Shown: positions 1-64,000 of the stretch, in pieces
Position numbering within the stretch: the first letter of the stretch is position 1
How the letters are laid out: every line of letters starts with the position of its first letter
Assembly (NCBI GenBank): GCA_036365145.1
Contig: JAEOAD010001279.1
Coordinates: 17,651 to 81,650, forward strand
Reading direction: 5' to 3'
From: Orientallactaga sibirica
Taxonomy: Eukaryota; Chordata; Mammalia; Rodentia; Dipodidae
DNA length: 64,000 nucleotides
Notes under the pieces: model-generated
Seen by the model: the letters and a program-made list of their open reading frames with translations, nothing else
What the model was told of the DNA's origin: nothing
Database searches by the model: none
Made by a program: the position numbers and the translations under genes

Positions 1-48
1 ATCAAGTATTATCTTTTTAATTTCCTATAAGAATATTATCTCCTGGAT

Positions 49-262
49 TTGGAGAGATGGCTCAGCCATTAAAAGCTCTTGCTTGCTAAGCCTGATGGCC
101 CAGATTTGATTTCCCAGTACCACATAAAGCCCGATGAACAAGGTGGCCCACGCTTCTGAAGTTCATTTGCAGTAACAGCAGTCACTGGTACATCTGTACT
201 ACTCTCTCTGTGTTTGTGTGTGTGTGTCTCTCTCTCAAATAAATAAAACATTTTAAAAAGAC
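49..262 (+). repeat. tRNA-derived SINE (dominant family of the window)
   Basis: Type description for the family. A tRNA-like head with an A-box-like stretch and a B-box-like GGTTCGATTCC near base 50-70 is followed by a conserved body (ACATCTGGAGTTCGTTTGCA, then GGAGGCCCTGG), a CT-rich run and an AATAAATAAA tail. This is the organisation of RNA polymerase III SINEs of the B2 type. This copy is diverged, with a TG/CT run before the tail. About 35 further copies occur on both strands. Confidence 0.85.
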
Positions 263-348
263 TATCATTTCCTAACAGAAATATAACCAATCTTGTACAG
301 ACATAGTAATATTGACTCACTAGGTCATGCTTAAGAAAAGTAAAATCT

Positions 349-540
349 GGGGGGCTGGAGAGATGGCTTAGCGGTTAAGGCACATGCCTATGAAGCCCAA
401 GGATCCAGGTTCGATTCTCCATGTCCCACGTAAGCCAGGTGCACATGGTGGCACATGCATCTGGAGTTTGTTTGCAGTGGCTGGAAGCCCTGGCCTGCCC
501 GTTCTCTCTCTCTGTTTCTAATAAATAATTTTAAAAAAAT
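349..540 (+). repeat. tRNA-derived SINE, first of a tandem pair
   Basis: Head, body and AATAAATAA tail are all present. It is flanked by AAGAAAAGTAAAATCT-like direct repeats (333-348 and 551-565), the right one also being the left flank of the next SINE. Confidence 0.85.
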
Positions 541-565
541 CTTTAAAAAAAGTAAAGTAAAATCT

Positions 566-790
566 GGGCTGGAGAGATGGCTTAGTGGTTAAGACGCTTG
601 CCTACAAAGCCAAAGGACCCAGGTTCAATTCCCCAGGACCCATGTAAGCTAGATCCACAAGGGGACACATTCATATGGAGTTTGTTTGCAGTGGCTGGAG
701 GCCCTGGCATGCCCATACTCTCTCACTCTCTCTCTCTCTTTTTCTTTCTCTCCCTATCTCTCTCAAATAAATAAATTAATTAAATTTAAA
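566..790 (+). repeat. tRNA-derived SINE, second of a tandem pair
   Basis: Full-length copy with a long CT-rich run and AAATAAATAAATT tail. The target-site motif AAGAAAAGTAAAATCT recurs at 791-806. Confidence 0.85.
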
Positions 791-806
791 AAGAAAAGTA
801 AAATCT

Positions 807-1205
807 AAAATTTATAACCAAAATGGAGAAAGTGAATATCTACTTATTTTATAATTATCATTATTTCTTTGTAAACCTCTAACCTCCACCTGGTGGCAAT
901 GCAGGCCTAATATTCACCTTCAGGGGCGGCAGCCCAGTGCAGAGACCCTGACTCACCCAGTCAGGCAGAGGGACATGGACTGAAGTAGGACTTGGCTCTG
1001 GTATGGGGAGGCCTGGTCTCACAGACCTCAGCTGTGGCCACCGCACGTGCCACCCTTGGTTTCTCCACCTGTGTAGTGAGACCAGTCTCAGCTGTGGCTG
1101 TGCTAAGGGTGGAGAAAGGTAACATTTTGAAGCTTTCTGAGTGAGCACAAATTAGAGGGCGGCATGTTCCTCCATTTTGCCACATTTCAGCATCCTACTC
1201 AGGTT
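807..1205. other. no feature seen
   Basis: Single-copy looking sequence without recognisable repeat or convincing ORF; the minus-strand ORFs here are short and lack codon or family signal. Confidence 0.5.
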
Positions 1206-1273
1206 TTTTTTTTTTTAAACAAAAACATTTTTATTTATTTGCAAGCAGAGAGAGGCAGAGAGAAGAGAGAAAG

Positions 1274-1321
<48 letters not shown>

Positions 1322-1443
1322 CCTGCCCTGCAGCTGCTGCAAACTCCAGATATATGCACTGCATCTGGCTTTATGTGGGTACTGGGGACTCCAACTTGGG
1401 TCGTTAGACTTAGCAGGTGAGCACTTTAAACACTCTCCAGCCC
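1206..1443 (-). repeat. tRNA-derived SINE with (GA)n run
   Basis: Reverse copy ending in CTCTCCAGCCC (the head). The internal pyrimidine run has become a pure (GA)n microsatellite at about 1277-1319. Confidence 0.85.
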
Positions 1444-1763
1444 AAGATTCAGGTGTTTTAATGTTATATTGAAAGCTTCAGTCAATACAATGTGATACAG
1501 TAAGTTGTTTCTGTTTACAGACAATAGAATGTAATAACATGTCTGAACAGTCCAAGACAGCCATTGACATAGTTAGTGTCACCATTAAGGAACATTACAA
1601 GGTGGTTGATATGAATTATTATATCTGACTCAGTACACATATTTTTATACAGATGGAAAAATCACGACAACATTGTACAGAAGATTGCATTTAATATATG
1701 ATGTGGGCAAACGGCAGGAATAATAAAAATAAATATGAGAAAATGATCAAAACACTGAAAATA
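1444..1763. other. no feature seen
   Basis: AT-rich spacer between SINEs, no ORF or repeat recognised. Confidence 0.5.
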
Positions 1764-1945
1764 GGAGCTATAGAGATTCCTCTGTAGTTAAAGACATTTG
1801 CTTGTAAAGCCTGCCAATTTAAATTTGATTCCCAGTCCCTAAAGAAAGCCAGGTGCACAAAGTAGCACATGCATGTGGAGTATGTTGGCTGTGGCAAGAA
1901 GCTCTGGTTTGCCCATCTCTCAAATATACAAGTAAAAATATATTT
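1764..1945 (+). repeat. tRNA-derived SINE, degenerate
   Basis: Head is recognisable (TTTGATTCCCAG B-box region, GCACATGCATGTGGAG body) but strongly diverged. Confidence 0.7.
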
Positions 1946-1968
1946 CTTTTTACAAAAAGCACAGACAG

Positions 1969-2190
1969 GCTGGAGAGGTGGTTTAGCAATTACAGTGCTT
2001 GCCTGAGAAGCCTAAGGACCCAGGTTCAATTCCTCAATACGCACATAAGCACATGATGGCATATGTATCTGAAGTTCATTTGCAGTGGCTAGAGGCCCTG
2101 GCATGCCCATTCTCTCTATATGTCTATATCTTTAAAGAAGAGAGAGAGAGGCAGAGAGAGGGAAAAAGAGAAAGAAAAAAGGGAAAGAAA
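1969..2190 (+). repeat. tRNA-derived SINE with purine-rich tail
   Basis: Head starts GGCTGGAGAGGTGGTTTAG; the tail region is GA-rich rather than AATAAA. Confidence 0.8.
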
Positions 2191-2199
2191 TAAAAAAGG

Positions 2200-2874
2200 G
2201 TTAAACAAATGAAAGTATGTTACATGTATCTAATGATACAATTTACCCTAAAGCTCTCAATGTTTTACAGTTTCAAAACGTTGGAACCAAGTCAAAGTCA
2301 GTTGATGGCTTTGAGCTGAGTGAGGAAGTTCAGGTACCTTGAGGCAGCAGGCCAGAGATCAATGCCAAGAAGCCACCTGTGAGAACCAGAGTGTCTCCAT
2401 TATTTAACTCTGATTGCCATTTTACAATCGTAACTCTCTGATCTGTTTCCCAGGAGTGATCCAGGCCACCCATCCCAGTTGTCACTTTCTTGACATCCTC
2501 AGTTCTCACTTCCCTGAAATGGCCCAAATCACCCATCCAATTATCACATCCCTGTAGTGGCCCAAGCTCCAAGGAAAGGTGGACAACCTGCAACGAAAGA
2601 GTTCCATGGCCCCACCGCCCCATTAGTACCCCCAGTCTGTAAGAGAAATTGCTTCTGACGTTCCTGGTCAGAGCCCAGCTCAGGCTTTCCCAAATCAAGA
2701 CCGTCTCAGCTGTTGAGCCAAGTCTTCCCTCCTCTTCCAATTCCTGCATTTTTTCTAACATTTCGTGTCAAAACCCAGGACAGGTGCTCAGAGCAGGCTT
2801 TTGTGCTGGGCAGGTTTGGGGCATGAGGCCAGATGCTTCAAAGATGCCCCAGTGTAGTAAACTTTACAAAATGT
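2200..2874. other. unassigned sequence
   Basis: Mostly unique sequence. A 143-codon open frame on the minus strand (2330-2761) has no recognisable domain. The interval has a weak internal repeat built on GGCCCAA and CACCCATCC, so the open frame is probably fortuitous. Confidence 0.4.
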
Positions 2875-3030
2875 GTTTTTGTTTTGTTTGGCTTCTTAAG
2901 GCAGATCTTGCTCGAGCCCAGGCTGATCTGGAACTCAATCTGTAGACCAAACTGCCCTTGAACTCACAATGATCTCCCTACTACAGACTTCTGTGCACTG
3001 GGATGAAATATGGGAAGCCCCCTACCTGGC
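2875..3030 (-). repeat. B1-like SINE, degenerate
   Basis: Reverse B1 body (AGCCCAGGCTGATCTGGAACTC, CTTGAACTCACAATGATC) with many substitutions. Confidence 0.6.
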
Positions 3031-3380
3031 TCATAGAATTTTTATAGTAACAGAACCAAGAAAATGATAAATGAGGCATTCTAAGTCCATTCATGGACAT
3101 CAAGTCAGTGTGCAAAGCATGGAAGGCTCTTCCACAGGCATCAGAGGTTCTGTGACACCATCCTTAGCTTAAGGGCTGGTGGAGCCTAAGGCCCCATTTG
3201 AACATTTCCACAAGAATTTTACCAGATAGCAGAATGTTAGATCAGACACAGAATCGGGCCATGGATGTCTACTTATGGGACTAAAGTTAACCCAAGATAA
3301 ATTGGTTCCAATTCCATCTTTTCAGAACCACCGAGTTTCTAATCTTTCAGCTATGTAGGATATTTAACACAGGCATAACT
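3031..3380. other. no feature seen
   Basis: No repeat, RNA gene or credible ORF recognised. Confidence 0.5.
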
Positions 3381-3480
3381 TTTTTTTTTTTTTTTTCCCT
3401 GAGAACTTGTGCACAAATCCAGGGCCTCACACGTTACAGGTAGACAAGGAATCCACACAACTAAGCTATACTTCCAGCCT
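3381..3480 (-). repeat. ID-like SINE
   Basis: Read on the minus strand it is an ID-type tRNA-Ala-derived head (GGCTGGAAGTATAGCTTAGT, then GGCCCTGGATTTG) followed by an A tail, seen here as poly-T at 3381-3398. Confidence 0.65.
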
Positions 3481-3663
3481 GGATGAAACATTTGAACGGC
3501 AGATCTAGTAAAATGAGTGTGAATGGTGAGTGTGGAGCAAGGCCAGAGAGGCATGGGCATGGCCAACAAGAGAGCTAAGAGGGCTTCCCTAAGCCTAAGG
3601 TGGAGAAGGTTGGATGGGCAGGGTTCTTTAATGGTTTCTCCTTCTTTAGGAGTCAGTGAGTTA

Positions 3664-3750
3664 AGGCTGGGGAGCAGACCTGCAATAAAGCACCTGCTGG
3701 GCTTGTACGAAAGCCTGGTTTCCATCCCAGCAGCACAACAACAAAAGATT
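3664..3750 (+). repeat. ID-like SINE
   Basis: GGCTGGGGAGCAGACCTGCA head, GGTTTCCATCCCAGCAGCAC B-box region and an A-rich end. Confidence 0.55.
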
Positions 3751-3957
3751 GTTTTCTAGATTAGGAAGCATAAAAGGCAGTAGTCCATGTGTAATTTAAG
3801 AAGATATGTTCCGTAACGTTCTGCAGATGCCTGACGCCATAGATGGTACCTAACATTTGTACTTCATTTTGATTAATTGACACCACGAGAGATTACCAAC
3901 AGTAACTAACAAAAAATCACATAATTACAGAAAGAAATTGTGATGAACAGTTAAGAA

Positions 3958-4072
3958 CCAGATTGTGGTGGATCATATTTTCAATTCCAGCACTTGGAAG
4001 CCTGAAGAATGATGATCCCAGGGAGTTCCAGGTCAGCCTGGGCTGTACTGAGACTCTACCTCAGAAAGTGGC
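3958..4072 (+). repeat. B1-like SINE, degenerate
   Basis: TTCAATTCCAGCACTTGGAAG and CAGGTCAGCCTGGGCTGTACTG are B1 landmarks. Confidence 0.65.
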
Positions 4073-4147
4073 CTTTCTTCACAAGGAATTGGCTCATAGG
4101 CATACAGGTGGGAAAGAGATATTATTTGTTGCCCACACTGGGTCCTG

Positions 4148-4227
4148 AGCTGGGGTTTTGGCTCAATAGTTTGCAGAGCATGAGTTCCATTCCTAGCACT
4201 GCAAAAAAAAAAAAAAAAAAAAAAAAA
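4148..4227 (+). repeat. ID-like SINE with long poly-A
   Basis: GAGCTGGGGTTTTGGCTCAA head, ATTCCTAGCACTGC, then about 26 A residues. Confidence 0.65.
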
Positions 4228-4502
4228 TTAAACTCCTTGTTTCCATCTACATCTGACCTGAGCCATTCTGAATGTCAAAGCAGATCAACACATAACTGAA
4301 AGATCTTGTTCCTGGCTCTTAATTTTTATTGGTCCGTCTTCCTTGTCCTTCAAGCCCCTAATAGCCTCATCACCCTATCGTCCTCCAAGTAAGAGACACC
4401 ATTGTTTAAAGGAGTTCTAGCTCATAGGCCTATGTAGGAATTTCAACTCAGGATGAGGATCATGAAATTATTTCAAAGTTCTTGTTGTGTTGAATTAGGA
4501 GG
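4228..4502. other. no feature seen
   Basis: Unique-looking spacer. Confidence 0.4.
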
Positions 4503-4514
4503 TGTGTGTTTGTG

Positions 4515-4548
<34 letters not shown>
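4503..4548. repeat. (GT)n microsatellite
   Basis: Nearly pure dinucleotide run. Confidence 0.9.
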
Positions 4549-4849
4549 GGCGGTGACATGCTGGTACCTCTTAAATCCCACTGCTCTGTTCAAAACCAAG
4601 ACATTCATCAGAAATTATTTAAGAGACTTTCAGCCTAGTTTGTGGAGTAGCTTTGCTAGTTCAGATGAAATGAACTCATGGTGTTTGTCAGCATACAGAA
4701 GCTGTTTATGAACCTTGCATATTTCCATTTGATACCTTACTATATCCTTAAAGATAAATTAAGTCATTCAAATGTAACAATATGACATCATGGGGCAGTC
4801 CTTTATAATGAGTAAGCACAGTAACATTATACAATTTTAGGGAATTTTT
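4549..4849. other. no feature seen
   Basis: AT-rich spacer leading into the 115-bp satellite. Confidence 0.4.
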
Positions 4850-5755
4850 GGTAAGTGTGTGTAGAGTGTGTGTGGTGTCTTGCATTAGGTAGAGTGTAGT
4901 GCACGTGTGTTTATGTAAATGCTCTCACATCGTGAGCCTGCATGTGTGATCAGAAGAGTTTTTGGTAAGTGTGTGTAGAGTGTATGTGGGGTCTTGCATT
5001 AGGTAGAGTGTAACGCACGTGTGTTTATGTAAATGCTCTCATGTCGTGAGCCTGCATGTGTAATCAGAAGAGTTTTTTGGTAAGTGTGTGTAGAGTGTAT
5101 GTGGGGTCTTGCATTAGGTAGAGTGTAACGCACATGTGTTTATGTAAATGCACTCACATCGTGAGCCTGCATGTGTAGTCAGAAGAGTTTTTTGGTAAGT
5201 GTGTGTAGAGTGTGTGTGGTGTCTTGCATTAGGTAGAGTGTAACGTACGTGTGTTTATGCAAATGCACTCACATCGTGAGCCTCTTGTAATCATAAGAGT
5301 TCTTGGTAATAGAGAGTATGTGGGGTCTTGCATTAGGTAGAGTAGTGCACGTGTGTTTATATAAATGCTCTCACATCATGTGTCTGCATGTGTAGTCAGA
5401 AGAGTTCTTGGTAAGTGTGTGTAGAGTGTATATGGTGTCTTGCATTAGGTAGAGTGTAGTGCACGTGTGTTTATTTAAATGCTCTCACATCATGAGCCTG
5501 CATGTGTAGTCAGAAGAGTTTTTTGGTAAGTGTGTGTAGAGTGTATGTGGAGTCTTGCATTAGGTAGAGTGTAACGCACGTGTGTTTATGCAAATGCACT
5601 CACATCGTGAGCCTGCATGTGTAATCATAAGAGTTCTTGGTAAGTGTGTGTAGAGTGTGTGTGGTGTCTTGCATTAGGTAGAGTGTAACGCACATGTGTT
5701 TATGCAAATGCACTCACATCATGAGCCTGCATGTGCAGCTGGATGTGAACTATAG
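4850..5755. repeat. 115-bp tandem satellite, eight copies
   Basis: Units begin with GTAAGTGTGTGTAGAGTG at about 4850, 4965, 5080, 5195, 5306 (degenerate), 5411, 5526 and 5640. Spacing is 115, 115, 115, 111, 105, 115 and 114 bases. Each unit carries TCTTGCATTAGGTAGAGTG, a GCACGTGTGTTTATG segment, CTCACATCGTGAGCCTGCATG and an AGAAGAGTTTTT end. Copies differ by few substitutions, so the array is young or homogenised. No frame stays open across it. Confidence 0.92.
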
Positions 5756-5907
5756 ATGGCCTTCTGGATCACTCACGTTTGTTTTCCCATGAGATGGTAT
5801 CTCGTTTTCCACCTGGAACCACTGTTTTTGGTTAGTGAGCCCCAAGAATTCTCAGGCCTTCCACCACATGGACTGTAGTTTCAGAAGTATGTGGTCACAC
5901 CCAGGTT

Positions 5908-6127
5908 TTTAAAAAATATTTTATTTTTATTTATTTGAGAGATGAAAGAGGGAGAGAGAGAGAGGGGAGGGAGAGAATGGGTGCACCATGGCGTCCAGCC
6001 ACTCCAGATGAACTCCAGATGCATGCACCACATTGTGCATCTGGCTTATGTGGGTACTGGGGCATCGAACCGAGGTGCTTTGGCTTTGCAGGCAAGCACC
6101 TTAACTGCTAAGCCATCTCTCCAGCCC
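5908..6127 (-). repeat. tRNA-derived SINE
   Basis: Reverse copy, flanked by CACACCCAGGT on both sides (5897 and 6127), a clear target-site duplication. Confidence 0.85.
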
Positions 6128-6136
6128 CACACCCAG

Positions 6137-6235
6137 GTATTTTTGGGGTTCTGGGAATCTAACTCAAGTGGTCTCAGGCCCTCGAGCTTAAAAGCAGTGA
6201 GCATTCTCAATGGCTGAGCCATTTGACTAGCTCAA
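6137..6235 (-). repeat. SINE head fragment, old
   Basis: Reverse tRNA-like head (GGCTGAGCCATTTGACTAGC end) without body; diverged. Confidence 0.45.
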
Positions 6236-6319
6236 ATTCTTTATAAAAAGTACACTATTCATTGTACTTTAGTCTTCCCAGGGTACGGCTTATCTTCAGT
6301 CCTTAAGAATCCATCTCTG

Positions 6320-6490
6320 GGAGCTGGATAGATGGCTCAGCAGTCAAGGCACTTGATTGCAAAGTCTAACAACCTGGGTTTTTTTCCTAGTGCCTATGTA
6401 AAGCCAGATGCACAGTGTCACATGCATCTGGAATTTGTTTGCAGTGGCTGGAGGCCCTGGTGTGCCTATAAATAAAAATAGTTTTAAAAA
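6320..6490 (+). repeat. tRNA-derived SINE
   Basis: Head, GCACATGCATCTGG-type body and TATAAATAAAAATAG tail; the CT run is missing. Confidence 0.8.
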
Positions 6491-7037
6491 GCATCATCTC
6501 TGTATACAGGCTTTGGTGGAGGTCATGGGGCAACAACAGCAGGTACAAATCACGGTGGGGTGTCAGGACCTTTCACCTTCTCTAGAGAGGTCTCTGACCA
6601 CCGTGCTGTGAACTGAACAACGTGGGCAGTACTGCAGCTTCACACTGAGCGGGGGCAGCACCCAAGCTTGGAAGGCACCAGCTCTGAAAATGTCCCTCTG
6701 ACAGCAGTGGCCACTGCTGGTTTCTGAATGAAGAACTTCTTATGACCTTGTCCCCAGGCAAGGACCAGACCCGATTAGAACAGAAAATAAGTAGCATGAG
6801 AAAAAAAAAATGCTCTTTTTCTCCTTTTTTCCTATTATTTAAAATTTCTTCTGAAATCCAAAGTAAAAAGACAAGTACTTAAGATTTATATGTAGAGAAT
6901 AATTCCTATGGGTCTATTCAACCTGCTGGTGGAAGATAGTAAGACTCACAGAATAAGGCCTCACAAGTACTTAACCTAGAAGTCATTCAGGGCTTGTCAT
7001 TTTGGGTTTATAGATCTCTGGGCACAGAAATTATGTA
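6491..7037. other. unassigned sequence
   Basis: Unique-looking. A short plus frame (to 6611) and an opposite 71-codon frame overlap it; neither has family features. Confidence 0.4.
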
Positions 7038-7043
7038 GCCCTG

Positions 7044-7657
7044 TGTATGGCACAATGCAGGACTGGCCCTAGCCCGACCACATGCTAAAAGAAACCAGCC
7101 CACACCCCTTGGGTTTTCTTACCAGGATGGCAGGTAGTCAATGACGGGTAAGACTCCTGAGATGGGGCAACCTAAGACAGGCACTGTCGCATGTGATGAT
7201 CCCTTGGGGCCTGGGTTCAACAATGGCTTGGCAAAGAACCATGCCTCCCAGGGTTGCCAATAATAAAAACAAAAAGGAGGATATGTATGGCACAATTCAG
7301 GCCTGGCCCTAGCCAGACCACATGGCAGAAGAAACCAGGAAGTGGCTTCTGTCAACATGGTGTCCTGTGCAGGCCTGGCGTGACAACAGCTACAGTACCA
7401 TGCTTGTGAGAAACCTGCTATGAGACAATCTCTCCGGAGACAGGCTGTCATTGGTCATAAAAAGGGGACCACCCCATACAATGATTGGCCAGCCAATCCC
7501 CTTAAAACCCCTACACATCCTTGAATAAACGAGTTTGAGCAGCTTGCCCTCTGCCACCCAACTCCCGAAGTCTGTGTTGTGACTCCGCGCTTCTCACACC
7601 CTACCAGGCAGAGACCCTGCCGTCCCTCCTGGGCTGGCCCTAGGAGGGACCCCAACA
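7044..7657 (+). mobile_element. solo LTR, same ERV family as the class I intronic provirus
   Basis: Starts TGTATGGCACAATGC and ends GGGACCCCAACA. It is flanked by a perfect 6-bp duplication GCCCTG (7038-7043 and 7658-7663), as expected for beta-like/class II elements. A second copy of the LTR start (TGTATGGCAC) sits inside at about 7284, preceded by the purine-rich AAAACAAAAAGGAGGATA. CCAAT-type ATTGG boxes and an AATAAA at about 7523 give promoter and polyadenylation signals. It resembles the provirus 3' end (27090-27822) but has only one copy of the about 160-bp upstream unit. Confidence 0.88.
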
Positions 7658-7751
7658 GCCCTGTTTCAGAAACTTTTAGAGTGGAATACACTGGTGAGTC
7701 TTTGACATATCTGCACAATATTTAGAAACCAAAGATAAGTATATTAAAAGG

Positions 7752-7994
7752 AACAGGCTGGCTGGTGAAATGGCTTAGCGGTTAAGGCATTTGCCTGTGA
7801 AGCCAAAAGACCCAGGTTTGATTCCCCAGGACCCACATAAGCCAGATACCCCAGGGGCTCAGGCATCTGGAGTTCGTTTGCAGGGGCTGGAGGCCCTGGT
7901 GAGCCTATTCTCTCTCTGTCTGTCTCTTTTCTCTCTCTCTGCTTGCAAATAAATAAATAAAATTTAAAAATTAAAAAAATTTAAAAAAAAAAAA
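7752..7994 (+). repeat. tRNA-derived SINE
   Basis: Full copy; AAAGGAACAGGCT on the left and AAAGGAACAGGCTT on the right form the target duplication. Confidence 0.85.
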
Positions 7995-8870
7995 AAGGAA
8001 CAGGCTTGGTATTTTCTGTAATAGAAAGGTAATTGATATTTTGGAACTGATTTGCAGAAGGCATGTGGAAATGTTTGAATCCTTGGTCTAAGAAACACCT
8101 TGCAGTACTCTAAGTAGAATTTAATGAGCCATTCTGGTCAGAGTTTGAAAGACTTAAAAGCAGAAAGAGCCACGAAGTTTGGCTTATGATAGGAAGAGAG
8201 TTTTGTCCAGACTGGGCAAGAAGCATTTGTGTGGGAGGCCTGCTGCAGCCTTCCCATGTCTTGAATACTTGCGCAGGGGCGTAGTGCATAAACGAACTGA
8301 TGTGAGCCTAAGGACATGGCATGGAAAGAAATGAAAGTTTCAGGCTGGCGACAGAACCTGTTAAACTGCAGTTGTTTGAGAGATTACCGCCACTGAGATT
8401 GTGCCAGCTGTTGTCCAACTGGACAGCAGAAAGAATGCAGTTTTGAAAGCAGAGGTCCTGAGTGCTGAGGGAGTGTGGTGCTCTTCAACGTCAGCCTTAC
8501 TAGAGTAACTAGAGCTACCCCCGCATTAACCAGTGTGGGAGCGTAGTTGGTATTACGTGAGTATACCAAATGCAAGAAGATGGGGCCAGTGGATTTGCCG
8601 TGTGGTTTGGTGTTTGGAAATTGCCAAGGCCAGGGTGAGGCAGGACTGTTGGTTGCCCCCGTGTGGAGACATGATGGAGCCATGAGGATGAACTGTGAGT
8701 GGCACTGGACACGCCGGCCAGGGCTGTAGACAGCTGGCAAGGAGAGATGCTGGTGCCAGAGAGATTGCTCCATGCACTTGCCCAGCTGGAGGGTGGAATT
8801 GGAACACCAAAGGATGAATCACTGCTTAGAAATGCTGGACTTGAACTACAATATTTTGGCCCTGTGTGAT
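7995..8870. other. possible old MaLR-type internal sequence
   Basis: No gene found. It directly precedes a MaLR-like LTR, and some phrases (TGGAGCCATGAGGATGAACTG) resemble MaLR internal sequence, but the match is from memory and weak. Confidence 0.3.
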
Positions 8871-9600
8871 AGTTTGAATGGATATCCCCCAATATATCCA
8901 GGATATTTTTGTATGTTTTTATGAGAGAGAGAAAGCAAGAGAGAGAGAGAGAATTGGCATGCCAGGGCCTCCAACCACTGCACTGAAATTCTAGAGATGT
9001 GTGTGACCTTGTATGCATGTGTGACCTTATACGCTTCTGTCACCTGTGCATCTGGCTTATGTGGAATCTGGAGAGTCAAACATGGGTCTTCAGGCTTTGC
9101 TGGCAAGGGCCTTAACTGCTAAGCCATGTCTCTTGCCCATATTCAGGATTTTATTAAACTCTGTAATTTAGATCTGTAGCCACCTGACTGGAGGAGGTGT
9201 CACTGGGGGTGGATCCTAGGGTCCTGCCCTCAGGTGTGGGGTGGGTTTAGAATTCCAGTTGAAAGATATGCCAAGTGCCAAGCTTAGCCTGCAGTTCCTG
9301 AAGTGTGCTTGCTTATGGTGCTGGGACAGCTAGTGGCTTTTTCACCCTCTGCTTGGACCTGTGAAAGGAGGCCAGCTTCTTCTGCCATTATGGAACTTCC
9401 CCTGCTTCCATAAATCCCTTCCTGCCATAACTGTGCCTGGTCTGGAAGTCCATCCCAGCGACATGTGCCTGACTGCTGCACCCTGTTTGTTGTAGGTCAT
9501 GCATTTGTTCAATCTTTCTTTGCAGTACAATCATATTCCATGTAAATTCTTACTCTGTGGCATTATGTTGTTTTGGTTTTACAGCTCACAGTTAGGAGAC
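8871..9600 (+). mobile_element. old MaLR-type (ERVL-related) LTR, interrupted by a SINE
   Basis: TGTGATAGTTTGAATGGATA at the start, then GTGTCACTGGGGGTGG and a downstream pyrimidine-rich part, match the general layout of mammalian MaLR LTRs. The SINE at 8903-9139 splits it, duplicating ATATCCAGGAT-like sequence. Confidence 0.5.
8903..9139 (-). repeat. tRNA-derived SINE with internal TGTGTGACCTTGTATGCA duplication
   Basis: Reverse copy. Its middle has three imperfect copies of a TGTGACCTTGTATGCATG-like unit, the segment that expands massively at 56575-57290. Confidence 0.8.
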
Positions 9601-11233
9601 TTTGGACTATGGAGAGTTTGAAGAATATTAGTATTAATAAAAAACTATGAGGACTTTTAAAGTTGGACTGAATGCATTGCATTTACATTATGTGTGATTA
9701 TGTTAATGGGGGACAGGGGTAGAATGTATTGGTTTAAAATTAGAGGTTACCCATAAACTCTTGTGTTCTGAATGCTTGCTTCTCAGCTGGTTGTGCTTTG
9801 GCAGGTGGAGCCTTGCTGGAAGAGTCCTTTTGTTGTGGGTGGGCTTAGCGTTGTAATCGTGGGGCTCCCTGCTTCTATGATTGCTCCCCATGAGTCCATC
9901 TTATATGCATGCACACCCAGGGCCTCCTGTGTCTATGAAAGATCCCCGCAATCAGAGCCTTGGCGTGAAAATCATTGGCTCTGAAGAGAGAACACACTTA
10001 GAGAAGAAGAAAGGAGACCTGCCTCCCTCATGGACCCTGAAATTGGGTCTGGCACAGTAAAGTGCTTGAGCTTGAGCAGTCAGAGCTGAGGCCCCTGGAG
10101 CCGCTGGCACTGGGGCTCCTGCATCTGTTTCTGCCTCTGAGAGCTCTCAGAACTGTTGGATCTTGGGGTGCTGGACTCAAGGGCCCCTGAGGCCACTTGT
10201 TCTCTAGGCCCTGACTTGTTACTGCCTTTACAGAGTGGGAGCAGCTCTCTGCCATGACTTGCTTCTACTGGACGGCCAGGCCAACTTTAACTGGACTCTT
10301 TTTGCCTTGGAAGAGACCCAGCAGAACGTGCTGGCTAGCCTCCTTTGGCTCCTGCTTCAGGGGAGACACCCTGCTGCTCTGGCTCCTGATCTACGGGACA
10401 TGCTATTGCTCTGGTGGCCCAGGTCCTGCTTCAGTGCCCCCTAATTGGCATTCACAAGCCTGTCCGGGATTCAGAGCTGTAACTCTCTCGGGTTCTATTA
10501 AACAGCACAACTCACTTTCACCAAGAGTGAGAGTTGTGACACTTTGTGCCCTTGTCCCTGTCAAACCTGTGCCACCTAGAGTCCAGTTCTCTTTCAAGTT
10601 GTTATATTTCCATGGAAATAAGTTCTCATTTGTTCACCATTTTCACCATTGCAGTCCATCCTCTTCTTTCAGTGGATTAACAGTGATCCCAAAAGAACAG
10701 ACCATTTCATGACTAGTAATTATCTGCTCCATTGGGAAGTGTGAGCACCTTGGGAAAAAGTGAAGAAAAGCAAGGGAGATAGGAGAGTCTAGGTTGAGGA
10801 AAGTGACCACTTTAACAGGGTGGTCAGGATAGTTTCTTTGAGAAACAAGTTTGCACAAGGACTGTGGGATTGAGGAAAATGCAGATAGGATCTCTGGATG
10901 ACGAGTGGTCCAGAAACAAAGAACCAGCAAAGTGGTAAGGAGAGGGTTACCAAGGTGGAGGAATAGGGCTGGCAAAGTGGGAGGAGTCTAACGTCCTAAT
11001 CTCAATTTGGAAACACAAGAAATATGAATAAAAAGGCAATACAACATCTGGACATGAGAATTTATGAGCTACACCATTTGGGGTCTTTCATTTACCTCTC
11101 TCAAGTGAGGGTCATTAGACTTGAGCATCGCAGACCATTGTAGGCTGAGCTGTGAACCTTTGGCTCCCTCAGGTGAGTGCACATGGTCTTTGATAAGATC
11201 ACTCAGCAAACGTCCATGGCTATGTTCCAACTT
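9601..11233. other. unassigned sequence
   Basis: Long interval without recognised young repeats. Overlapping frames at 10235-10975 are open on both strands and show no family motif; none is supported as a gene. Confidence 0.4.
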
Positions 11234-11330
11234 GTTTAGAAGCCAGGCTGTGCATGCCTGTAAACCAAGCTATGAAGTGGGCAAACATACAGACATTTGT
11301 GGGGCTCACTGGTTCGCCAGTGTAATAAGA
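11234..11330 (+). repeat. old B1/B4-like fragment
   Basis: AAGCCAGGCTGTGCATGCCT followed by TAAACCAAGCTATGAAG resembles the left part of B1-related SINEs. Confidence 0.4.
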
Positions 11331-11470
11331 TGAACAGCAAAATTTTCAGGTTCAGCAAGAGACTATTTCTGGAAATGAGGTAAAGAGTGGTACAGGAGGA
11401 CACTCAACGTCGTTCTCTGGCCTGTGCATGTGTGTTCACAATGCGCACATATCAGTACATACATGTTCAT

Positions 11471-11473
<3 letters not shown>
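11331..11473. other. no feature seen
   Basis: Short spacer. Confidence 0.4.

Positions 11474-11507
<34 letters not shown>
11474..11507. repeat. (CA)n microsatellite
   Basis: Pure dinucleotide run. Confidence 0.9.
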
Positions 11508-11509
<2 letters not shown>

Positions 11510-11794
11510 CCATTTCAGAAAGAAGTGATCCCACTCCTTAGAAGAGAGCTGAAGAGCAGAGGCCCTTAGCTGAGGCAATGGGAACGTCCACTGAGCTCTG
11601 TGCTGCACGTGCAAACGTCCAGACCTCTTGGAGAGACTCTGCTCCCCGATGCCGTGCACACAAGGCAGGCTGGACATCTCACGCCCTGAACAGTCTGTGA
11701 TCCTTGGACACCCTCAGGAGATTTGCTCTGGACTGCCCGATACCCAACCCAGGGTACCCAAATCTTCCACTTCCTCTGGTGAAGTGGTACAGGG

Positions 11795-11925
11795 AGGTCG
11801 GGAATAGTTGTGCAAACCTGTCATACCAGCATCTGCAGGGGCAAAGGAAGAAGATCAGAAGTCCAAGGTCATCCTTCCATACACACAAATTTGAGCTAGC
11901 CTGGGCTACATGCGACTCTGAATTA
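11795..11925 (+). repeat. old B1-related SINE
   Basis: Order of motifs (CAAACCTGTCATACCAGC, AGTCCAAGGTCATCCTTC, TTGAGCTAGCCTGGGCTACA) follows the B1/proto-B1 layout. Confidence 0.55.
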
Positions 11926-11952
11926 ATAACAAACCTTTAAAGCAAAAATACA

Positions 11953-12101
11953 AAGCCGGACGTGGTGGCGCATGCCTTTAATCCCAGTATTTGGGAGGCA
12001 GAGGTAGGAGGATCACCATGAGTTCGAGGCTACCCTGAGACTACATAGTTAATTCTATGTCATCCTGGACCAGAGTGAGACCCTACCTCGGAAAAAAAAA
12101 G
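11953..12101 (+). repeat. B1 SINE (7SL-derived), representative copy
   Basis: Typical order: GCCGGACGTGGTGGCGCATG pol III A-box region, GAGTTCGAGGC B-box, AGACTACATAGT, a GAGTGAGACCCTACCTCG end and an A tail. AAGCAAAAATACAAA is duplicated on both sides. Confidence 0.92.
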
Positions 12102-12130
12102 AAGCAAAAATACAAATCCAACAAAAGGTT

Positions 12131-12330
12131 CTGGAGAGATTGCTTATCAGTTATGGTGCTGCTTGCAAAGCCCACCGCACAACCTTGTGTCAACTCCCCA
12201 GCACCCACATAAACCAGATGCACAGGGTGCTGCATGGATGTGGTGTTTCTTTGCAGTAGCAGGAGGTCCTGGCATGCCCATGCTCTCTTCTCTCTCTCTC
12301 CATGCCAATAAATAAATTAAATATGGAAAA
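12131..12330 (+). repeat. tRNA-derived SINE
   Basis: Diverged head (TTCTGGAGAGATTGCTTATC) with a complete body and tail. Confidence 0.8.
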
Positions 12331-12881
12331 ATACAACAAAAATGAATGTAAGGAACATTAATCACCTGGGTCTCACTGGAAGAAAGCTTGTCTACTATGC
12401 AGACGACCTTGTTTCATCACCAGTGCTACAAAGTGATGAAAAGAAATCATGCTCCACTGCAGAGATTATATGGAGGAAACACACACCTATAGGAAACTTT
12501 TCACTCACTTGGTTTGAGTCTGCACTGACGTCATCGGACAATGTCCACTGGAACCCTGTCCAGCCACTTTTGCCTAGTGTGGTTCTCATCTCTTCTGCCC
12601 ATCACTCTACGGCAGCCACTAGGGGCGCTGTGCGAGCATGGCCCACCCAGCTTTTCCCTGCTCAGCACTCTTCTTGTTCCTCTCTCTCTATGTTCTTTTC
12701 AGACGCCCACGACTTGGCTCCTTGCCTCCCCAGGACTGTTCTCCTGACCTCAGGCCTATTCTGTCCGAAATCCCAAGCTCGTCTCACTCACACGCCTTAT
12801 TCTTCCCTCAGTGTTATTCAGGCTTGAAAGGTCTAGGCAACTCCTAACAGAGAAAATACATTTTCCTTCTTTTTTTCTTTC
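12331..12881. other. unassigned sequence
   Basis: Overlapping plus frames (12342-12847) share the interval in three phases without recognisable motifs, so no gene is called. Confidence 0.4.
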
Positions 12882-13093
12882 CACTTTGTTTTTATTTATT
12901 TATCTGCCAGGAGAGAGGAAGAGGAAGAAAGACCAAGAGAGAGGGAAAGAGAAAAGATAGCGTGACAGTAAACAAACTCCAGATGCATGTGCCACACTGT
13001 GCACCTGGCTTTACGTGGGTACTGGAAAATCAAACCTGGGTTGTTCGGCTTTGCAGGAAAGCACCTTAACCACTGAGCGATTTCTCCAGCCCC
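12882..13093 (-). repeat. tRNA-derived SINE
   Basis: Reverse copy ending at TTTCTCCAGCCCC. Confidence 0.85.
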
Positions 13094-13129
13094 TTTCCAC
13101 ATTTTTTAATCAAAAAGAAAAGTCACTTC

Positions 13130-13515
13130 ATGGGCTGAGAAGAGGATTCTGCAGTTAAAGGTACTTGATTGCAGGGTGGAGAGATGTTTTAGTGGGCAAG
13201 TTCTTGCTTTTGAAGCCTAAGGATGCCAGGTTCAATTCCCCCATACCCATGTAAGCCAAATGCACAAAGTGGCACATGCATCTGGAGTTCATTTGCAGTG
13301 GCATGAGGCTCTGGTGCACCTATTCTTTCTCTATCTGCCTCTTCCCCTCTCTGTCTTAAATTGATTAATTAATTAATTAATTAAATTTAAAACAGGTACT
13401 TATTTGCAAAGTCTGCCATCACAGGTTGAATACCCTAACTATCCACATAAAGGGGATGCAAAAACCCTGGCATATCTGGTGCTTTTTTGCAGTGGTGAGG
13501 GGCTGTAACATGTAT

Positions 13516-13564
<49 letters not shown>

Positions 13565-13575
13565 ACATGCAAATA
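13130..13575 (+). repeat. nested SINE pair
   Basis: An outer SINE (13130-13168 and 13396-13575) is split by an inner full-length SINE (13169-13392). GGTACTTGATTGCA before and GGTACTTATTTGCA after are the target duplication. The outer copy ends in a (CA)n run at 13517-13561. Confidence 0.8.
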
Positions 13576-13677
13576 AAAAGAAAAACCACTTCATTAAAAG
13601 TCAGACATAGTTTCAAAGAGCTCTTATCCAAGAGAGAAAGACAGGCAGCTGGACCAAGAGTTTAAAAACAGCCTGAG

Positions 13678-13884
13678 GGATGGAGAGATGGCTTAATGGT
13701 AAAGGCACTTGCCTGAAAAGCTTAAGGACCTAAGTTTGATTCCCCAGTACCCATGTAAAGCCAGATGCACAATGTGGCACATACATCTGGAGTTCGTTTG
13801 CAGTGCCTAGAGGTCCTGGTGTGCCAATTCTATCTGCCTCTCTATATCTGTTTGCTTGTAAATAAATTTAAAATATTTGAAAAA
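13678..13884 (+). repeat. tRNA-derived SINE
   Basis: Complete copy, head GGATGGAGAGATGGCTTAAT. Confidence 0.85.
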
Positions 13885-13906
13885 AATAATAACCAGCTTG
13901 AACAGC

Positions 13907-14060
13907 CAGGCATAGTGGTGCATGCCTTTAATCCCAGCACTTGAGAGGCAGAGGTAGGAGGATTGCCATGAGTTCAAGATGACCCTGAGAATACAGAGTG
14001 AATTCTGGGTCAGCCTGAGCTAGAGCGAGACCCTACCTTGAAAAACAAAACAAACTAACA
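13907..14060 (+). repeat. B1 SINE
   Basis: Complete, with an AAAAACAAAACAAAC tail. Confidence 0.9.
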
Positions 14061-14322
14061 AACAAAAAGCTCCTTGAGACGATGAATTTAAAAATAACTA
14101 ATTTATGATATTGAAAGTCACTTGAAAAAATACAACTCTATCGTTTTTGAACATATGGCATTATAAAGCAACATATCTTTTTTGATAATTAAGCTTTTTT
14201 CCTCCTATAGAAGAAATGAGACAGGAAATTAAATGTTAAGGCAGTGTTAATCGGTTAATAGAGTACAGTCAGGGGTGTTGGCTAACAGCACATTTCACAG
14301 GGATTATTAAAAAGGGAACAAT

Positions 14323-14470
14323 AGGCCAAGTGTGTTGGAGCATGACTTTAATCCCAGCACTCAGGAAGCAGAGGACGAAGCATTGCTATGAGTTCGAGGT
14401 TAGACTACAGAGTGAGTTCCAGGTCAGCTTGGGCTAGAGTGAGACCTTACCTCGAAAAACAAACAAAAAA
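14323..14470 (+). repeat. B1 SINE, diverged, short internal deletion
   Basis: AAAAGGGAACA duplicated at both ends. Confidence 0.85.
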
Positions 14471-14599
14471 GGGAACATTAAATTAAAAGGAAAAAAAAAG
14501 CAAGTTAATGAATTGTGCTAAATAGTGGCACAGGCTTGCATTTTAATAATGTTTCTGGAAAGGAAATGCTCTTTTAATCAAACTACAAATTTTAGGAAC

Positions 14600-14756
14600 A
14601 GTTTATTTATTTATTAGCATGTGTGTGGGCATGCCACATCTCTTGCCACTGCAGATAGGTGCCAGTCTGGTTCTACATGGGTGGCTGGGGATTAAAACCA
14701 TGGCAGGTGGCTTTGCAATTAAGTGTCTTTAACTGCCGGGCCATCACCCAAATCCC
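14600..14756 (-). repeat. tRNA-derived SINE, old
   Basis: TTTATTTATTTATTAGCATG start and TTAACTGCCGGGCCATCACC end mark a diverged reverse copy. Confidence 0.6.
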
Positions 14757-14858
14757 TGTAAATTTATTTTAAATGTACTATGTAAAGCACAAAATGAGTG
14801 TTTAGGAAATCATAGAAAATTCTTGAGTTATAATTTTATCCAAAATTCATAAACAAAT

Positions 14859-15335
14859 GTCTGCTGCTGGCTCACAGCCCCAAACAGCCTTTTCTGTATG
14901 ACTGTGCTTCGGTGAGGTGGACTCCACCTCGTTCATATATGTGTATCACCGCATTGTCTGCTGCTGGCTCACAGCCCCAAACAGCCCTTTCTGTGTGACT
15001 GTGCTTCAGTGAGGTGGACTCTACCTCGTTCATATCTGTCTGTCACCGCATTGTCTGCTGCTGGCTACTGCCCCAAACAACCCTTTTCTGTATGACTGTG
15101 CTTCAGTGAGGTGGACTCTACCTCATTCATATCTGTTTCTCACCATTGTCTGCTGCTGGCTCACAGCCCCAAACAGCCCTTTCTGTGTGACTGTCCTTCA
15201 GTGAGGTGGACTCTACCTCGTTCATATCTGTGTGTCACCGCATTGTCTGCTCCTGGCTCACAGCCCCAAACAGCCCTTTCTGTATGACTGTCCTTCAGTG
15301 AGGTGGGCTCTACCTCATTAATATCTGTGTCATCT
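14859..15335. repeat. 96-bp tandem repeat, five copies
   Basis: Units start with TGTCTGCTGCTGGCTCACAG at 14859, 14955, 15052, 15147 and 15244 (spacing 95-97). They carry CCCCAAACAGCC, TGACTGTGCTTCAGTGAGGT and ACTCTACCTCGTTCATAT. Divergence between copies is low. Confidence 0.92.
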
Positions 15336-15990
15336 CTGATTGGATAGTTCTTCCCCTCCTACTTCTGATTGGATGGTTCTCTTTGTCATCTCTGATTGGA
15401 CAGTTCTTCCCTTCCTACTTTGGATTGGATGGTTCTCCCTGTCATTTCTGACTTGACAGCTCTTCCTCTCCTACTTCTGACTGGATGGTTCTCCCTGTCA
15501 CCTCTGATAGGACAGCTCTTCCCCTTCCTACTTCTGATTGGACAGTTCTCCAGCTGCCTCTGGGCAGTTCTTCCCCAGCAACTCTGGAGTTTTCCCACAG
15601 GCTCCCTTGACTGGAAGTTTCTCAGGTCACCTCTGACTGGACAGTTCTTCCCCAGCAGCTCTGTGACTGGACAGTTGTGTTGTGTGAGGACAGTTCTCCC
15701 TGTGATGGACTGTTCTCACAGGACCTCAGACCCAGAGATTCTTCCCCAGAACTTCTAAGAGGACTGTTCTCCCTGATTGGACAGTTCATTGTCTCTCAGG
15801 TGAAGAGCTGTTCAATCAGAGGTGACAAGAAAAACCGTCCAATCAGAAGTAAGAGTGGAATAGCTGTCCAATCAGAGGTGACAGAACCAGCCAATCACAG
15901 GCCTGATTGCCGCGGTGTCATGGAAGTTCTCTAAACAGTGCAGAACTGTCCAGTCAGAGATGCCCGAGATCTGTCAGAGGTCACAGGGAG
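15336..15990. repeat. CCAAT-rich minisatellite with an inverted arm
   Basis: The plus strand repeats a CTGATTGGACAGTTCTTCCC / CTACTTCTGATTGGATGGTTCTCCCTGT-type unit (15336-15790). From about 15800 the same unit appears in reverse (CCAATCAGAAGTAAGAGTGG, CCAATCAGAGGTGACAGAAC), giving an imperfect inverted repeat. Almost every unit has ATTGG or its complement CCAAT. Confidence 0.8.
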
Positions 15991-16204
15991 AACTGTCCAT
16001 CAGAAGACTCTGGAGAACCATGGACTGTAGCACACAGAGGAGGCTGTGAGGTGACATCACAGTGTCGGGAGGTTGGTCTGGACCCACATCACGCATTCTT
16101 CACATCCGGGATCTGTGGCGGAGGCCTGAGACTACTCAGTCCACACCAGCCTCGGTACTGAGATGACCTGGAACCTTGTGTGCTGCTTGTGTAGCCACCA
16201 TGGT

Positions 16205-16536
16205 CTCCTGGGCTGTGGAGCTGGGCCTGCGTCCTGTCAGTCAGCTGTGTAGGGCGTGGCCTGTGGCCTGTCATCAGTTCTGTGGGGCGGGGCCAAGTTC
16301 CTTTCAGTCAGTTATGGGGGGCAGAGATCCTGTCAGTCACCTCTGTGGGGCGGGGCCAAGATCCTGTCAATCAGCTCTGTGGGGCAGGGCCAAGTTCCTA
16401 TCAGTCAGCTCTGTGGGGCAGGACTGAGATCCTTTCATTCAGCTCTGTGGGTCCTGGCCAAGATCCTGTCATTTAGCTCTGTGGGCGGGGCTGAGATCCT
16501 GTCAGTCAGCTGTGTGGGGTGGGGCCGAGATCCTAT
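16205..16536. repeat. GC-box minisatellite, about 35-bp unit
   Basis: Repeating GATCCTGTCAGTCAGCTCTG followed by TGGGGCGGGGCCAA, about nine imperfect copies. Several carry GGGGCGGGGCC, the Sp1 consensus. The array resumes at 17444 after an LTR insertion. Confidence 0.85.
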
Positions 16537-16727
16537 TGAAAGACCCAGGCCAAAGTAGCACCATGACAGGCCTCAGTCACTCTGTAGGCCACAGGGACTA
16601 GTTCCCAGAATCTAGGGATGAACAAACAGTACCAGGAAAAACCATAAACTTGCTGTGTCAGCATGACTCAACATTCTTGTGGTCCTGGGCCGGATGGCCC
16701 AATAAGATCCACGTCTCAGAGTTTTGT

Positions 16728-16868
16728 TTTTTGAGGTAGGGTCTCACTCTGGTCCAGGCTGACCTGGAATTAACTATGTATTCTCAGGGTGGCCTCGAAC
16801 TCTCGGTGATCCTCCTACCTCTGCCTCCCCAGTGCTGGGATTAAAGGCGTGTGCCACCACGCCTGGCC
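16728..16868 (-). repeat. B1 SINE inside the ERV1 LTR
   Basis: Reverse copy with a perfect 17-bp duplication, ACGTCTCAGAGTTTTGT (16711-16727 and 16869-16885). Confidence 0.93.
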
Positions 16869-17161
16869 ACGTCTCAGAGTTTTGTAAATATCAACCCAAT
16901 CAAATGAATGTAACTGCCCGCCCCAACCTGTTAAGTTGGAAATTCCCCTAGACCTAGCCCGCCAAAACCCTAAGACCAATCAGGAGCCCCCAAGTACAGT
17001 TACTGTTCAAATTAGCCAATCATGTGGTTGCGTGGGTGATAGCCCTCTCCCCTAGCTCAAACCTCAATAAAAAGCCCGCTTTTCTGCTTCTTGGGGCTCT
17101 TGGACAGATTCACTGTGTTGGTGAAGGTAAGAGACCAAGCTTAAGCCCGAATAAAGCTCTT

Positions 17162-17371
17162 TTTTTTTTTTTTAGTATTTTATTTTTCTTTATTTGAAAG
17201 AGAGAAATAGGGAGAGGGGGAATGAGCATGCCTGGGCCTCCAGCCGCTGCAAACAACTCCAGATGCGTGTGCCCCCTTGTGCATCTGGCTTATGTGGGTT
17301 CTGGGGAATCAAACCTGGGTCCTTTAGCTTCACAGGCAAGCGCCTTAAACACTAAGCCATTTCTCCAGGCC
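17162..17371 (-). repeat. tRNA-derived SINE inside the ERV1 LTR
   Basis: Reverse copy placed just after the AATAAA; AGCTCTT repeats on both sides. Confidence 0.88.
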
Positions 17372-17443
17372 AGCTCTTTGCTTTTGCATGCGTGTCCAGT
17401 CATCCTTGGTGGTCACTGGGGGCGCCGTGAACTGGGCATAACA

Positions 17444-17590
17444 CTGTCAGTCAGCTTCCTGTTCAGGGTCCATGATCCTTTGAGTAACTCCTTGGGAAGA
17501 TCTGATGTCAGTCACTCAGCTCATCCATGTAGGGGCCTGCTACCTGTCTCCAGGTATTCTGTGGGTGGTGCATTGGCAACCTGAGGGTTG
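17444..17590. other. continuation of the GC-box array and transition sequence
   Basis: CTGTCAGTCAGCTTCCTGTT continues the 35-bp motif after the LTR, then grades into the next minisatellite. Confidence 0.6.
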
Positions 17591-18345
17591 TCAATCAGGC
17601 ACTTGGTGGGTGGGGCGTGCACCCTGATTCCTGTGGATCAGGTACAGGGTAGATAGGGTGTGGACACCCCTGATTCCTGTCAATCAGGTACTCAGTGGGT
17701 GGGGTGTCAGCACCCTGAGTCCTGTCAACCAGGTACCATGTGGGTCAGGGCCAACACCCCTGATTCCTCTCAATAAGGTATTAGGTGTGTGGGGCATCAG
17801 CACCCTGAGTCCTGTCAATCAGTTACTATATGGACCAGGGAAAACATCCCTGATTCCTGTCATTAGGTATTAGGTGTGCAGGGACATGGGCACCCTGAGT
17901 GCTGTCAATCAGGTATTCAGTGGGCGGGGCATCGGTACCCTAAGTGCTGTCAATCAGTACTATGTGATCTAGGTGTGGAAACCCCTGAGTGCTGTCAACC
18001 AGGTACTCAGTGGACAGGGCATCAGCACCCTGAGTACTGCCAATAAGTACTTGGTGGGGGGAGGGGAGGAAAATATCATGCATTTTTTTGTATGTAAGTA
18101 TAGAAGTTGTCAATATATATATGTATATTAAAATTAAAAAAGAATAAACATTTCTATAACTAAAAAAAATAAGAGTGGGGGAGGGTCAATAACAATTCAA
18201 GATATTCTGAAGAAGAAAAAACAATAAGTACTTGGTGGGCAGGCGTGGGCACCCTGAGTGCTGTCAACCAGGTACTCGATGGGCAGGACAGAGCATTGGC
18301 ACCTTCATCCCTGTCAGTCAGCAGGTTCTGTCAGTCATGTGAGTG
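17591..18345. repeat. TGTCAATCAGGTA minisatellite, about 53-bp unit
   Basis: Units of the type CACCCTGAGTCCTGTCAATC then AGGTACTCAGTGGGTGGGGC recur about twelve times (17591-18058). They resume at 18232-18345 after a LINE-1 fragment. Confidence 0.85.
18059..18231 (+). mobile_element. LINE-1 3'-end fragment inserted in the minisatellite
   Basis: GGAGGGGAGGAAAATATCATG and AAGTATAGAAGTTGTCAATA match the end of the LINE-1 at 54770-54840. It is flanked by an 18-bp duplication CAATAAGTACTTGGTGGG (18041-18058 and 18232-18249). Confidence 0.88.
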
Positions 18346-18479
18346 GCAGGCTGGTTGGAGAGCTGAGGCCATGCCCAGGAAGGGTCCTTGGAGCATAGCC
18401 AAGGGTGCAGGAAGCCAGGCTGTGGGGGAGGGGTGGCGGGGTGGGAGGAGATGGTGGAGGCTGGGCTTGCAGAGACCTT
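18346..18479. other. no feature seen
   Basis: GC-rich linker between two minisatellites. Confidence 0.4.
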
Positions 18480-18965
18480 AAGTGGAGGAGAGACCACAGG
18501 CAGAAGACAGACCTCAGGGGGCAGCCGGGCCTTTAATCCCAGCACTCGAGAGGCAGAGGTAGGAGGACTGCTGTGAGTTTGAGGCCACCTTGAGACTACA
18601 GAGTAAATTCCAGGTCAGCCTAGGTAGAGTGAGACCCTATCTCGCAAAAGAAAGAAAGAGGGAGGGAGGGAGGGAGGGAGGGAAAAAGAAGAAAGGAAAG
18701 AAGGAAGGAAGGAAGACCTCAGGGGAGGGGAGACCTCACGATGAGGAGAGACTTCAGGGGAAAGAGAGACCTCAGACAGAGGAGAGACTTCAGACGAAGG
18801 GGAGACCTCAAGCAGAGGAAAGACCTCAGGCGGAGGGGAGACATGGGTGGAAGGGAGACATCAGGTGGAGGAAAACCCTCAGGACTAGGAAAGATCTCAG
18901 GGGAAGGAGAGACCTCAGGCATATGGGAGGCCTCAGGAGGTGGTGTGGAGACTGCTGAGGACAAA
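18480..18965. repeat. GAGACCTCAGG minisatellite, split by a B1
   Basis: Roughly 18-24-bp units around GGAGAGACCTCAGGC. The open frames across it on both strands reflect the lack of stops in the repeat. Confidence 0.85.
18521..18645 (+). repeat. B1 SINE with GGAGG/GGAAG tail
   Basis: GACCTCAGGGG flanks both sides; the A tail has turned into (GGGA)n/(GGAA)n at 18646-18712. Confidence 0.88.
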
Positions 18966-20182
18966 AATAAGGACCTCAGGGCTCACAGCAGGAACGGCTG
19001 TGTATGGAGGCCACACCAGACACCAGGGCTCCATCCAGGGGGAGTGACTTGGCTGGAGGCTCCAGGCTCCAGAGGAGAAAGAAAGCAGGGGGTGGGACCA
19101 GGCAGAGACTCCATGGAGGTCTCAGGGCTGAGGTGCGGTCATGGACATGATGGACAAGAACACACTGCCCAGGGAGAACCCCACAGTGGACACGTGACTC
19201 TGGTTCCTGCCTGGGCAGAGCTCCTGGATGACACAAGGAGGGACACTGACAGAGGAACACCTGATCCTGCGGTCACCTTAGGGAATAGGAAGGACAGGGA
19301 CCATCACCCTTCTAAAGACAAGAACAGGCCTCGGGCCAGAAACTGAGGCACAGAGTTGAACAGAGAACGGGGAGGAGAACACAGCCATGCCTGAGTCTTG
19401 GTGACATGGACACAGGAGACCTTGCTCTCCATAGTCCTGGGACAGGACATGGACGTGGACACCACTGACTCCATCACCTGTCAGCACGCGGATGACTAAG
19501 TGACAGGAGAAAAGGGTGGAAGTGACAGAGCTCAGGAGGGACATGTCACAGTCTCAAGGGACTGCACTCAGGATGAACACAGGCCCATCCACGCTGTACC
19601 CCACTCTCTCCTTCCACACCTGCTCCACTCAGTACATTGAACACAGATTCTGGAAGGTTCTCAAGCCCACTCTTTATGTCCTCCATCAAATTTTAGAAGG
19701 AAAAAATTCTCTTTGATTGACCTCCCCAATGTCTTACATCAAGAACTTGAATGAAAATTAGATGCTTGTGTCCAGCAGGGAAGTGAAATGTGCATGGGCT
19801 GCAGGAGGAGGGGGTTTGGGTGGACACACAGGACACAGCAAAGAAAGCATCTGGCTGTGGGGGGTGAAATCACCTCCCCAGTGGTCCTCGGGACAGGATA
19901 TGGATGTGGTCATGTCTGACAACACAGACAACTTCAACAACTTGCTGAAAGAAAATTCAGGTTTCTGAGTCACAGTGAGAGACACGAAGCCATCTTCTGT
20001 CCTTTAGTCCCACAAGGCAGCTGTGTCACACTACAGAACAAGAGTCAGGAACATTCTCAGGACAGTTGGATGAAGACAGCACCCCCACAATACACCTCTC
20101 CCTCACAGGTCCAAACTCTGAGAGGTCCTGACACAGTTCTGTCCCTTCTGCCTCTTTCCAATTCCGGCCATTGGGATGTCAC
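18966..20182. other. 3' flank and 3' untranslated part of the class I gene
   Basis: On the minus strand, the stretch below the stop (GTGTGACACAGCTGCCTTGT near 20030) matches the conserved class I 3' UTR phrase known from HLA genes. No canonical AATAAA is obvious; a CATAAA variant occurs near 19675. Confidence 0.6.
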
Positions 20183-20186
20183 CTTT

Positions 20187-20230
20187 TCAAGCTGTGAGAG
20201 ACACATCAGAGCTCCTGGCACTGTCCTTGC
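20187..20230 (-). CDS. class I exon 7 (cytoplasmic tail, stop)
   Basis: Encodes [13 protein letters not shown] then TGA. The exon proper would run to 20183 (48 bp, the usual length, followed by GTGACA). HLA-A continues with Cys-Lys-Val at this point; here the Cys codon TGT reads TGA. The Ser/Asp phosphorylation-type motif SDVSLTA is kept. Confidence 0.9.
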
Positions 20231-23200
20231 CTGGGGAAGAAGAAATAACAAGAATCTGTGAGAGCCCTGAGAAGATGAGGCTGGAGGAGAATTGTGGGGT
20301 GTCTGACCTCCCCACGTGCTCCGTGTGCACCACCCCACAGGGGTAACCCCACTCCCCACACTTACTCGGAGCCTGAGCATAGTTTCCTCCTTTTCCACCT
20401 GTGAGAGGAAAAACTGTGAGAGACAGTGACGTCATGTGCCCAGGAATGTGCAATGACTGTGAGGACAGACCCAGGAAGGGTAAGGAGGTGTGCTCCATGA
20501 ACTCTGGAAAGGTCCCCATGTCCCCAGTCAGCAGGGTGATAAATCTGTCCTTCATTATATATATATACATATTTTGGTGTTTTGAGGTAGAGTTTCACTC
20601 TGGCCCAGGCTAACCTGGAATTAACTATGCCGTCTCAGGGAGGCCTCGAACTCATGGCGATCCTCCTACCTCTGCCTCCCGAGTGCTGGGATTAAAGGCG
20701 TGTGCCACCACGCCCAGGCATTTTCCATATTCTTTAGAGTGACAGCACCCTGGATCAGGCTGGGCAGCACGAGTGAGTGGACAGTACTTCCCCTCAGTGA
20801 CCCAGGGCACACTTGCAAAAGGGCTCAAAGAGAAGACTGGGAGCCTGACCCGGCTACCTGATTTCCTCCTCCTCCTCCTCCTAACCACAAAGACAGCGAC
20901 CACGACAACCACAAGGACAGCGACCACGACACCCATAAAGACAGCGACCACTGCTTTGGTGAAGATGGGGCGCTGAGGTGGTTCTGGGAAGACAATGCAG
21001 GATGAGGACCCTCACTCCCAACTCTCAGCCCTGACTCTGCTCAGCTTCTCCAGGGCTCCTGTGTCCCCGTACCCATCCCCATCCTCACCCCATCTCACGG
21101 TGAGGGGCTCACGCAGCCCTTCGTGCTGCACATGGCACGTGTATTTCTGCTCCTCTCCGGAGGGCACCACCACAGCAGCCCACTTCTGGAACCTTCCATC
21201 CCCTGAAGGCCTGGTCTCCACGAGCTCCATGTCCTGGGTCAGGTCCTCTCCTTCCCGCTCCCAGGTCAGGGTGATCTCCTTGGGGTAGAAGTACCTGGCC
21301 CAGCACCTCAGGGTGACGCCCCCTTCAGGTCTGGGGTGGTGGGTCACCTGTGACTTCGGAGGGTCTGGGGAAAGAGGTGGGAAATTCAAACCTTTCCATT
21401 CACCTGGAGAACCCCAGCAATACTGGTAGGACAGTTCTGGGAATGGACTGGAGGAATGATCGGAGTGGGGAGGGGACACCCACACAGACGCCTGAACATG
21501 GAAAGGGTGTATGGCACAATACAGGCCTGGTCTAGCCAGACCGCATGGCAAAAGACAACAGGAAGTGGCTTCTGTAAAAATCCTACTACGAGATGTCCTG
21601 TCCAGAGACAAGCTGTCATTGGTCACCCAAAGGGTCCCCATGCAAAGATTAACAGCCCCTTAAAACCCATGTACACTTCCTGAATAAGCAGTTTGTGGGT
21701 TCTCGCCACTTTCACCCAACTCCCGGAGTCTCGTGAGCTGCTCACCCCAATTCGGCAGAGACCCTATCGTCCCTCCTGAGCTGGCCTTGGGGGGACCCCA
21801 ACATCTGGCGCCTGAACAGGGACCCTCTGGACGTCGGTGTTTTAGCGAGACACCCCATCCGTGACCCCTGCCCCATCGGCATCTGGCGAGATGCCCAGTG
21901 AGCTGGTGAGCAGCCCCTCGGCGTTTGGCAGAACGGCAAAACGCCCAGTTCTTCGAGAAGCCCCCTCGGCGAGTAGCCCCCTCGGCGATGCCTCCTCCTT
22001 GAAAGTTCGGCGAGCAAAGCGCCCAGTTCTTCATTGGTGAGAGAAAACGGCTAACGGTTGCCTGTGGGTGAGCAGGCAGCCCCTTACCCCCTTCTTTCTT
22101 TCTTTGTCCTCACCTTCCCCCCCAGTAAGGCACACACTGCCGCACGGCCCTAAGCCTGTGTTGGACCCTCCCCGCTAAACACAAGACACGTGGGTCCTAA
22201 ACAATCTATCCGTATGTCTCAGCTGGCCCCAGCTTTAGGACTTGTGGTTTGCATGATTATCCTCTGGTCTATCATCTTTGATCTGGGTTATTATTTTCTC
22301 AGTCTCTTTGATTCAGGAGTGTCCCAGCCCAGCCCCCATCAAACAACACCACGTGGCAATGGGCAACCTCCTGGACATTGCAAGCTCTTAAGGCCCTCCT
22401 TCTGCAATGTGGCTTAAAATTAAAAACAAAAAGACCTCCATAGCTTTTGGGATGAAACTCTTGTTTTAGCCCCATGGATCACTCAGGAGAACATCTGGGA
22501 CACTAACATTTGGTCGGGTCCTAGTCCTTGCCAAAAAAACACGAAGTTTATAAAAGGCACACCTTCCCTACTCCATTCCCTCCTTGCCATAATTGCCGGC
22601 CTTAAAGGCTGCACAGTACAGGAAATCATTTATGCCCATAACAAACAATATGAAGAGAAACCTGAATTGACTCTTCACAGCTCGTCTCTCCCAGCCCCCT
22701 CTTCCGATAACTCGGATGAGGAGGAACTAAAACCTTTAAATGATAATAAGCTGCCACACCAACCCCTCCTGCATGGCCACACTTGCAACTGCCCCTCCCC
22801 TCATTACCCTTCCAAGGACCTCCCCTGCTCAGCCCTGGACACACCCAGGTGACTGCCGGTTCCCTGACACGCCCTTCGCCGCCTTCCCTGTTAACGCAGG
22901 GCCGGATGCGACAATCAGGCCATGGCTCCCCACCCCCTCTTTGATCTGGCCCTCATCCGTAAGGCAGCCCAGGAATCCGGCGTTGATTCTGCTTACTTTG
23001 AACAAGTCCTTTTACAATGGGCCATCCATCTTCAGACTTATTATGACTGGTATTCCCTCCTCAAGGCAGTTCTTCTCCCCTCTGAATTCCTCCAATGGAA
23101 AGCACTCTATAGTGACCTGGCGGAATCCCAGGCCCGCCAAAATCTTAGGGATGGAATTCCAATTACCTTGGACATGCTCCTTGGCACAGGACCTTATACA

Positions 23201-26200
23201 GACCCTGTATCACAAGCCACAGTGGGCATACACGCCTACTTTGACCAAATTAAATCGTTATCTCTTCAAGGGCTTAAGGCCTGCCTCCCCAGAAGCCGGA
23301 TACCTATTTTCGTAATCTGGTCAGGGCGCTTCTGAGGGCTTCACAGATTTTCCTCTCGTGTGACAGAGTCCGTGGACGTCAGACTCCCCTGGCCCCACCA
23401 GGGCCCAACTGGCATGGGAAGGAGCATCCGCAGCGTAATGCTGGGTAATGAGGACCTCCATAAATGGATTGTAGCTACCAAGGATATCAATCCTGTGTCT
23501 GCCCCTCGAGGCCCTGGCCGCCTCAATACAAACCCTGACCATGGGTCAAAAGCCCACCCAACAACCACCCCTCTGCTGGGGCTGTGGCAAACCGGGACAC
23601 CTTCAGAGGACCTGTCCAAACACAACTAAGCCTATTTTCAGGCCCCAAACCCCTGCCCTAAATGTCAAAGGGGGTATCATTGGGCCAAGGATTGTAAAAA
23701 TTCTCTGCCTTTAAACTTCCCCAGGGGCAACCCTTGCAAGTAAGAGGGAACAACCCCACATTAGATGGACTCTGCCTGTTTATGACCATTCACCCTGCAT
23801 CTCTGTCCTTTTGGATGGGGTTGAATTCAAGGGCATAGTAGACACAGAACGGATGCCACTATTATCTCTGCCAACGATGCACTCCCATGCCCAATTGGGG
23901 CCTATAAAGAGGGTCCCAATATTAGGGGTGTTGGGGGACAACAGACTACTAGACAGGTTAGAGACCAGTTACATGGAAAGACTGATGGCAACACGGGGAA
24001 TTCTTCCCCCTAGTAGCAAATGTCCCAATACCCTCTGGGGAAGAGACCTCCTTACTGACATGGGTGTTGTCATAACAACAGATGACCAGGCCTTTTATGA
24101 TGATATTATTGCCCATGATACTATTGGTCTTTCAGGGCGACCCAACCCCTCAAAACCACCCGCCATTCATCATCACCCCAATTCTAGAGGCCACTGTCCG
24201 ATCCCCTACCGCTCCCACAGTGGGATACCACGGAACCCATTTGGGTCGAACAGTGGCCTATACTAGAACCTAAATTAACTGTTCTCAAATCCCTTATTCA
24301 AGAACAGCTTGCTCTTGGCCATATTGAGCCCTCTATTACATAATTCCCCCATCTTTGTCATTAAAAGAAAATGGGTAAACATAGACTGCTCCAAGACCTT
24401 CGCCAGGTTAATAAACATATGTTAAAAATGGGCTCTTTTCAGACAGGCCTTCCCCACCCTGGAGCCATCCCTACTAACCACCATATAGTTATCTTAGATA
24501 TTAAAGATTGCTTTTTCTCTATCCTTTGGCAGCAGAGGACAGGCCCTATTTTGCCTTTACTGTGTGGGAGCCCAACCACTCTATCCCAGCTAAAAGATAT
24601 CAATGGAGGTTCTTTCCCAGGGCATGAAAAATAGTCCTTCTATGTGCCAAAGAGAATACAATCTAAGTGCCTTCTTGTTCATTACATGGATGATCTTTTG
24701 ATTGCACATACCTCAAAAACTGCCCTTTTGGACCTTCTTAAATTACTCATTGAGGACCTCAAAAAACTTGGGTTTGCCATAGGGAAGGAAAAAATTCAAA
24801 CAGTGCCCCCTTTTGGATTTTTAGGATACAAAATTTCCACTACTATACAACCACTTACCCCTCATCTTCTAATAAAGGACCATTATTCTCTCAATGATCT
24901 CCAAAAAAGCCAAATTAACTGGCTCAAACCTTTCTTACCCATCCCTCCTAGTGAACTCCTACCACTTTATGACCTCCTTAGAGTTACTGACAACCCTTCA
25001 AGAAAAATTCCTCTAAATCATCACTCCAAAAATTTGTTACATAAAATATCCCACTACCTCTTTTCTATGACCCTCGCAACATATGACCCATCTGCTCCAA
25101 TTCTAAATGTAGTCCTTTGGACGACAGGAGCACCATTGGGAGTCATCTGGCAAAACCAATCGCCCCTTTACTGGGTACATCCCTCATGGGCACAGGCCCA
25201 TAAACTCACCACCAACCTACAAGCAATGCTCCTCATAGCAATTAAGACACGCACCTACACTAATAAAATCTATAATACAGAACCCTCCCAAAATAATTCT
25301 GCCCATCCCCATGTCTGAACTTCAACTTCCCCCTTTTCCACATCCTAATGGCAGGATTCCCCCAATGAGATAGATAACCAGCCCACAAACTACTCCAATC
25401 CCTAATGGCTTTACCCATCAAGACTAACTATTTCTCCAGGCCTTCCGGTCAGCCTATACCCTTAGCAGCCTCGGCCTTTACAGATGCCAATAAACATACC
25501 TATGGGCTAATTATTAAGAGAGCCAATCGATCAGATGAGGCCCTTAAGTTCCCTAACCCCATTCAGTCCAGCTAGGAGAACTATATGCCATCATCAGAGT
25601 CTTAGAGCTCTGTCAACAAGAGCCTGTCAACATATTCTCTGACAGCAGTTACGCTGTTCAAATGACAAAGGTACTGCCCTTAGCCAATCCCAGGCCCTCT
25701 CATCATCCCATAGACATTGCCATCTCCGCTTTACAATTGCAGATGGAAAACAGATCCTACCCTTGGTTTATTGAGCATGTTCGCTCACACACTGGCCTGC
25801 CTGGCTTTATTGCTGATGGAAATTCACAGGTAGACAAATTTATTGCTGTCTCCTCCTTGCCACCTTTAGAACAAGCCAGACGTTTACACCAAAGGTTCCA
25901 TCTATCCCCCACTAATCTAAAAACCCTATATCCTGAGCAGCCAATGCAAACATTTAACCCGTGACTTGTAAGCCCCCTAGCCCCCTGGGCCCCCTACAGC
26001 CTCAAGGAGTCAATCCTAGAGGCCTTACCCCAAATTCTATCTGGCAGTGGATGTTACCCACATACCTTCCTTTGGTAACCTCAAATATGTCCATGTCATT
26101 GTGGACACTTACTCTAAGCTTACTTTTGCTATTGCTCTCTCTGGGGAAAAGGCATCCCATGTTATTAAGGCAACAAAACTGCTATGTTAGTCATGGGCGT

Positions 26201-29200
26201 GCCCTGGTCAATTAAAACAGACAATGGCCCTGCATACACATCTGCCCAATTCACATCCTTCATGGAATCTTGGGAATAAAACACTCCCTTCCCTACAACC
26301 CACAAGGACAGGCCATCGTGGAAAGAACAAACCGGACCCTAAAGGAACTAATTATAAAACAAAAGTCCACTATGTCGCCCAAGGACTTGGCCCTAGTGGA
26401 AGCTCTTTTCACCCTCAATTTTCTTACCTTTGATGAGGCAGGACTCTCCCCAGCCTACAAACATTGGAGACCCCAACCAACCACAACACCCTTACCCTTA
26501 GTCCGCTGGAAAGATCCTCTTACTAATATTTGGAGGGGCCCCACCCTCTTTAACGCAGGGCCGAGGGTATGCTTGTGTCTTCCAGAAACTTCACAGATCC
26601 CAGTTTGGGTTCCTGCCAGAAACGTCCGTCCAGGACTCAGCGACCACCCTTACTGCCCCAGACCCCTCAGTCACGGGACTTTAAACTTATTTCCCCACCG
26701 CCACTGACCAGCGACCAGCCTTGCTGAAGAAGATGATGCCAGATCCCTCAGACTACATACAGGACTTTAAACTTATTTCCCTCCACCAGCCACTGACTCA
26801 AATGACCAGCCTTGCTGAAGAAGATGATGCCAGACCCCTCAGACTACATATGGGACTTTAAACTTATCCCCCCACCTAGCTATAAATTCCTTTCCAACTC
26901 CTTTCATTACATTGAGCTGCTACCATTAAGGACACTCAATGCTACTGACCTAGGGTGAACTCACCCAGCAACCTGTCCTACCCCAGTCTTCTTCAGGCTC
27001 TCTAGTTGATTCTTGCTTGCTGGGACTGTTCACATGCCACAGAGCCCGCCAACTTGGCCCTTCCATGCCTCCTAGGCAACAGCCTCATATGTATGGTACA
27101 ATACAGGCCTGGTCCTAGCCAGACCTCATGCTAAAAGCCATACCAGGCCATACCCTCGGTTTTTCTCACCAGGATGGCAGCCAGCCCAGGACGGGTAAGA
27201 TTCCATGAGATGGGGCAACCTAAGACAGGCACTGTCACATGTGATGATCCCTTGGGGCCTGGGTTCAACAATGGCTTTCCAAAAGCCATACCAGGCTATC
27301 CCCTTGGGTTTCCTCACCTAGGTGGCATTTGGCCCATGACGGGTAAGTCTCCATGAGATGGATCAACCTAAGACAGGCACTGTCACGTATGATGATCCCT
27401 TGGGGCCTGGGTTCAACAATGGCTTGGCAATAAACCATACCTCTCAGGGTTGCCAATAATAAAAACAAAAGGAGGATATGTATGGCACAATACAGGCCTG
27501 GTCCTAGCCAGACCGCATGGCAAAAGACAACTTTCCATGGCGTTTTGTGAGGCTTGATGTGACAAAAGTTACAGCCCCATGCTCGCGAGAGGCCTACTAC
27601 AGATGTCCTGTCCAGAGACAAGCTGTCATTGGTCACCAAAAGGGGACCGCCCCATGCAAAGATTAACAGCCCCTTAAAACCCATGTACACTTCCTGAATA
27701 AACGAAGTTTGTGGGTTCTCGCTCCCACTTTCACCCAACTCCCGGAGTCTGTGTCGTGACTGCTGCTCACCCCATTCGGCAGAGACCCGACGTCCCTCCT
27801 GAGCTGGCCTTGGGGGGGAACAAAAGGGGACAGTGGAGGCTGTTTGCAAAGATGAAGAGACAGGTCAGGTAGTAGATTCCACATCTCCCATCAGAAAAAG
27901 GAGGGGAGAAGAGACAGCATGACCAGACATATTGGTTGTGGGCAGAGACCCCAGCCTGACAGGGACCCTGGACCCCAATGGTGCCTGGAAGGGGCTTGCT
28001 GGTTGGTGATTTCAGGGATCTCCCTCCTGACTGACCCTGAAGTGTCCTGAGAGCAGGGGGATCCTCCAGAGTCACTCGGGCCAGGATCAGGAAACCTTGG
28101 GGTCTCCTGACCCCAGAGAGAGGCAGCAGAGCATGTCAGCTGAGCCCAGTGTCCACCTCCTGGGGAGACAGGCGCCCCCGACCCAGGACAGACCGAGAAG
28201 CATCCCCATGGCCTCCCTCACCTGTGCGCAGCAGTGTCTCCTTCCCGTTCTGCAGGTATCTTCCGAGGGACTCCACGCAAGTGCCCTCCAGGTAGGCCCT
28301 CCTGCGCTCTGCCTCATCAGCCTGCTCCCACTTGCGCCGGGTGATCTGAGCCGCCATGTCGGCCGCGGTCCAGGAGCGCAGGTCGTCGTTCAGGGAGATG
28401 TAATCGCGGCCGTCATAGGCCTGTTGCTCGTACCCGCGGAGGAGGCGTCCATCAGGACCCACGGAGCAGCCAGACATCCGCTGGATGGTGTGAGAGCCTG
28501 GCCGCGCCCCAGGCCGTCAGCCCCGCCCCGCCCCGCCCCGCCCTCCGCCCCGGGGCTCCGCGTGAAGTGAAAATGAAACCCAGCCTCGTCCCCGCTCAGC
28601 ACCCCGCGGTCCCGCATCTCCCCGCGGACGCTCGGGCGCGGACGTCCCGTGGGGTCCTGCGGGGTGACGTCCTCGCGCCCGGGCCGCTCACCGCCTTCGC
28701 TCTGGTTGTAGTATCCCAGCGCCGTCCGCAGGCTCACACGGAAAATCTCTGCGCTGTTCTGTAAGATCCTCGTCCCCCTGTCCCAGTAGTCGGGACCCTC
28801 CTGCCGCATCCACGGCGCCCAAGGCTCCATCCTCGGCGTCGCCGCGTCGCTGTCGAAGCGCACGAACGGCGTGTCGTCCACGTAGCCGACGACGATGAAC
28901 CGGGGCTCCCCGCGGCCGGGCCGGGACACGGCGGTGTGGAAGTAGAGCAGCGAGTGGGAGCCTGGGGAGGACGCGCGCTGAGACCCCGCGGACCCGGGCC
29001 AGGGCGGGGCCGTCCGGCGTGCAACCCCGGGAGGGCCAGGGCGGGGCCGTCCGGCGGGCACCCCCGGGAGGGTCTGGGCGAGGGCCGACGTGCGGCGTCC
29101 CCGGGCCCCCAGGCCGTGTCCGCCCCTCCGTCCACCACGCACTCACCGGCCCAGGTCTCGCTCAGGCCCAGGGCGGCCGCGAGTAGCAGGAGCAGCGTGC

Positions 29201-29210
29201 GGGGCGACAT
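20187..29210 (-). CDS. MHC class I heavy chain, seven coding exons
   Basis: Single-pass membrane glycoprotein that would bind beta-2-microglobulin and present peptides to CD8 T cells. The coding exons (29147-29210, 28692-28961, 28222-28497, 21089-21364, 20858-20983, 20366-20398, 20187-20230) add up to 1089 bp, or 362 residues plus stop. No frameshift or internal stop is seen and every junction has GT/AG. In mature numbering Tyr7, Tyr59, Tyr84, Thr143, Lys146, Trp147, Tyr159 and Tyr171 (peptide-end binding), Cys101-Cys164, Cys203-Cys259, the N86-Q-S glycosylation site and the CD8-loop Gln226/Asp227/Glu229 are conserved. This suggests a classical-type molecule; Trp167 is Ser and Tyr99 is Ser. 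Oddities: a repeat-built transmembrane helix, a stop three residues early, and a 6.3-kb provirus in intron 3. A non-classical gene cannot be excluded. Confidence 0.95.
20366..20398 (-). CDS. class I exon 6 (cytoplasmic tail)
   Basis: 33 bp as in HLA genes, encoding [11 protein letters not shown] including the conserved Tyr of the endocytic tail motif. Acceptor TCTCACAG, donor GTAAGT. Confidence 0.93.
20571..20719 (-). repeat. B1 SINE in class I intron 5
   Basis: It lies between exons 5 and 6. B1-sense is the same strand as the gene. Confidence 0.9.
20858..20983 (-). CDS. class I exon 5 (connecting peptide and transmembrane)
   Basis: Encodes [11 protein letters not shown], then about 23 hydrophobic residues nearly all Val, Ala, Phe and Leu, then six Arg and Lys-Ser. 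At DNA level the hydrophobic part is three consecutive 24-bp units starting GTGGTCGCTGTC, and the Arg run is AGG repeated. The donor is GTAGCC. Confidence 0.93.
21089..21364 (-). CDS. class I exon 4 (alpha-3, C1-set Ig domain)
   Basis: 276 bp. Starts [11 protein letters not shown] and contains [18 protein letters not shown], then the [19 protein letters not shown]8-contact region and [10 protein letters not shown]. Acceptor TTTCCCCAG, donor GTGAGG. Confidence 0.95.
21365..21501 (-). other. class I intron 3, part downstream of the provirus
   Basis: Original intron sequence between exon 4 and the provirus target duplication (AAAGGG 21502-21507). Confidence 0.8.
21508..21803 (+). mobile_element. 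provirus 5' LTR (short form)
   Basis: 296 bp, from TGTATGGCACAATACAGG to GGGACCCCAACA. Contains an ATTGG box, an AATAA-type polyadenylation region (AATAAGCAG, degraded) and several 1-2-base deletions relative to the 3' LTR. It lacks the about 60-bp segment found at 27537-27597 of the 3' LTR. Confidence 0.9.
21806..21823 (+). other. primer-binding site, tRNA-Lys type
   Basis: TGGCGCCTGAACAGGGAC lies two bases after the LTR end. It is complementary to the 3' end of tRNA-Lys3 except for one C-to-T change. Confidence 0.88.
22190..23735 (+). pseudogene. provirus gag remnant
   Basis: The frame opens with GTG-Gly-Pro-Lys, where a start codon and a myristoylated Gly would be expected (inferred). 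A capsid-like stretch lies at 22922-23335, with a beta-retroviral type sequence around [18 protein letters not shown]. Two CCHC zinc knuckles are recognisable, [14 protein letters not shown] near 23574 and [11 protein letters not shown] near 23668, in different frames. Frameshifts and stops separate the pieces. Confidence 0.78.
23780..24275 (+). pseudogene. provirus protease remnant
   Basis: FKGIVDTE stands where the catalytic DTG-Ala would lie, so the active site is altered. The downstream [11 protein letters not shown] is typical of the C-terminal part of retroviral aspartic proteases. Confidence 0.65.
24205..25320 (+). pseudogene. provirus reverse transcriptase remnant
   Basis: WVEQWPILE and LLQDLRQVN belong to the fingers region and YMDDLLIAH (near 24688) is the catalytic box. 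The palm segment just before it is deleted and frameshifted around 24530-24645. The thumb/connection part is open from 24644 to 25318. It is not able to encode an intact enzyme. Confidence 0.82.
25470..25964 (+). pseudogene. provirus RNase H remnant
   Basis: [20 protein letters not shown] and [10 protein letters not shown] mark the RNase H core, spread over two frames with stops near 25575. Confidence 0.75.
25880..26707 (+). pseudogene. provirus integrase remnant
   Basis: The His-rich N-terminal part is at about 25885. The core is broken by stops at 25964-26215, but TDNGPAYTS and [17 protein letters not shown], which carry the second Asp and the Glu of the catalytic triad, are preserved. WVPARN near 26613 is the C-terminal domain. 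Confidence 0.8.
26690..26880 (+). repeat. about 85-bp tandem duplication after integrase
   Basis: GACTTTAAACTTATTTCCC recurs at about 26680, 26763 and 26853, with CCAGCCTTGCTGAAGAAGAT between the copies. No env-like frame follows. Confidence 0.8.
27090..27465 (+). repeat. LTR-start copy plus two about 160-bp tandem units before the polypurine tract
   Basis: 27090 starts TGTATGGTACAATACAGG like the LTR. Two tandem units (about 27130-27285 and 27286-27445) then share ATGGCAGCC/GACGGGTAAG, CAACCTAAGACAGGCACTGT and TGATGATCCCTTGGGGCCTG. Confidence 0.85.
27479..27822 (+). mobile_element. provirus 3' LTR
   Basis: 344 bp, preceded by the polypurine-like AAAACAAAAGGAGGATA. AATAAA is intact at about 27697. 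It is followed by the AAAGGG duplication and then class I intron. Confidence 0.9.
27829..28221 (-). other. class I intron 3, part upstream of the provirus
   Basis: Ordinary intron sequence next to the exon 3 donor (GTGAGGG). Confidence 0.8.
28222..28497 (-). CDS. class I exon 3 (alpha-2 domain)
   Basis: 276 bp. Starts [17 protein letters not shown] and contains [19 protein letters not shown] and [15 protein letters not shown]. Cys101 and Cys164 and the residues that clamp the peptide C-terminus (Thr143, Lys146, Trp147) are present. Confidence 0.96.
28692..28961 (-). CDS. class I exon 2 (alpha-1 domain)
   Basis: 270 bp. Starts [20 protein letters not shown] and contains [19 protein letters not shown] and GYYNQSE, with the Asn86 glycosylation site. 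Acceptor CTCCCCAG, donor GTGAGC. Confidence 0.96.
29147..29210 (-). CDS. class I exon 1 (signal peptide)
   Basis: [20 protein letters not shown] then Ala, typical class I leader, donor GTGAGTG. The start was chosen because it is the first ATG after the TATA box and gives the canonical M-x-P-R-T-L-L start. Confidence 0.94.
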
Positions 29211-29216
29211 CGCTCC

Positions 29217-29430
29217 CTATGGGGACTCCGGCCTGTCTGAGTCCCCGCGCGGTCCCCGCTGTCCTTTATAACCCGGGAGGGGCTGCGCGCTGATTGGCCG
29301 CTCCTGGAAGCTTCTGACCAATGAGAGCGAGAGTGTGGTACGTGTCATCAGTGTCCTGGCAAAAGGAGCCCAGCGGGGTTGGTGGATGAAGAAGTGAAAG
29401 TCCAAGAGATGGGGAATCCCCGAGGCTGGG
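29217..29430 (-). promoter_or_regulatory. class I promoter (left, functional-looking copy)
   Basis: On the minus strand, from distal to proximal: kB site GGGGATTCCCC (29411-29421), ISRE-like ACTTTCACTTC (about 29389-29401), X2/CRE-like TGATGACACG (29341-29350), a Y-like box CTCATTGGTCAG (29314-29325), a CCAAT box GGCCAATCA (29291-29299) and TATA (TTATAAAGG about 29262-29270). These are the sites through which NF-kB, IRF and the RFX/CIITA/NLRC5 enhanceosome control class I genes. Confidence 0.88.
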
Positions 29431-29574
29431 CTTCCCCACCGCGGGACCCCCCGGCCTGACCCGGGACTGTGTCCCCCGCCCCGCCCGTGTCCTCCAGACC
29501 CGTGGACTCGTCACGAGTCGAGGGCGGAGGTCTTAGCCACACAAGTTTTCTTGTTTTTCTCCTTTTCCGAAATA

Positions 29575-29715
29575 GCCTTGTGGGAATTGTGTCTGTGCAG
29601 ATGTCTCAGTGGTTAGAGGCACTTGCTTGCAAAATAGACTTACCTATATTACTTTTCTAGAACTTTCACAAAATGGTTATTTCAACATAGCCTAAACTTG
29701 TTATGTTCAAGATAG
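29575..29715 (+). repeat. SINE-head-like segment in the left promoter arm
   Basis: CAGATGTCTCAGTGGTTAGA followed by GGCACTTGCTTGCAAA resembles a tRNA-SINE head. The same segment exists mirrored at about 30728-30775. Confidence 0.55.
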
Positions 29716-29868
29716 GGCCGGGCATAGTGGCGTAGGCCTTTAATCCCAGCACTCAGGAGGCAGAGGTAGGAGGATTGCTGTGAGTTTGAGGCCACCCTGA
29801 GACTGCATAGTGAATTCCACGTCAGCCTGGGCTAGAGCGACACCCTACCTCGAAAAACAAAACAAAAA
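29715..29868 (+). repeat. B1 SINE in the left arm, shared with the right arm
   Basis: Preceded by CAAGATAGGGCCGGGC, as is the mirrored B1 at 30512-30640. Both share the unusual GAGCGACACCCTACCTCG end. Confidence 0.88.
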
Positions 29869-29883
29869 AAAATTAATACTAAT

Positions 29884-30040
29884 AGCCGGTCGTGGTGGCA
29901 CGCCTTTAATCCCAGCACACTCGGGAGGCAGACGTAGGAGGGTCGCTGTGAGTTCAAGGCCCCCCTGAGACTACATAGTGAATTCCAGGTCAGCCTGAGC
30001 TAGAGTGAGACCCTACCTGGAAAAACTAAACAAAAATAAA
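29884..30040 (+). repeat. B1 SINE in the spacer of the inverted duplication
   Basis: Complete copy, not matched in the other arm. Confidence 0.9.
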
Positions 30041-30473
30041 TAAAATAATAATATTCAAGATTGGACTGCCCATGTATTATTCTCAATGGTTGCAAACAGC
30101 CTGTGTCTCAACTTGCCTGGATTTGACCTATTCTTTGACTTTTCCGCACAGTGACGTGGGTTCAGAGACCCTGATGGAAACTCTCTTCAGTGCAGGGAAA
30201 CACGGGTCTGAAGGTCAAACTCCAGCTCTGCTGTGCTTGGGACCATAAACAGCCTTCAGTGCTGAGACTCTGGAGATCCTTCTGGACAAATGACCAACCC
30301 ATGGAGAATAGGAGAGGACAGAGGGACGCTCAGAGAAAGTGACTGTCAACCCTCATCCAAGCTGGCTTCCCACTGGGGAGTGGACACTTCTGAGCCACCT
30401 CTCTCGAGGATTCTGTTCTGAAGTTACTTTCACTTCTGGCTGCATATTGTCTCTGTGTTTTCAATTTTAAATG
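30041..30473. other. spacer between inverted arms
   Basis: No gene or repeat recognised; a short plus-strand B1 scrap (CCCAGCACTCAGGAGGCAGA) lies at about 30480-30505. Confidence 0.5.
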
Positions 30474-30511
30474 TTTTATTCCCAGCACTCAGGAGGCAGA
30501 GATAGGAAGAT

Positions 30512-30640
30512 ATTTTGTTTTTGTTTTTCGAGGTAGGGTGTCGCTCTAGCCAAGGCAGACCTGGAATTCACTATGTAGTTTCAGGGTGTTCTCAAACTCA
30601 CAGCAATCCTCCTACCTCTGCGTCTCTCCACTACGCCCGG
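30512..30640 (-). repeat. B1 SINE in the right arm (mirror of 29715-29868)
   Basis: Reverse B1 with an internal deletion of the CCTTTAATCCCAGCACTC segment, joined to CTATCTTGAATAT as in the left arm. Confidence 0.85.
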
Positions 30641-30724
30641 CCCTATCTTGAATATCATAACAAGATTAGGTAATGTTAAAATTACCGTTTTGTTATTGTT
30701 CTAGTAAACTAATATAGGTAAATC

Positions 30725-31128
30725 TATTTTGCAAGCCAGTGCCTCTAACCACTGAGACATCCGCACAGACAAAATTCCCACAAGGTTATAAGAAAACTTG
30801 TGTTGCTAAGACCTCCCCCTCAACACGTGACGAGTCCGCGGGTCCGGAGGACGGGGGGGGGGGCACAGTCCCGGGTCAGCCCGGTGAGGGTCTGCAGTGG
30901 GGAAGCCCAGCCTCGGGGATTCCCCATCTCCTGGACTTTCACTTCTTCAATCGCCATCCCGGCTGGGCTCCTTCTGCCCGGATACTGATGACGAGGCCCT
31001 GCCGCTCGCTCCCATTGCCTGACGTGTACCTCAAGCGGCCAATCCGCGCGCGGGCCCTTCCCGGTTTATAAAGGGGGCGACTGATGCGCGGGGACTCAGA
31101 TGGTCCCCAGTCCAAGATGCCAGCAATG
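30725..31128 (+). promoter_or_regulatory. second class I promoter and start codon, plus strand (right arm)
   Basis: Mirror copy of the class I upstream region: kB GGGGATTCCCC (30915-30925), ISRE-like ACTTTCACTTC, X2-like CTGATGACG (30985-30993), CCAAT (GGCCAATCC about 31038) and TATA TTTATAAA (31065-31072). The Y-box region reads CCCATTGCC, so that CCAAT core is lost. The presumed start region GGGGACTCAGATGGTCCCCA and ATG at 31117 resemble HLA leader exons (Met-Ala-Val-Met); here Met-Pro-Ala-Met is followed by TAG at 31129. Confidence 0.82.
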
Positions 31129-31198
31129 TAGCAGACTGCCAGCGGCTGTTTTAAGAAGGACCACGCAGACTGCCTCAGGGCCTACTCAGGGCTGATTG
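31117..31198 (+). pseudogene. Gfra1-like: chimeric exon: class I start codons joined to GFRA1-like exon 7
   Basis: ATG-CCA-GCA-ATG, then TAG, then a frame reading GCFKKDHADCLRAYSGLI, which matches the GFRA1 sequence around CLKENYADCLLAYSGLIG. The exon ends ATT-G before GTAAGA, the same phase as GFRA1 exon 7. The class I ATG is in frame with the receptor part apart from the single TAG. Confidence 0.8.
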
Positions 31199-31252
31199 GT
31201 AAGATGAGAGAAGATGGGTGGGCGGACAATCTCACTTAAAAAATCTGATGAG

Positions 31253-31412
31253 CAGGGTGTGGTGGCGCACGCCTTTAATCCCAGCATTTGGGAGGCAGAG
31301 GTAGGAGGATCGCTGTGAGTTCAAGGCCACCCTGAGACTACATAGTTAATTCCAGGTCAGCCTAGACCAGAGTGATACCCTACCTCGAAAAAAAAAAAAA
31401 AAAAAAAAAAAT
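31253..31412 (+). repeat. B1 SINE
   Basis: Complete copy with a long A tail, in the first GFRA1-like intron. Confidence 0.92.
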
Positions 31413-33545
31413 CTGTTGATGTCTGCACAAGTGGAAAATTTCTGGTAGTCTCTATGCTGGGGCTATCAAGATAGGCCCTCTAGGATTCACCAGTAGGAAA
31501 AAAGGAACGAGAATAGTAACAAGAATAATGGATGTAAGGAAAGCAGGGCCTATTAAAAAGCATGTCAGTTGAGGAACTTCTCACACAACAATGGTGGGGG
31601 AAAGTGTTAACATTGAAGAAGACAGCACGTAAAACAAAGTTAACTGAATTAGAGAGCTTTGAGGAGAAGGAACTTGGGAATCATTCTGTTTGGGTGAATA
31701 AAAGATGTTATTCCCCAGAATTGGCCCTTTTGAAATAAACACCCAATATTAGGTGCTCTTGCAATTATTGTTCTTGTTAATCTGACTCCTGTTGTGCAGG
31801 GGATGATTAAGGATTCTTTTCCCTCTAAAGATACTGTTTGCAGAACAGGAACAGCATTTTTAGCCTTTTGAACCTGTGAACAGTTAAACATGGCTCCCCT
31901 GTGTGGGAAGAGCCTGAAAGAGGAAAGGATGTCTGAGGCAAAGGTGGCCAGCAGGAGGAGAGACAGGTTTCCTCAGGTAAAGTAGAAGCCTCTCTGTCAG
32001 GGCCTGGCTGCATTTAGCATTTGAAAAGATCACCCAGTGAAGGCTGGGAAGGTGTGACAAATCAGTTACCATATCTTGATGGCCCAGTGTCGCCCATTCC
32101 TGGGTGTCCCTGTACCTTTCTTAAGTCAGAACTTGAGATTTGCGTTCACATTTTCCTCTTAGCAAAATGAGGCATGTTTGCTGTTAAAGATAAAAGGAAA
32201 ACAAAGCCAGTGAAGCTCCCAGAAGGCACTGTTAAGTGTCTGCAGCCCACTCCCAGGTGTAGCAGCTGTCAGTACTTCAGTCTGTATCCTTCCAGGAGTC
32301 CATGCTTGTTAGCTCCCCTATGGGTGGCCAAAGCCAGGTCCTGCCAGGACCTCGTTGAGCTCTCCTAGGCTTCACAAATCCAATGATGAAATGGAGGGAA
32401 CAAAGGGCAGAGGCAGAACTTTCTACAGACCAAAATTTCTTTATCTCTGGGGTCTGGATCTGTCCCTCCATACTAGCTAATAAGTCCATGGATCCTACCT
32501 TCTGCACAAAGCTTGTCTCTACCTCTTCCATATGTCAGGGACCCATTGTGGTATCAGGTATCAGATATCTTTTCCTTTCCCAATGTGTTAGACCTCCCTG
32601 TACACTACAGGTTAAAATTCTCATACTAAGATGTACTGGGTTATTCATGTTCAAGTCAGTAAGGAATGTGGAGAAACTACAATATGCCCTTGATTCAAAG
32701 AAGCTTACCAATTACTGTTTGTGAGCCAACTCATCTTATGGACTACTGGCCACCTATTTCTTCTTTTCTCTACAAAGTAGCGAAATACACAAGGTCTTGA
32801 CGTCCTTGGGCAACCTTGGTGTGAACCACTCAGAGGAAGACATCAGGGTTGTATTGTGCCCAAATGCATTGAGTATTTGAGCCAGTGGAGAACTGACCAG
32901 CAAAGCCATGAATGTCACAAGCTATAAGCAGACAGGTCGATCTAGCTGAACCTCTTTGAAAAGTGTGAATAGTCCACATATAATAGTTAGGAACCCTTAG
33001 GGAAGAATTGTTTCCAATTCTTTTACAACTTAAACCATTGAGACTCTGGGCCTCATTATATACATTTGCATATATTCAGGATGTGGGGAACCCATTGGAC
33101 TTTACAAGCTTCCTAGTGTTACGCTCAGAACAATTTGCTCCTGTTAGCAGTGGATTAACAGCCCCCAAGTAATTTTTATGATATGTCACCCAGTATTATC
33201 TATTTATGAAGAGTAAGGACTTTTTTTTTCAAGAAAAAGCAAGGGATTTTGCAGCTCAGGCATTCTGAGTTAATTATACTTCTTTCCTACTCCATGAGAT
33301 CCAAACCATTTGTGCAAGAAGAAAATACCCTAAATGCAACCCAAAGAGTTTAGTTATAGTTTTAAAAGTAAAGGTGTAAGTTATTTTATATGCTGTAGAT
33401 AAATTGCAAAGCAAATGGCACTGCTTAACGTAATGCCCCATTCAGCAATTAGTGTTTGTGCATCCACCACAGAGGAACGCTTTCTTTTTAAGCTACAGAG
33501 AAGTCCATAACATCACAGGAAGATGACATGTTCTCATTCTTTCAG
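31413..33545. other. GFRA1-like intron 7
   Basis: No exon seen. Short open frames at 31649-32072 (minus) and 32174-32724 (plus) have no recognised family. Confidence 0.5.
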
Positions 33546-33680
33546 GCACAGTTATGACCCCCAACTATATAGACTCCAGCAGCCTCAGCGTGGCCCCAGG
33601 GTGTGACTGTAACAACAGTGGGGATGATCTACAAGAGTGCTATGAACTTCTGAATTTCTTCAAGAACAATATGTGTCTTA
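33546..33680 (+). pseudogene. Gfra1-like: GFRA1-like exon 8
   Basis: 135 bp, acceptor TTTCAG, donor GTAAGT. Reads VMTPNYIDSSSLSVAPGCDC then NNSGDDLQECYELLNFFK. All Cys of this part of GFRA1 are kept; the Trp before CDC is Gly. Confidence 0.9.
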
Positions 33681-34432
33681 GTAAGTTTTTGAAAGATGGG
33701 AAGCATGCAAACACAAGCATACTTTCCTCTCTAGGCTCAATGTGAATGCTTCTGTTATAACTGCTCTCTCCCCTCTCTCACTGTCCTTTTCTCTCTCCCT
33801 CTCTCCCGCCCTTCTTTTTGTTGATTGCTGGTGGTAGCTCTAGCTCCTTTTGGCACATTGACTGATAGAGCAGGGAACCACACAAGTGATGAACTGGATG
33901 CTGTCCAGATTGTGATCCCAATGCCTCAAGAGAATAAGTGGTTCAAATAACAGACTGCATTATGGGAAAGAACCCTTCTTCCTGCCCATCAGAGTTAATC
34001 TTCACAGCCAGCACGAGTCTGCTCCCAAGGTTCCAAACCCCTGAGAGGAATGCACAGTGTGAGAATCTGACAAATTAGATGGAGACAGGTCTCTAAGGAC
34101 TCTGGTAAAAATCAGAATGCTAACCCCAACAGCTAGCTTCTTGGGTTTCCAGGGTTGGCCTAGAGTAGAAACAACACATCTTGGAAGGCGAGCTAGTCAT
34201 GCAGCAGAGAGATGCAGGACACCTTGGGAGATCACTCGTCACTGTGAGCAAGGATAGAGCTGCTTATCCATGGCACTGTGGGCATGCTCTGGTTGACTGT
34301 CCAGCTGACACTAAAACTTTCTTCAGTCCTGTGACAACCACCACTTACGAAGGGCCTTCTGTGTGTTCTAACTCACTATTTTATATCTCATTTTCTGTTC
34401 TCAAACAAGAATATTAGGACCAAATATATAAA
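33681..34432. other. GFRA1-like intron 8, start
   Basis: CT-rich near 33770-33820; otherwise nothing recognised. Confidence 0.5.
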
Positions 34433-34590
34433 AGCCAGGCATGGTGGCACAAGCCTTTAATCCCAGCACTTGGGAGGCAGAAGTAGGAGGATGTCCATAA
34501 GTTCAAGGCCACTTTGAGACTACCGAGTGAAGTCCAGGTCAGCCTGGCTTAGAGCAAGACCCTACCTCAAAAGAGAGAGAGAGAGAGAAT
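34433..34590 (+). repeat. B1 SINE
   Basis: Complete copy with a (GA)n tail. Confidence 0.9.
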
Positions 34591-34624
34591 GACATATAGA
34601 TCTCTTATCTGAGTAAAAGTAGTA

Positions 34625-34700
34625 TTACTTTTAAATTTTTTTATTTATGAGAGAGAATGGGGCATGCTAAGGCCTTTAGCTGTTGCAAATGAACTCCAAA
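34625..34700 (-). repeat. tRNA-derived SINE fragment
   Basis: Only the tail-side part (TTTTTTATTTATGAGAGAGA to GCAAATGAACTCCAAATG). Confidence 0.7.
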
Positions 34701-34755
34701 TGCTGACACAGAGTGTGAGATGGGAGGAGGAGACAGAAGTTCTTAAAATGCTCAC

Positions 34756-34866
34756 TGAGGCCAGGCGTGGTGGTGCACGCCTTTAATCCCAGCATTCGGG
34801 AGGCAGAGGTAGGAGGATTGCCGTGAGTTCAAGGCTACCCTGAGACTACATAGTGAATTTCAGGTC
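34756..34866 (+). repeat. B1 SINE, truncated
   Basis: Ends at GTGAATTTCAGGTCAG; the last third is missing. Confidence 0.85.
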
Positions 34867-35233
34867 AGAGAAACATTTCAGAGAAACACTGCCTCAAATG
34901 AGGTGGAAAGGCAAAAGACTGAACAACAGTGTACTTTGATCTCCATATGTGCATGCCAGGACATGTCAAATGAGATGGAAAGTCAAAACATGAACAAAAC
35001 ACTTTGATCTCCACATGCACACATGCACACACATAAAAATGCCTATTCACACAAGCACATGCACACAAAGTAAAAGCACAAGAATCAAGAGTTTGGATCA
35101 CCAGCCCGCACTCAAATTCTTTGAAGATATGCCTGCCCGCCTGTAGTTCCAGGTCTTGGGAAACAGGATCCTGTAGCAAGCTGGCTAGCTAGACTATTTG
35201 AATATGTAAGCTTTGTGTTCAAGTTTAAGACTG

Positions 35234-35422
35234 GGCTGGAGACATGGCTTAGTGGTTAAGACGCTTGCCTTCAAAGCCTAAGGACCCATGTTCTACTCTC
35301 CAGATCCCATGTTAGGTAGATGCACAAAGGTGAGGCAGGTGCAAGGTCTCACATGCCCACTAGGTGGCACAAACATCTGGAATTCAATTTCAGTGGCTGA
35401 GGCCCTTGTGTGCCAATTCTCT

Positions 35423-35469
<47 letters not shown>

Positions 35470-35475
35470 CTCTCT
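35234..35475 (+). repeat. tRNA-derived SINE with (CT)n run
   Basis: Head GGCTGGAGACATGGCTTAGT; the pyrimidine run at 35427-35467 is a nearly pure (CT)n. Confidence 0.85.
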
Positions 35476-36044
35476 AAAAAAAGTTTAAGACTATGTATTA
35501 GTAAATAAGGTGGAGAATGATGGAGAAAGATTTCTGACACCAAGCTCTGGCCTTCATGAATACTCACACATGAGAATGTGTGCACACACCACATACACAT
35601 GCAACCAATCAATCAGAAATAAAAGTCTTAGATTCTGAGGTAAAATTCAAACCCATAAATTGAGCCATAATATGGTGGATTTGGTAAGATCTTTGTTGTT
35701 TTGAGACATTTCAACTTGGACCTCTGGTTTGGTCTTGACTTTATTCATTTATTTCCTGTATCTTGCACTTCTCTGACCAAATGAAAGTTTTATCAGAGAT
35801 AAGGCAATGACAGTAGAATTAACATGAGGAAAGATTTCACCCAAAACTATAATGTTGCAGAAAACAAGCTTCCAATTTTGCTAAACTTAAAGGATAATAA
35901 TGTTAGAACCATATCTAGAGGGATGTTAAGGCCTAAATGCTTCTATCCTTGTGTATCAAAAAATGCCAACTACGTGTCATATATTAACAAGTTGCACATT
36001 TGGGTCCCAAATGAATGACTTTGATTAAAAAATTTTTTTTTTTT
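35476..36044. other. no feature seen
   Basis: AT-rich intron sequence. Confidence 0.4.
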
Positions 36045-36048
36045 TTTT

Positions 36049-36087
<39 letters not shown>

Positions 36088-36226
36088 TTTTTGAGATAGG
36101 GTCTCACTCTAGCCCAGGCTGACCTGGAATTCACTATGTAGTCTCAGGGTGGCCTTGAACTCACAGTGATCCTCCTACCTCTGCCTCCCCAGTGCTGAGA
36201 TTAAAGGCGTGCGCCACCACGCCTGG
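36045..36226 (-). repeat. B1 SINE with (TTTA)n
   Basis: Reverse copy, poly-T then a (TTTA)n run at 36048-36090. Confidence 0.92.
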
Positions 36227-36354
36227 TCCTGATTTCTTATACTATTAATATGAAATGAAGTCCTCAATCCAGGCCAAATCCCAAAGACATAATTCAAAAC
36301 TGTTTCTTATCCATTTTGGCGAAGGAATAGCACACATTAAATTTACTCTGGTGG

Positions 36355-36606
36355 ACTGGAGAAATGGCTTAGCAGTTAAGGCCCTTGGCTAAGAAGCTTA
36401 AGAACTCAAGTTAGTTTTGCCAGTTCCTACGTAAGCCAGATGCACAAGGTGGTGCATGCATCTGGAGTTCGTCTGCAGTGACTAGAAGCCCTAGTGTGGT
36501 CTTTCCTTCTTTCCTTCATTCCTTCCTTCTTTCCTACCTTCCTACCTGTGTACCTACCTACCTTCCTTATCTCTCTTTCTAATAAATAAGTAAATAAAAT
36601 TTTAAA
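36355..36606 (+). repeat. tRNA-derived SINE with CCTT-rich run
   Basis: The usual CT run has become CCTTCCTTTCCTACC-type repeats at 36500-36570. Confidence 0.82.
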
Positions 36607-36769
36607 AATTACTCTGGCTATGAAAACAATTTAATGAGCTTTAAGAGTTTTACATTTTTAACTTTTCATATAAACAGGACTGCTTCTACCTAATGATGGA
36701 GATTTTGTTTAAAAGAGTGGGAGCAGGAAGGGAAAAATGAGCTTACTTTTTTTTATTTTTGAATTTTTA

Positions 36770-37023
36770 TTATTATTATTTTATTTATTTTTGGAGAGAG
36801 ACACAGGGAGAGGGAGCGGGAGAGGGAGGCAGATAGAGATGGGCATGCCAGCAGTCTCTCAGCTGCTGTGAACAAAATCCAGATGCGTGAGTCCCCTTGT
36901 GGGCAAGTGCGACATTGTGCCCTTGCCTCACTGCATCTGGCTAAACGTGGGATCTGGAGATTGGAACCAGGTTCTTAGGATCAGCAGGCAGGCGCCTTAA
37001 CCGCTAAGCCATCTCTCCAACCC
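36770..37023 (-). repeat. tRNA-derived SINE, long subfamily
   Basis: Carries the extra TTGTGGGCAAGTGCGACATTGTGCCC segment also seen at 46748 and 50905, so it belongs to a distinct subfamily. Confidence 0.88.
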
Positions 37024-37180
37024 ATAAGCTTACTTTTTAAATAGTCACTACAATTAATAATAACTTTTGTTCAGAGAAGTCAAATGCTATAATTGGGATG
37101 TCTCTCTCTGGCTATGGGTTTTCTGACTTGTTACCTTTGCTGCCTCACTTTGACATTAGTTTTTCTTTGTTTTACTGCAG

Positions 37181-37317
37181 AAAATGCAATTCAAGCTTTT
37201 GGCAATGGCTCTGATGCTGCCATCTCCACAGCTTTCTGGGTCAAGAAGACTCCGGGACCAGCACGGTCTGAAAATGAAGTTCCCAAACACGTCTTTCCAC
37301 CTTGTGAAAATTTACAA
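37181..37317 (+). pseudogene. Gfra1-like: GFRA1-like exon 9
   Basis: Acceptor TTTACTGCAG, donor GTAAGA. NAIQAFGNGSD is identical to GFRA1, then a shortened linker, then ENEVPKHVFPPCENLQ. Relative to GFRA1 (about 182 bp by my recollection of the protein) it is 45 bp shorter, an in-frame loss within the Thr-rich linker. Confidence 0.9.
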
Positions 37318-38184
37318 GTAAGAAGTGGGTTTAGATTTCCCAGGGCTCACTTGTGAGGAGAACGGGTGGGCATGCATTTATTTTCTGAAATGATAGGAAA
37401 CGCTGCTCAGATTTGAATCTTAAATCTCCATTTTAAACATCAGTAGAGATTGTGGTAAGTCATGAAGTAAAGAGATGATGGGCCATAGAACTGGCTGCTT
37501 CCTACTAAGGACGTGTCATTGGTCAAGACACTTGTATCTGGTCTAAAATAACGAGGGATCCAGAGAGGTGCACCCCTGAAGTTTTGCTTAGAGTGTGTAG
37601 AGTTGTGTTGGCTATCTGTCTATGTTTACTGCTGATTCTGTGACTTCATAAACTGCAGCATATTGAAAACAAGGAGCTCCTGCTATGTCACCATTGTGGG
37701 CCATTTGGACCATGACATGGAGTATTTTAACCATCTCTAAATGTAAACCAGACAGTGTTACTAGTCAAATCTTAGCTTCTATTTGGAGTCCTGGAAGGGA
37801 TAGTTCTTTAGAAGTAAATGCTCATCCACAGTGAGAGGAGCTGCACAATGCTCATCCACAGCCTGTGAATCAAATGAGAGAGAATGTTTAGGGAAACTTC
37901 TTAGTGATTAATGCAGATGTGTGATGGGGAGTCAACACCTATATGGTGAAGTTTGTTGGTCTTTAGTCAAAAGCAGAGTGTTGATGCTGGTCTTTTTATT
38001 GAATTTTCAGCAATAGTGAGTATTCACCTATTTGTCATTAGTTATTTGGAGGTTCACAAAAGAGTCTCCCACAGTTCACCTCTTTGGATGGTCTGCTGAC
38101 AGCCAGTGTCCTACTATGACAGTGTGGTCTCCCTCTTTCTCTGAATACACATGGCTTCAGAAAAATGACAGTTCAGGCTGGATC
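37318..38184. other. GFRA1-like intron 9, first part
   Basis: No feature seen. Confidence 0.4.
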
Positions 38185-38345
38185 TAGCAGTTCATTTGTG
38201 AAGTAAGGGCTATTCTCCAGGTCCCACATAAGCCAGATACACATGGTTGTGCACATCTGGAGTTCATGCCCATTTTTCTCTCTCTCTCTCTCTCTCTGTC
38301 ATAAATAAATAAATAAAAATAATAAAATCTTTTAAAAAAAAAAAA
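38185..38345 (+). repeat. tRNA-derived SINE, degenerate
   Basis: CACATAAGCCAGATACACAT body and ATAAATAAATAAATAAAAAT tail. Confidence 0.7.
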
Positions 38346-39449
38346 GAAAAATGACAGTTCTATTCAGGTATGTAGAGCTCATGGGTCACAGAAGTACTGA
38401 GAATCCAGGAGCCTCATCTTTCCATACGTGTCCTGGACTTCGGGAGGAGGGGTGACCACCTGGTGACTTCTCCTTCCTGCCATGCTGGAGAAAGAATGTT
38501 TATACAGCCTGTGTTTCAACCTCTGAGCTGTGAATTCCCACGTCACTTTTCCACCTCCCTGCCAAGGACCATCCTCACTGGAATTCTCAGCAGTGGCCTT
38601 CTTACGACACATGCCTTCTTCATCTCTGCTCACTAGAAAGAGTCGAGTCATTTTCTCTCTTCTTCCAGTTTGTATGATGCTGCCTCAGTTCCACTGTTTC
38701 TTCTCTTCTTAGTTGTCTACGTGGCCTTCATCTCTGTCCTCATCAGTCCTAGCTCTGCAGTCCAACCCACAGTCTTAGAGACATTCACTCACACAAAATG
38801 GCAAGGAGAGTCAGATAGGGAGACCACCAAGTTCAAGGTCAACCCAGTGTCCTTTAGATTTCTAAAGCACTTTTGGAAGCTTTACCATGTCCCAAGCCCT
38901 GCACACAGTAGGCTAGAGCTAGGAGGCAGTTTGGGAAATGGTTTGTGGCACCTAATGTCTCCATTCTCCAGCACTGCCAAGAGTCGGAGAGCAGGGAAGA
39001 AAGTGACTTTTCTAGTCTTCAGCTGGGTGGAGGTGGATCTAGAGTCAGCAAGGACAAGGTTGCTTCTCTGTCTCTGACCAAGGCTCTGGCCCTGCTTTCC
39101 TCCCCACAACACAGCCTTTGCTGCCTGTGCCTCCCTCAGATTCCAGTGTCAGTAAGTCAGTGGCCAGGGGAAAGCTAAGATGGTGTAATCACAAGGTGAT
39201 CAAAGATGCCAACGTGACTTGTGAACAGTAAGAGAGATGAGCTCAGCAAAACCTGAGTCTTTCTGCACACAGTTAGATATGCAAAGGATGACTTCAGAGG
39301 CCGCCTCCAGCCGGTTACTATGTCTGCTTTGTGGTTTAGAAACTACTTGGGATGAGTATTCAAATCTAAAGCTAAACTTCATTCCTCAGTGAGTAATGGG
39401 CCACCAGTGACTACACTTCTTTTACGTTTTTCTGTTTACATCACATCCA
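38346..39449. other. GFRA1-like intron 9, second part
   Basis: Several short open frames without recognised motifs. Confidence 0.4.
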
Positions 39450-39510
39450 CGTCCAGGCTAAAATCCACGTGTTGTGGCAGCACACACCTCTGTCTTTCTG
39501 ATGGGGCATT
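39450..39510 (+). pseudogene. Gfra1-like: GFRA1-like exon 10, splice sites lost
   Basis: One frame reads LKSTCCGSTHLCLSDG, matching GFRA1 LKSNVSGNTHLCISNG. The expected acceptor reads ATCCAC instead of an AG. The nearest AG (39455-39456) would shift the frame into a TGA. The donor position reads GATGGGGC without GT. Confidence 0.8.
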
Positions 39511-39567
39511 TCCTTTTGGAGGTCTCTGCCTCTCTGTCTTTCTGAGATAAATGGTAGGTGGATTAGA

Positions 39568-39653
39568 TTTGATAGATAGATAGATAGATGATAGATATAG
39601 ATAGATGATACATACATACATACATATGATAGATGGATGATAGATAGATAGAT

Positions 39654-39684
<31 letters not shown>

Positions 39685-39755
39685 GATACATACATACATA
39701 CATATGATAGATGGATGATAGATAGATAGATAGATAGATAGATGGATAGATAGAT

Positions 39756-39790
<35 letters not shown>

Positions 39791-39792
39791 GA
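39568..39792. repeat. (GATA)n compound microsatellite
   Basis: GATA tracts alternating with ACATACATACATACAT blocks and GATGGATGATA, partly in a duplicated arrangement (about 39590-39660 and 39660-39730). Confidence 0.92.
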
Positions 39793-40765
39793 TAAGGTTT
39801 CAGGTCTGAAAAGTCTCACCACCCTCTATCTTCACCTGCCTGAGGAACAAGGTGCAGAGCTCAGGATCAGTGTACACATAACTAAACACGGGCCTGGGGC
39901 TCTTTACTATAAAGCTGGCCTCAGCACTAGGCTGGTTTTCCCATGCCTGCAGACCCTGTGGTTAGGCACATGAAATCATCTGGCCCAGAGCAGAGACAGA
40001 AATGCTCACTGCTGGCTGCATGGCTCCTACCTCTCCTGTGACCTCATAGAAGGCCACTGGGAAATAGGTCTGGTCCCCAACTCTTCCCATGGACGGGATG
40101 AGATGGCTAGTTGTGTTCGGTGGCGAGTCTCTATTGTGTGGGGACAAGGCGTGGGAATGAGCATGTGTAGATTGAGTGTGGGGAAAGACACCCATGCTGA
40201 CCAGGGGTCCTATAGCCTGAGTTCTGACTTGGGGTCTCCCGCTCAGGAACTAGACTAGGTTCTTGCACCCCAGGACTCCTCGTCTATGAAATCTCATGTA
40301 GAATATCTGGAGATCGAAGGAAAGCTCTGTTCTTATGTGCATAAACCACACATCCTGAGATAGTTCTTCCTGTCCTCTTTGTCCTGTGCAGAAGGACAGC
40401 AACAGCCCTCCTTAGTGAAGGCCACCCTGAAGGAGAAGGGTTCCATGCTGCATAGCTGCCAGCTGACCCATGGCAAGGGAAGAGGGGCAGGGAGACCCGA
40501 TCTCAAATACTTCCCACCAGAAAGGGATTTTCACAGTCCTTTGTGATGGTCAAACAGTAAACATGGCTAGCCACTTGATCAAAGAAAAAGTTCCTGCTGC
40601 CGTCTCATCAACTCCAAGTGACCAAGTGGAAGTCTCAGTGGTAAAACGCTGGGCCAGTTTTGGTTAAGGAGACTGCCCTTTGGGAGTGGGGACTGGGAGA
40701 GGGGAATATATCATAATGCAGTAGGTACCCGCAGTGGGTAATAATGAAAACGTTCTTTCTTACAG
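39793..40765. other. GFRA1-like intron 10
   Basis: No feature seen. Confidence 0.4.
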
Positions 40766-40921
40766 CAGAATTATGGAAAGGATGGCCTGGCTGGTGCTTG
40801 CAGCAACATGAGGACAAAATCAATGGCTGCCCCTCCCAGCTGCAGACTGAGATCACTTCTGGTTCTGGTGGCAACTTCTCTGTCCACCCTTTATCTTTTG
40901 TTTTATTTTATTTTTTTGTGA
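40766..40921 (+). pseudogene. Gfra1-like: GFRA1-like last exon with B1-derived C-terminus
   Basis: Acceptor TTCTTACAG. Reads NYGKDGLAGACSNMRTKSMA then APPSC, close to the rodent GFRA1 end with its GPI-attachment region, and a hydrophobic tail. After LSTLYLL the codons come from the reversed poly-A of a B1 (Phe/Tyr/Ile/Leu) and the stop TGA (40919-40921) is inside it. Confidence 0.85.
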
Positions 40922-41043
40922 GGGAGGGTCTCACTCTAGCTCAGGCTGACCTGTAATTCACTGTGTAATCTCAGGGTGACCTCGAACTCCTTCCTCTACC
41001 TCCTGAGTGCTGGGATTGAAGGCGTGCACCACCATGACGGGCC
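40892..41043 (-). repeat. B1 SINE in the GFRA1-like last exon
   Basis: CACCCTTTAT on the left and CACCCTTTTAT on the right are the target duplication. Confidence 0.9.
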
Positions 41044-41894
41044 CACCCTTTTATGTTTATCGTTGGTAGAAACGTTATAGCTGCATTCAGAGAAAAAAAC
41101 ACGATATGGACATGTAAAAGAAGAATTTGTTTCCTGTCCTCTTGTATATCTGAAAATGCAGTTTTAGCAGCACAGTTGAGAAACAGTTTTATCCAAATGA
41201 AACTTTTTGTTTTGTTTTGTTTTGTTTTAAAAGAAAACTTGCTGTGATCCTTAGGGTCTTCTCTGGAAAATGTGCTACAAGGTCACATTTCCCACTCAGA
41301 AGACTTTGAGGCATGTTGTATGTCGTATTTTAAGGTTTACAGGTCAAGGGGAAACTCCATCTTGACGGGAATCCAGCCAGGCTCTGTCTCCTAAAGATCC
41401 CACCGCCTTCCCTGGTGCTCTGCTAGCTCTATCCTTTTTATCCAGTCCAGGAGGAAGCAGAGGGGGAGCAGGAAGTGGGGGTGTCAATCAAACTTTAAGG
41501 CCCCCACAGTGACCCACTTTCTCCAGCCAAGCCTCACCTATTAAAGTTGCCCAAACTTATGAGACACCCACCTGATGGGGAACAAGTGTCTAAACATATA
41601 GGCCAATGAGGAACATGTCATTCAAGCCACCAAAATGCCCAAAGAAACACGACAGTGTTAGGAAGTAACGGTCGTGTCTCACTTATACCCAATATCAGAA
41701 GACTCAGATTTCTAATCAGATACAGAGGAAGATCATAAAATTCTGCCCTTTCCTGATTTGCAACATAGAGAATTATGAGGGCTGTTGAAGAAGCCCATCC
41801 CAGCAAGGTGAACACTTTAATGGTTTGATGGAATACAATCTAGTGCACATTTTCAAAGAAGCCAGAGAATTCATAGAATGTCTGGGGTGGCTTT
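41044..41894. other. probable GFRA1-like 3' flank, old repeat-like
   Basis: AAGCCTCACCTATTAAAG and ATTCAAGCCACCAAA resemble phrases of old rodent LTR/LINE ends; not assignable. Confidence 0.3.
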
Positions 41895-42075
41895 TTGTTA
41901 GAGAAGCTTCTCTTTTCAGATGACAGTGACCTCGAGGATGACTCAAAAGGCACCATGGTGCTGAGAAAAAGGGACAGAAGAGAGCTCAGCACTGAACTAT
42001 CTCGACCACACCTTCCACGGCTCAAGGTCCACTGGGGAAGAGGTGGTGGAAAGAATCTAAGAGCCAAAGGAAGGG
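41895..42075 (+). mobile_element. LINE-1 3'-region fragment
   Basis: GAGAAGCTTCTCTTTTCAGA to GGAAGAGGTGGTGGAAAGAA is homologous to 54449-54620 in the full LINE-1. Confidence 0.75.
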
Positions 42076-42082
42076 TAGGACT

Positions 42083-42472
42083 TGAAGGGTTAATAGCTGT
42101 TGTGAAAACTAGAGGGAACTAAAGAGTTAGTAACTGTCCCTAAGACTAGAAGGCCATAAAAAAGCAGCAGAGGCTTTCAGCCCTGACAAGCCTGATTGAT
42201 AAACTCCCCTCAGCTCAGAAAGCCTTGAAAAGCTTATTCTGAGCAAAGACACAAATTGCTCCATGTTCATTATCTACTTCCCTTGGACCTGCACCTGGTC
42301 CTTCTGTTTGTCTTAGGATCCTCCTTAGAAGTTTGAACCCCAGCCTAGTTCAGGGCTTCAGCTTTTACCCCATGGGAAGGCTGCTGCCCTCACTGTTCCT
42401 CTCAATAAACAGTCTGTCTATAGAGGTCAAGTCCAGGGCTCTTGTTTTCTTCTCTCCTACACGTTCCTTACA
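42083..42472 (+). mobile_element. ERV LTR next to a His-type primer site
   Basis: From TGAAGGGTTAATAGC to CACGTTCCTTACA, with AATAAA at 42404-42409. The 5' boundary is inferred from the TG...CA rule only. Confidence 0.6.
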
Positions 42473-42474
42473 TT

Positions 42475-42493
42475 TGGTGCCATGACTTGGATC
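42475..42493 (+). other. primer-binding site, tRNA-His type
   Basis: TGGTGCCATGACTTGGATC agrees with the complement of the tRNA-His 3' end except two CpG-decay type changes. HERV-H-like class I ERVs use this primer. Confidence 0.65.
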
Positions 42494-43341
42494 AAACCCT
42501 CCGAGGCTTTTGGGCTGAATGCCCTCTCCTCTTTTCCTCTCCTTCACTTTACTTCCCTGCCAATGTTTCCCTCCCTCAGAAGCACAAAAACTCGCTGTAC
42601 TCACTACTCTGAACCAAACAGCCGCCAATGCCTTGAAACCTCCAGTCTTTCCAGCTTAATACCTAGGGGCTTCTTCCTTTTCTTCTTCTTTTCATTCTCT
42701 CCCACCAGACTTTTGAACTCCAGATGAGAAGCCATGTAACCATCTGCATCCACACCCTCATCCAATTTCAGCTTCAGGACAAGGAACTCACTCTTGGTCT
42801 GTGGAAGAGGTGCCCAGTCTCAGACCTTAGAAATTCCAGGACTTTCTCACTTTTTGGTCTATGGATGACTGGAGGCTCTGGGAGCCCCCCACATGTCTTT
42901 CCACCAGACACCCCAAGCATTATGAGCGCAAGGATGATCCCCCCTAATACTTGGGTTTCGTTTGTCCTCCCTAAGCCTGGGAGATGTCCCTGGTGGTTGG
43001 ATTGGCCACTCTGAATAAATCCTTATCCTCCAAAATGGGCTCTAAATTATCTGTGCCAAAAGACATTCCACTGGCATGTCTCAAAGCTCATTTAAAAGAA
43101 CTTGGACTCTGAGCTCCTACCTACCAAATTACTCCAAATCCCTACTCAAATTTGTCCACAATATTCTCTAAACAATGGCCACCACTGGCCTAAATTTGGT
43201 ACTTTGGATTTCAACATTCACATTGGAGACTTTCTCGGATGACATGGCACAGTAAATGCCACAGCAAATGCCACAGCAAATGGTATGAGGTTCCCTCCCC
43301 TGCTCCTGCCCCCCTTCTCTTTTTCTTAATTTTTTTTTTTT
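42494..43341 (+). mobile_element. probable ERV leader/gag remnant
   Basis: Follows the His-type primer site. Short open frames only, no diagnostic motif, no matching 3' LTR found. Confidence 0.4.
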
Positions 43342-43490
43342 GTTTTGTTTTTCAAGGTAGGGTTTCACTCTAGCTCAGGCTGACCTGGAATTCACTATGT
43401 AGTCTTCAGGGTGGCCTCGAACTCACGGCGATTCTCCTACCTCTGCCTCCCAAGTGCTGGGATTAAAGGCGTGTGCCACCACGCCTGGCC
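43342..43490 (-). repeat. B1 SINE
   Basis: Complete reverse copy. Confidence 0.92.
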
Positions 43491-43504
43491 TTTTCTTAAT
43501 TTTT

Positions 43505-43722
43505 TAATTTTTATTCATTTATTTGAGAGAGAGACAGAGAGAGAGAGAGGGAGGGAGAGAGATTGAGAGGAATGGGTGCCCTAGGGCCTTCAGCCATTGC
43601 AAATGAACTCCAGATGTGTGTGCCCCTTGTGCATCTGGCTTACTTGGGGCCTGGGGAATTGAACCTGGGCCCTTTGGCTTTGCAGGCAAGCACCTTAACT
43701 GCTAAGCCATCTCTCCATCCCT
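43505..43722 (-). repeat. tRNA-derived SINE
   Basis: Complete reverse copy. Confidence 0.88.
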
Positions 43723-43725
43723 TTA

Positions 43726-43790
43726 AAAAATATTTTATTTCCATTTATTTATTTGAGAAAGAGATACAAATATTGGGGGGAGAGAGATAA
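43726..43790 (-). repeat. tRNA-derived SINE tail fragment
   Basis: TATTTTATTTCCATTTATTT then GAGAAAGAGA only. Confidence 0.6.
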
Positions 43791-45294
43791 CCCTTCTTAT
43801 TTTTTTGTTCATTTATTTATTTATTGTTTTAATACCAATCTTTCAGCTTGAGATGACTTTTCCAGGTCTCTACACACCAACATCAAATTCAAGCCATCTC
43901 TCCCTTAAATCAAATACAAAGCCATCTCACTAAATCAAATACAAACCCTGCCTTCTTAAAGAGACCCCTGTCTTTACTGGGCTTCTTTAACTTCTTGTAC
44001 ACAGGGATATCTAATTTTTCTCTCCTTGCTAAAAGTTAAAACTCACACAATATACTTTCTAGGTTTTTTTTTTTCCTTTCTTTCCCTTTCCTCTTCTTTT
44101 CATTACAAGCCACCAAAGAACAACTGACAACAGAGGCATGGCAATCCTGGTACACAGAAACTTAACCCTTAAATGACTAGGAAAACCAGTGCCTGCTACA
44201 CAGCTAGACAGAATAAACAAAGACAAACATCAAGAGAAATCCTGTAAACACAGCCCCCTTAACATATGACTAATGGCACAAAAAAAAAAAAAAAAGCCAA
44301 CTTTAAATTCAAACTACTGGCTGTTGCCATGTTCAGATTAAGTCCTTACCAATTTAAAATCTAAAAATACCTAAAATCTTAAAAAGGGACGTCTGTCGAC
44401 ATTTCATGTTGTCATGTCTAATGTTACCCAACATGTCATGTCATGTCATGTCTTCTATGTTTCATGTAATCTGCCTTTATGTATGACTGAATTCATGATC
44501 ATTAATGATTCCAATGCTTCTGTATACCAAACTCTAATCCTGATTCTACAGAAAGAGATGTGGTTTTAGATCATAAAAGACTTTATAAGGTAAGAGATTG
44601 TTGTAAGGTATGTTATTAAAAGGATATGAAAGTAATGTTAAAAGGTTGTGGAACGTAAACTGAAAAAAGTTTGAGTTGCCTGTGAAAAAATGGGTTAACT
44701 TAAAAGTTTTCATTCTCCATATTTTTCTCAATTTAATTGTTCATATAATTCAAACTTTAGTCTTTATATTAAGTTGATAAATTTATTTATATTGCCATGT
44801 CTCAAATCAAAGTTAAAATTGAGTTATACCTACATTTCCTCTGACTACTAAAAAGTAAATGTTTAACAAAATCAGGATTAATTTTCATGAGTTTTTGTTT
44901 GTTTATTTAAATTATCTAAATATAACATAAAAGTCAAAAATATAAAATTAATATAACTGATCTTCTAAATATTCAAACAAAGGGGGGAGTCTCAGGGGAC
45001 TGCTGACCCAGGGAAATGGGAAAACAGGCAATCAAAATTCAGTCTATAATTAGCCACAGGCACAAAAACCATAAAAACAGAAGTTAGGGGGAAATGTTGA
45101 TATGATTGAATTATATGCAAATGTTAAGTTGACATATTTTCCAGTGGATAAAGTCTTCACTTGTTTAATAAAACAGCTGCTTCTCTGTTTACAAAAATAG
45201 ATTTCTTACATATTCTGCTCTTATATGTTTTCCCATTGGATAAAAATTTTAACAAAATAGATACACAAGATGTTATTAAGAAATATATTTAGTC
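43791..45294. other. AT-rich block, part of a duplicated segment
   Basis: No gene. 44730-45290 resembles 46250-47068 plus 54861 onward. A purine tract CAAAGGGGGGAG at about 44979 could be a retroviral polypurine tract, but no LTR match was found. Confidence 0.45.
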
Positions 45295-45428
45295 CAGGCG
45301 TGGTGGCGCAGGCCTTTAATCCCAGCACTCGGGAGGCAGAGGTAGGAGGATCACCGTGAGTTCGAGGCCACCCTGAGACTACAGAGTGAATTCCAGGTCA
45401 GCCTGGACCAGAGTGAGACCCTACCTCC

Positions 45429-45457
<29 letters not shown>
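45295..45457 (+). repeat. B1 SINE, near consensus
   Basis: Very little diverged, about 30-base A tail; one of the youngest B1s here. Confidence 0.93.
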
Positions 45458-45459
<2 letters not shown>

Positions 45460-46747
45460 AAAGAAATACATTTAAATGGTCAATACAAGTGCAAAAAGGT
45501 GTGAGAATATAAATAGAAAGATTAAAAAATAAAAGATGATCTTCAGGCAAAACTAAAAAACTGACATCAGGCGACCTAGATACTCCTGATTACAGTTTCT
45601 CCCCACAGGCTCTGATGGTTTACAAGAACTGTTAAGCTGACAAGGAGACAGATTAAAAAACAATGTTCTAAGTATTGGGGAAACTGAATCTTAAGGTAAA
45701 AGTTCATTTATTAATGTTTAATTTCCCAAGATAAGGATCTTATAATAAAAACATTAAAGTTTAAAAAATAACTCCTATTTTACTTAAACTAAAAATGGTA
45801 ATCATTTAACAGTGTTTTCTCTTTAAAAACACATTTATAAAAGGTTGTATTAGAGCTCATCTGTTTTAGTTCAACAAAAATCAAATTCTGCTCTTTTATG
45901 CATCATCAAAAAGGTAAATAACTGTCTCTTGTATCGCAACTTCATTGCTCATAAGTAAATTAATTCTTAAGACATATTTTCCACCTCAAGGTACAGCCCC
46001 ATGCTCAAACAGTGGTCTTCATCTAAAATAAATTATTTCAAATTCCATGGCCCTTCTTCCAACCCTCCCTGGGTAATTTGTACCCATGCATGTATCTAAA
46101 CTAGTCAAAGATGTTACCAAATACAAATGCCAAAACATTATACTGTCTTACTTGATATGTTCTGCCTGAACTTATAACTACTAGACATTTAAAGAATAAG
46201 ATGTGCCTCCCTTCTAAAAAGCCGTTTCTCTGTATCTCTCTCCCTAAGTATTTACATAGTTCAAACAGTTGTCTACAATAAGGTGGTAAATTTATTTATA
46301 GTGCCATACCTCATATTATGATAAAATAAAATTGAAAGGTCCCTGGCCCAAAGTTATGTTTTGCACTGTAATAAACTTTTATTCAGGTTATGTGCTATGC
46401 CATGTAGTCTTTTGTACCAACACTGTAGTTTTTGTACTGTTTCAAGGCTATACTTTGTATTCCACCTTCTGGCCAGTACTAAAATTATCTTGTATTTCTT
46501 CTTAACTCCATAACACAACTACAAATATTTCTCTACTAATTAACCATGTTTTCAGGCTTTGGAAGAGATTCCCCTGGACTTACACTGATCAAAAACTAGA
46601 CTGATCCTCCACTCCATCTCTGGTGCTGGTTCTATAACCCTTAGTTTCCCATATCAATATCAAGGTTAAGAAGATCAAGATATTGTAACTAGTATTGTTT
46701 ATTTACTTAAACTCTATCTGAATGTGTTATAAAAAATCAAAACTAAG
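45458..46747. other. AT-rich block, second duplicated part
   Basis: No gene recognised. Confidence 0.4.
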
Positions 46748-47004
46748 GGGCTGGAAAGATGGCTTAGTGGTTAAGGTGCCTGCCTCCTAAGCCTAAGAAC
46801 GCTGGTTCCAATCTCCAGCCGTTCCATTTCCAGGTCCCACGTTTAGCCAGATGCAAAGTGATGCAAGGGCGCAATGCCACACAAGCAGGGCGCACGCATC
46901 TGGATTTTGTTCACAGCAGCTGAGAGGCTGCTGGTGCTCCCATCTCTATCTGTCTTCCTCTCCCTCTCTCTCTCTCTGGCTCTCTCTGTGTCTCCAAAAA
47001 AAAA
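46748..47004 (+). repeat. tRNA-derived SINE, long subfamily
   Basis: Head reads CTCCTAAGCCTAAGAACGCT. The target duplication AAATCAAAACTAAG precedes and follows it. Confidence 0.88.
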
Positions 47005-47164
47005 AAAAAATCAAAACTAAGCCTTTATTTTGTTACATAGGACACCTGTTTACAACAATAGATTTCTTCTTCTGGGTAAGATGGTGGCATAGGAGCCATG
47101 CCACACCAGCCCAAGGGAGGATTTAAGCAAAACCACAGCAAAATACACTCTTCTTCTGAAAAGT

Positions 47165-47743
47165 TGTCTGGCATTGCTAAACATGGGCTGGGACTGTGAG
47201 GAAGCTGCCCTGGGCTGTTGGACATGGTCAGGGACCTTGGGCTGTGGGGGTCGCAGCCAGCCTTACAGTCGTGAGTCCACTCTGGTGCCAGAGCTGACCT
47301 CCCTTCTCCCAAGGTCATAGTGTGCCTCATCTTCACCCAGAGGAAATGGGACCAACGGGCTCTCCCTGCTATCCCAAAGCACCTGAGCATTCCATAGCCT
47401 AAGGTTCTCCCCCCACACACAGTTCCTGACCTTGTGGACAACTGCCCAAGAGACCCTTACATGCTACTAAACAGTCTCCCTGCAGCTACAGCCATCCAGT
47501 ATGTGGCTGAAGTCATGTAGATTTTCCCGCCACTTCTGTTATCTCCCTTGCAACTTCTCCCTCGCAGTTTATGCCTTACAACACCAGCCAATTAGATAGC
47601 AACCCATAAACCTATGTATCCAATCACCTTATGATCTGTTCAAGCCATCTCAACCTTTCTCAAGTGTTTATAAACCCACTCCACTTTTGAATAAATGAGT
47701 GCTACCCATGAGACTGTCTGCAAGGTGGTTCATTGCCCGCCAC
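47165..47743 (+). mobile_element. solo LTR inside the LINE-1 5' UTR
   Basis: From TGTCTGGCATTGC to GCCCGCCACA, with CCAATTAG and CCAATCAC boxes, TTTATAAACC and AATAAATGAG near the end. Boundaries are by TG/CA rule; no convincing target duplication seen. Confidence 0.6.
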
Positions 47744-48414
47744 ACTCACCTACTCTAAGACCCTGCCCCACCAACTCCTCCTGTGCCCAGGACATCAGTG
47801 GCCAATGACCCCCAGGAATAGCGAGGACCCTCAAAAAGTGAAGGTGTATAGGTTCGTCTTCGACACAGTGAAGAAGCAGGCGATACCATGATCCACCAGA
47901 AAGGAGAAAAGTAGCCAGAATCCCACTGAGGCACTTGCAGCCCCTGATCCACACGATCTGTGCACCCACCCAGCACTGCCCACCAAACACCAGCACCAAG
48001 TGACAACAGCAGAGACCAAACAAGGGGATTTTCCAACCCCATAAGCTTCCTTGCAAAGTCAAGAAATCTGAAGGAAAGACAGCTGAGATCAGCTAAGGAA
48101 CTACTGAGAGGAATGCAGGTGGAGCAACTCCAGTACAACTCCAGGCTTCCTCACCCTCCCATCCACCACCCCTCAGAACTGCATACCTGTGGCATTCGCC
48201 CCCAGCAGCAGGGCATCCACCACAGCTTATCAGAACTCTAGCTCCATGGGCGGGGAACAGCATTGGAAGCGCTAATCTCTCTTTCCATGTCAGGGCAGGT
48301 TATGGGTTACATATTCTTGGTTGGCTTTACCATTTTCAATTAAGCTGTACTTGGGGGTTGAATATTGTTGCCTTTTATGCTTCCAGGTTTATAGGGCCTT
48401 TGTCTTTTGCTTCT

Positions 48415-48530
48415 GTCATTACTGGGGCAAGCAAGGTCTGATTCAGATCCAGGCTGACCTGGAACCCAATACAGAACAGACTTTCTCAACCTCCCAGCTG
48501 ATAGGATTAAGGGTGCTGAGCAACACACAC
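48415..48530 (-). repeat. B1-like SINE, degenerate
   Basis: ATCCAGGCTGACCTGGAACC and AACCTCCCAGCTGATAGGAT, reverse orientation. Confidence 0.6.
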
Positions 48531-48853
48531 CCTTAGGGATTTTGGATTTATAAGACCATCTGTTTGTTTAATCTCTACACTTGCATACTCTGTGCAGGTT
48601 TTTATGGAATGTGTATATTGCTCTGTTGAAGTTTAGAATTTACCCGTAAATTATTCCACCCAGTCCACTCTGATACTTGCTTAACAGGCAAATTCAACAG
48701 CTAGGATTACTTCCATGGTTGTATTGGGATACAAGAGCTACACTTGCCACCTTAAACTCATATCTTGAAAGTATATAACGTTGGATCACCACATCTAAGT
48801 ACACTGCAGATAAATAGAAGACCCAAGCATCAAATCAATTCAGGATACAAAAA

Positions 48854-49750
48854 TTGGTACATTATAATACAAGAAACACAAAGAATAAAGACAATACAAT
48901 CCCACCAAAAATTATAAATCCATCAGAAATGACAACCAATGAGACTGTTTTAGATGAAATGCCTGACAAAGATTTCAAAAAAATGATTTTGTCTATACTC
49001 CAAGAAATCAAAGGAATAAAAGAAGAAAAAGGAATTTAAGAAGAAAACAAACTCCCAAAAGAAAACACAGGACCAACTTAATGAAATAAGGAGGTCATTA
49101 CAAGATATGAAGAAGGAAATAGAAATACTGAAAAAAAAAAAAAAAAAAAAAACAGGCTGAACTTGTAGCTCTGAAGAACTCAGTCAATCAAACAAAAACT
49201 CTGGGAAGTCTCACCAGTAGAATGGATGAAGGAGAGAACAGAACATCTAAACTAGAAGACCATATGGCAGACCTAATGCAGTCTACCAAAGAGAAAGACA
49301 AGCTAATAGGAAGGTATGAATGGGAATTTCAAGATATCAAGGACACTATGAAAAGATCAAACATAAGAATTCAGGGTATAAGAGAAGAAGAAGAATTTCA
49401 ATCCAGAGGCTTAGTAGGCATTTTCAACAAAATCATAGAAGAAAAATTTCCCCAAATTGGGAAAGAAATGCCAATGCAGATACAAGAAACTTTTAGAACA
49501 TCAAACAGACAAAATCTGGAAAGAACCTCTTCTCACCATGTTATAATAAACTACTAAACACACAAACCAAAGAAAATATATTGAAAGCAGTTAGAGAGAA
49601 AAGTCACCTACAAAAGCAAACCCATCAGAATAACAGCTGATTACTCAACACAAACTTTAAAAGCCAGAAGGGCTTGGAATGATGTATTCCAAGTTCTGAA
49701 AGATAACAACTGTCAACCAAGGTTACTTTATCCTGTGAAGCTATCCAAAT
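48854..49750 (+). pseudogene. LINE-1 ORF1 remnant
   Basis: ORF1p is the RNA-binding trimeric chaperone of LINE-1. Visible are the coiled-coil start (PDKDFKKMILSILQEIKGIK), then a Lys-rich stretch with stops, then the RRM part (SNIRIQGIREEEEF, FNKIIEEKFPQIGKEMP) open at 49222-49557. Stops near 49037 and 49557 and an A-run at 49131-49152 break it. Confidence 0.85.
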
Positions 49751-50435
49751 AGATGGAGAAATAAGGACATTCCAGAACAAAAGCAGGCTAAAGGAATATT
49801 TGAAGACAAAACCAGCTCTACAGAAAATACTTGAAGGAATCCTTCAAGCTGAAGAGAAAGCAAAACACACTCCAGAAATAAGAAAAAACAAACCACAAAC
49901 TGTTAAAACAAGCAAACAAAGGGAAAACAGGAAGCACTACAAAATAAGAAGAATGGTGAGAATAAATACATACCTTTTAATAATAACTCTTAATATCAAT
50001 GGCCTCAATGCCCCAACCAAAAGACACAGGTTTGCAGATTGGATTAAAAGGCAGGATTCTGCCAATTGTTGCCTCCAGGAAACTCATCTCTCAATAAAAG
50101 ATAGACACTGTCTTAGAGTAAAAGGATGTAAAATGGTGTTTCAAGCAAATGGGCCTAGAAAACAAGCAGGGGTTGCTCTCCTAATATCTGACAGGATAGA
50201 CTTCAAACCAACATTAGTGAGGAAAGATAAAGAAGGTCACTTTATACTGATTAAAGGAACACTCCAACAGGAGGACATTACAATCCTAAATGTATATGCA
50301 CCTAACATAGGCTCCCAATTTCATCAAACACTATCAGACTTAAGGTCACAGATAACACCAAACACAATTGTAGTGGGTGACTTCAATACCTCACTCTCAT
50401 CAGTGGACAGGTCATCCTGGCAAAAAATAAACATA

Positions 50436-50610
50436 GAAGCTGGGCATGGTGGTGCACGCCTTTAATCCCAGCACTCGGGAGGCAGAGGTAGGAGGATCGC
50501 CATGAGTTCAAGGCCACCCTGAGACTACAGAGTGAATTCCAGGTCAGCCTGAGCTAGAGTGAGACCCTACCTTGAAAAACAAAACAAAAACAAACAAACA
50601 AAAAACCCAA
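50436..50610 (+). repeat. B1 SINE inside LINE-1 ORF2
   Basis: AAAAAATAAACATAGA is repeated on both sides. Confidence 0.92.
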
Positions 50611-50904
50611 CCAAAAAATAAACATAGAGACATCTGGATTAAATGATGTCATGGAACAAATAGACCTAACAGATATCTACAGAACAGTCTATCCAATTGC
50701 TGTAGAACCTGCATTTTTCTCAGCAGCACATGGAACATTCTCTAAAATATACCATATATTAGGACACAAAGCAAATCTTAACAAATACAGGGAAACAGAA
50801 ACAATTCTTTGTACTCTATCTGACCACAACGGGATTAAACTGCCAATCATCAACAAGAAAAACTACACAGCATACACAAATTCATGGGGACTAAACAGTA
50901 CACT

Positions 50905-50953
50905 ATTTTTTAAAAACTTTTTTATTTTTTATTATTTTTTTGGAGAGAGACAC

Positions 50954-50989
<36 letters not shown>

Positions 50990-51211
50990 AGGGAGAGGAA
51001 GACAAAGATGGGTGCGCCAGCAGTGTCTCAGCTGCTGAGAACGAAATCCAGATGTGTGTGCCCCCTTGTGGTCAAGTGTGGCATTGTGCCCTTGCATCAC
51101 TTTGCATCTGGCTAAGCGTGGGACCTGGAGATTGGAACCGCTGGAGGTTGGAACCAGTGTTCTTAGGCTTAGGAGGCAGGCGCCTTAACCCCTAAGCCAT
51201 CTCTCCAGCCC
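50905..51211 (-). repeat. tRNA-derived SINE, long subfamily, inside LINE-1 ORF2
   Basis: AAACAGTACACTATT at both ends; has the CCTTGTGGTCAAGTGTGGCA insert. Confidence 0.92.
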
Positions 51212-51802
51212 AAACAGTACACTATTGAATGATGAATGGATCATTGAAGAAATCAAAAAGTAACTCAATAAATTCATAGAATCAAATGATGATGAGAATA
51301 CAACATATCAAAACCTTTGGGACACAATAAAGGCAGTCCTAAGAGGGAAATTTATAGCTCTAAGTGCCTATATTAAGAAATTAGAGAGTTCACAGCAAAC
51401 AATTTAATGCTTCACCTTAAGGCCTTGGAAAAAGAAGAACAAGGCAAACCAAAAATCAGTAGGTGGGAAGAAATAAAGATTAGGGCAGAAATTAATGAAA
51501 TAGAAACCAAAAAAATCAATCCAAAGAATCACTGAAACAAAGAGTTGGTTCTTTGAAAGGATAAACAAGATTGATAAACCCTTAGAAAAATCTGACCAGA
51601 AGAAAGAGAAGAGGCAAAAATTAATAAAATTAGAGATGAAAAAGGCACCATTGCAAGAGATACCAAAGAAACTCAGAAAATCACAAGGGCATAACTTAAG
51701 AGTATACATGCCTATAAGTTTGAAAATCTGAAAAAAGTGGATGATTTCCTTGATTCATATGACCTACCAAAATTAAATGAAGATGAGTTAAACCATTTTA
51801 AA

Positions 51803-51875
51803 ATATATTTTATTTATTTATTTATTTGAGAGAGAGAAAGAGGCAGAGATAGAGGGATGAAAACAGATGCTTGTC
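51803..51875 (-). repeat. truncated SINE at the LINE-1 deletion junction
   Basis: SINE tail side (TTTATTTATTTATTTGAGAG) stops at about 51875, and the LINE-1 resumes far downstream (CACAAGAATGAAGTCC). The deletion therefore removed both SINE and RT sequence. Confidence 0.7.
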
Positions 51876-51879
51876 TTTC

Positions 51880-53120
51880 TCCAGGCACAAGAATGAAGTC
51901 CAAGTTTGTCAGGGACCTTAAAACCAGACCTGAAACTCTGAAATTACTAGAGGAAGATTGGGGACACCCTTCAACATATTGGCATAGGCAATGACTTTCT
52001 GATTATAACCTCAATTGCTCAAGAAATAAAACCACTAATCCATCACTGGGATCTCATGAAATTACAAAGCTTTTGTACAGCAAAGGACACTGTGAATAGA
52101 GCAAAGAGACAACCTACAGAATGGGAGAAAATCTTTGCCAGCTACACATCTGACAGAACACTAATGTCCAGAATATACAAATAACTCAAAACCCAAAACA
52201 ATAAGAAATCAAACAGCCCAATTTAAAAATGGGCTATGGAACTAAATAGAGAGTTCTCATCAGAAGAAATACAGATGGCATATAAACATCTAAAAGAGTG
52301 TTCTACATCCTTAGTTATCAGGAAAATGCAAATTAAAACTACTTTGAGGGGCTGGAGAGATGGCTTAGTGGTTAAGCACTTGCCTGTGAAGCCTAAGGAC
52401 CCTGGTTCAAGGCTCGATTCTCCAGGACCCACGTAAGCCAGATGGACAAGGGGGCGCACGCATCTGGAGTTCGTTTGCAGTGGCTGTAGGCCGGGCGCGC
52501 CTATTCTCTCTCTCTCTCTACCTGCCTATTTCTGTCTCTTTCTGTCTCTCTCTCTCTCTCTCTCAAATAAATAAATAAAATATTTTTAAAAAGAAGTACA
52601 AATGGCTAATAAGTATTTAAAAAAACTACTTTGATATTCCATCTCACTCCTGTCAGAATAGCTACCATCAAGGAAACAAATGACAATGAACGTTGGTGAG
52701 GATGTGAAAAAGGGAAACCCTTCTGTTGGTGGGAATGTAATCTGGTCCAGCCATTGTGGAAATCACTGTGGAGGTTCTTCAGAGGAGCTAAAAATAGATT
52801 TACCATCTGATCCAGCTATAGCACTCCTAGGCATATTTCCTAATGACTCTTCTCACTGCCTTAGAGATACTTGCACAACCATGTTTATTGCTGCTCTATT
52901 CACAATAGCTAAGATAGAACCAGCCTAGATGTCCCTCCACAGATAACTGGATAATAAAGACGTGGTATGTTTACATAATGGAGTTCTATTCAGCAGGAAA
53001 GAAAAATGAAATTATGAAATTTTCAGGGAAATGGATGGATCTGGAAAGGATTATACTAAGGGAAGTAACCCAGGCCCAGAAATCCAAACATCGCATGTTC
53101 TCTCTCATATGTGGATCATA
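51880..53120 (+). pseudogene. LINE-1 ORF2 C-terminal part
   Basis: Sequence for the conserved Cys-rich end of ORF2, including the segments coding WENIFASYTSDRTLMSRIY-like and CGNHCGGSSEELKIDLPSDP-like protein, with stops and frameshifts. Split by a SINE at 52349-52594. Confidence 0.8.
52349..52594 (+). repeat. tRNA-derived SINE inside the LINE-1
   Basis: Near-consensus copy; AAAACTACTTTGA flanks it (52335 and 52621). Confidence 0.92.
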
Positions 53121-53173
53121 ACTACAAATGTATAGACTTGTGTGTGAGCTGGAACCAAAAATCTGTAACAAAG

Positions 53174-53320
53174 CCGGGAGTGGTGGTGCACACCTTTAAT
53201 CCCAGCACTTGGGAGGCAGAGGTAGGAGGATCGCTGAGAGTTCGAGGCCACACTGAGACTATATAGTGAATTCCAGGTCAGCCTGAGCCAGAGTGAGACC
53301 CTACCTCGAAAAACCAAAAA

Positions 53321-53355
<35 letters not shown>
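53174..53355 (+). repeat. B1 SINE inside the LINE-1
   Basis: (AAAT)n tail; AAATCTGTAACA on both sides. Confidence 0.92.
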
Positions 53356-53526
53356 ATCTGTAACAGAGGCCAGTAAGCTAGAAAAAGGCTATAAGGGAGG
53401 GAGGAGAGGGAAGGACCTAAGGGGATGATATTGTATATATGTAAGTAGAAGAACAGATTACAGGGAGTGGAAAGGCCCAAGTGAGGCCAGGGGAAGAGAT
53501 TGTGTAAAAATAAAAGGGTGGAGGGG

Positions 53527-53742
53527 GGCTGGAGGGATGGCTTAGCAGTTAAGGTGTTTGTCTGCAAAGCCAAAGGACCCAGGTTCGATTCCCCAGGACC
53601 CACGTTAGACAGATGCACAAGGGCGTGCACGTGTCTGCAGTTTGTTTGCAGTGGCTGGAGGCCATGGCATGCCCATTCTCTCTCTCCCTCTCCCTCCCTC
53701 ATTCTCTGTCAAATAAATAAATAAATATAAAATATTTTTAAA
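53527..53742 (+). repeat. tRNA-derived SINE inside the LINE-1 3' UTR
   Basis: Complete copy. Confidence 0.88.
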
Positions 53743-53759
53743 AGGGGTAGGGAGAAGGG

Positions 53760-54848
53760 TTAATCAAAATTCAAGATATTCTGAATAAAACATATGAAAA
53801 CATGTTTTTTTGAATAATGGCACATCCAGAAGCCATAGATTGTTACTAGAAAATTTTCAGTGCCAGGGATGGGATACCTTCCAGTGAGTTGTTGGCCAGG
53901 GAGGTCCCTGTTGTCTCCAAAACATTACAGGCTATTGCCAAGGCCCTTGTTTTCCCTTGAGAAACAGATGGTAAGACTCTATTGCTGAAGACTTTACATG
54001 TCTGAGAGGCAAGGTCACTGAGAAATCAAGCTGGTGCTGAGCAGAAAACCTTCTCCCTGTAGACCAGCCAACTGAAAGCTGGAAAAAGCTGCACTGCATG
54101 CAGCCCTATGGGAGACAGAAGTCATCAGCAGTGAAAACAGTGAACACTGGAAACCTGAATTTGTCCACACAGGCCAAATGACTGAGCAAGTACAATAGTG
54201 GCATGTCTGCTCTGGGGGAAACCAACTGCTCTCTAATTGGACTGAAGGCCCTCTCTATGGGAGGGAATACGTGCCTGGTACTGAAAACCTAATCAAAAGC
54301 CTATGGCAGGGGAAGTCATGAGCCTTAGGGGTATAAAGCCTGCTTTTGTCTGGCTAGATGTATATATTATTCTCACCAAAGTGCCCTGAAAGCACTACAC
54401 TTAATGTTCATATTCACATATTAATGCTACTGTCACTTCTGGTTAGAGAAGCTTCTCTTTTCAGATGGCGATGACCACTGGGATGACCCAAAAGGCAACA
54501 TAGTGCTGAGAAGGGATGGAGGAGTGTCCAGCACTGAAACATCTCTATCACACCCTCCAAGGCTCAGGGTCCATTGAGGAAGAGGTGGCAGAAAAAATGT
54601 AAGAGGCAAAGGAAGGACAATGCAACTGTCCAGACAGAAATTTGCCTCAATATCCAAGACCTCACAGTGCCTAGCAATTACCTTCACAAGACTCACTTAT
54701 AATAGGAGAAAAAGATGATGACATCAAAATAAAAGAGAAACTATAAGAGAGAGGGAGGGGATATGAAGGGGAAAGTGGGGGAGGGGAGGGAAATATCATG
54801 GTTTATTGTCTGTAAGTATAGAAGCTGTCAATAAGAAAATACAAAAAA
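53760..54848 (+). mobile_element. LINE-1 3' UTR
   Basis: TCAAAATTCAAGATATTCTG to the A-rich end; segments of it recur at 18059-18231 and 41895-42075. Confidence 0.75.
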
Positions 54849-54860
54849 AATAGATTTCTT

Positions 54861-55089
54861 AAGTGTTAAACTCTTATGTTTTCCTATTTGGTACAAAATT
54901 ATTCTTGTAAATAAAACTGGGCCTAATTATATAAAATATATTTTATTGTATTATATAACCAATATAATTATATAAGACATAATTTCATTATGTTATAAAA
55001 TAAACAATTGCTAATAATAAATTATGAAGACTCACCAAACTTTTAGCCTTTCAGCCTAACATACCTTCATTAGTTTTCCTAAAGACTTT
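54861..55089. other. AT-rich block continuing across the LINE-1
   Basis: TTCCTATTTGGTACAAAATT continues the pre-insertion sequence, matching 45225-45250. Confidence 0.55.
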
Positions 55090-55303
55090 TTAAAAAAATA
55101 TTTTATTATTTGAGAGATACAGAAATAGGCAGGTAGAGAGAGAGAATGGGCATGCCAGGGCCTCCAGCCACTGCAAATGAACTCCAGATACATGCGCCCC
55201 CTTGTGCATCTGGCTTACATAGGTCCTGGAGAATCAAGCCTCGAACCGGGGTCCATAGGCTTCACAGGCAAGCGTTTAACCACTAAGCCATCTCTCCAGC
55301 CTA
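55090..55303 (-). repeat. tRNA-derived SINE
   Basis: Complete reverse copy. Confidence 0.9.
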
Positions 55304-55319
55304 CTAAAGACTTTTTTTG

Positions 55320-55468
55320 TTTGTTTGTTTTTCGAGGTAGGGTCTCAGTCTGGTCCAGGCTGACCTGTAATTAACTATGTAGTCTCAGGGTGGCCTTGAA
55401 CTCACGGCGATCCTCCTACCTCTGCCTCCCGAGTGCTGGGATTAAAGGTGTGTGCCACACGCCCCGCT
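55320..55468 (-). repeat. B1 SINE
   Basis: TCCTAAAGACTTTTT-like sequence flanks both sides. Confidence 0.9.
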
Positions 55469-55724
55469 CTCCTAAAGACTTTTTGATCTTTGGACCAAGT
55501 AAGTAAAGACTATGAACCTTCTATATTAAACACTTACACAAAAAGAAACCTTTAAACTTCAAAATTTGTTAACCTCTTAATCTGTATCATATATTTCAAA
55601 TATTGTTTCAATACTAATCTTACACTTCCTACCTTACCTAAACCAAAGCTTTATATTTCCACCAATTCCAATTAACTTTCCATCCAAGTTAACAATTCCT
55701 TCTTTCTTACCTATCTTTCTCTTG
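55469..55724. other. no feature seen
   Basis: AT-rich spacer. Confidence 0.4.
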
Positions 55725-55842
55725 GTCATGCTGATCTGGAATTCACTCTGTATTCTCAGGCTGGCCTTTAACTCACAGTGATCCTCCTACCTCAGCTTCT
55801 TTAGTATTGGGATTAAAGGCATGCTCCACCATGCCTGGCCTA
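55725..55842 (-). repeat. B1-like SINE, old
   Basis: CATGCTGATCTGGAATTCAC to GGCATGCTCCACCATGCCTG. Confidence 0.75.
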
Positions 55843-55884
55843 TTTGTAATTTTTTAAAAATCAGTGATTATTTTTCAATTAAAA

Positions 55885-56092
55885 TTTTTTTTTTTTTTTT
55901 GCAAGCAGAGAGACTGGGCATATGGGGCCTCTTGCCACTGCAAATGAACTCCAGATGCATGCATCTAGCTTTACACAGGCATGAGATCGTGAATCTAGGC
56001 TTTACACAGGCATGAGAGAATTGAACCCAGGCTACAAGGTTAAAGGCTTTGTAAGTGAGTGCCTTTAACCACTGAGCCATCTCTCCAGCATG
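55885..56092 (-). repeat. tRNA-derived SINE with short internal duplication
   Basis: CTTTACACAGGCATGAGA is present twice (55970 and 56000). Confidence 0.82.
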
Positions 56093-56204
56093 GCAATGCA
56101 TGGTCATTCTGGGCTACAGGTAGACCCTACCTTGAAAAACGAAAATAAAAACAACAAAATAAGCAGATATGTGAGATTCACTCTAGACCAAAAAAAAAAA
56201 AAAA

Positions 56205-56330
56205 AAAGATTGGGAGGCAGAATTAGGTAGGAGGATTACGATGAGTTCTAGGTCACCTGAGTGAATTCACCCATATTAAATTCCAGGTCAGCCTGGGCTA
56301 GAGTGAAACCCCACCTCAAAACAAAACAAA
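56205..56330 (+). repeat. B1-like SINE, 5' truncated
   Basis: GGGAGGCAGAATTAGGTAGG to TAGAGTGAAACCCCACCTC. Confidence 0.7.
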
Positions 56331-56484
56331 ATAATACAAAACAGTGATTTTTTTCAGGCTATTTTATTCATTTTTCACTGTTGGCAATGGAACCCAAAGC
56401 CTGGCTCATGGGAGGCAAGTTCCTCTCCCACTGAGATACATCCCCTCAAATTCTGTCCTTTCATTGTTATGGACTTACTAAAGT

Positions 56485-57389
56485 TCTGCCTTTTTAGGAG
56501 AGAGACAGAGCTAACAAGAGAGAGAGAAAATTGGTGCTCCAGGGCCTCCAGCCACTGCTATCAAAGTGTAGATGCATGTGCCACCTTGTGTGCATGTGCC
56601 ACCCTGTGTGCACGTGCCACCTTGTGTGCATGTGCCACCTTGTGTGCATGTGCCACCTTGTGTGTGCCACCATGTGCCACCTTGCATGCCACCTTGTGTG
56701 CATGTGCCACCTTGTGCCACATGTGCCACCTGTGCCATGTGCCACACCTTGTGTGTGCATGTGCCACCTTGTGTGTGCCTGTGTGCATGTGCCACCTTGT
56801 GTGCATGTGCCACCTTGTGTGCCTGTGCCACCCTGTGCCACCTTGTGTGCTGTGCCACCTTGTGTGTGCCACCTTGTGTGCCGTGCCACCTTGTGTGTGC
56901 CACCTTGTGTGCCTGTGTGTGTGCACGTGCCACCTTGTGTGCCACGTGCCGCCTTGTCAAATGTGCCACCTTGTGTGTGTGCACCTTGTGCGTGTGCCAC
57001 CTTGTGTGCTGTGCCACCTTGTGTGCCTGCCACCTTGTGTGTGTGTGCCACCTTGTGTGCCACCTTGTGTGTGTGCCACCTTGTGCCACTTGTGTGCATG
57101 TGCCACCTTGTGTGCATGTGCCACCTTGTGTGTGCCACTTGTGTGCCACTTTGTGTGCATGTGCCCTTGTGTGCACGTGCCACCTTGCACCTTGTGTGCA
57201 CGTGCCACCTTGTGTGTGCCTTGTGTGCCATGTTGTGCCACCTTGTGTGCATGTGCCACCTTGTGTGCATGTGCCACTTTGCCCCTGCATCACCTGTATG
57301 TGTCTGGCTTACATGGCTCTGGGAGTTGCACATGAGTCCTTAGGCTTCACAAGCAAGTACCTTAACCACTAAGCCATCTCTCCAGCCCT
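56485..57389 (-). repeat. tRNA-derived SINE expanded by an internal minisatellite
   Basis: The two ends are a normal reverse SINE (GGGCCTCCAGCCACTGCTAT on the left, TAAGCCATCTCTCCAGCCC on the right). Its centre (about 56575-57290) is about 40 copies of a GTGCCACCTTGTGTGCAT-type 12-18-bp unit. The family is normally about 210 bp long; this copy is over 900 bp. Confidence 0.93.
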
Positions 57390-57454
57390 AAGATTCTATT
57401 TTTAACTTAATTGTTCAAAAAATCCCTTCACTTGTATACTTACAATTTTTTTTT

Positions 57455-57610
57455 TTTTTTTTTTTTTGGTTTTTCGAGGTAGGGTCTCACTCTAGTCCAG
57501 GCTGACCTGGAATTCACTATGTAGTCTCAGGGTGGCCTCAAACTCATGGTGATCCTCCTACCTCTGCCTCCCAAGTGCTGGGATTAAAGGCATGCGCCAC
57601 CACGCCCGGC
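57455..57610 (-). repeat. B1 SINE
   Basis: Complete reverse copy with a 24-base poly-T. Confidence 0.92.
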
Positions 57611-58066
57611 TTACTTACAAATTTTTCCAAAGAAATCATATTTGGATCTTTTCCTCTTTAATAATATCACCTAAACTTGGCCCCATAGGAACAAAAGATT
57701 TACCATGTATTCTGGCCTTTAACTTTGTTTTACATAGATTTGGGTTAAATGATTCTATGTATTTAAATTTACATAGATTTGGGGGTGTGAATTGTTATGT
57801 ATTTAAATGTTCATTAATTTGGGTGTGTGGTGTATGTATGCATGTTTGTATGTGTGTAGGCACATCTGTGTTTCAGTATGCATGCATATGTGTTTGTGTG
57901 GAGGGCAAAGAGTGTCTTCCTCAGCCACTCTGCACCGTCTTCTTTGACACAGAGTGTCTTGCTGAGCCTGCAGTTAACCAATTTAACCAGACTGGCAAAC
58001 CAGCAAGTCCCAAGCGTTCCCTGTTTCTGCCTCCCAGAGCAGGGATTACACTCAAAATATTTTTTA
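57611..58066. other. no feature seen
   Basis: Open frame to 58089 (plus) is not supported by motifs; GT-rich near 57830-57900. Confidence 0.4.
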
Positions 58067-58222
58067 TTTGTTTTATTTGGGTTTTTTGAGGTAGATTCTT
58101 GCTTTAGCCAAAGCTGACCCGGAATTCATTATGTAGTCTCAGGTGGCCTCGAACTCACAGTGACCCTCCTACCACTGCCTCCCAAATGCTTTGATTAAAG
58201 GTGTGTGCCACCATGCCCAGCT
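58067..58222 (-). repeat. B1-like SINE, diverged
   Basis: TTTTTTGAGGTAGATTCTTG to GTGTGTGCCACCATGCCCAG. Confidence 0.8.
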
Positions 58223-58253
58223 TAACACTCAACATTAATTAATTAATTAATTA

Positions 58254-58510
58254 ATGATAAACCCTTTTATTCACTCTCTCCTCTTCCTGTTTTCCTGGGG
58301 CCCTCCTCAGTGGGATTCACTGTGGGGTAATGAAGACCTAAGTCAGTCCCAGTGGGATAGTGGGGAGATGGTGCACTGGGGCATTCCTACCCACTCTGTG
58401 CCTCTCACAATCTTTCTGCCCCCCTTATCTGCACAGTCTCTGGGCCATGGCAGGCCTATTGGCAGTCAGATTTAGTGTTGAGTTCTCTGTAGTCTCTCAT
58501 TTCCACTTTT
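58254..58510 (-). repeat. old interspersed repeat, pair with 60080-60310
   Basis: CTCTCCTCTTCCTGTTTTCC, GGACCCTC/GGGCCCTCCTCA and TCTTTCTGCCCCC segments are shared in order with 60120-60300. The family is not identified (possibly a LINE 3' end). Strand uncertain. Confidence 0.4.
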
Positions 58511-58511
58511 T

Positions 58512-58514
<3 letters not shown>

Positions 58515-58545
<31 letters not shown>

Positions 58546-58662
58546 GTTTTGCGAGGTAGGGTCTCACTCTGGTCCAGGCTGACCTGGAATTAACTATGTA
58601 GTCTCAGGATGGCCTTGAACTCTGTATCCTCCTACCTCTGCCTCCCGGGTGCTGGGATTTGA
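58515..58662 (-). repeat. B1 SINE, 3' side truncated
   Basis: Poly-T of about 31, then the B1 to CCGGGTGCTGGGATTTGATA, where the CpG-rich end is missing. Confidence 0.88.
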
Positions 58663-58679
58663 TAGTTTTTAAAAAATAT

Positions 58680-58940
58680 TTTTCTTTTGTGGCAAGGCCA
58701 ACAAACTTTTTTTTTTTTTTTTTTTTATGTGAGAGCAAAAGTGGGAGAGGGAGAGAACTGGCGTGCCAGGGCCTTCAGCCACTGTAATCAAACTCCAGAC
58801 GTGTGCACCACCTGTGCATATGTGTCGCCTTGTGCTTGCATCACCTTGTGCATCTGGCTTACATGGGACCTGGAGAGTTGAACATGGGTCCTTAGGCTTT
58901 GCAGGCAAGTACCTTAACCACTAAGCCATCTCTCCAGCCC
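58680..58940 (-). repeat. tRNA-derived SINE, expanded-centre type
   Basis: Centre has GTGTGCACCACCTGTGCATA and CCTTGTGCTTGCATCACCTT, early duplications of the segment that exploded at 56575. Confidence 0.88.
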
Positions 58941-59189
58941 ATTTCATCGTTTTTGATTGATCACTGTGTCTTCCACCACCACCCCAGAGCTGGTTGTCAG
59001 GCTAGCAGTAAGAGGAGTCATGGTGCTGCTTCCACTGCAAGTTAGCCTGGGTCCTGACGGATGTGGTAGAGATTTTACATCTCATGGCGGGCAGTTGGCT
59101 CTCTCCTTGTCTTGTTGATGGATCTTGGTTCTTCTGTTTTCTCTGCCATCTATAAAATGAAGTAGATTCTCTAACCCTTTCCACCCAAC

Positions 59190-59395
59190 ATTTTATTCAT
59201 TTTATTTTATTTCATTTTATTTATTTGAAAGCAAAGACAGGTAAAAGAGAGACAGAGTGTGACAGGGCCTTCAGCCACTGCAAATGAACTCCAGGTGCAG
59301 GTGGTATCTTGTGTATCTGGCTTTACGTAGATACTGGGGAATTGTACCTGGGTCCTTAGGGTTTGCAAGCAAGTGCCTTCACCGCTGACCCAGAC
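59190..59395 (-). repeat. tRNA-derived SINE
   Basis: Reverse copy with a diverged head. Confidence 0.82.
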
Positions 59396-59407
59396 CTACA
59401 CTCAACA

Positions 59408-59512
59408 CTTTGACATGCATGTTTGGTATCTGGGTGGGTATTGGAGATCCAAACTTAGATCCTCATGTTTGGGCAGCTAGAGCTTTACCCACTTAGCCAC
59501 CTTCCCAGCCCC
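59408..59512 (-). repeat. old SINE head fragment
   Basis: GCCACCTTCCCAGCCCC end and GTTTGGGCAGCTAGAGCTTT. Confidence 0.45.
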
Positions 59513-60319
59513 TAAAATATGGTTCATCCTTATTTTCAGACACTTAGAGATGCCCATACCCCTGAGGTGACATTTTTAGATCAAGATTGTTGTCACTATA
59601 TTAACCACTACATGAGACATGGTATTATATTATCTGTTGCATTGCCTTACACTTCTTCTAAGATTTACGTCTGGAATTTGGGTTGTGCTTGATCACAGCA
59701 GGCAGCACTTTTGCTGATTCATTGCTCAGTGGCACATGTGGTTTACATGTAAGCCTTCTTTTTCTGCTGTCTCAGAATCATTTGTTTACCAGTGTGCCAA
59801 TGTACATGAAGAACTACTTTAAAGAACAGAAGATTTCTGACATGTTTAAGAAGTTCTTGCATAAGGGACTATTTTTCCTAGGTCAGATGTAGCATTTGTG
59901 AGGTCCAAACGTATCTTTTCTTTGGGGTGCTATAATCTCGGGTACATGTGAAAGACTGAAGTGTTGAATTTTTGCATGTGTAATTTCAAGGACAAACATT
60001 TTCTCTGGCTATTTTGAAGTTTTAAAAAGGCTTAAGCCTTTTTTTATTTTTATTTTTATTTTGGCTTTTTTAAAAATTGATTTTTATTTATATTATTCTG
60101 ATTTTACATTCATAGTGTCGGCTCCATTATCCGCCTCCCTTTCCTCTCTCTTCCAAAGGGACCCTCATCAATGGGGAATGTGGGTCATGCATTGTGGGGG
60201 TAGTCAAAAGTTCTGGGGGGGTAGACCAAGTCTCTGTGCATAATGCCCCAACTTGTGGCTCTAACATTCTTTCCGCCCCCTCTTCCGTGAATTTCCCTGA
60301 GCCACCTTGGGGTCATTTA
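59513..60319. other. unassigned, includes an old repeat copy
   Basis: 60080-60310 is the second copy of the repeat at 58254. A 69-codon frame at 59683-59892 has no recognised family. Confidence 0.4.
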
Positions 60320-60463
60320 TTTTGGCTTTTCAAGGTAGGGTCTTCCTCTATCCCAGGCTGACATAGAATCCAGTCTCACTGTGGTCTTGAATTCTCCGTG
60401 ATCCTTCTACCTCTGCCTCCCAAGTGCTAGGTTTAAAGGCATGTGTCAGCTTGCCTCACTTGA
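60320..60463 (-). repeat. B1-like SINE, diverged
   Basis: TTCAAGGTAGGGTCTTCCTC to GGCATGTGTCAGCTTGCC. Confidence 0.75.
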
Positions 60464-60756
60464 GCTTGGGGTAATGTTAAATTAACTAGAGCAACTGGGA
60501 CATGAAGGTGAGAATCTAATCTTTAGAAGAAATACTGATTTCATCACATCCAATCTCCTCCCTCTTTACCTGACCTTGGTACAAGAGCTGTGAAAATGAC
60601 TAGGTTTACCAACCTGCTCTGCTGCTCTGAGTGGTCTGTGACATGCAATGACACACATGCATCATCTATGGTGAACTCTCCTTCTTGTCTTTTTTGTGCT
60701 TAGAAATTTGGTAGCGTTTCTATAGGTCCAGTTGACCTGTGCTGATGACCACTTTT

Positions 60757-60988
60757 TTAAAATATTTTTTTTTATTTGAGAGAGAGAGATACAGAAATAG
60801 ACAGAGAGAGAGAGAGACAGAGAGAGAGAATGGGTGTGCCAGGGCCTCCAGCCACTGCAAACGAACTCCAGATACATGCTCCACCTTGTGCATCTGGCTT
60901 ATGTGGGTCCTGGAGAATCGAGCCTCGAACCGGGGTCCTTAGGCTTCATAGGCAAGCGTTTAACCGCTAAGCCATCTCTCCAGCCCCT
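60757..60988 (-). repeat. tRNA-derived SINE
   Basis: Near-consensus reverse copy. Confidence 0.9.
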
Positions 60989-61004
60989 GATGACCACTTT
61001 TTAA

Positions 61005-61219
61005 AAAAATTTATTTTAGAGAGAGAGAATTGGCATGCCAGGGTGTCAGCCATTGCAATAAACTCCAGAAGATTGTGCCACCTAGTGAGCATGTGCAGCC
61101 TTGCACTTCCCTCACCTTTGTGCACCTGGCTTACATGGGATCTGGAGAATAGAACATGAGTCCTTAGGCTTTGCGGGCAAGTGCCTTAACCACTAAACCA
61201 CTAAACCATCTCTCCAGCC
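61005..61219 (-). repeat. tRNA-derived SINE, expanded-centre type
   Basis: GTGCCACCTAGTGAGCATGT then GCAGCCTTGCACTTCCCTCA; ends with a duplicated AACCACTAAACCA. Confidence 0.88.
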
Positions 61220-61511
61220 ATGATGACCAGTTATAAGTGAAGGCAGGAGTCTGTGTAGGACATGGGGGTGGTTCTTGCAGGCAGAAATGAATCAACTCCT
61301 TTTCTAATGGAGTTAGCCTGGAAGCACTCAAGAGAATCCTATCTGATAGAATTTATCATAGATCTGCGTCTAAAGTCAATGTAGCAGACAGGCTCTGCAA
61401 GTATGATCATACCTACAAGGCTATTTATGGTGTTCCACTTTTCACAAGTCAAACAAAGTTAAAAGCTCCTGAAGAAGATTGTTGATTACTATCTATCCTT
61501 CATCTATCTAT
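61220..61511. other. no feature seen
   Basis: Unique-looking. Confidence 0.4.
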
Positions 61512-61594
61512 GACCTTCATTATGCTGCCGAGGCTTGACCCAGGGCCTCATATGTGCTAGACAAGCACTCTACCATTGAGCTACATCCCCAGTC
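61512..61594 (-). repeat. ID-like SINE
   Basis: GCTTGACCCAGGGCCTCATA, GCTAGACAAGCACTCTACCA and GAGCTACATCCCCAG: the ID head reversed. Confidence 0.8.
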
Positions 61595-61834
61595 CTCAGT
61601 AGCCTTTTTCAAAGAACCCATCCACAAAGGTATTTTGTGACATATCTGCTAAATCTCTGGGCTACTTGTCTATAAGCATTGTATAGTTACAATGTATACT
61701 AATACTTTCTGTGACATGAATAGCTTTGTGTGGCAAAACTATTGGTGTGTTTTATGGAAGATACATCCACACAGAATAATAGCTATGTGATAAGCTACAT
61801 TTTGATACTAGTAATTATTGAGGTAGTTTTCTTT

Positions 61835-62013
61835 TTTTTTTTCTTTCTTTCTTTTTTTTTTTTTTTTTTTTTTTTTTTGAGGTAAGGTCTCACTCTGGCC
61901 CAGGCTGACCTAAAATTAACAATGTAGTCTCAGGGTGGCCTTGAACTCATGGTGATCCTCCTACCTCTGCCTCCCAAGTGCTGGGATTAAAGACGTGCAC
62001 CACCACGGCCAGC
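61835..62013 (-). repeat. B1 SINE
   Basis: Reverse copy with a long mixed T/TTTC run. Confidence 0.92.
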
Positions 62014-62191
62014 TTACTGAGGTAGTTTTCTTATCAGACCACTTAAGAAGGAAATGCAATGTCAGAGAGGGCTTTACCAGATACTGAAATGCACTTTAGA
62101 GACAAGGTTTAAATATTTTTATTCTTAGGTGAGTAATTGAAAGATCACAGTAGCAAGTTTAATGTCAGAAAAAAATCTCAGATAAAAATAG

Positions 62192-62370
62192 AAATTTGAG
62201 CTGGGTGTGGTGGCGCACACCTTTAATCCCAGCACTTGGGAGGCAGAGGTAGGAGGATTGCCTTGAGTTCAAGGCCACCCTGAGACTACATAGTTCATTC
62301 CAGGTCAGCCTGGGCCAGAGTGAGACCCTACCAAAAAAAAAAAAAAAAAAAAAAAAGAAAAAGAAAGAAA

Positions 62371-62402
<32 letters not shown>

Positions 62403-62404
62403 AA
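62192..62404 (+). repeat. B1 SINE with (GAAA)n tail
   Basis: A-run then (GAAA)n at 62357-62404. Confidence 0.92.
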
Positions 62405-62984
62405 TTTAGCCCAAATTTACATTATATTTCAGCATTTCTAAAACAATAGTGTTTTGGCAATTGAAGTCATTTGAAAAAAAAACCATTTGAATTTTTTTTT
62501 TTATACTTTACATGAAAATAAGCCAAATGTAGTGAATCATTTACTTAAAATATAAAGTCCATGGCTATGTTCCAACTTGTTCTTGTGAGATTGAGTCTCA
62601 ATATGTTCCTTAACCTGTACTGAGGTCCTGGCTCAAGTGATCCTCTGCCTCAGTTTACTGGGCTTACAGGCATGTATCACCACAGCCCAGCCCAGTATTT
62701 ACAAACATGTACCATGTCATAACGCTCTACAACACTTTGAATTGAAAACTAGATTTTTGTATTGGAAAGAGCAGAAACACAAGTATTTACTCCATGTACA
62801 GGTCACTTTGAGTCTTCTCTTCTCCCAGGCTCTGTGTTATGAGGACAGTAAGGGCGGTAGTGGGAAAGGACTGAGACTTAATCCAGAATGCGGAATGGAG
62901 AATGTAGGGGAGGTCAAGGAGTGAGGGCAGAGTTGAATAGTCTGCATGTGATCTTCCAACTCTGTTAACAGTTTAAGAATGCAG
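62405..62984. other. mostly unassigned, with an old Alu/B1-like piece
   Basis: 62600-62695 (CCTGGCTCAAGTGATCCTCT, TGGGCTTACAGGCATGTATC) looks like a very old 7SL-type monomer, reversed. The rest shows nothing. Confidence 0.45.
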
Positions 62985-63128
62985 CCAGGCGTGGTGGTGC
63001 ACACCTTTAATCCCAGATATGGGGAGAGGTAGGAGGATTGCTGTGGGTTCGAGGCCAGCCTGAGACTACCTAGTGAATTCCAGGTCAGCCTGGGCTAGAG
63101 CGAAACCCTACCTCAACCCCCCCAAAAA
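62985..63128 (+). repeat. B1 SINE
   Basis: Complete copy with a short deletion after ATCCCAG. Confidence 0.9.
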
Positions 63129-63139
63129 AAAAACACTTT

Positions 63140-63224
63140 AAGAATGAGGCCTGGCTTGACAACCTGAGACGACCTGAGGTCGGCTTGGGCTAGAGCGAGA
63201 CCCTACATTGAAAAACAAATAAAA
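63140..63224 (+). repeat. B1 fragment
   Basis: AGGCCTGGCTTGACAACCTG then GGCTTGGGCTAGAGCGAGAC; internal deletion. Confidence 0.75.
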
Positions 63225-63524
63225 AAATTATGCTTCAAGACATATCTATGAGATAAAATGTGTTGTATACTTATATTTTTGATAAATTATAATTTATAAA
63301 AATTTAAAAATGCAATTAGAATTACAAGTTGCCATTATTTTGATAATCAAAACAAGATAATTTATATACATATATGGATATGTGTGAATATTAATATCAT
63401 CAAAATGTTTTCCAAAATGTCTACTAAAATTCTCTGATAAGGATAACATGCAAATATTAATTAGAGGAAAGGATATTAATATAAAATTTCCATTACTGAA
63501 AAAATGATCTTTTAAAATTTATAT
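63225..63524. other. no feature seen
   Basis: AT-rich spacer. Confidence 0.4.
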
Positions 63525-63680
63525 TAGCCTGGTGTGGTGGTGCACACCTTTAATCCCAGCACTCAGGAGGCAGAGGTAGGAGGATCACCATGAGTTCGAG
63601 GTCACACTGAGACTACATAGTGAATTCCAAGTCAGCCTGAGCTAGAGTGCGACCCTACCTCAGAAAAACCAGAAAAAAAA
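63525..63680 (+). repeat. B1 SINE
   Basis: Complete copy. Confidence 0.92.
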
Positions 63681-63734
63681 TAAGTATAATTTATATTAAC
63701 TTTTCAAGTCACTGAAAATTTATAGCTGCTGTCC

Positions 63735-63893
63735 TTTTTTTTTTTTTTGTTGTTGTTGTTCAAGGCAGGGTCTCACTCTAGCTCAGGCTGACCTGGAATT
63801 CACTCTGTAGTCTCAGGGTGGCCTTGAACTCACCACGATGCTCCTACTTCTGCCTCCTGAGTGCTGGGATTAAATGTGTGCACCACCATGCCC
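63735..63893 (-). repeat. B1 SINE
   Basis: Reverse copy; ATAGCTGCTGTC repeats on both sides (63721 and 63893). Confidence 0.92.
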
Positions 63894-64000
63894 ATAGCTG
63901 CTGTCATTTATAAGAGCAATATAAAAGTTTTACTGTGGCTTTAATATATGGAAGTTAAACACAACTAAAAAGTATAATGTTTGAATAGTTTATTATGCAT

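Follow-up and report, generated by a model that had tools for sequence, protein, structure and literature searches.

An MHC class I promoter joined to a probable pseudogene fragment of a GFRA1-like gene in Orientallactaga sibirica

HCP5 (P5-1) is a human long noncoding RNA gene, a hybrid of HLA class I and ERV16 (PMC6562477). In the part of that article available to us, the promoter and leader start of a class I gene are described as joined to foreign sequence, a junction attributed to nonhomologous recombination; the gene carries TATA, CAAT, kB, and interferon sites, and its TATA box is followed, at 26 nt downstream, by a cap-like GACTCAGA motif (PMC6562477). Here, we describe a locus for which HCP5, as far as that account reaches, would be the nearest precedent, with a predicted transcript that appears comparable in plan. 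The locus lies within a 64,000-nucleotide stretch of Orientallactaga sibirica DNA (contig JAEOAD010001279.1), all of which was analyzed and which we refer to as the window. We consider it quite probable that the locus is a fragment of a jerboa-lineage GFRA1-like paralogue, an unprocessed pseudogene truncated at its 5' end, to which a captured class I promoter with its first leader codons was fused inside exon 7.

How does this locus compare with HCP5? Within the limits of the available account, foreign sequence in both follows a class I promoter that carries kB, interferon, CCAAT, and TATA sites, and both lie in reverse orientation to nearby class I sequence. In our locus, the distance to the first base of the cap-like GACTCAGA is 28 nt from the start of TTTATAAA and 21 nt from its end, close to the 26 nt given for HCP5. 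According to the same account, HCP5 kept exon 1 of the class I gene and some of intron 1 before passing into ERV16, whereas our locus keeps only about four leader codons; the partner in HCP5 is ERV16, whereas here it is a multi-exon receptor-gene fragment; and HCP5 is expressed, whereas the transcript of our locus is a predicted one. The features of the locus and its surroundings are listed in Table 1.

Table 1. Features of the fusion locus and of the neighboring class I gene, in window coordinates
Feature	Position	Strand	Basis or remark
Alpha-3 exon of head-to-head class I gene, C1-set match	near 21114-21326	-	Pfam
Leader, alpha-1, and alpha-2 exons of head-to-head class I gene	28136..29216	-	Pfam
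Promoter of minus-strand class I gene, other arm of inverted repeat	29223..29730	-	blastn, gapped alignment
MHC class I 5' flank, promoter, first leader codons	30628..31131	+	Inverted copy of minus-strand class I gene's flank
kB site GGGGATTCCCC, enhancer A	30915..30925	+	Unaltered; motif search
Presumed ISRE-like site	30934..30949	+	Same sequence in both promoter copies; motif search
Presumed region of SXY module	30969..31020	+	38/52 aligned positions identical to neighboring class I gene
CCAAT box	31039..31043	+	Kept in both promoter copies
TATA-like box TTTATAAA	31065..31072	+	Read in sequence
Cap-like GACTCAGA	31093-31100	+	Read in sequence
Class I leader stub ATG CCA GCA ATG TAG (Met-Pro-Ala-Met-stop)	31117..31131	+	Sequence, gapped alignment
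Breakpoint, class I versus GFRA1-like homology	31129..31135	+	Class I homology fades at ~31131; receptor homology starts at ~31132-31135
GFRA1-like exon 7 tail	31132..31198	+	Homology; donor GTAAGA
GFRA1-like exon 8	33546..33680	+	Homology; AG acceptor, GTAAGT donor
GFRA1-like exon 9	37181..37317	+	Homology; 14-residue deletion in common with P0149
Exon 10 relic	~39457..39502	+	GG where GT donor expected; 46 nt from AG before 39457, out of frame
GFRA1-like exon 11	40766..40921	+	Stop 40919-40921; last codons and stop from SINE-derived sequence
SINE overrunning C-terminal codons of exon 11	40904..41034	-	Alignment

A blastn comparison within the window aligned bases 30628-31113 with 29730-29223 in inverted orientation (79.1% identity over 517 columns, E=7.6e-125), and the final stretch of the gapped alignment to the minus-strand flank, 31111-31131, was identical at 14 of 20 positions. 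This inverted copy of the same flank precedes a minus-strand gene that Pfam confirms as class I (PF00129, E=5.9e-43 and 2.8e-39), and the plus-strand promoter is therefore of class I type. A sequence-only reading of the locus had proposed such a promoter, with a TATA-like box and an ATG at 31117, and the inverted copy bears this out. Judged from the alignment, the plus-strand promoter is one half of a head-to-head inverted pair rather than a solitary element. The class I body does not follow it: alpha-1 to alpha-3 exons are absent downstream within the window, where exon 1 and the alpha-1, alpha-2, and alpha-3 exons of the minus-strand gene match only themselves (blastn, E up to 0.01). Nor did the window hold a class I body shifted to a later position on that strand.

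Within a few bases, class I promoter sequence gives way to a GFRA1-type exon 7 tail, and this switch in homology supports the same reading's view of the locus as chimeric and made by rearrangement. Its statement that the class I ATG is in frame with the receptor part except for a single TAG was also confirmed (31129-31131). When the two leaders are aligned, the start codon of the minus-strand gene falls on a second in-frame ATG, at 31126, which the TAG follows immediately.

The kB site GGGGATTCCCC occurred twice in the window, once in each promoter (mean of 0.04 across 100 shuffles), as did the ISRE-like site, which was found without mismatches when two were allowed (shuffle mean, 0.11). Across the stretch holding both sites (30895-30950), 53 of 56 positions are identical between the plus- and minus-strand promoter copies, which may indicate that the plus-strand promoter was or is in use. 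Interferon/NF-kB control of this promoter is plausible, given its unaltered kB and ISRE-like sites. A bacterial promoter scan of 30900-31200, a method ill-suited to such DNA, returned nothing.

Downstream of the promoter on the plus strand follow the exon 7 tail, exons 8 and 9, the exon 10 relic, and exon 11, with three introns bounded by GT-AG sites. The spliced exons matched GFRA1 (PDB chain 4ux8_C) far better than expected by chance (E=7.6e-58). The best entries named GFRA2 and GFRA3 reached 2.7e-20 and 1.8e-14, and three entries labeled simply "GDNF family receptor alpha" (2.6e-28 to 8.3e-28) fell between the GFRA1 and GFRA2 matches. The claim of GFRA1-like exons in order from the exon 7 tail to exon 11 thus stands for the exon 7 tail and exons 8, 9, and 11, but exon 10 is only a donor-less relic, the end of which we placed with the help of two exon-10-skipping proteins (P0018 and P0046). 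The 338 bases of exons 7 to 9 stay in frame without a single shift, and their splice sites are canonical. With GFRA1 (rat 4ux8, human 6q2n) the fragment shares the order of its exons and its reading phase; the cysteines in what is left of D3 also follow the GFRA1 pattern, all six of them being retained. It differs from GFRA1 in its dead exon 10 and in lacking exons 1 to 6 within the window, where the best tblastn matches to these exons were at chance level with either rat GFRA1 (E=0.61) or P0149 (E=0.49, inside a minisatellite) as the query. Instead of three GDNF/GAS1 domains, we found a single partial match to PF02351 (profile positions 32 to 87 of 87). As for the GPI-anchor signal of a GFR alpha coreceptor, a hydrophobic C terminus is present, but its end is SINE derived. 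Rfam gave no matches at gathering scores across the 64,000 bases.

Among the matches listed, the nearest relative by BLASTP is a GDNF family receptor alpha-1-like protein of Jaculus jaculus (UPI001E1AF6C6, here P0149), 83% identical over 66% of the fragment; rat and ape GFRA1 are 58% identical over ~90% of it. In a multiple alignment, the fragment was 75% identical to P0149 and 63 to 69% identical to the other six rows. The fragment, which fills only 34% of the columns, grouped with P0149 with tree support of 99/96. Both branches are long (0.28 and 0.25), and by path length the GFRA1 rows are therefore slightly nearer (0.49 to 0.50). Measured against three GFRA1 outgroups, the two share 11 derived residues, and 6 of these remain when the variable stretch of exon 9 is left out. 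They also share the 14-residue deletion in exon 9; two Nannospalax proteins likewise lack 14 residues in this exon, placed elsewhere by the aligner, so that the deletion alone is weak evidence. The predicted model of P0149 continues into intron 9 in the frame of the window (VRSGFRF.RA), which argues that introns travelled along, and a retrocopy was rejected. P0149 has a predicted start and three GDNF/GAS1 stretches before its model ends in intron 9, whereas the window copy is reduced to the end of the third domain together with exons 9 and 11. By these sequence comparisons, the receptor part is nearer to a diverged jerboa-lineage GFRA1-like protein than to GFRA1, and direct descent from GFRA1 was rejected on the shared derived residues and the tree. 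The GFRA1 homology claimed earlier thus holds against GFRA2 and GFRA3, but GFRA1 itself is not the closest relative, and the argument from the separate human chromosomes of MHC class I and GFRA1 consequently does not apply as stated. A search for GFRA1 DNA gave no matches in viral contigs and 26 pattern matches in genome contigs, none of them a relative.

Perognathus also has a GFRA1-like protein (P0014), whose N-terminal part has 9 derived residues in common with P0149; 12 more positions there are changed differently in both. The C-terminal part of P0014 shares none and groups with Perognathus GFRA1 (98/95), which P0014 also joins in an 18-row tree (99/97). In the N-terminal tree, the fork leaving P0014 and P0149 outside has a support of no more than 89/88, and where the tree is rooted is a matter of drawing. 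An old paralogue shared by both, with later gene conversion, is one possible explanation.

The receptor part looks decayed. Its lesions are the TAG after the class I ATG, the GG at the exon 10 donor, the SINE in the C terminus, a Trp-to-Gly replacement at a conserved site, and the absence of exons 1 to 6 from the window. Replacements specific to the window copy outnumber those specific to P0149 by 16 to 4 (binomial P=0.012). Retained introns and homology to a parent gene, together with these disabling lesions and a rate relaxed by replacement counts, are the marks of an unprocessed pseudogene. Are the open frames evidence of selection? In neutral simulations (substitutions only, 4,000 runs per setting), the probability of no stop was 0.50 at 16 replacements and 0.41 at 20, and selection inferred from open frames alone was rejected on this basis. 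Had the fragment drifted with indels as well, the frame and splice sites of exons 7 to 9 could easily have been lost, and their intact state counts against the pseudogene reading. The proposal of a GDNF coreceptor is contradicted by this decay, by the stop that ends the class I leader frame after four codons, and by the missing exons 1 to 6, which would supply the signal peptide, D1, and D2.

We infer that an inverted duplication would have given the class I promoter a head-to-head partner, that a nonhomologous break would then have replaced the body of the second class I copy with the 3' part of a GFRA1-like gene, and that the fused fragment would have drifted since. The kB, ISRE-like, CCAAT, and TATA-like sites would allow the promoter to fire; were it to do so, a transcript of ~31093-31198 would be spliced to exons 8, 9, and 11. 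This predicted RNA would be mostly noncoding, its class I start codons running into the TAG, and would probably have no protein function.

Could such an RNA have a role of its own? If the locus were an expressed, HCP5-like hybrid gene, its class I promoter would drive a spliced RNA responsive to interferon and NF-kB that might, for example, pair with or titrate RNA from the intact GFRA1-like gene. The unaltered kB and ISRE-like sites, the canonical splice sites, the similar spacing of the cap-like sequence, and the IFN-gamma regulation reported for HCP5 in the available part of its description (PMC6562477) are consistent with this. However, the Y-box core of the plus-strand promoter is ATTGC instead of the ATTGG of the neighboring class I gene, the SXY region has diverged, and the similarity of the two promoters may predate the fusion; we regard this explanation as unlikely. 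A jerboa-lineage hybrid gene would be an independent, nonretroviral counterpart of HCP5 if its captured class I promoter turned the 3' exons of a GDNF receptor paralogue into an RNA that is spliced and inducible by interferon and NF-kB, or into a tail-anchored D3 fragment of 139 residues; this, too, we consider unlikely.

A coding chimera would require reinitiation in exon 8 (at the ATG in TVMTPN) to give a truncated D3-plus-tail protein held by its hydrophobic C terminus. The modeled mRNA does contain a frame of 139 codons ending in a hydrophobic run, with the D3 cysteines kept, but there is no signal peptide, so that these cysteines would face the cytosol; an earlier out-of-frame ATG opens 31 codons in the modeled leader; and the excess of replacements and the Trp-to-Gly change also weigh against a protein that we find scarcely credible. 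The abruptness of the breakpoint could instead mean that a class I promoter and a GFRA1-like sequence that lie apart were linked by the assembler or a chimeric molecule. Yet the window contains no N bases, bases 31114-31236 have no second match in it (blastn), and both partners have diverged from the nearest relatives seen, so that an assembly error would need two further unseen loci. We hold such a join to be very unlikely and favor the pseudogene fragment behind a captured class I promoter.

In titles and abstract openings, literature searches on GFRA1, pseudogenes, MHC class I, and rodents returned nothing on such a fusion, and those on Jaculus jaculus or jerboa MHC nothing on such a locus. 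At the same depth, no description was found of a "GFRA1-like" gene or of a mammalian GFRA1 duplication or paralogue, the name "GDNF family receptor alpha-1-like" appearing only in work on swordtail fins. The locus also draws attention to the diverged GFRA1-like paralogue that is predicted in Jaculus and absent from the literature searched. It illustrates cleanly how ready-made inducible promoters can pass from the class I region to foreign sequence, and, if transcribed, it would suggest that hybrid genes like HCP5 arise repeatedly, with no retrovirus needed.

The sequence-only reading had a class I promoter joined to the tail of GFRA1 exon 7, and our analysis bears out this junction. The plus-strand class I 5' flank spans 30628 to ~31131, a leader stub is followed by the GFRA1-type exon 7 tail, and the breakpoint between class I and GFRA1-like sequence lies within about 31129-31135. 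The stop claimed after the class I ATG is likewise present, as the stub reads ATG CCA GCA ATG TAG. Of its two in-frame ATGs (31117 and 31126), the second corresponds in the alignment to the start of the minus-strand class I gene, which lies upstream in head-to-head orientation; thus, the TAG is the next codon after that start. No other match to 31114-31236 was found within the window.

The plus flank is an inverted copy of the 5' flank of the minus-strand gene (29730-29223; 79.1% identity over 517 aligned columns), and the two promoters are separated by 897 bases (inverted repeat, 29223-31113 of the window). About half of this spacer is SINE-like. The minus-strand gene has a leader, alpha-1 and alpha-2 exons matching PF00129 (E=2.8e-39 and 5.9e-43), and an alpha-3 exon with a C1-set match (E=6.5e-14). 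The element names used here (kB, ISRE-like, SXY, and Y-box), in part from cited papers, are those that we presume to apply. In the plus promoter, the kB site GGGGATTCCCC (2 in the window versus 0.04 expected) and the ISRE-like site are unaltered, and a CCAAT and a TATA-like box are still present. Between the two promoter copies, 53/56 aligned positions are identical at 30895-30950 and 38/52 in the SXY stretch, with a Y-box core of ATTGC in the plus promoter versus ATTGG in the minus-strand gene. For NLRC5, the S box was found to be critical, with a partial contribution from the H2-K Y box (PMC4374748), so the altered Y core need not silence the plus promoter. TATA-like and Inr-like sequences were dispensable for class I promoter activity in one study (PMC3001478).

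GFRA1-like exons 8 to 11 had also been claimed. This held for exons 8, 9, and 11, which, with the exon 7 tail, have GT-AG sites and are joined in frame, but not for exon 10, a relic at about 39457-39502 with GG in place of the GT donor. The exon 10 peptide scores 67 at the relic, compared to 17 at the next plus-strand place in the window; the top reverse-strand score is 24. A SINE overruns the C-terminus of the fragment, and a tblastn search for exons 1-6 within the window gave best E values of 0.61 (rat GFRA1) and 0.49 (P0149, a predicted Jaculus jaculus GFRA1-like protein). In a comparison with solved structures, rat GFRA1 ranks first (4ux8_C, E=7.6e-58); the top structures named GFRA2 and GFRA3 have E=2.7e-20 and E=1.8e-14, and three named only "GDNF family receptor alpha" rank between the GFRA1 and GFRA2 entries.

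Which gene supplied these exons? Among the best 120 of 305 matches in a homologue search scored on the fragment, P0149 is 83% identical over 66% of the fragment and ranks only eighth by E value because it covers a smaller part. Among the matches listed, placental GFRA1-type proteins covering about 90% or more are mostly 54-66% identical, with lower values for a Pteropus model (41%) and marsupials (48%). In a multiple alignment, the fragment is 75% identical to P0149 versus 63-69% to the other six rows. An 18-row tree, with only 34% of columns filled for the fragment, groups the two (support 99/96); both branches are long, with a path length of 0.49-0.50 to GFRA1 rows versus 0.53 to P0149. The two have in common 11 residues absent from three GFRA1 outgroups (6/11 outside the variable exon 9 stretch), a deletion of 14 residues, and a reading frame running on into intron 9, where the predicted P0149 model ends. 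On this evidence, the most likely source of the fragment is genomic DNA of a putative GFRA1-like paralogue; P0149 may be a paralogue or the orthologous locus in a related species. This affinity and the types of SINE suggest that the window comes from a jerboa.

Two further diverged GFRA1-type proteins of Nannospalax galili (P0043 and P0067) also lack 14 residues in exon 9, at a different place. In a Perognathus longimembris GFRA1-like protein (P0014), the N-terminal part has 9 derived residues in common with P0149, and the C-terminal part groups with Perognathus GFRA1 (support 98/95), a pattern possibly reflecting an old rodent paralogue with gene conversion.

Other elements of the window are collected in the table. 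The retroviral pieces separate the alpha-2 exon of the minus-strand gene from its alpha-3 exon and include a protease match below Pfam's cut-off; the direct repeats are possibly LTRs.

Repeats and mobile-element remnants in the window
Feature	Position	Strand	Description
Endogenous retrovirus pieces	23715-26707	+	RT, RNase H, and integrase matches in separate frames; broken
Direct repeat	21508-21794 and 27479-27817		80% identical; flanks retroviral stretch on both sides
Large degenerate 18-base minisatellite	56573-57281		Open in several frames on both strands
Minisatellite cluster	14858-18058		Units of 97, 56, 34, and 45 bases
Tandem array	4845-5735		115-base unit, 7.9 copies
L1 fragment	49132-50465	+	Transposase_22 and endonuclease matches

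Since its split from P0149, the window copy has accumulated 16 replacements of its own versus 4 in P0149 (binomial p=0.012; 113 columns, with two undecided and one left out because P0149 has a gap there). By hand count, omitting the variable stretch at positions 79-92 leaves 14 versus 2. The 16 include a Trp-to-Gly change in APWCDC, a site with Trp in 10/10 other covering rows of one comparison and 7/7 other rows of the multiple alignment. Under simulated neutral drift (4000 runs, substitutions only, without indels), no stop arose in 50% of runs with 16 replacements or 41% with 20; the open frame is therefore no evidence for selection. Exons 7-9 are free of indels, a mild sign of recent or partial constraint.

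Transcription from near 31093 would give an exon 1 of about 106 bases, in which the frames opened by the class I start codons would end at TAG, four codons on from the first and one from the second, and an out-of-frame ATG at 31100 would open 31 codons. The longest later frame would start in exon 8 and run for 139 codons without a signal peptide. A GDNF co-receptor requires secretion and domain 2. Both secretion (signal peptide) and domain 2 are absent here, and the suggestion of a GDNF-co-receptor-like fragment was not upheld. The likeliest product, if any, would be a class I-controlled non-coding RNA.

The locus is built on the same plan as HCP5, a human HLA class I/ERV16 hybrid lncRNA gene (PMC6562477), but has another fusion partner and less class I leader. 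The hybrid locus is real and well preserved, and is most likely a pseudogene fusion.
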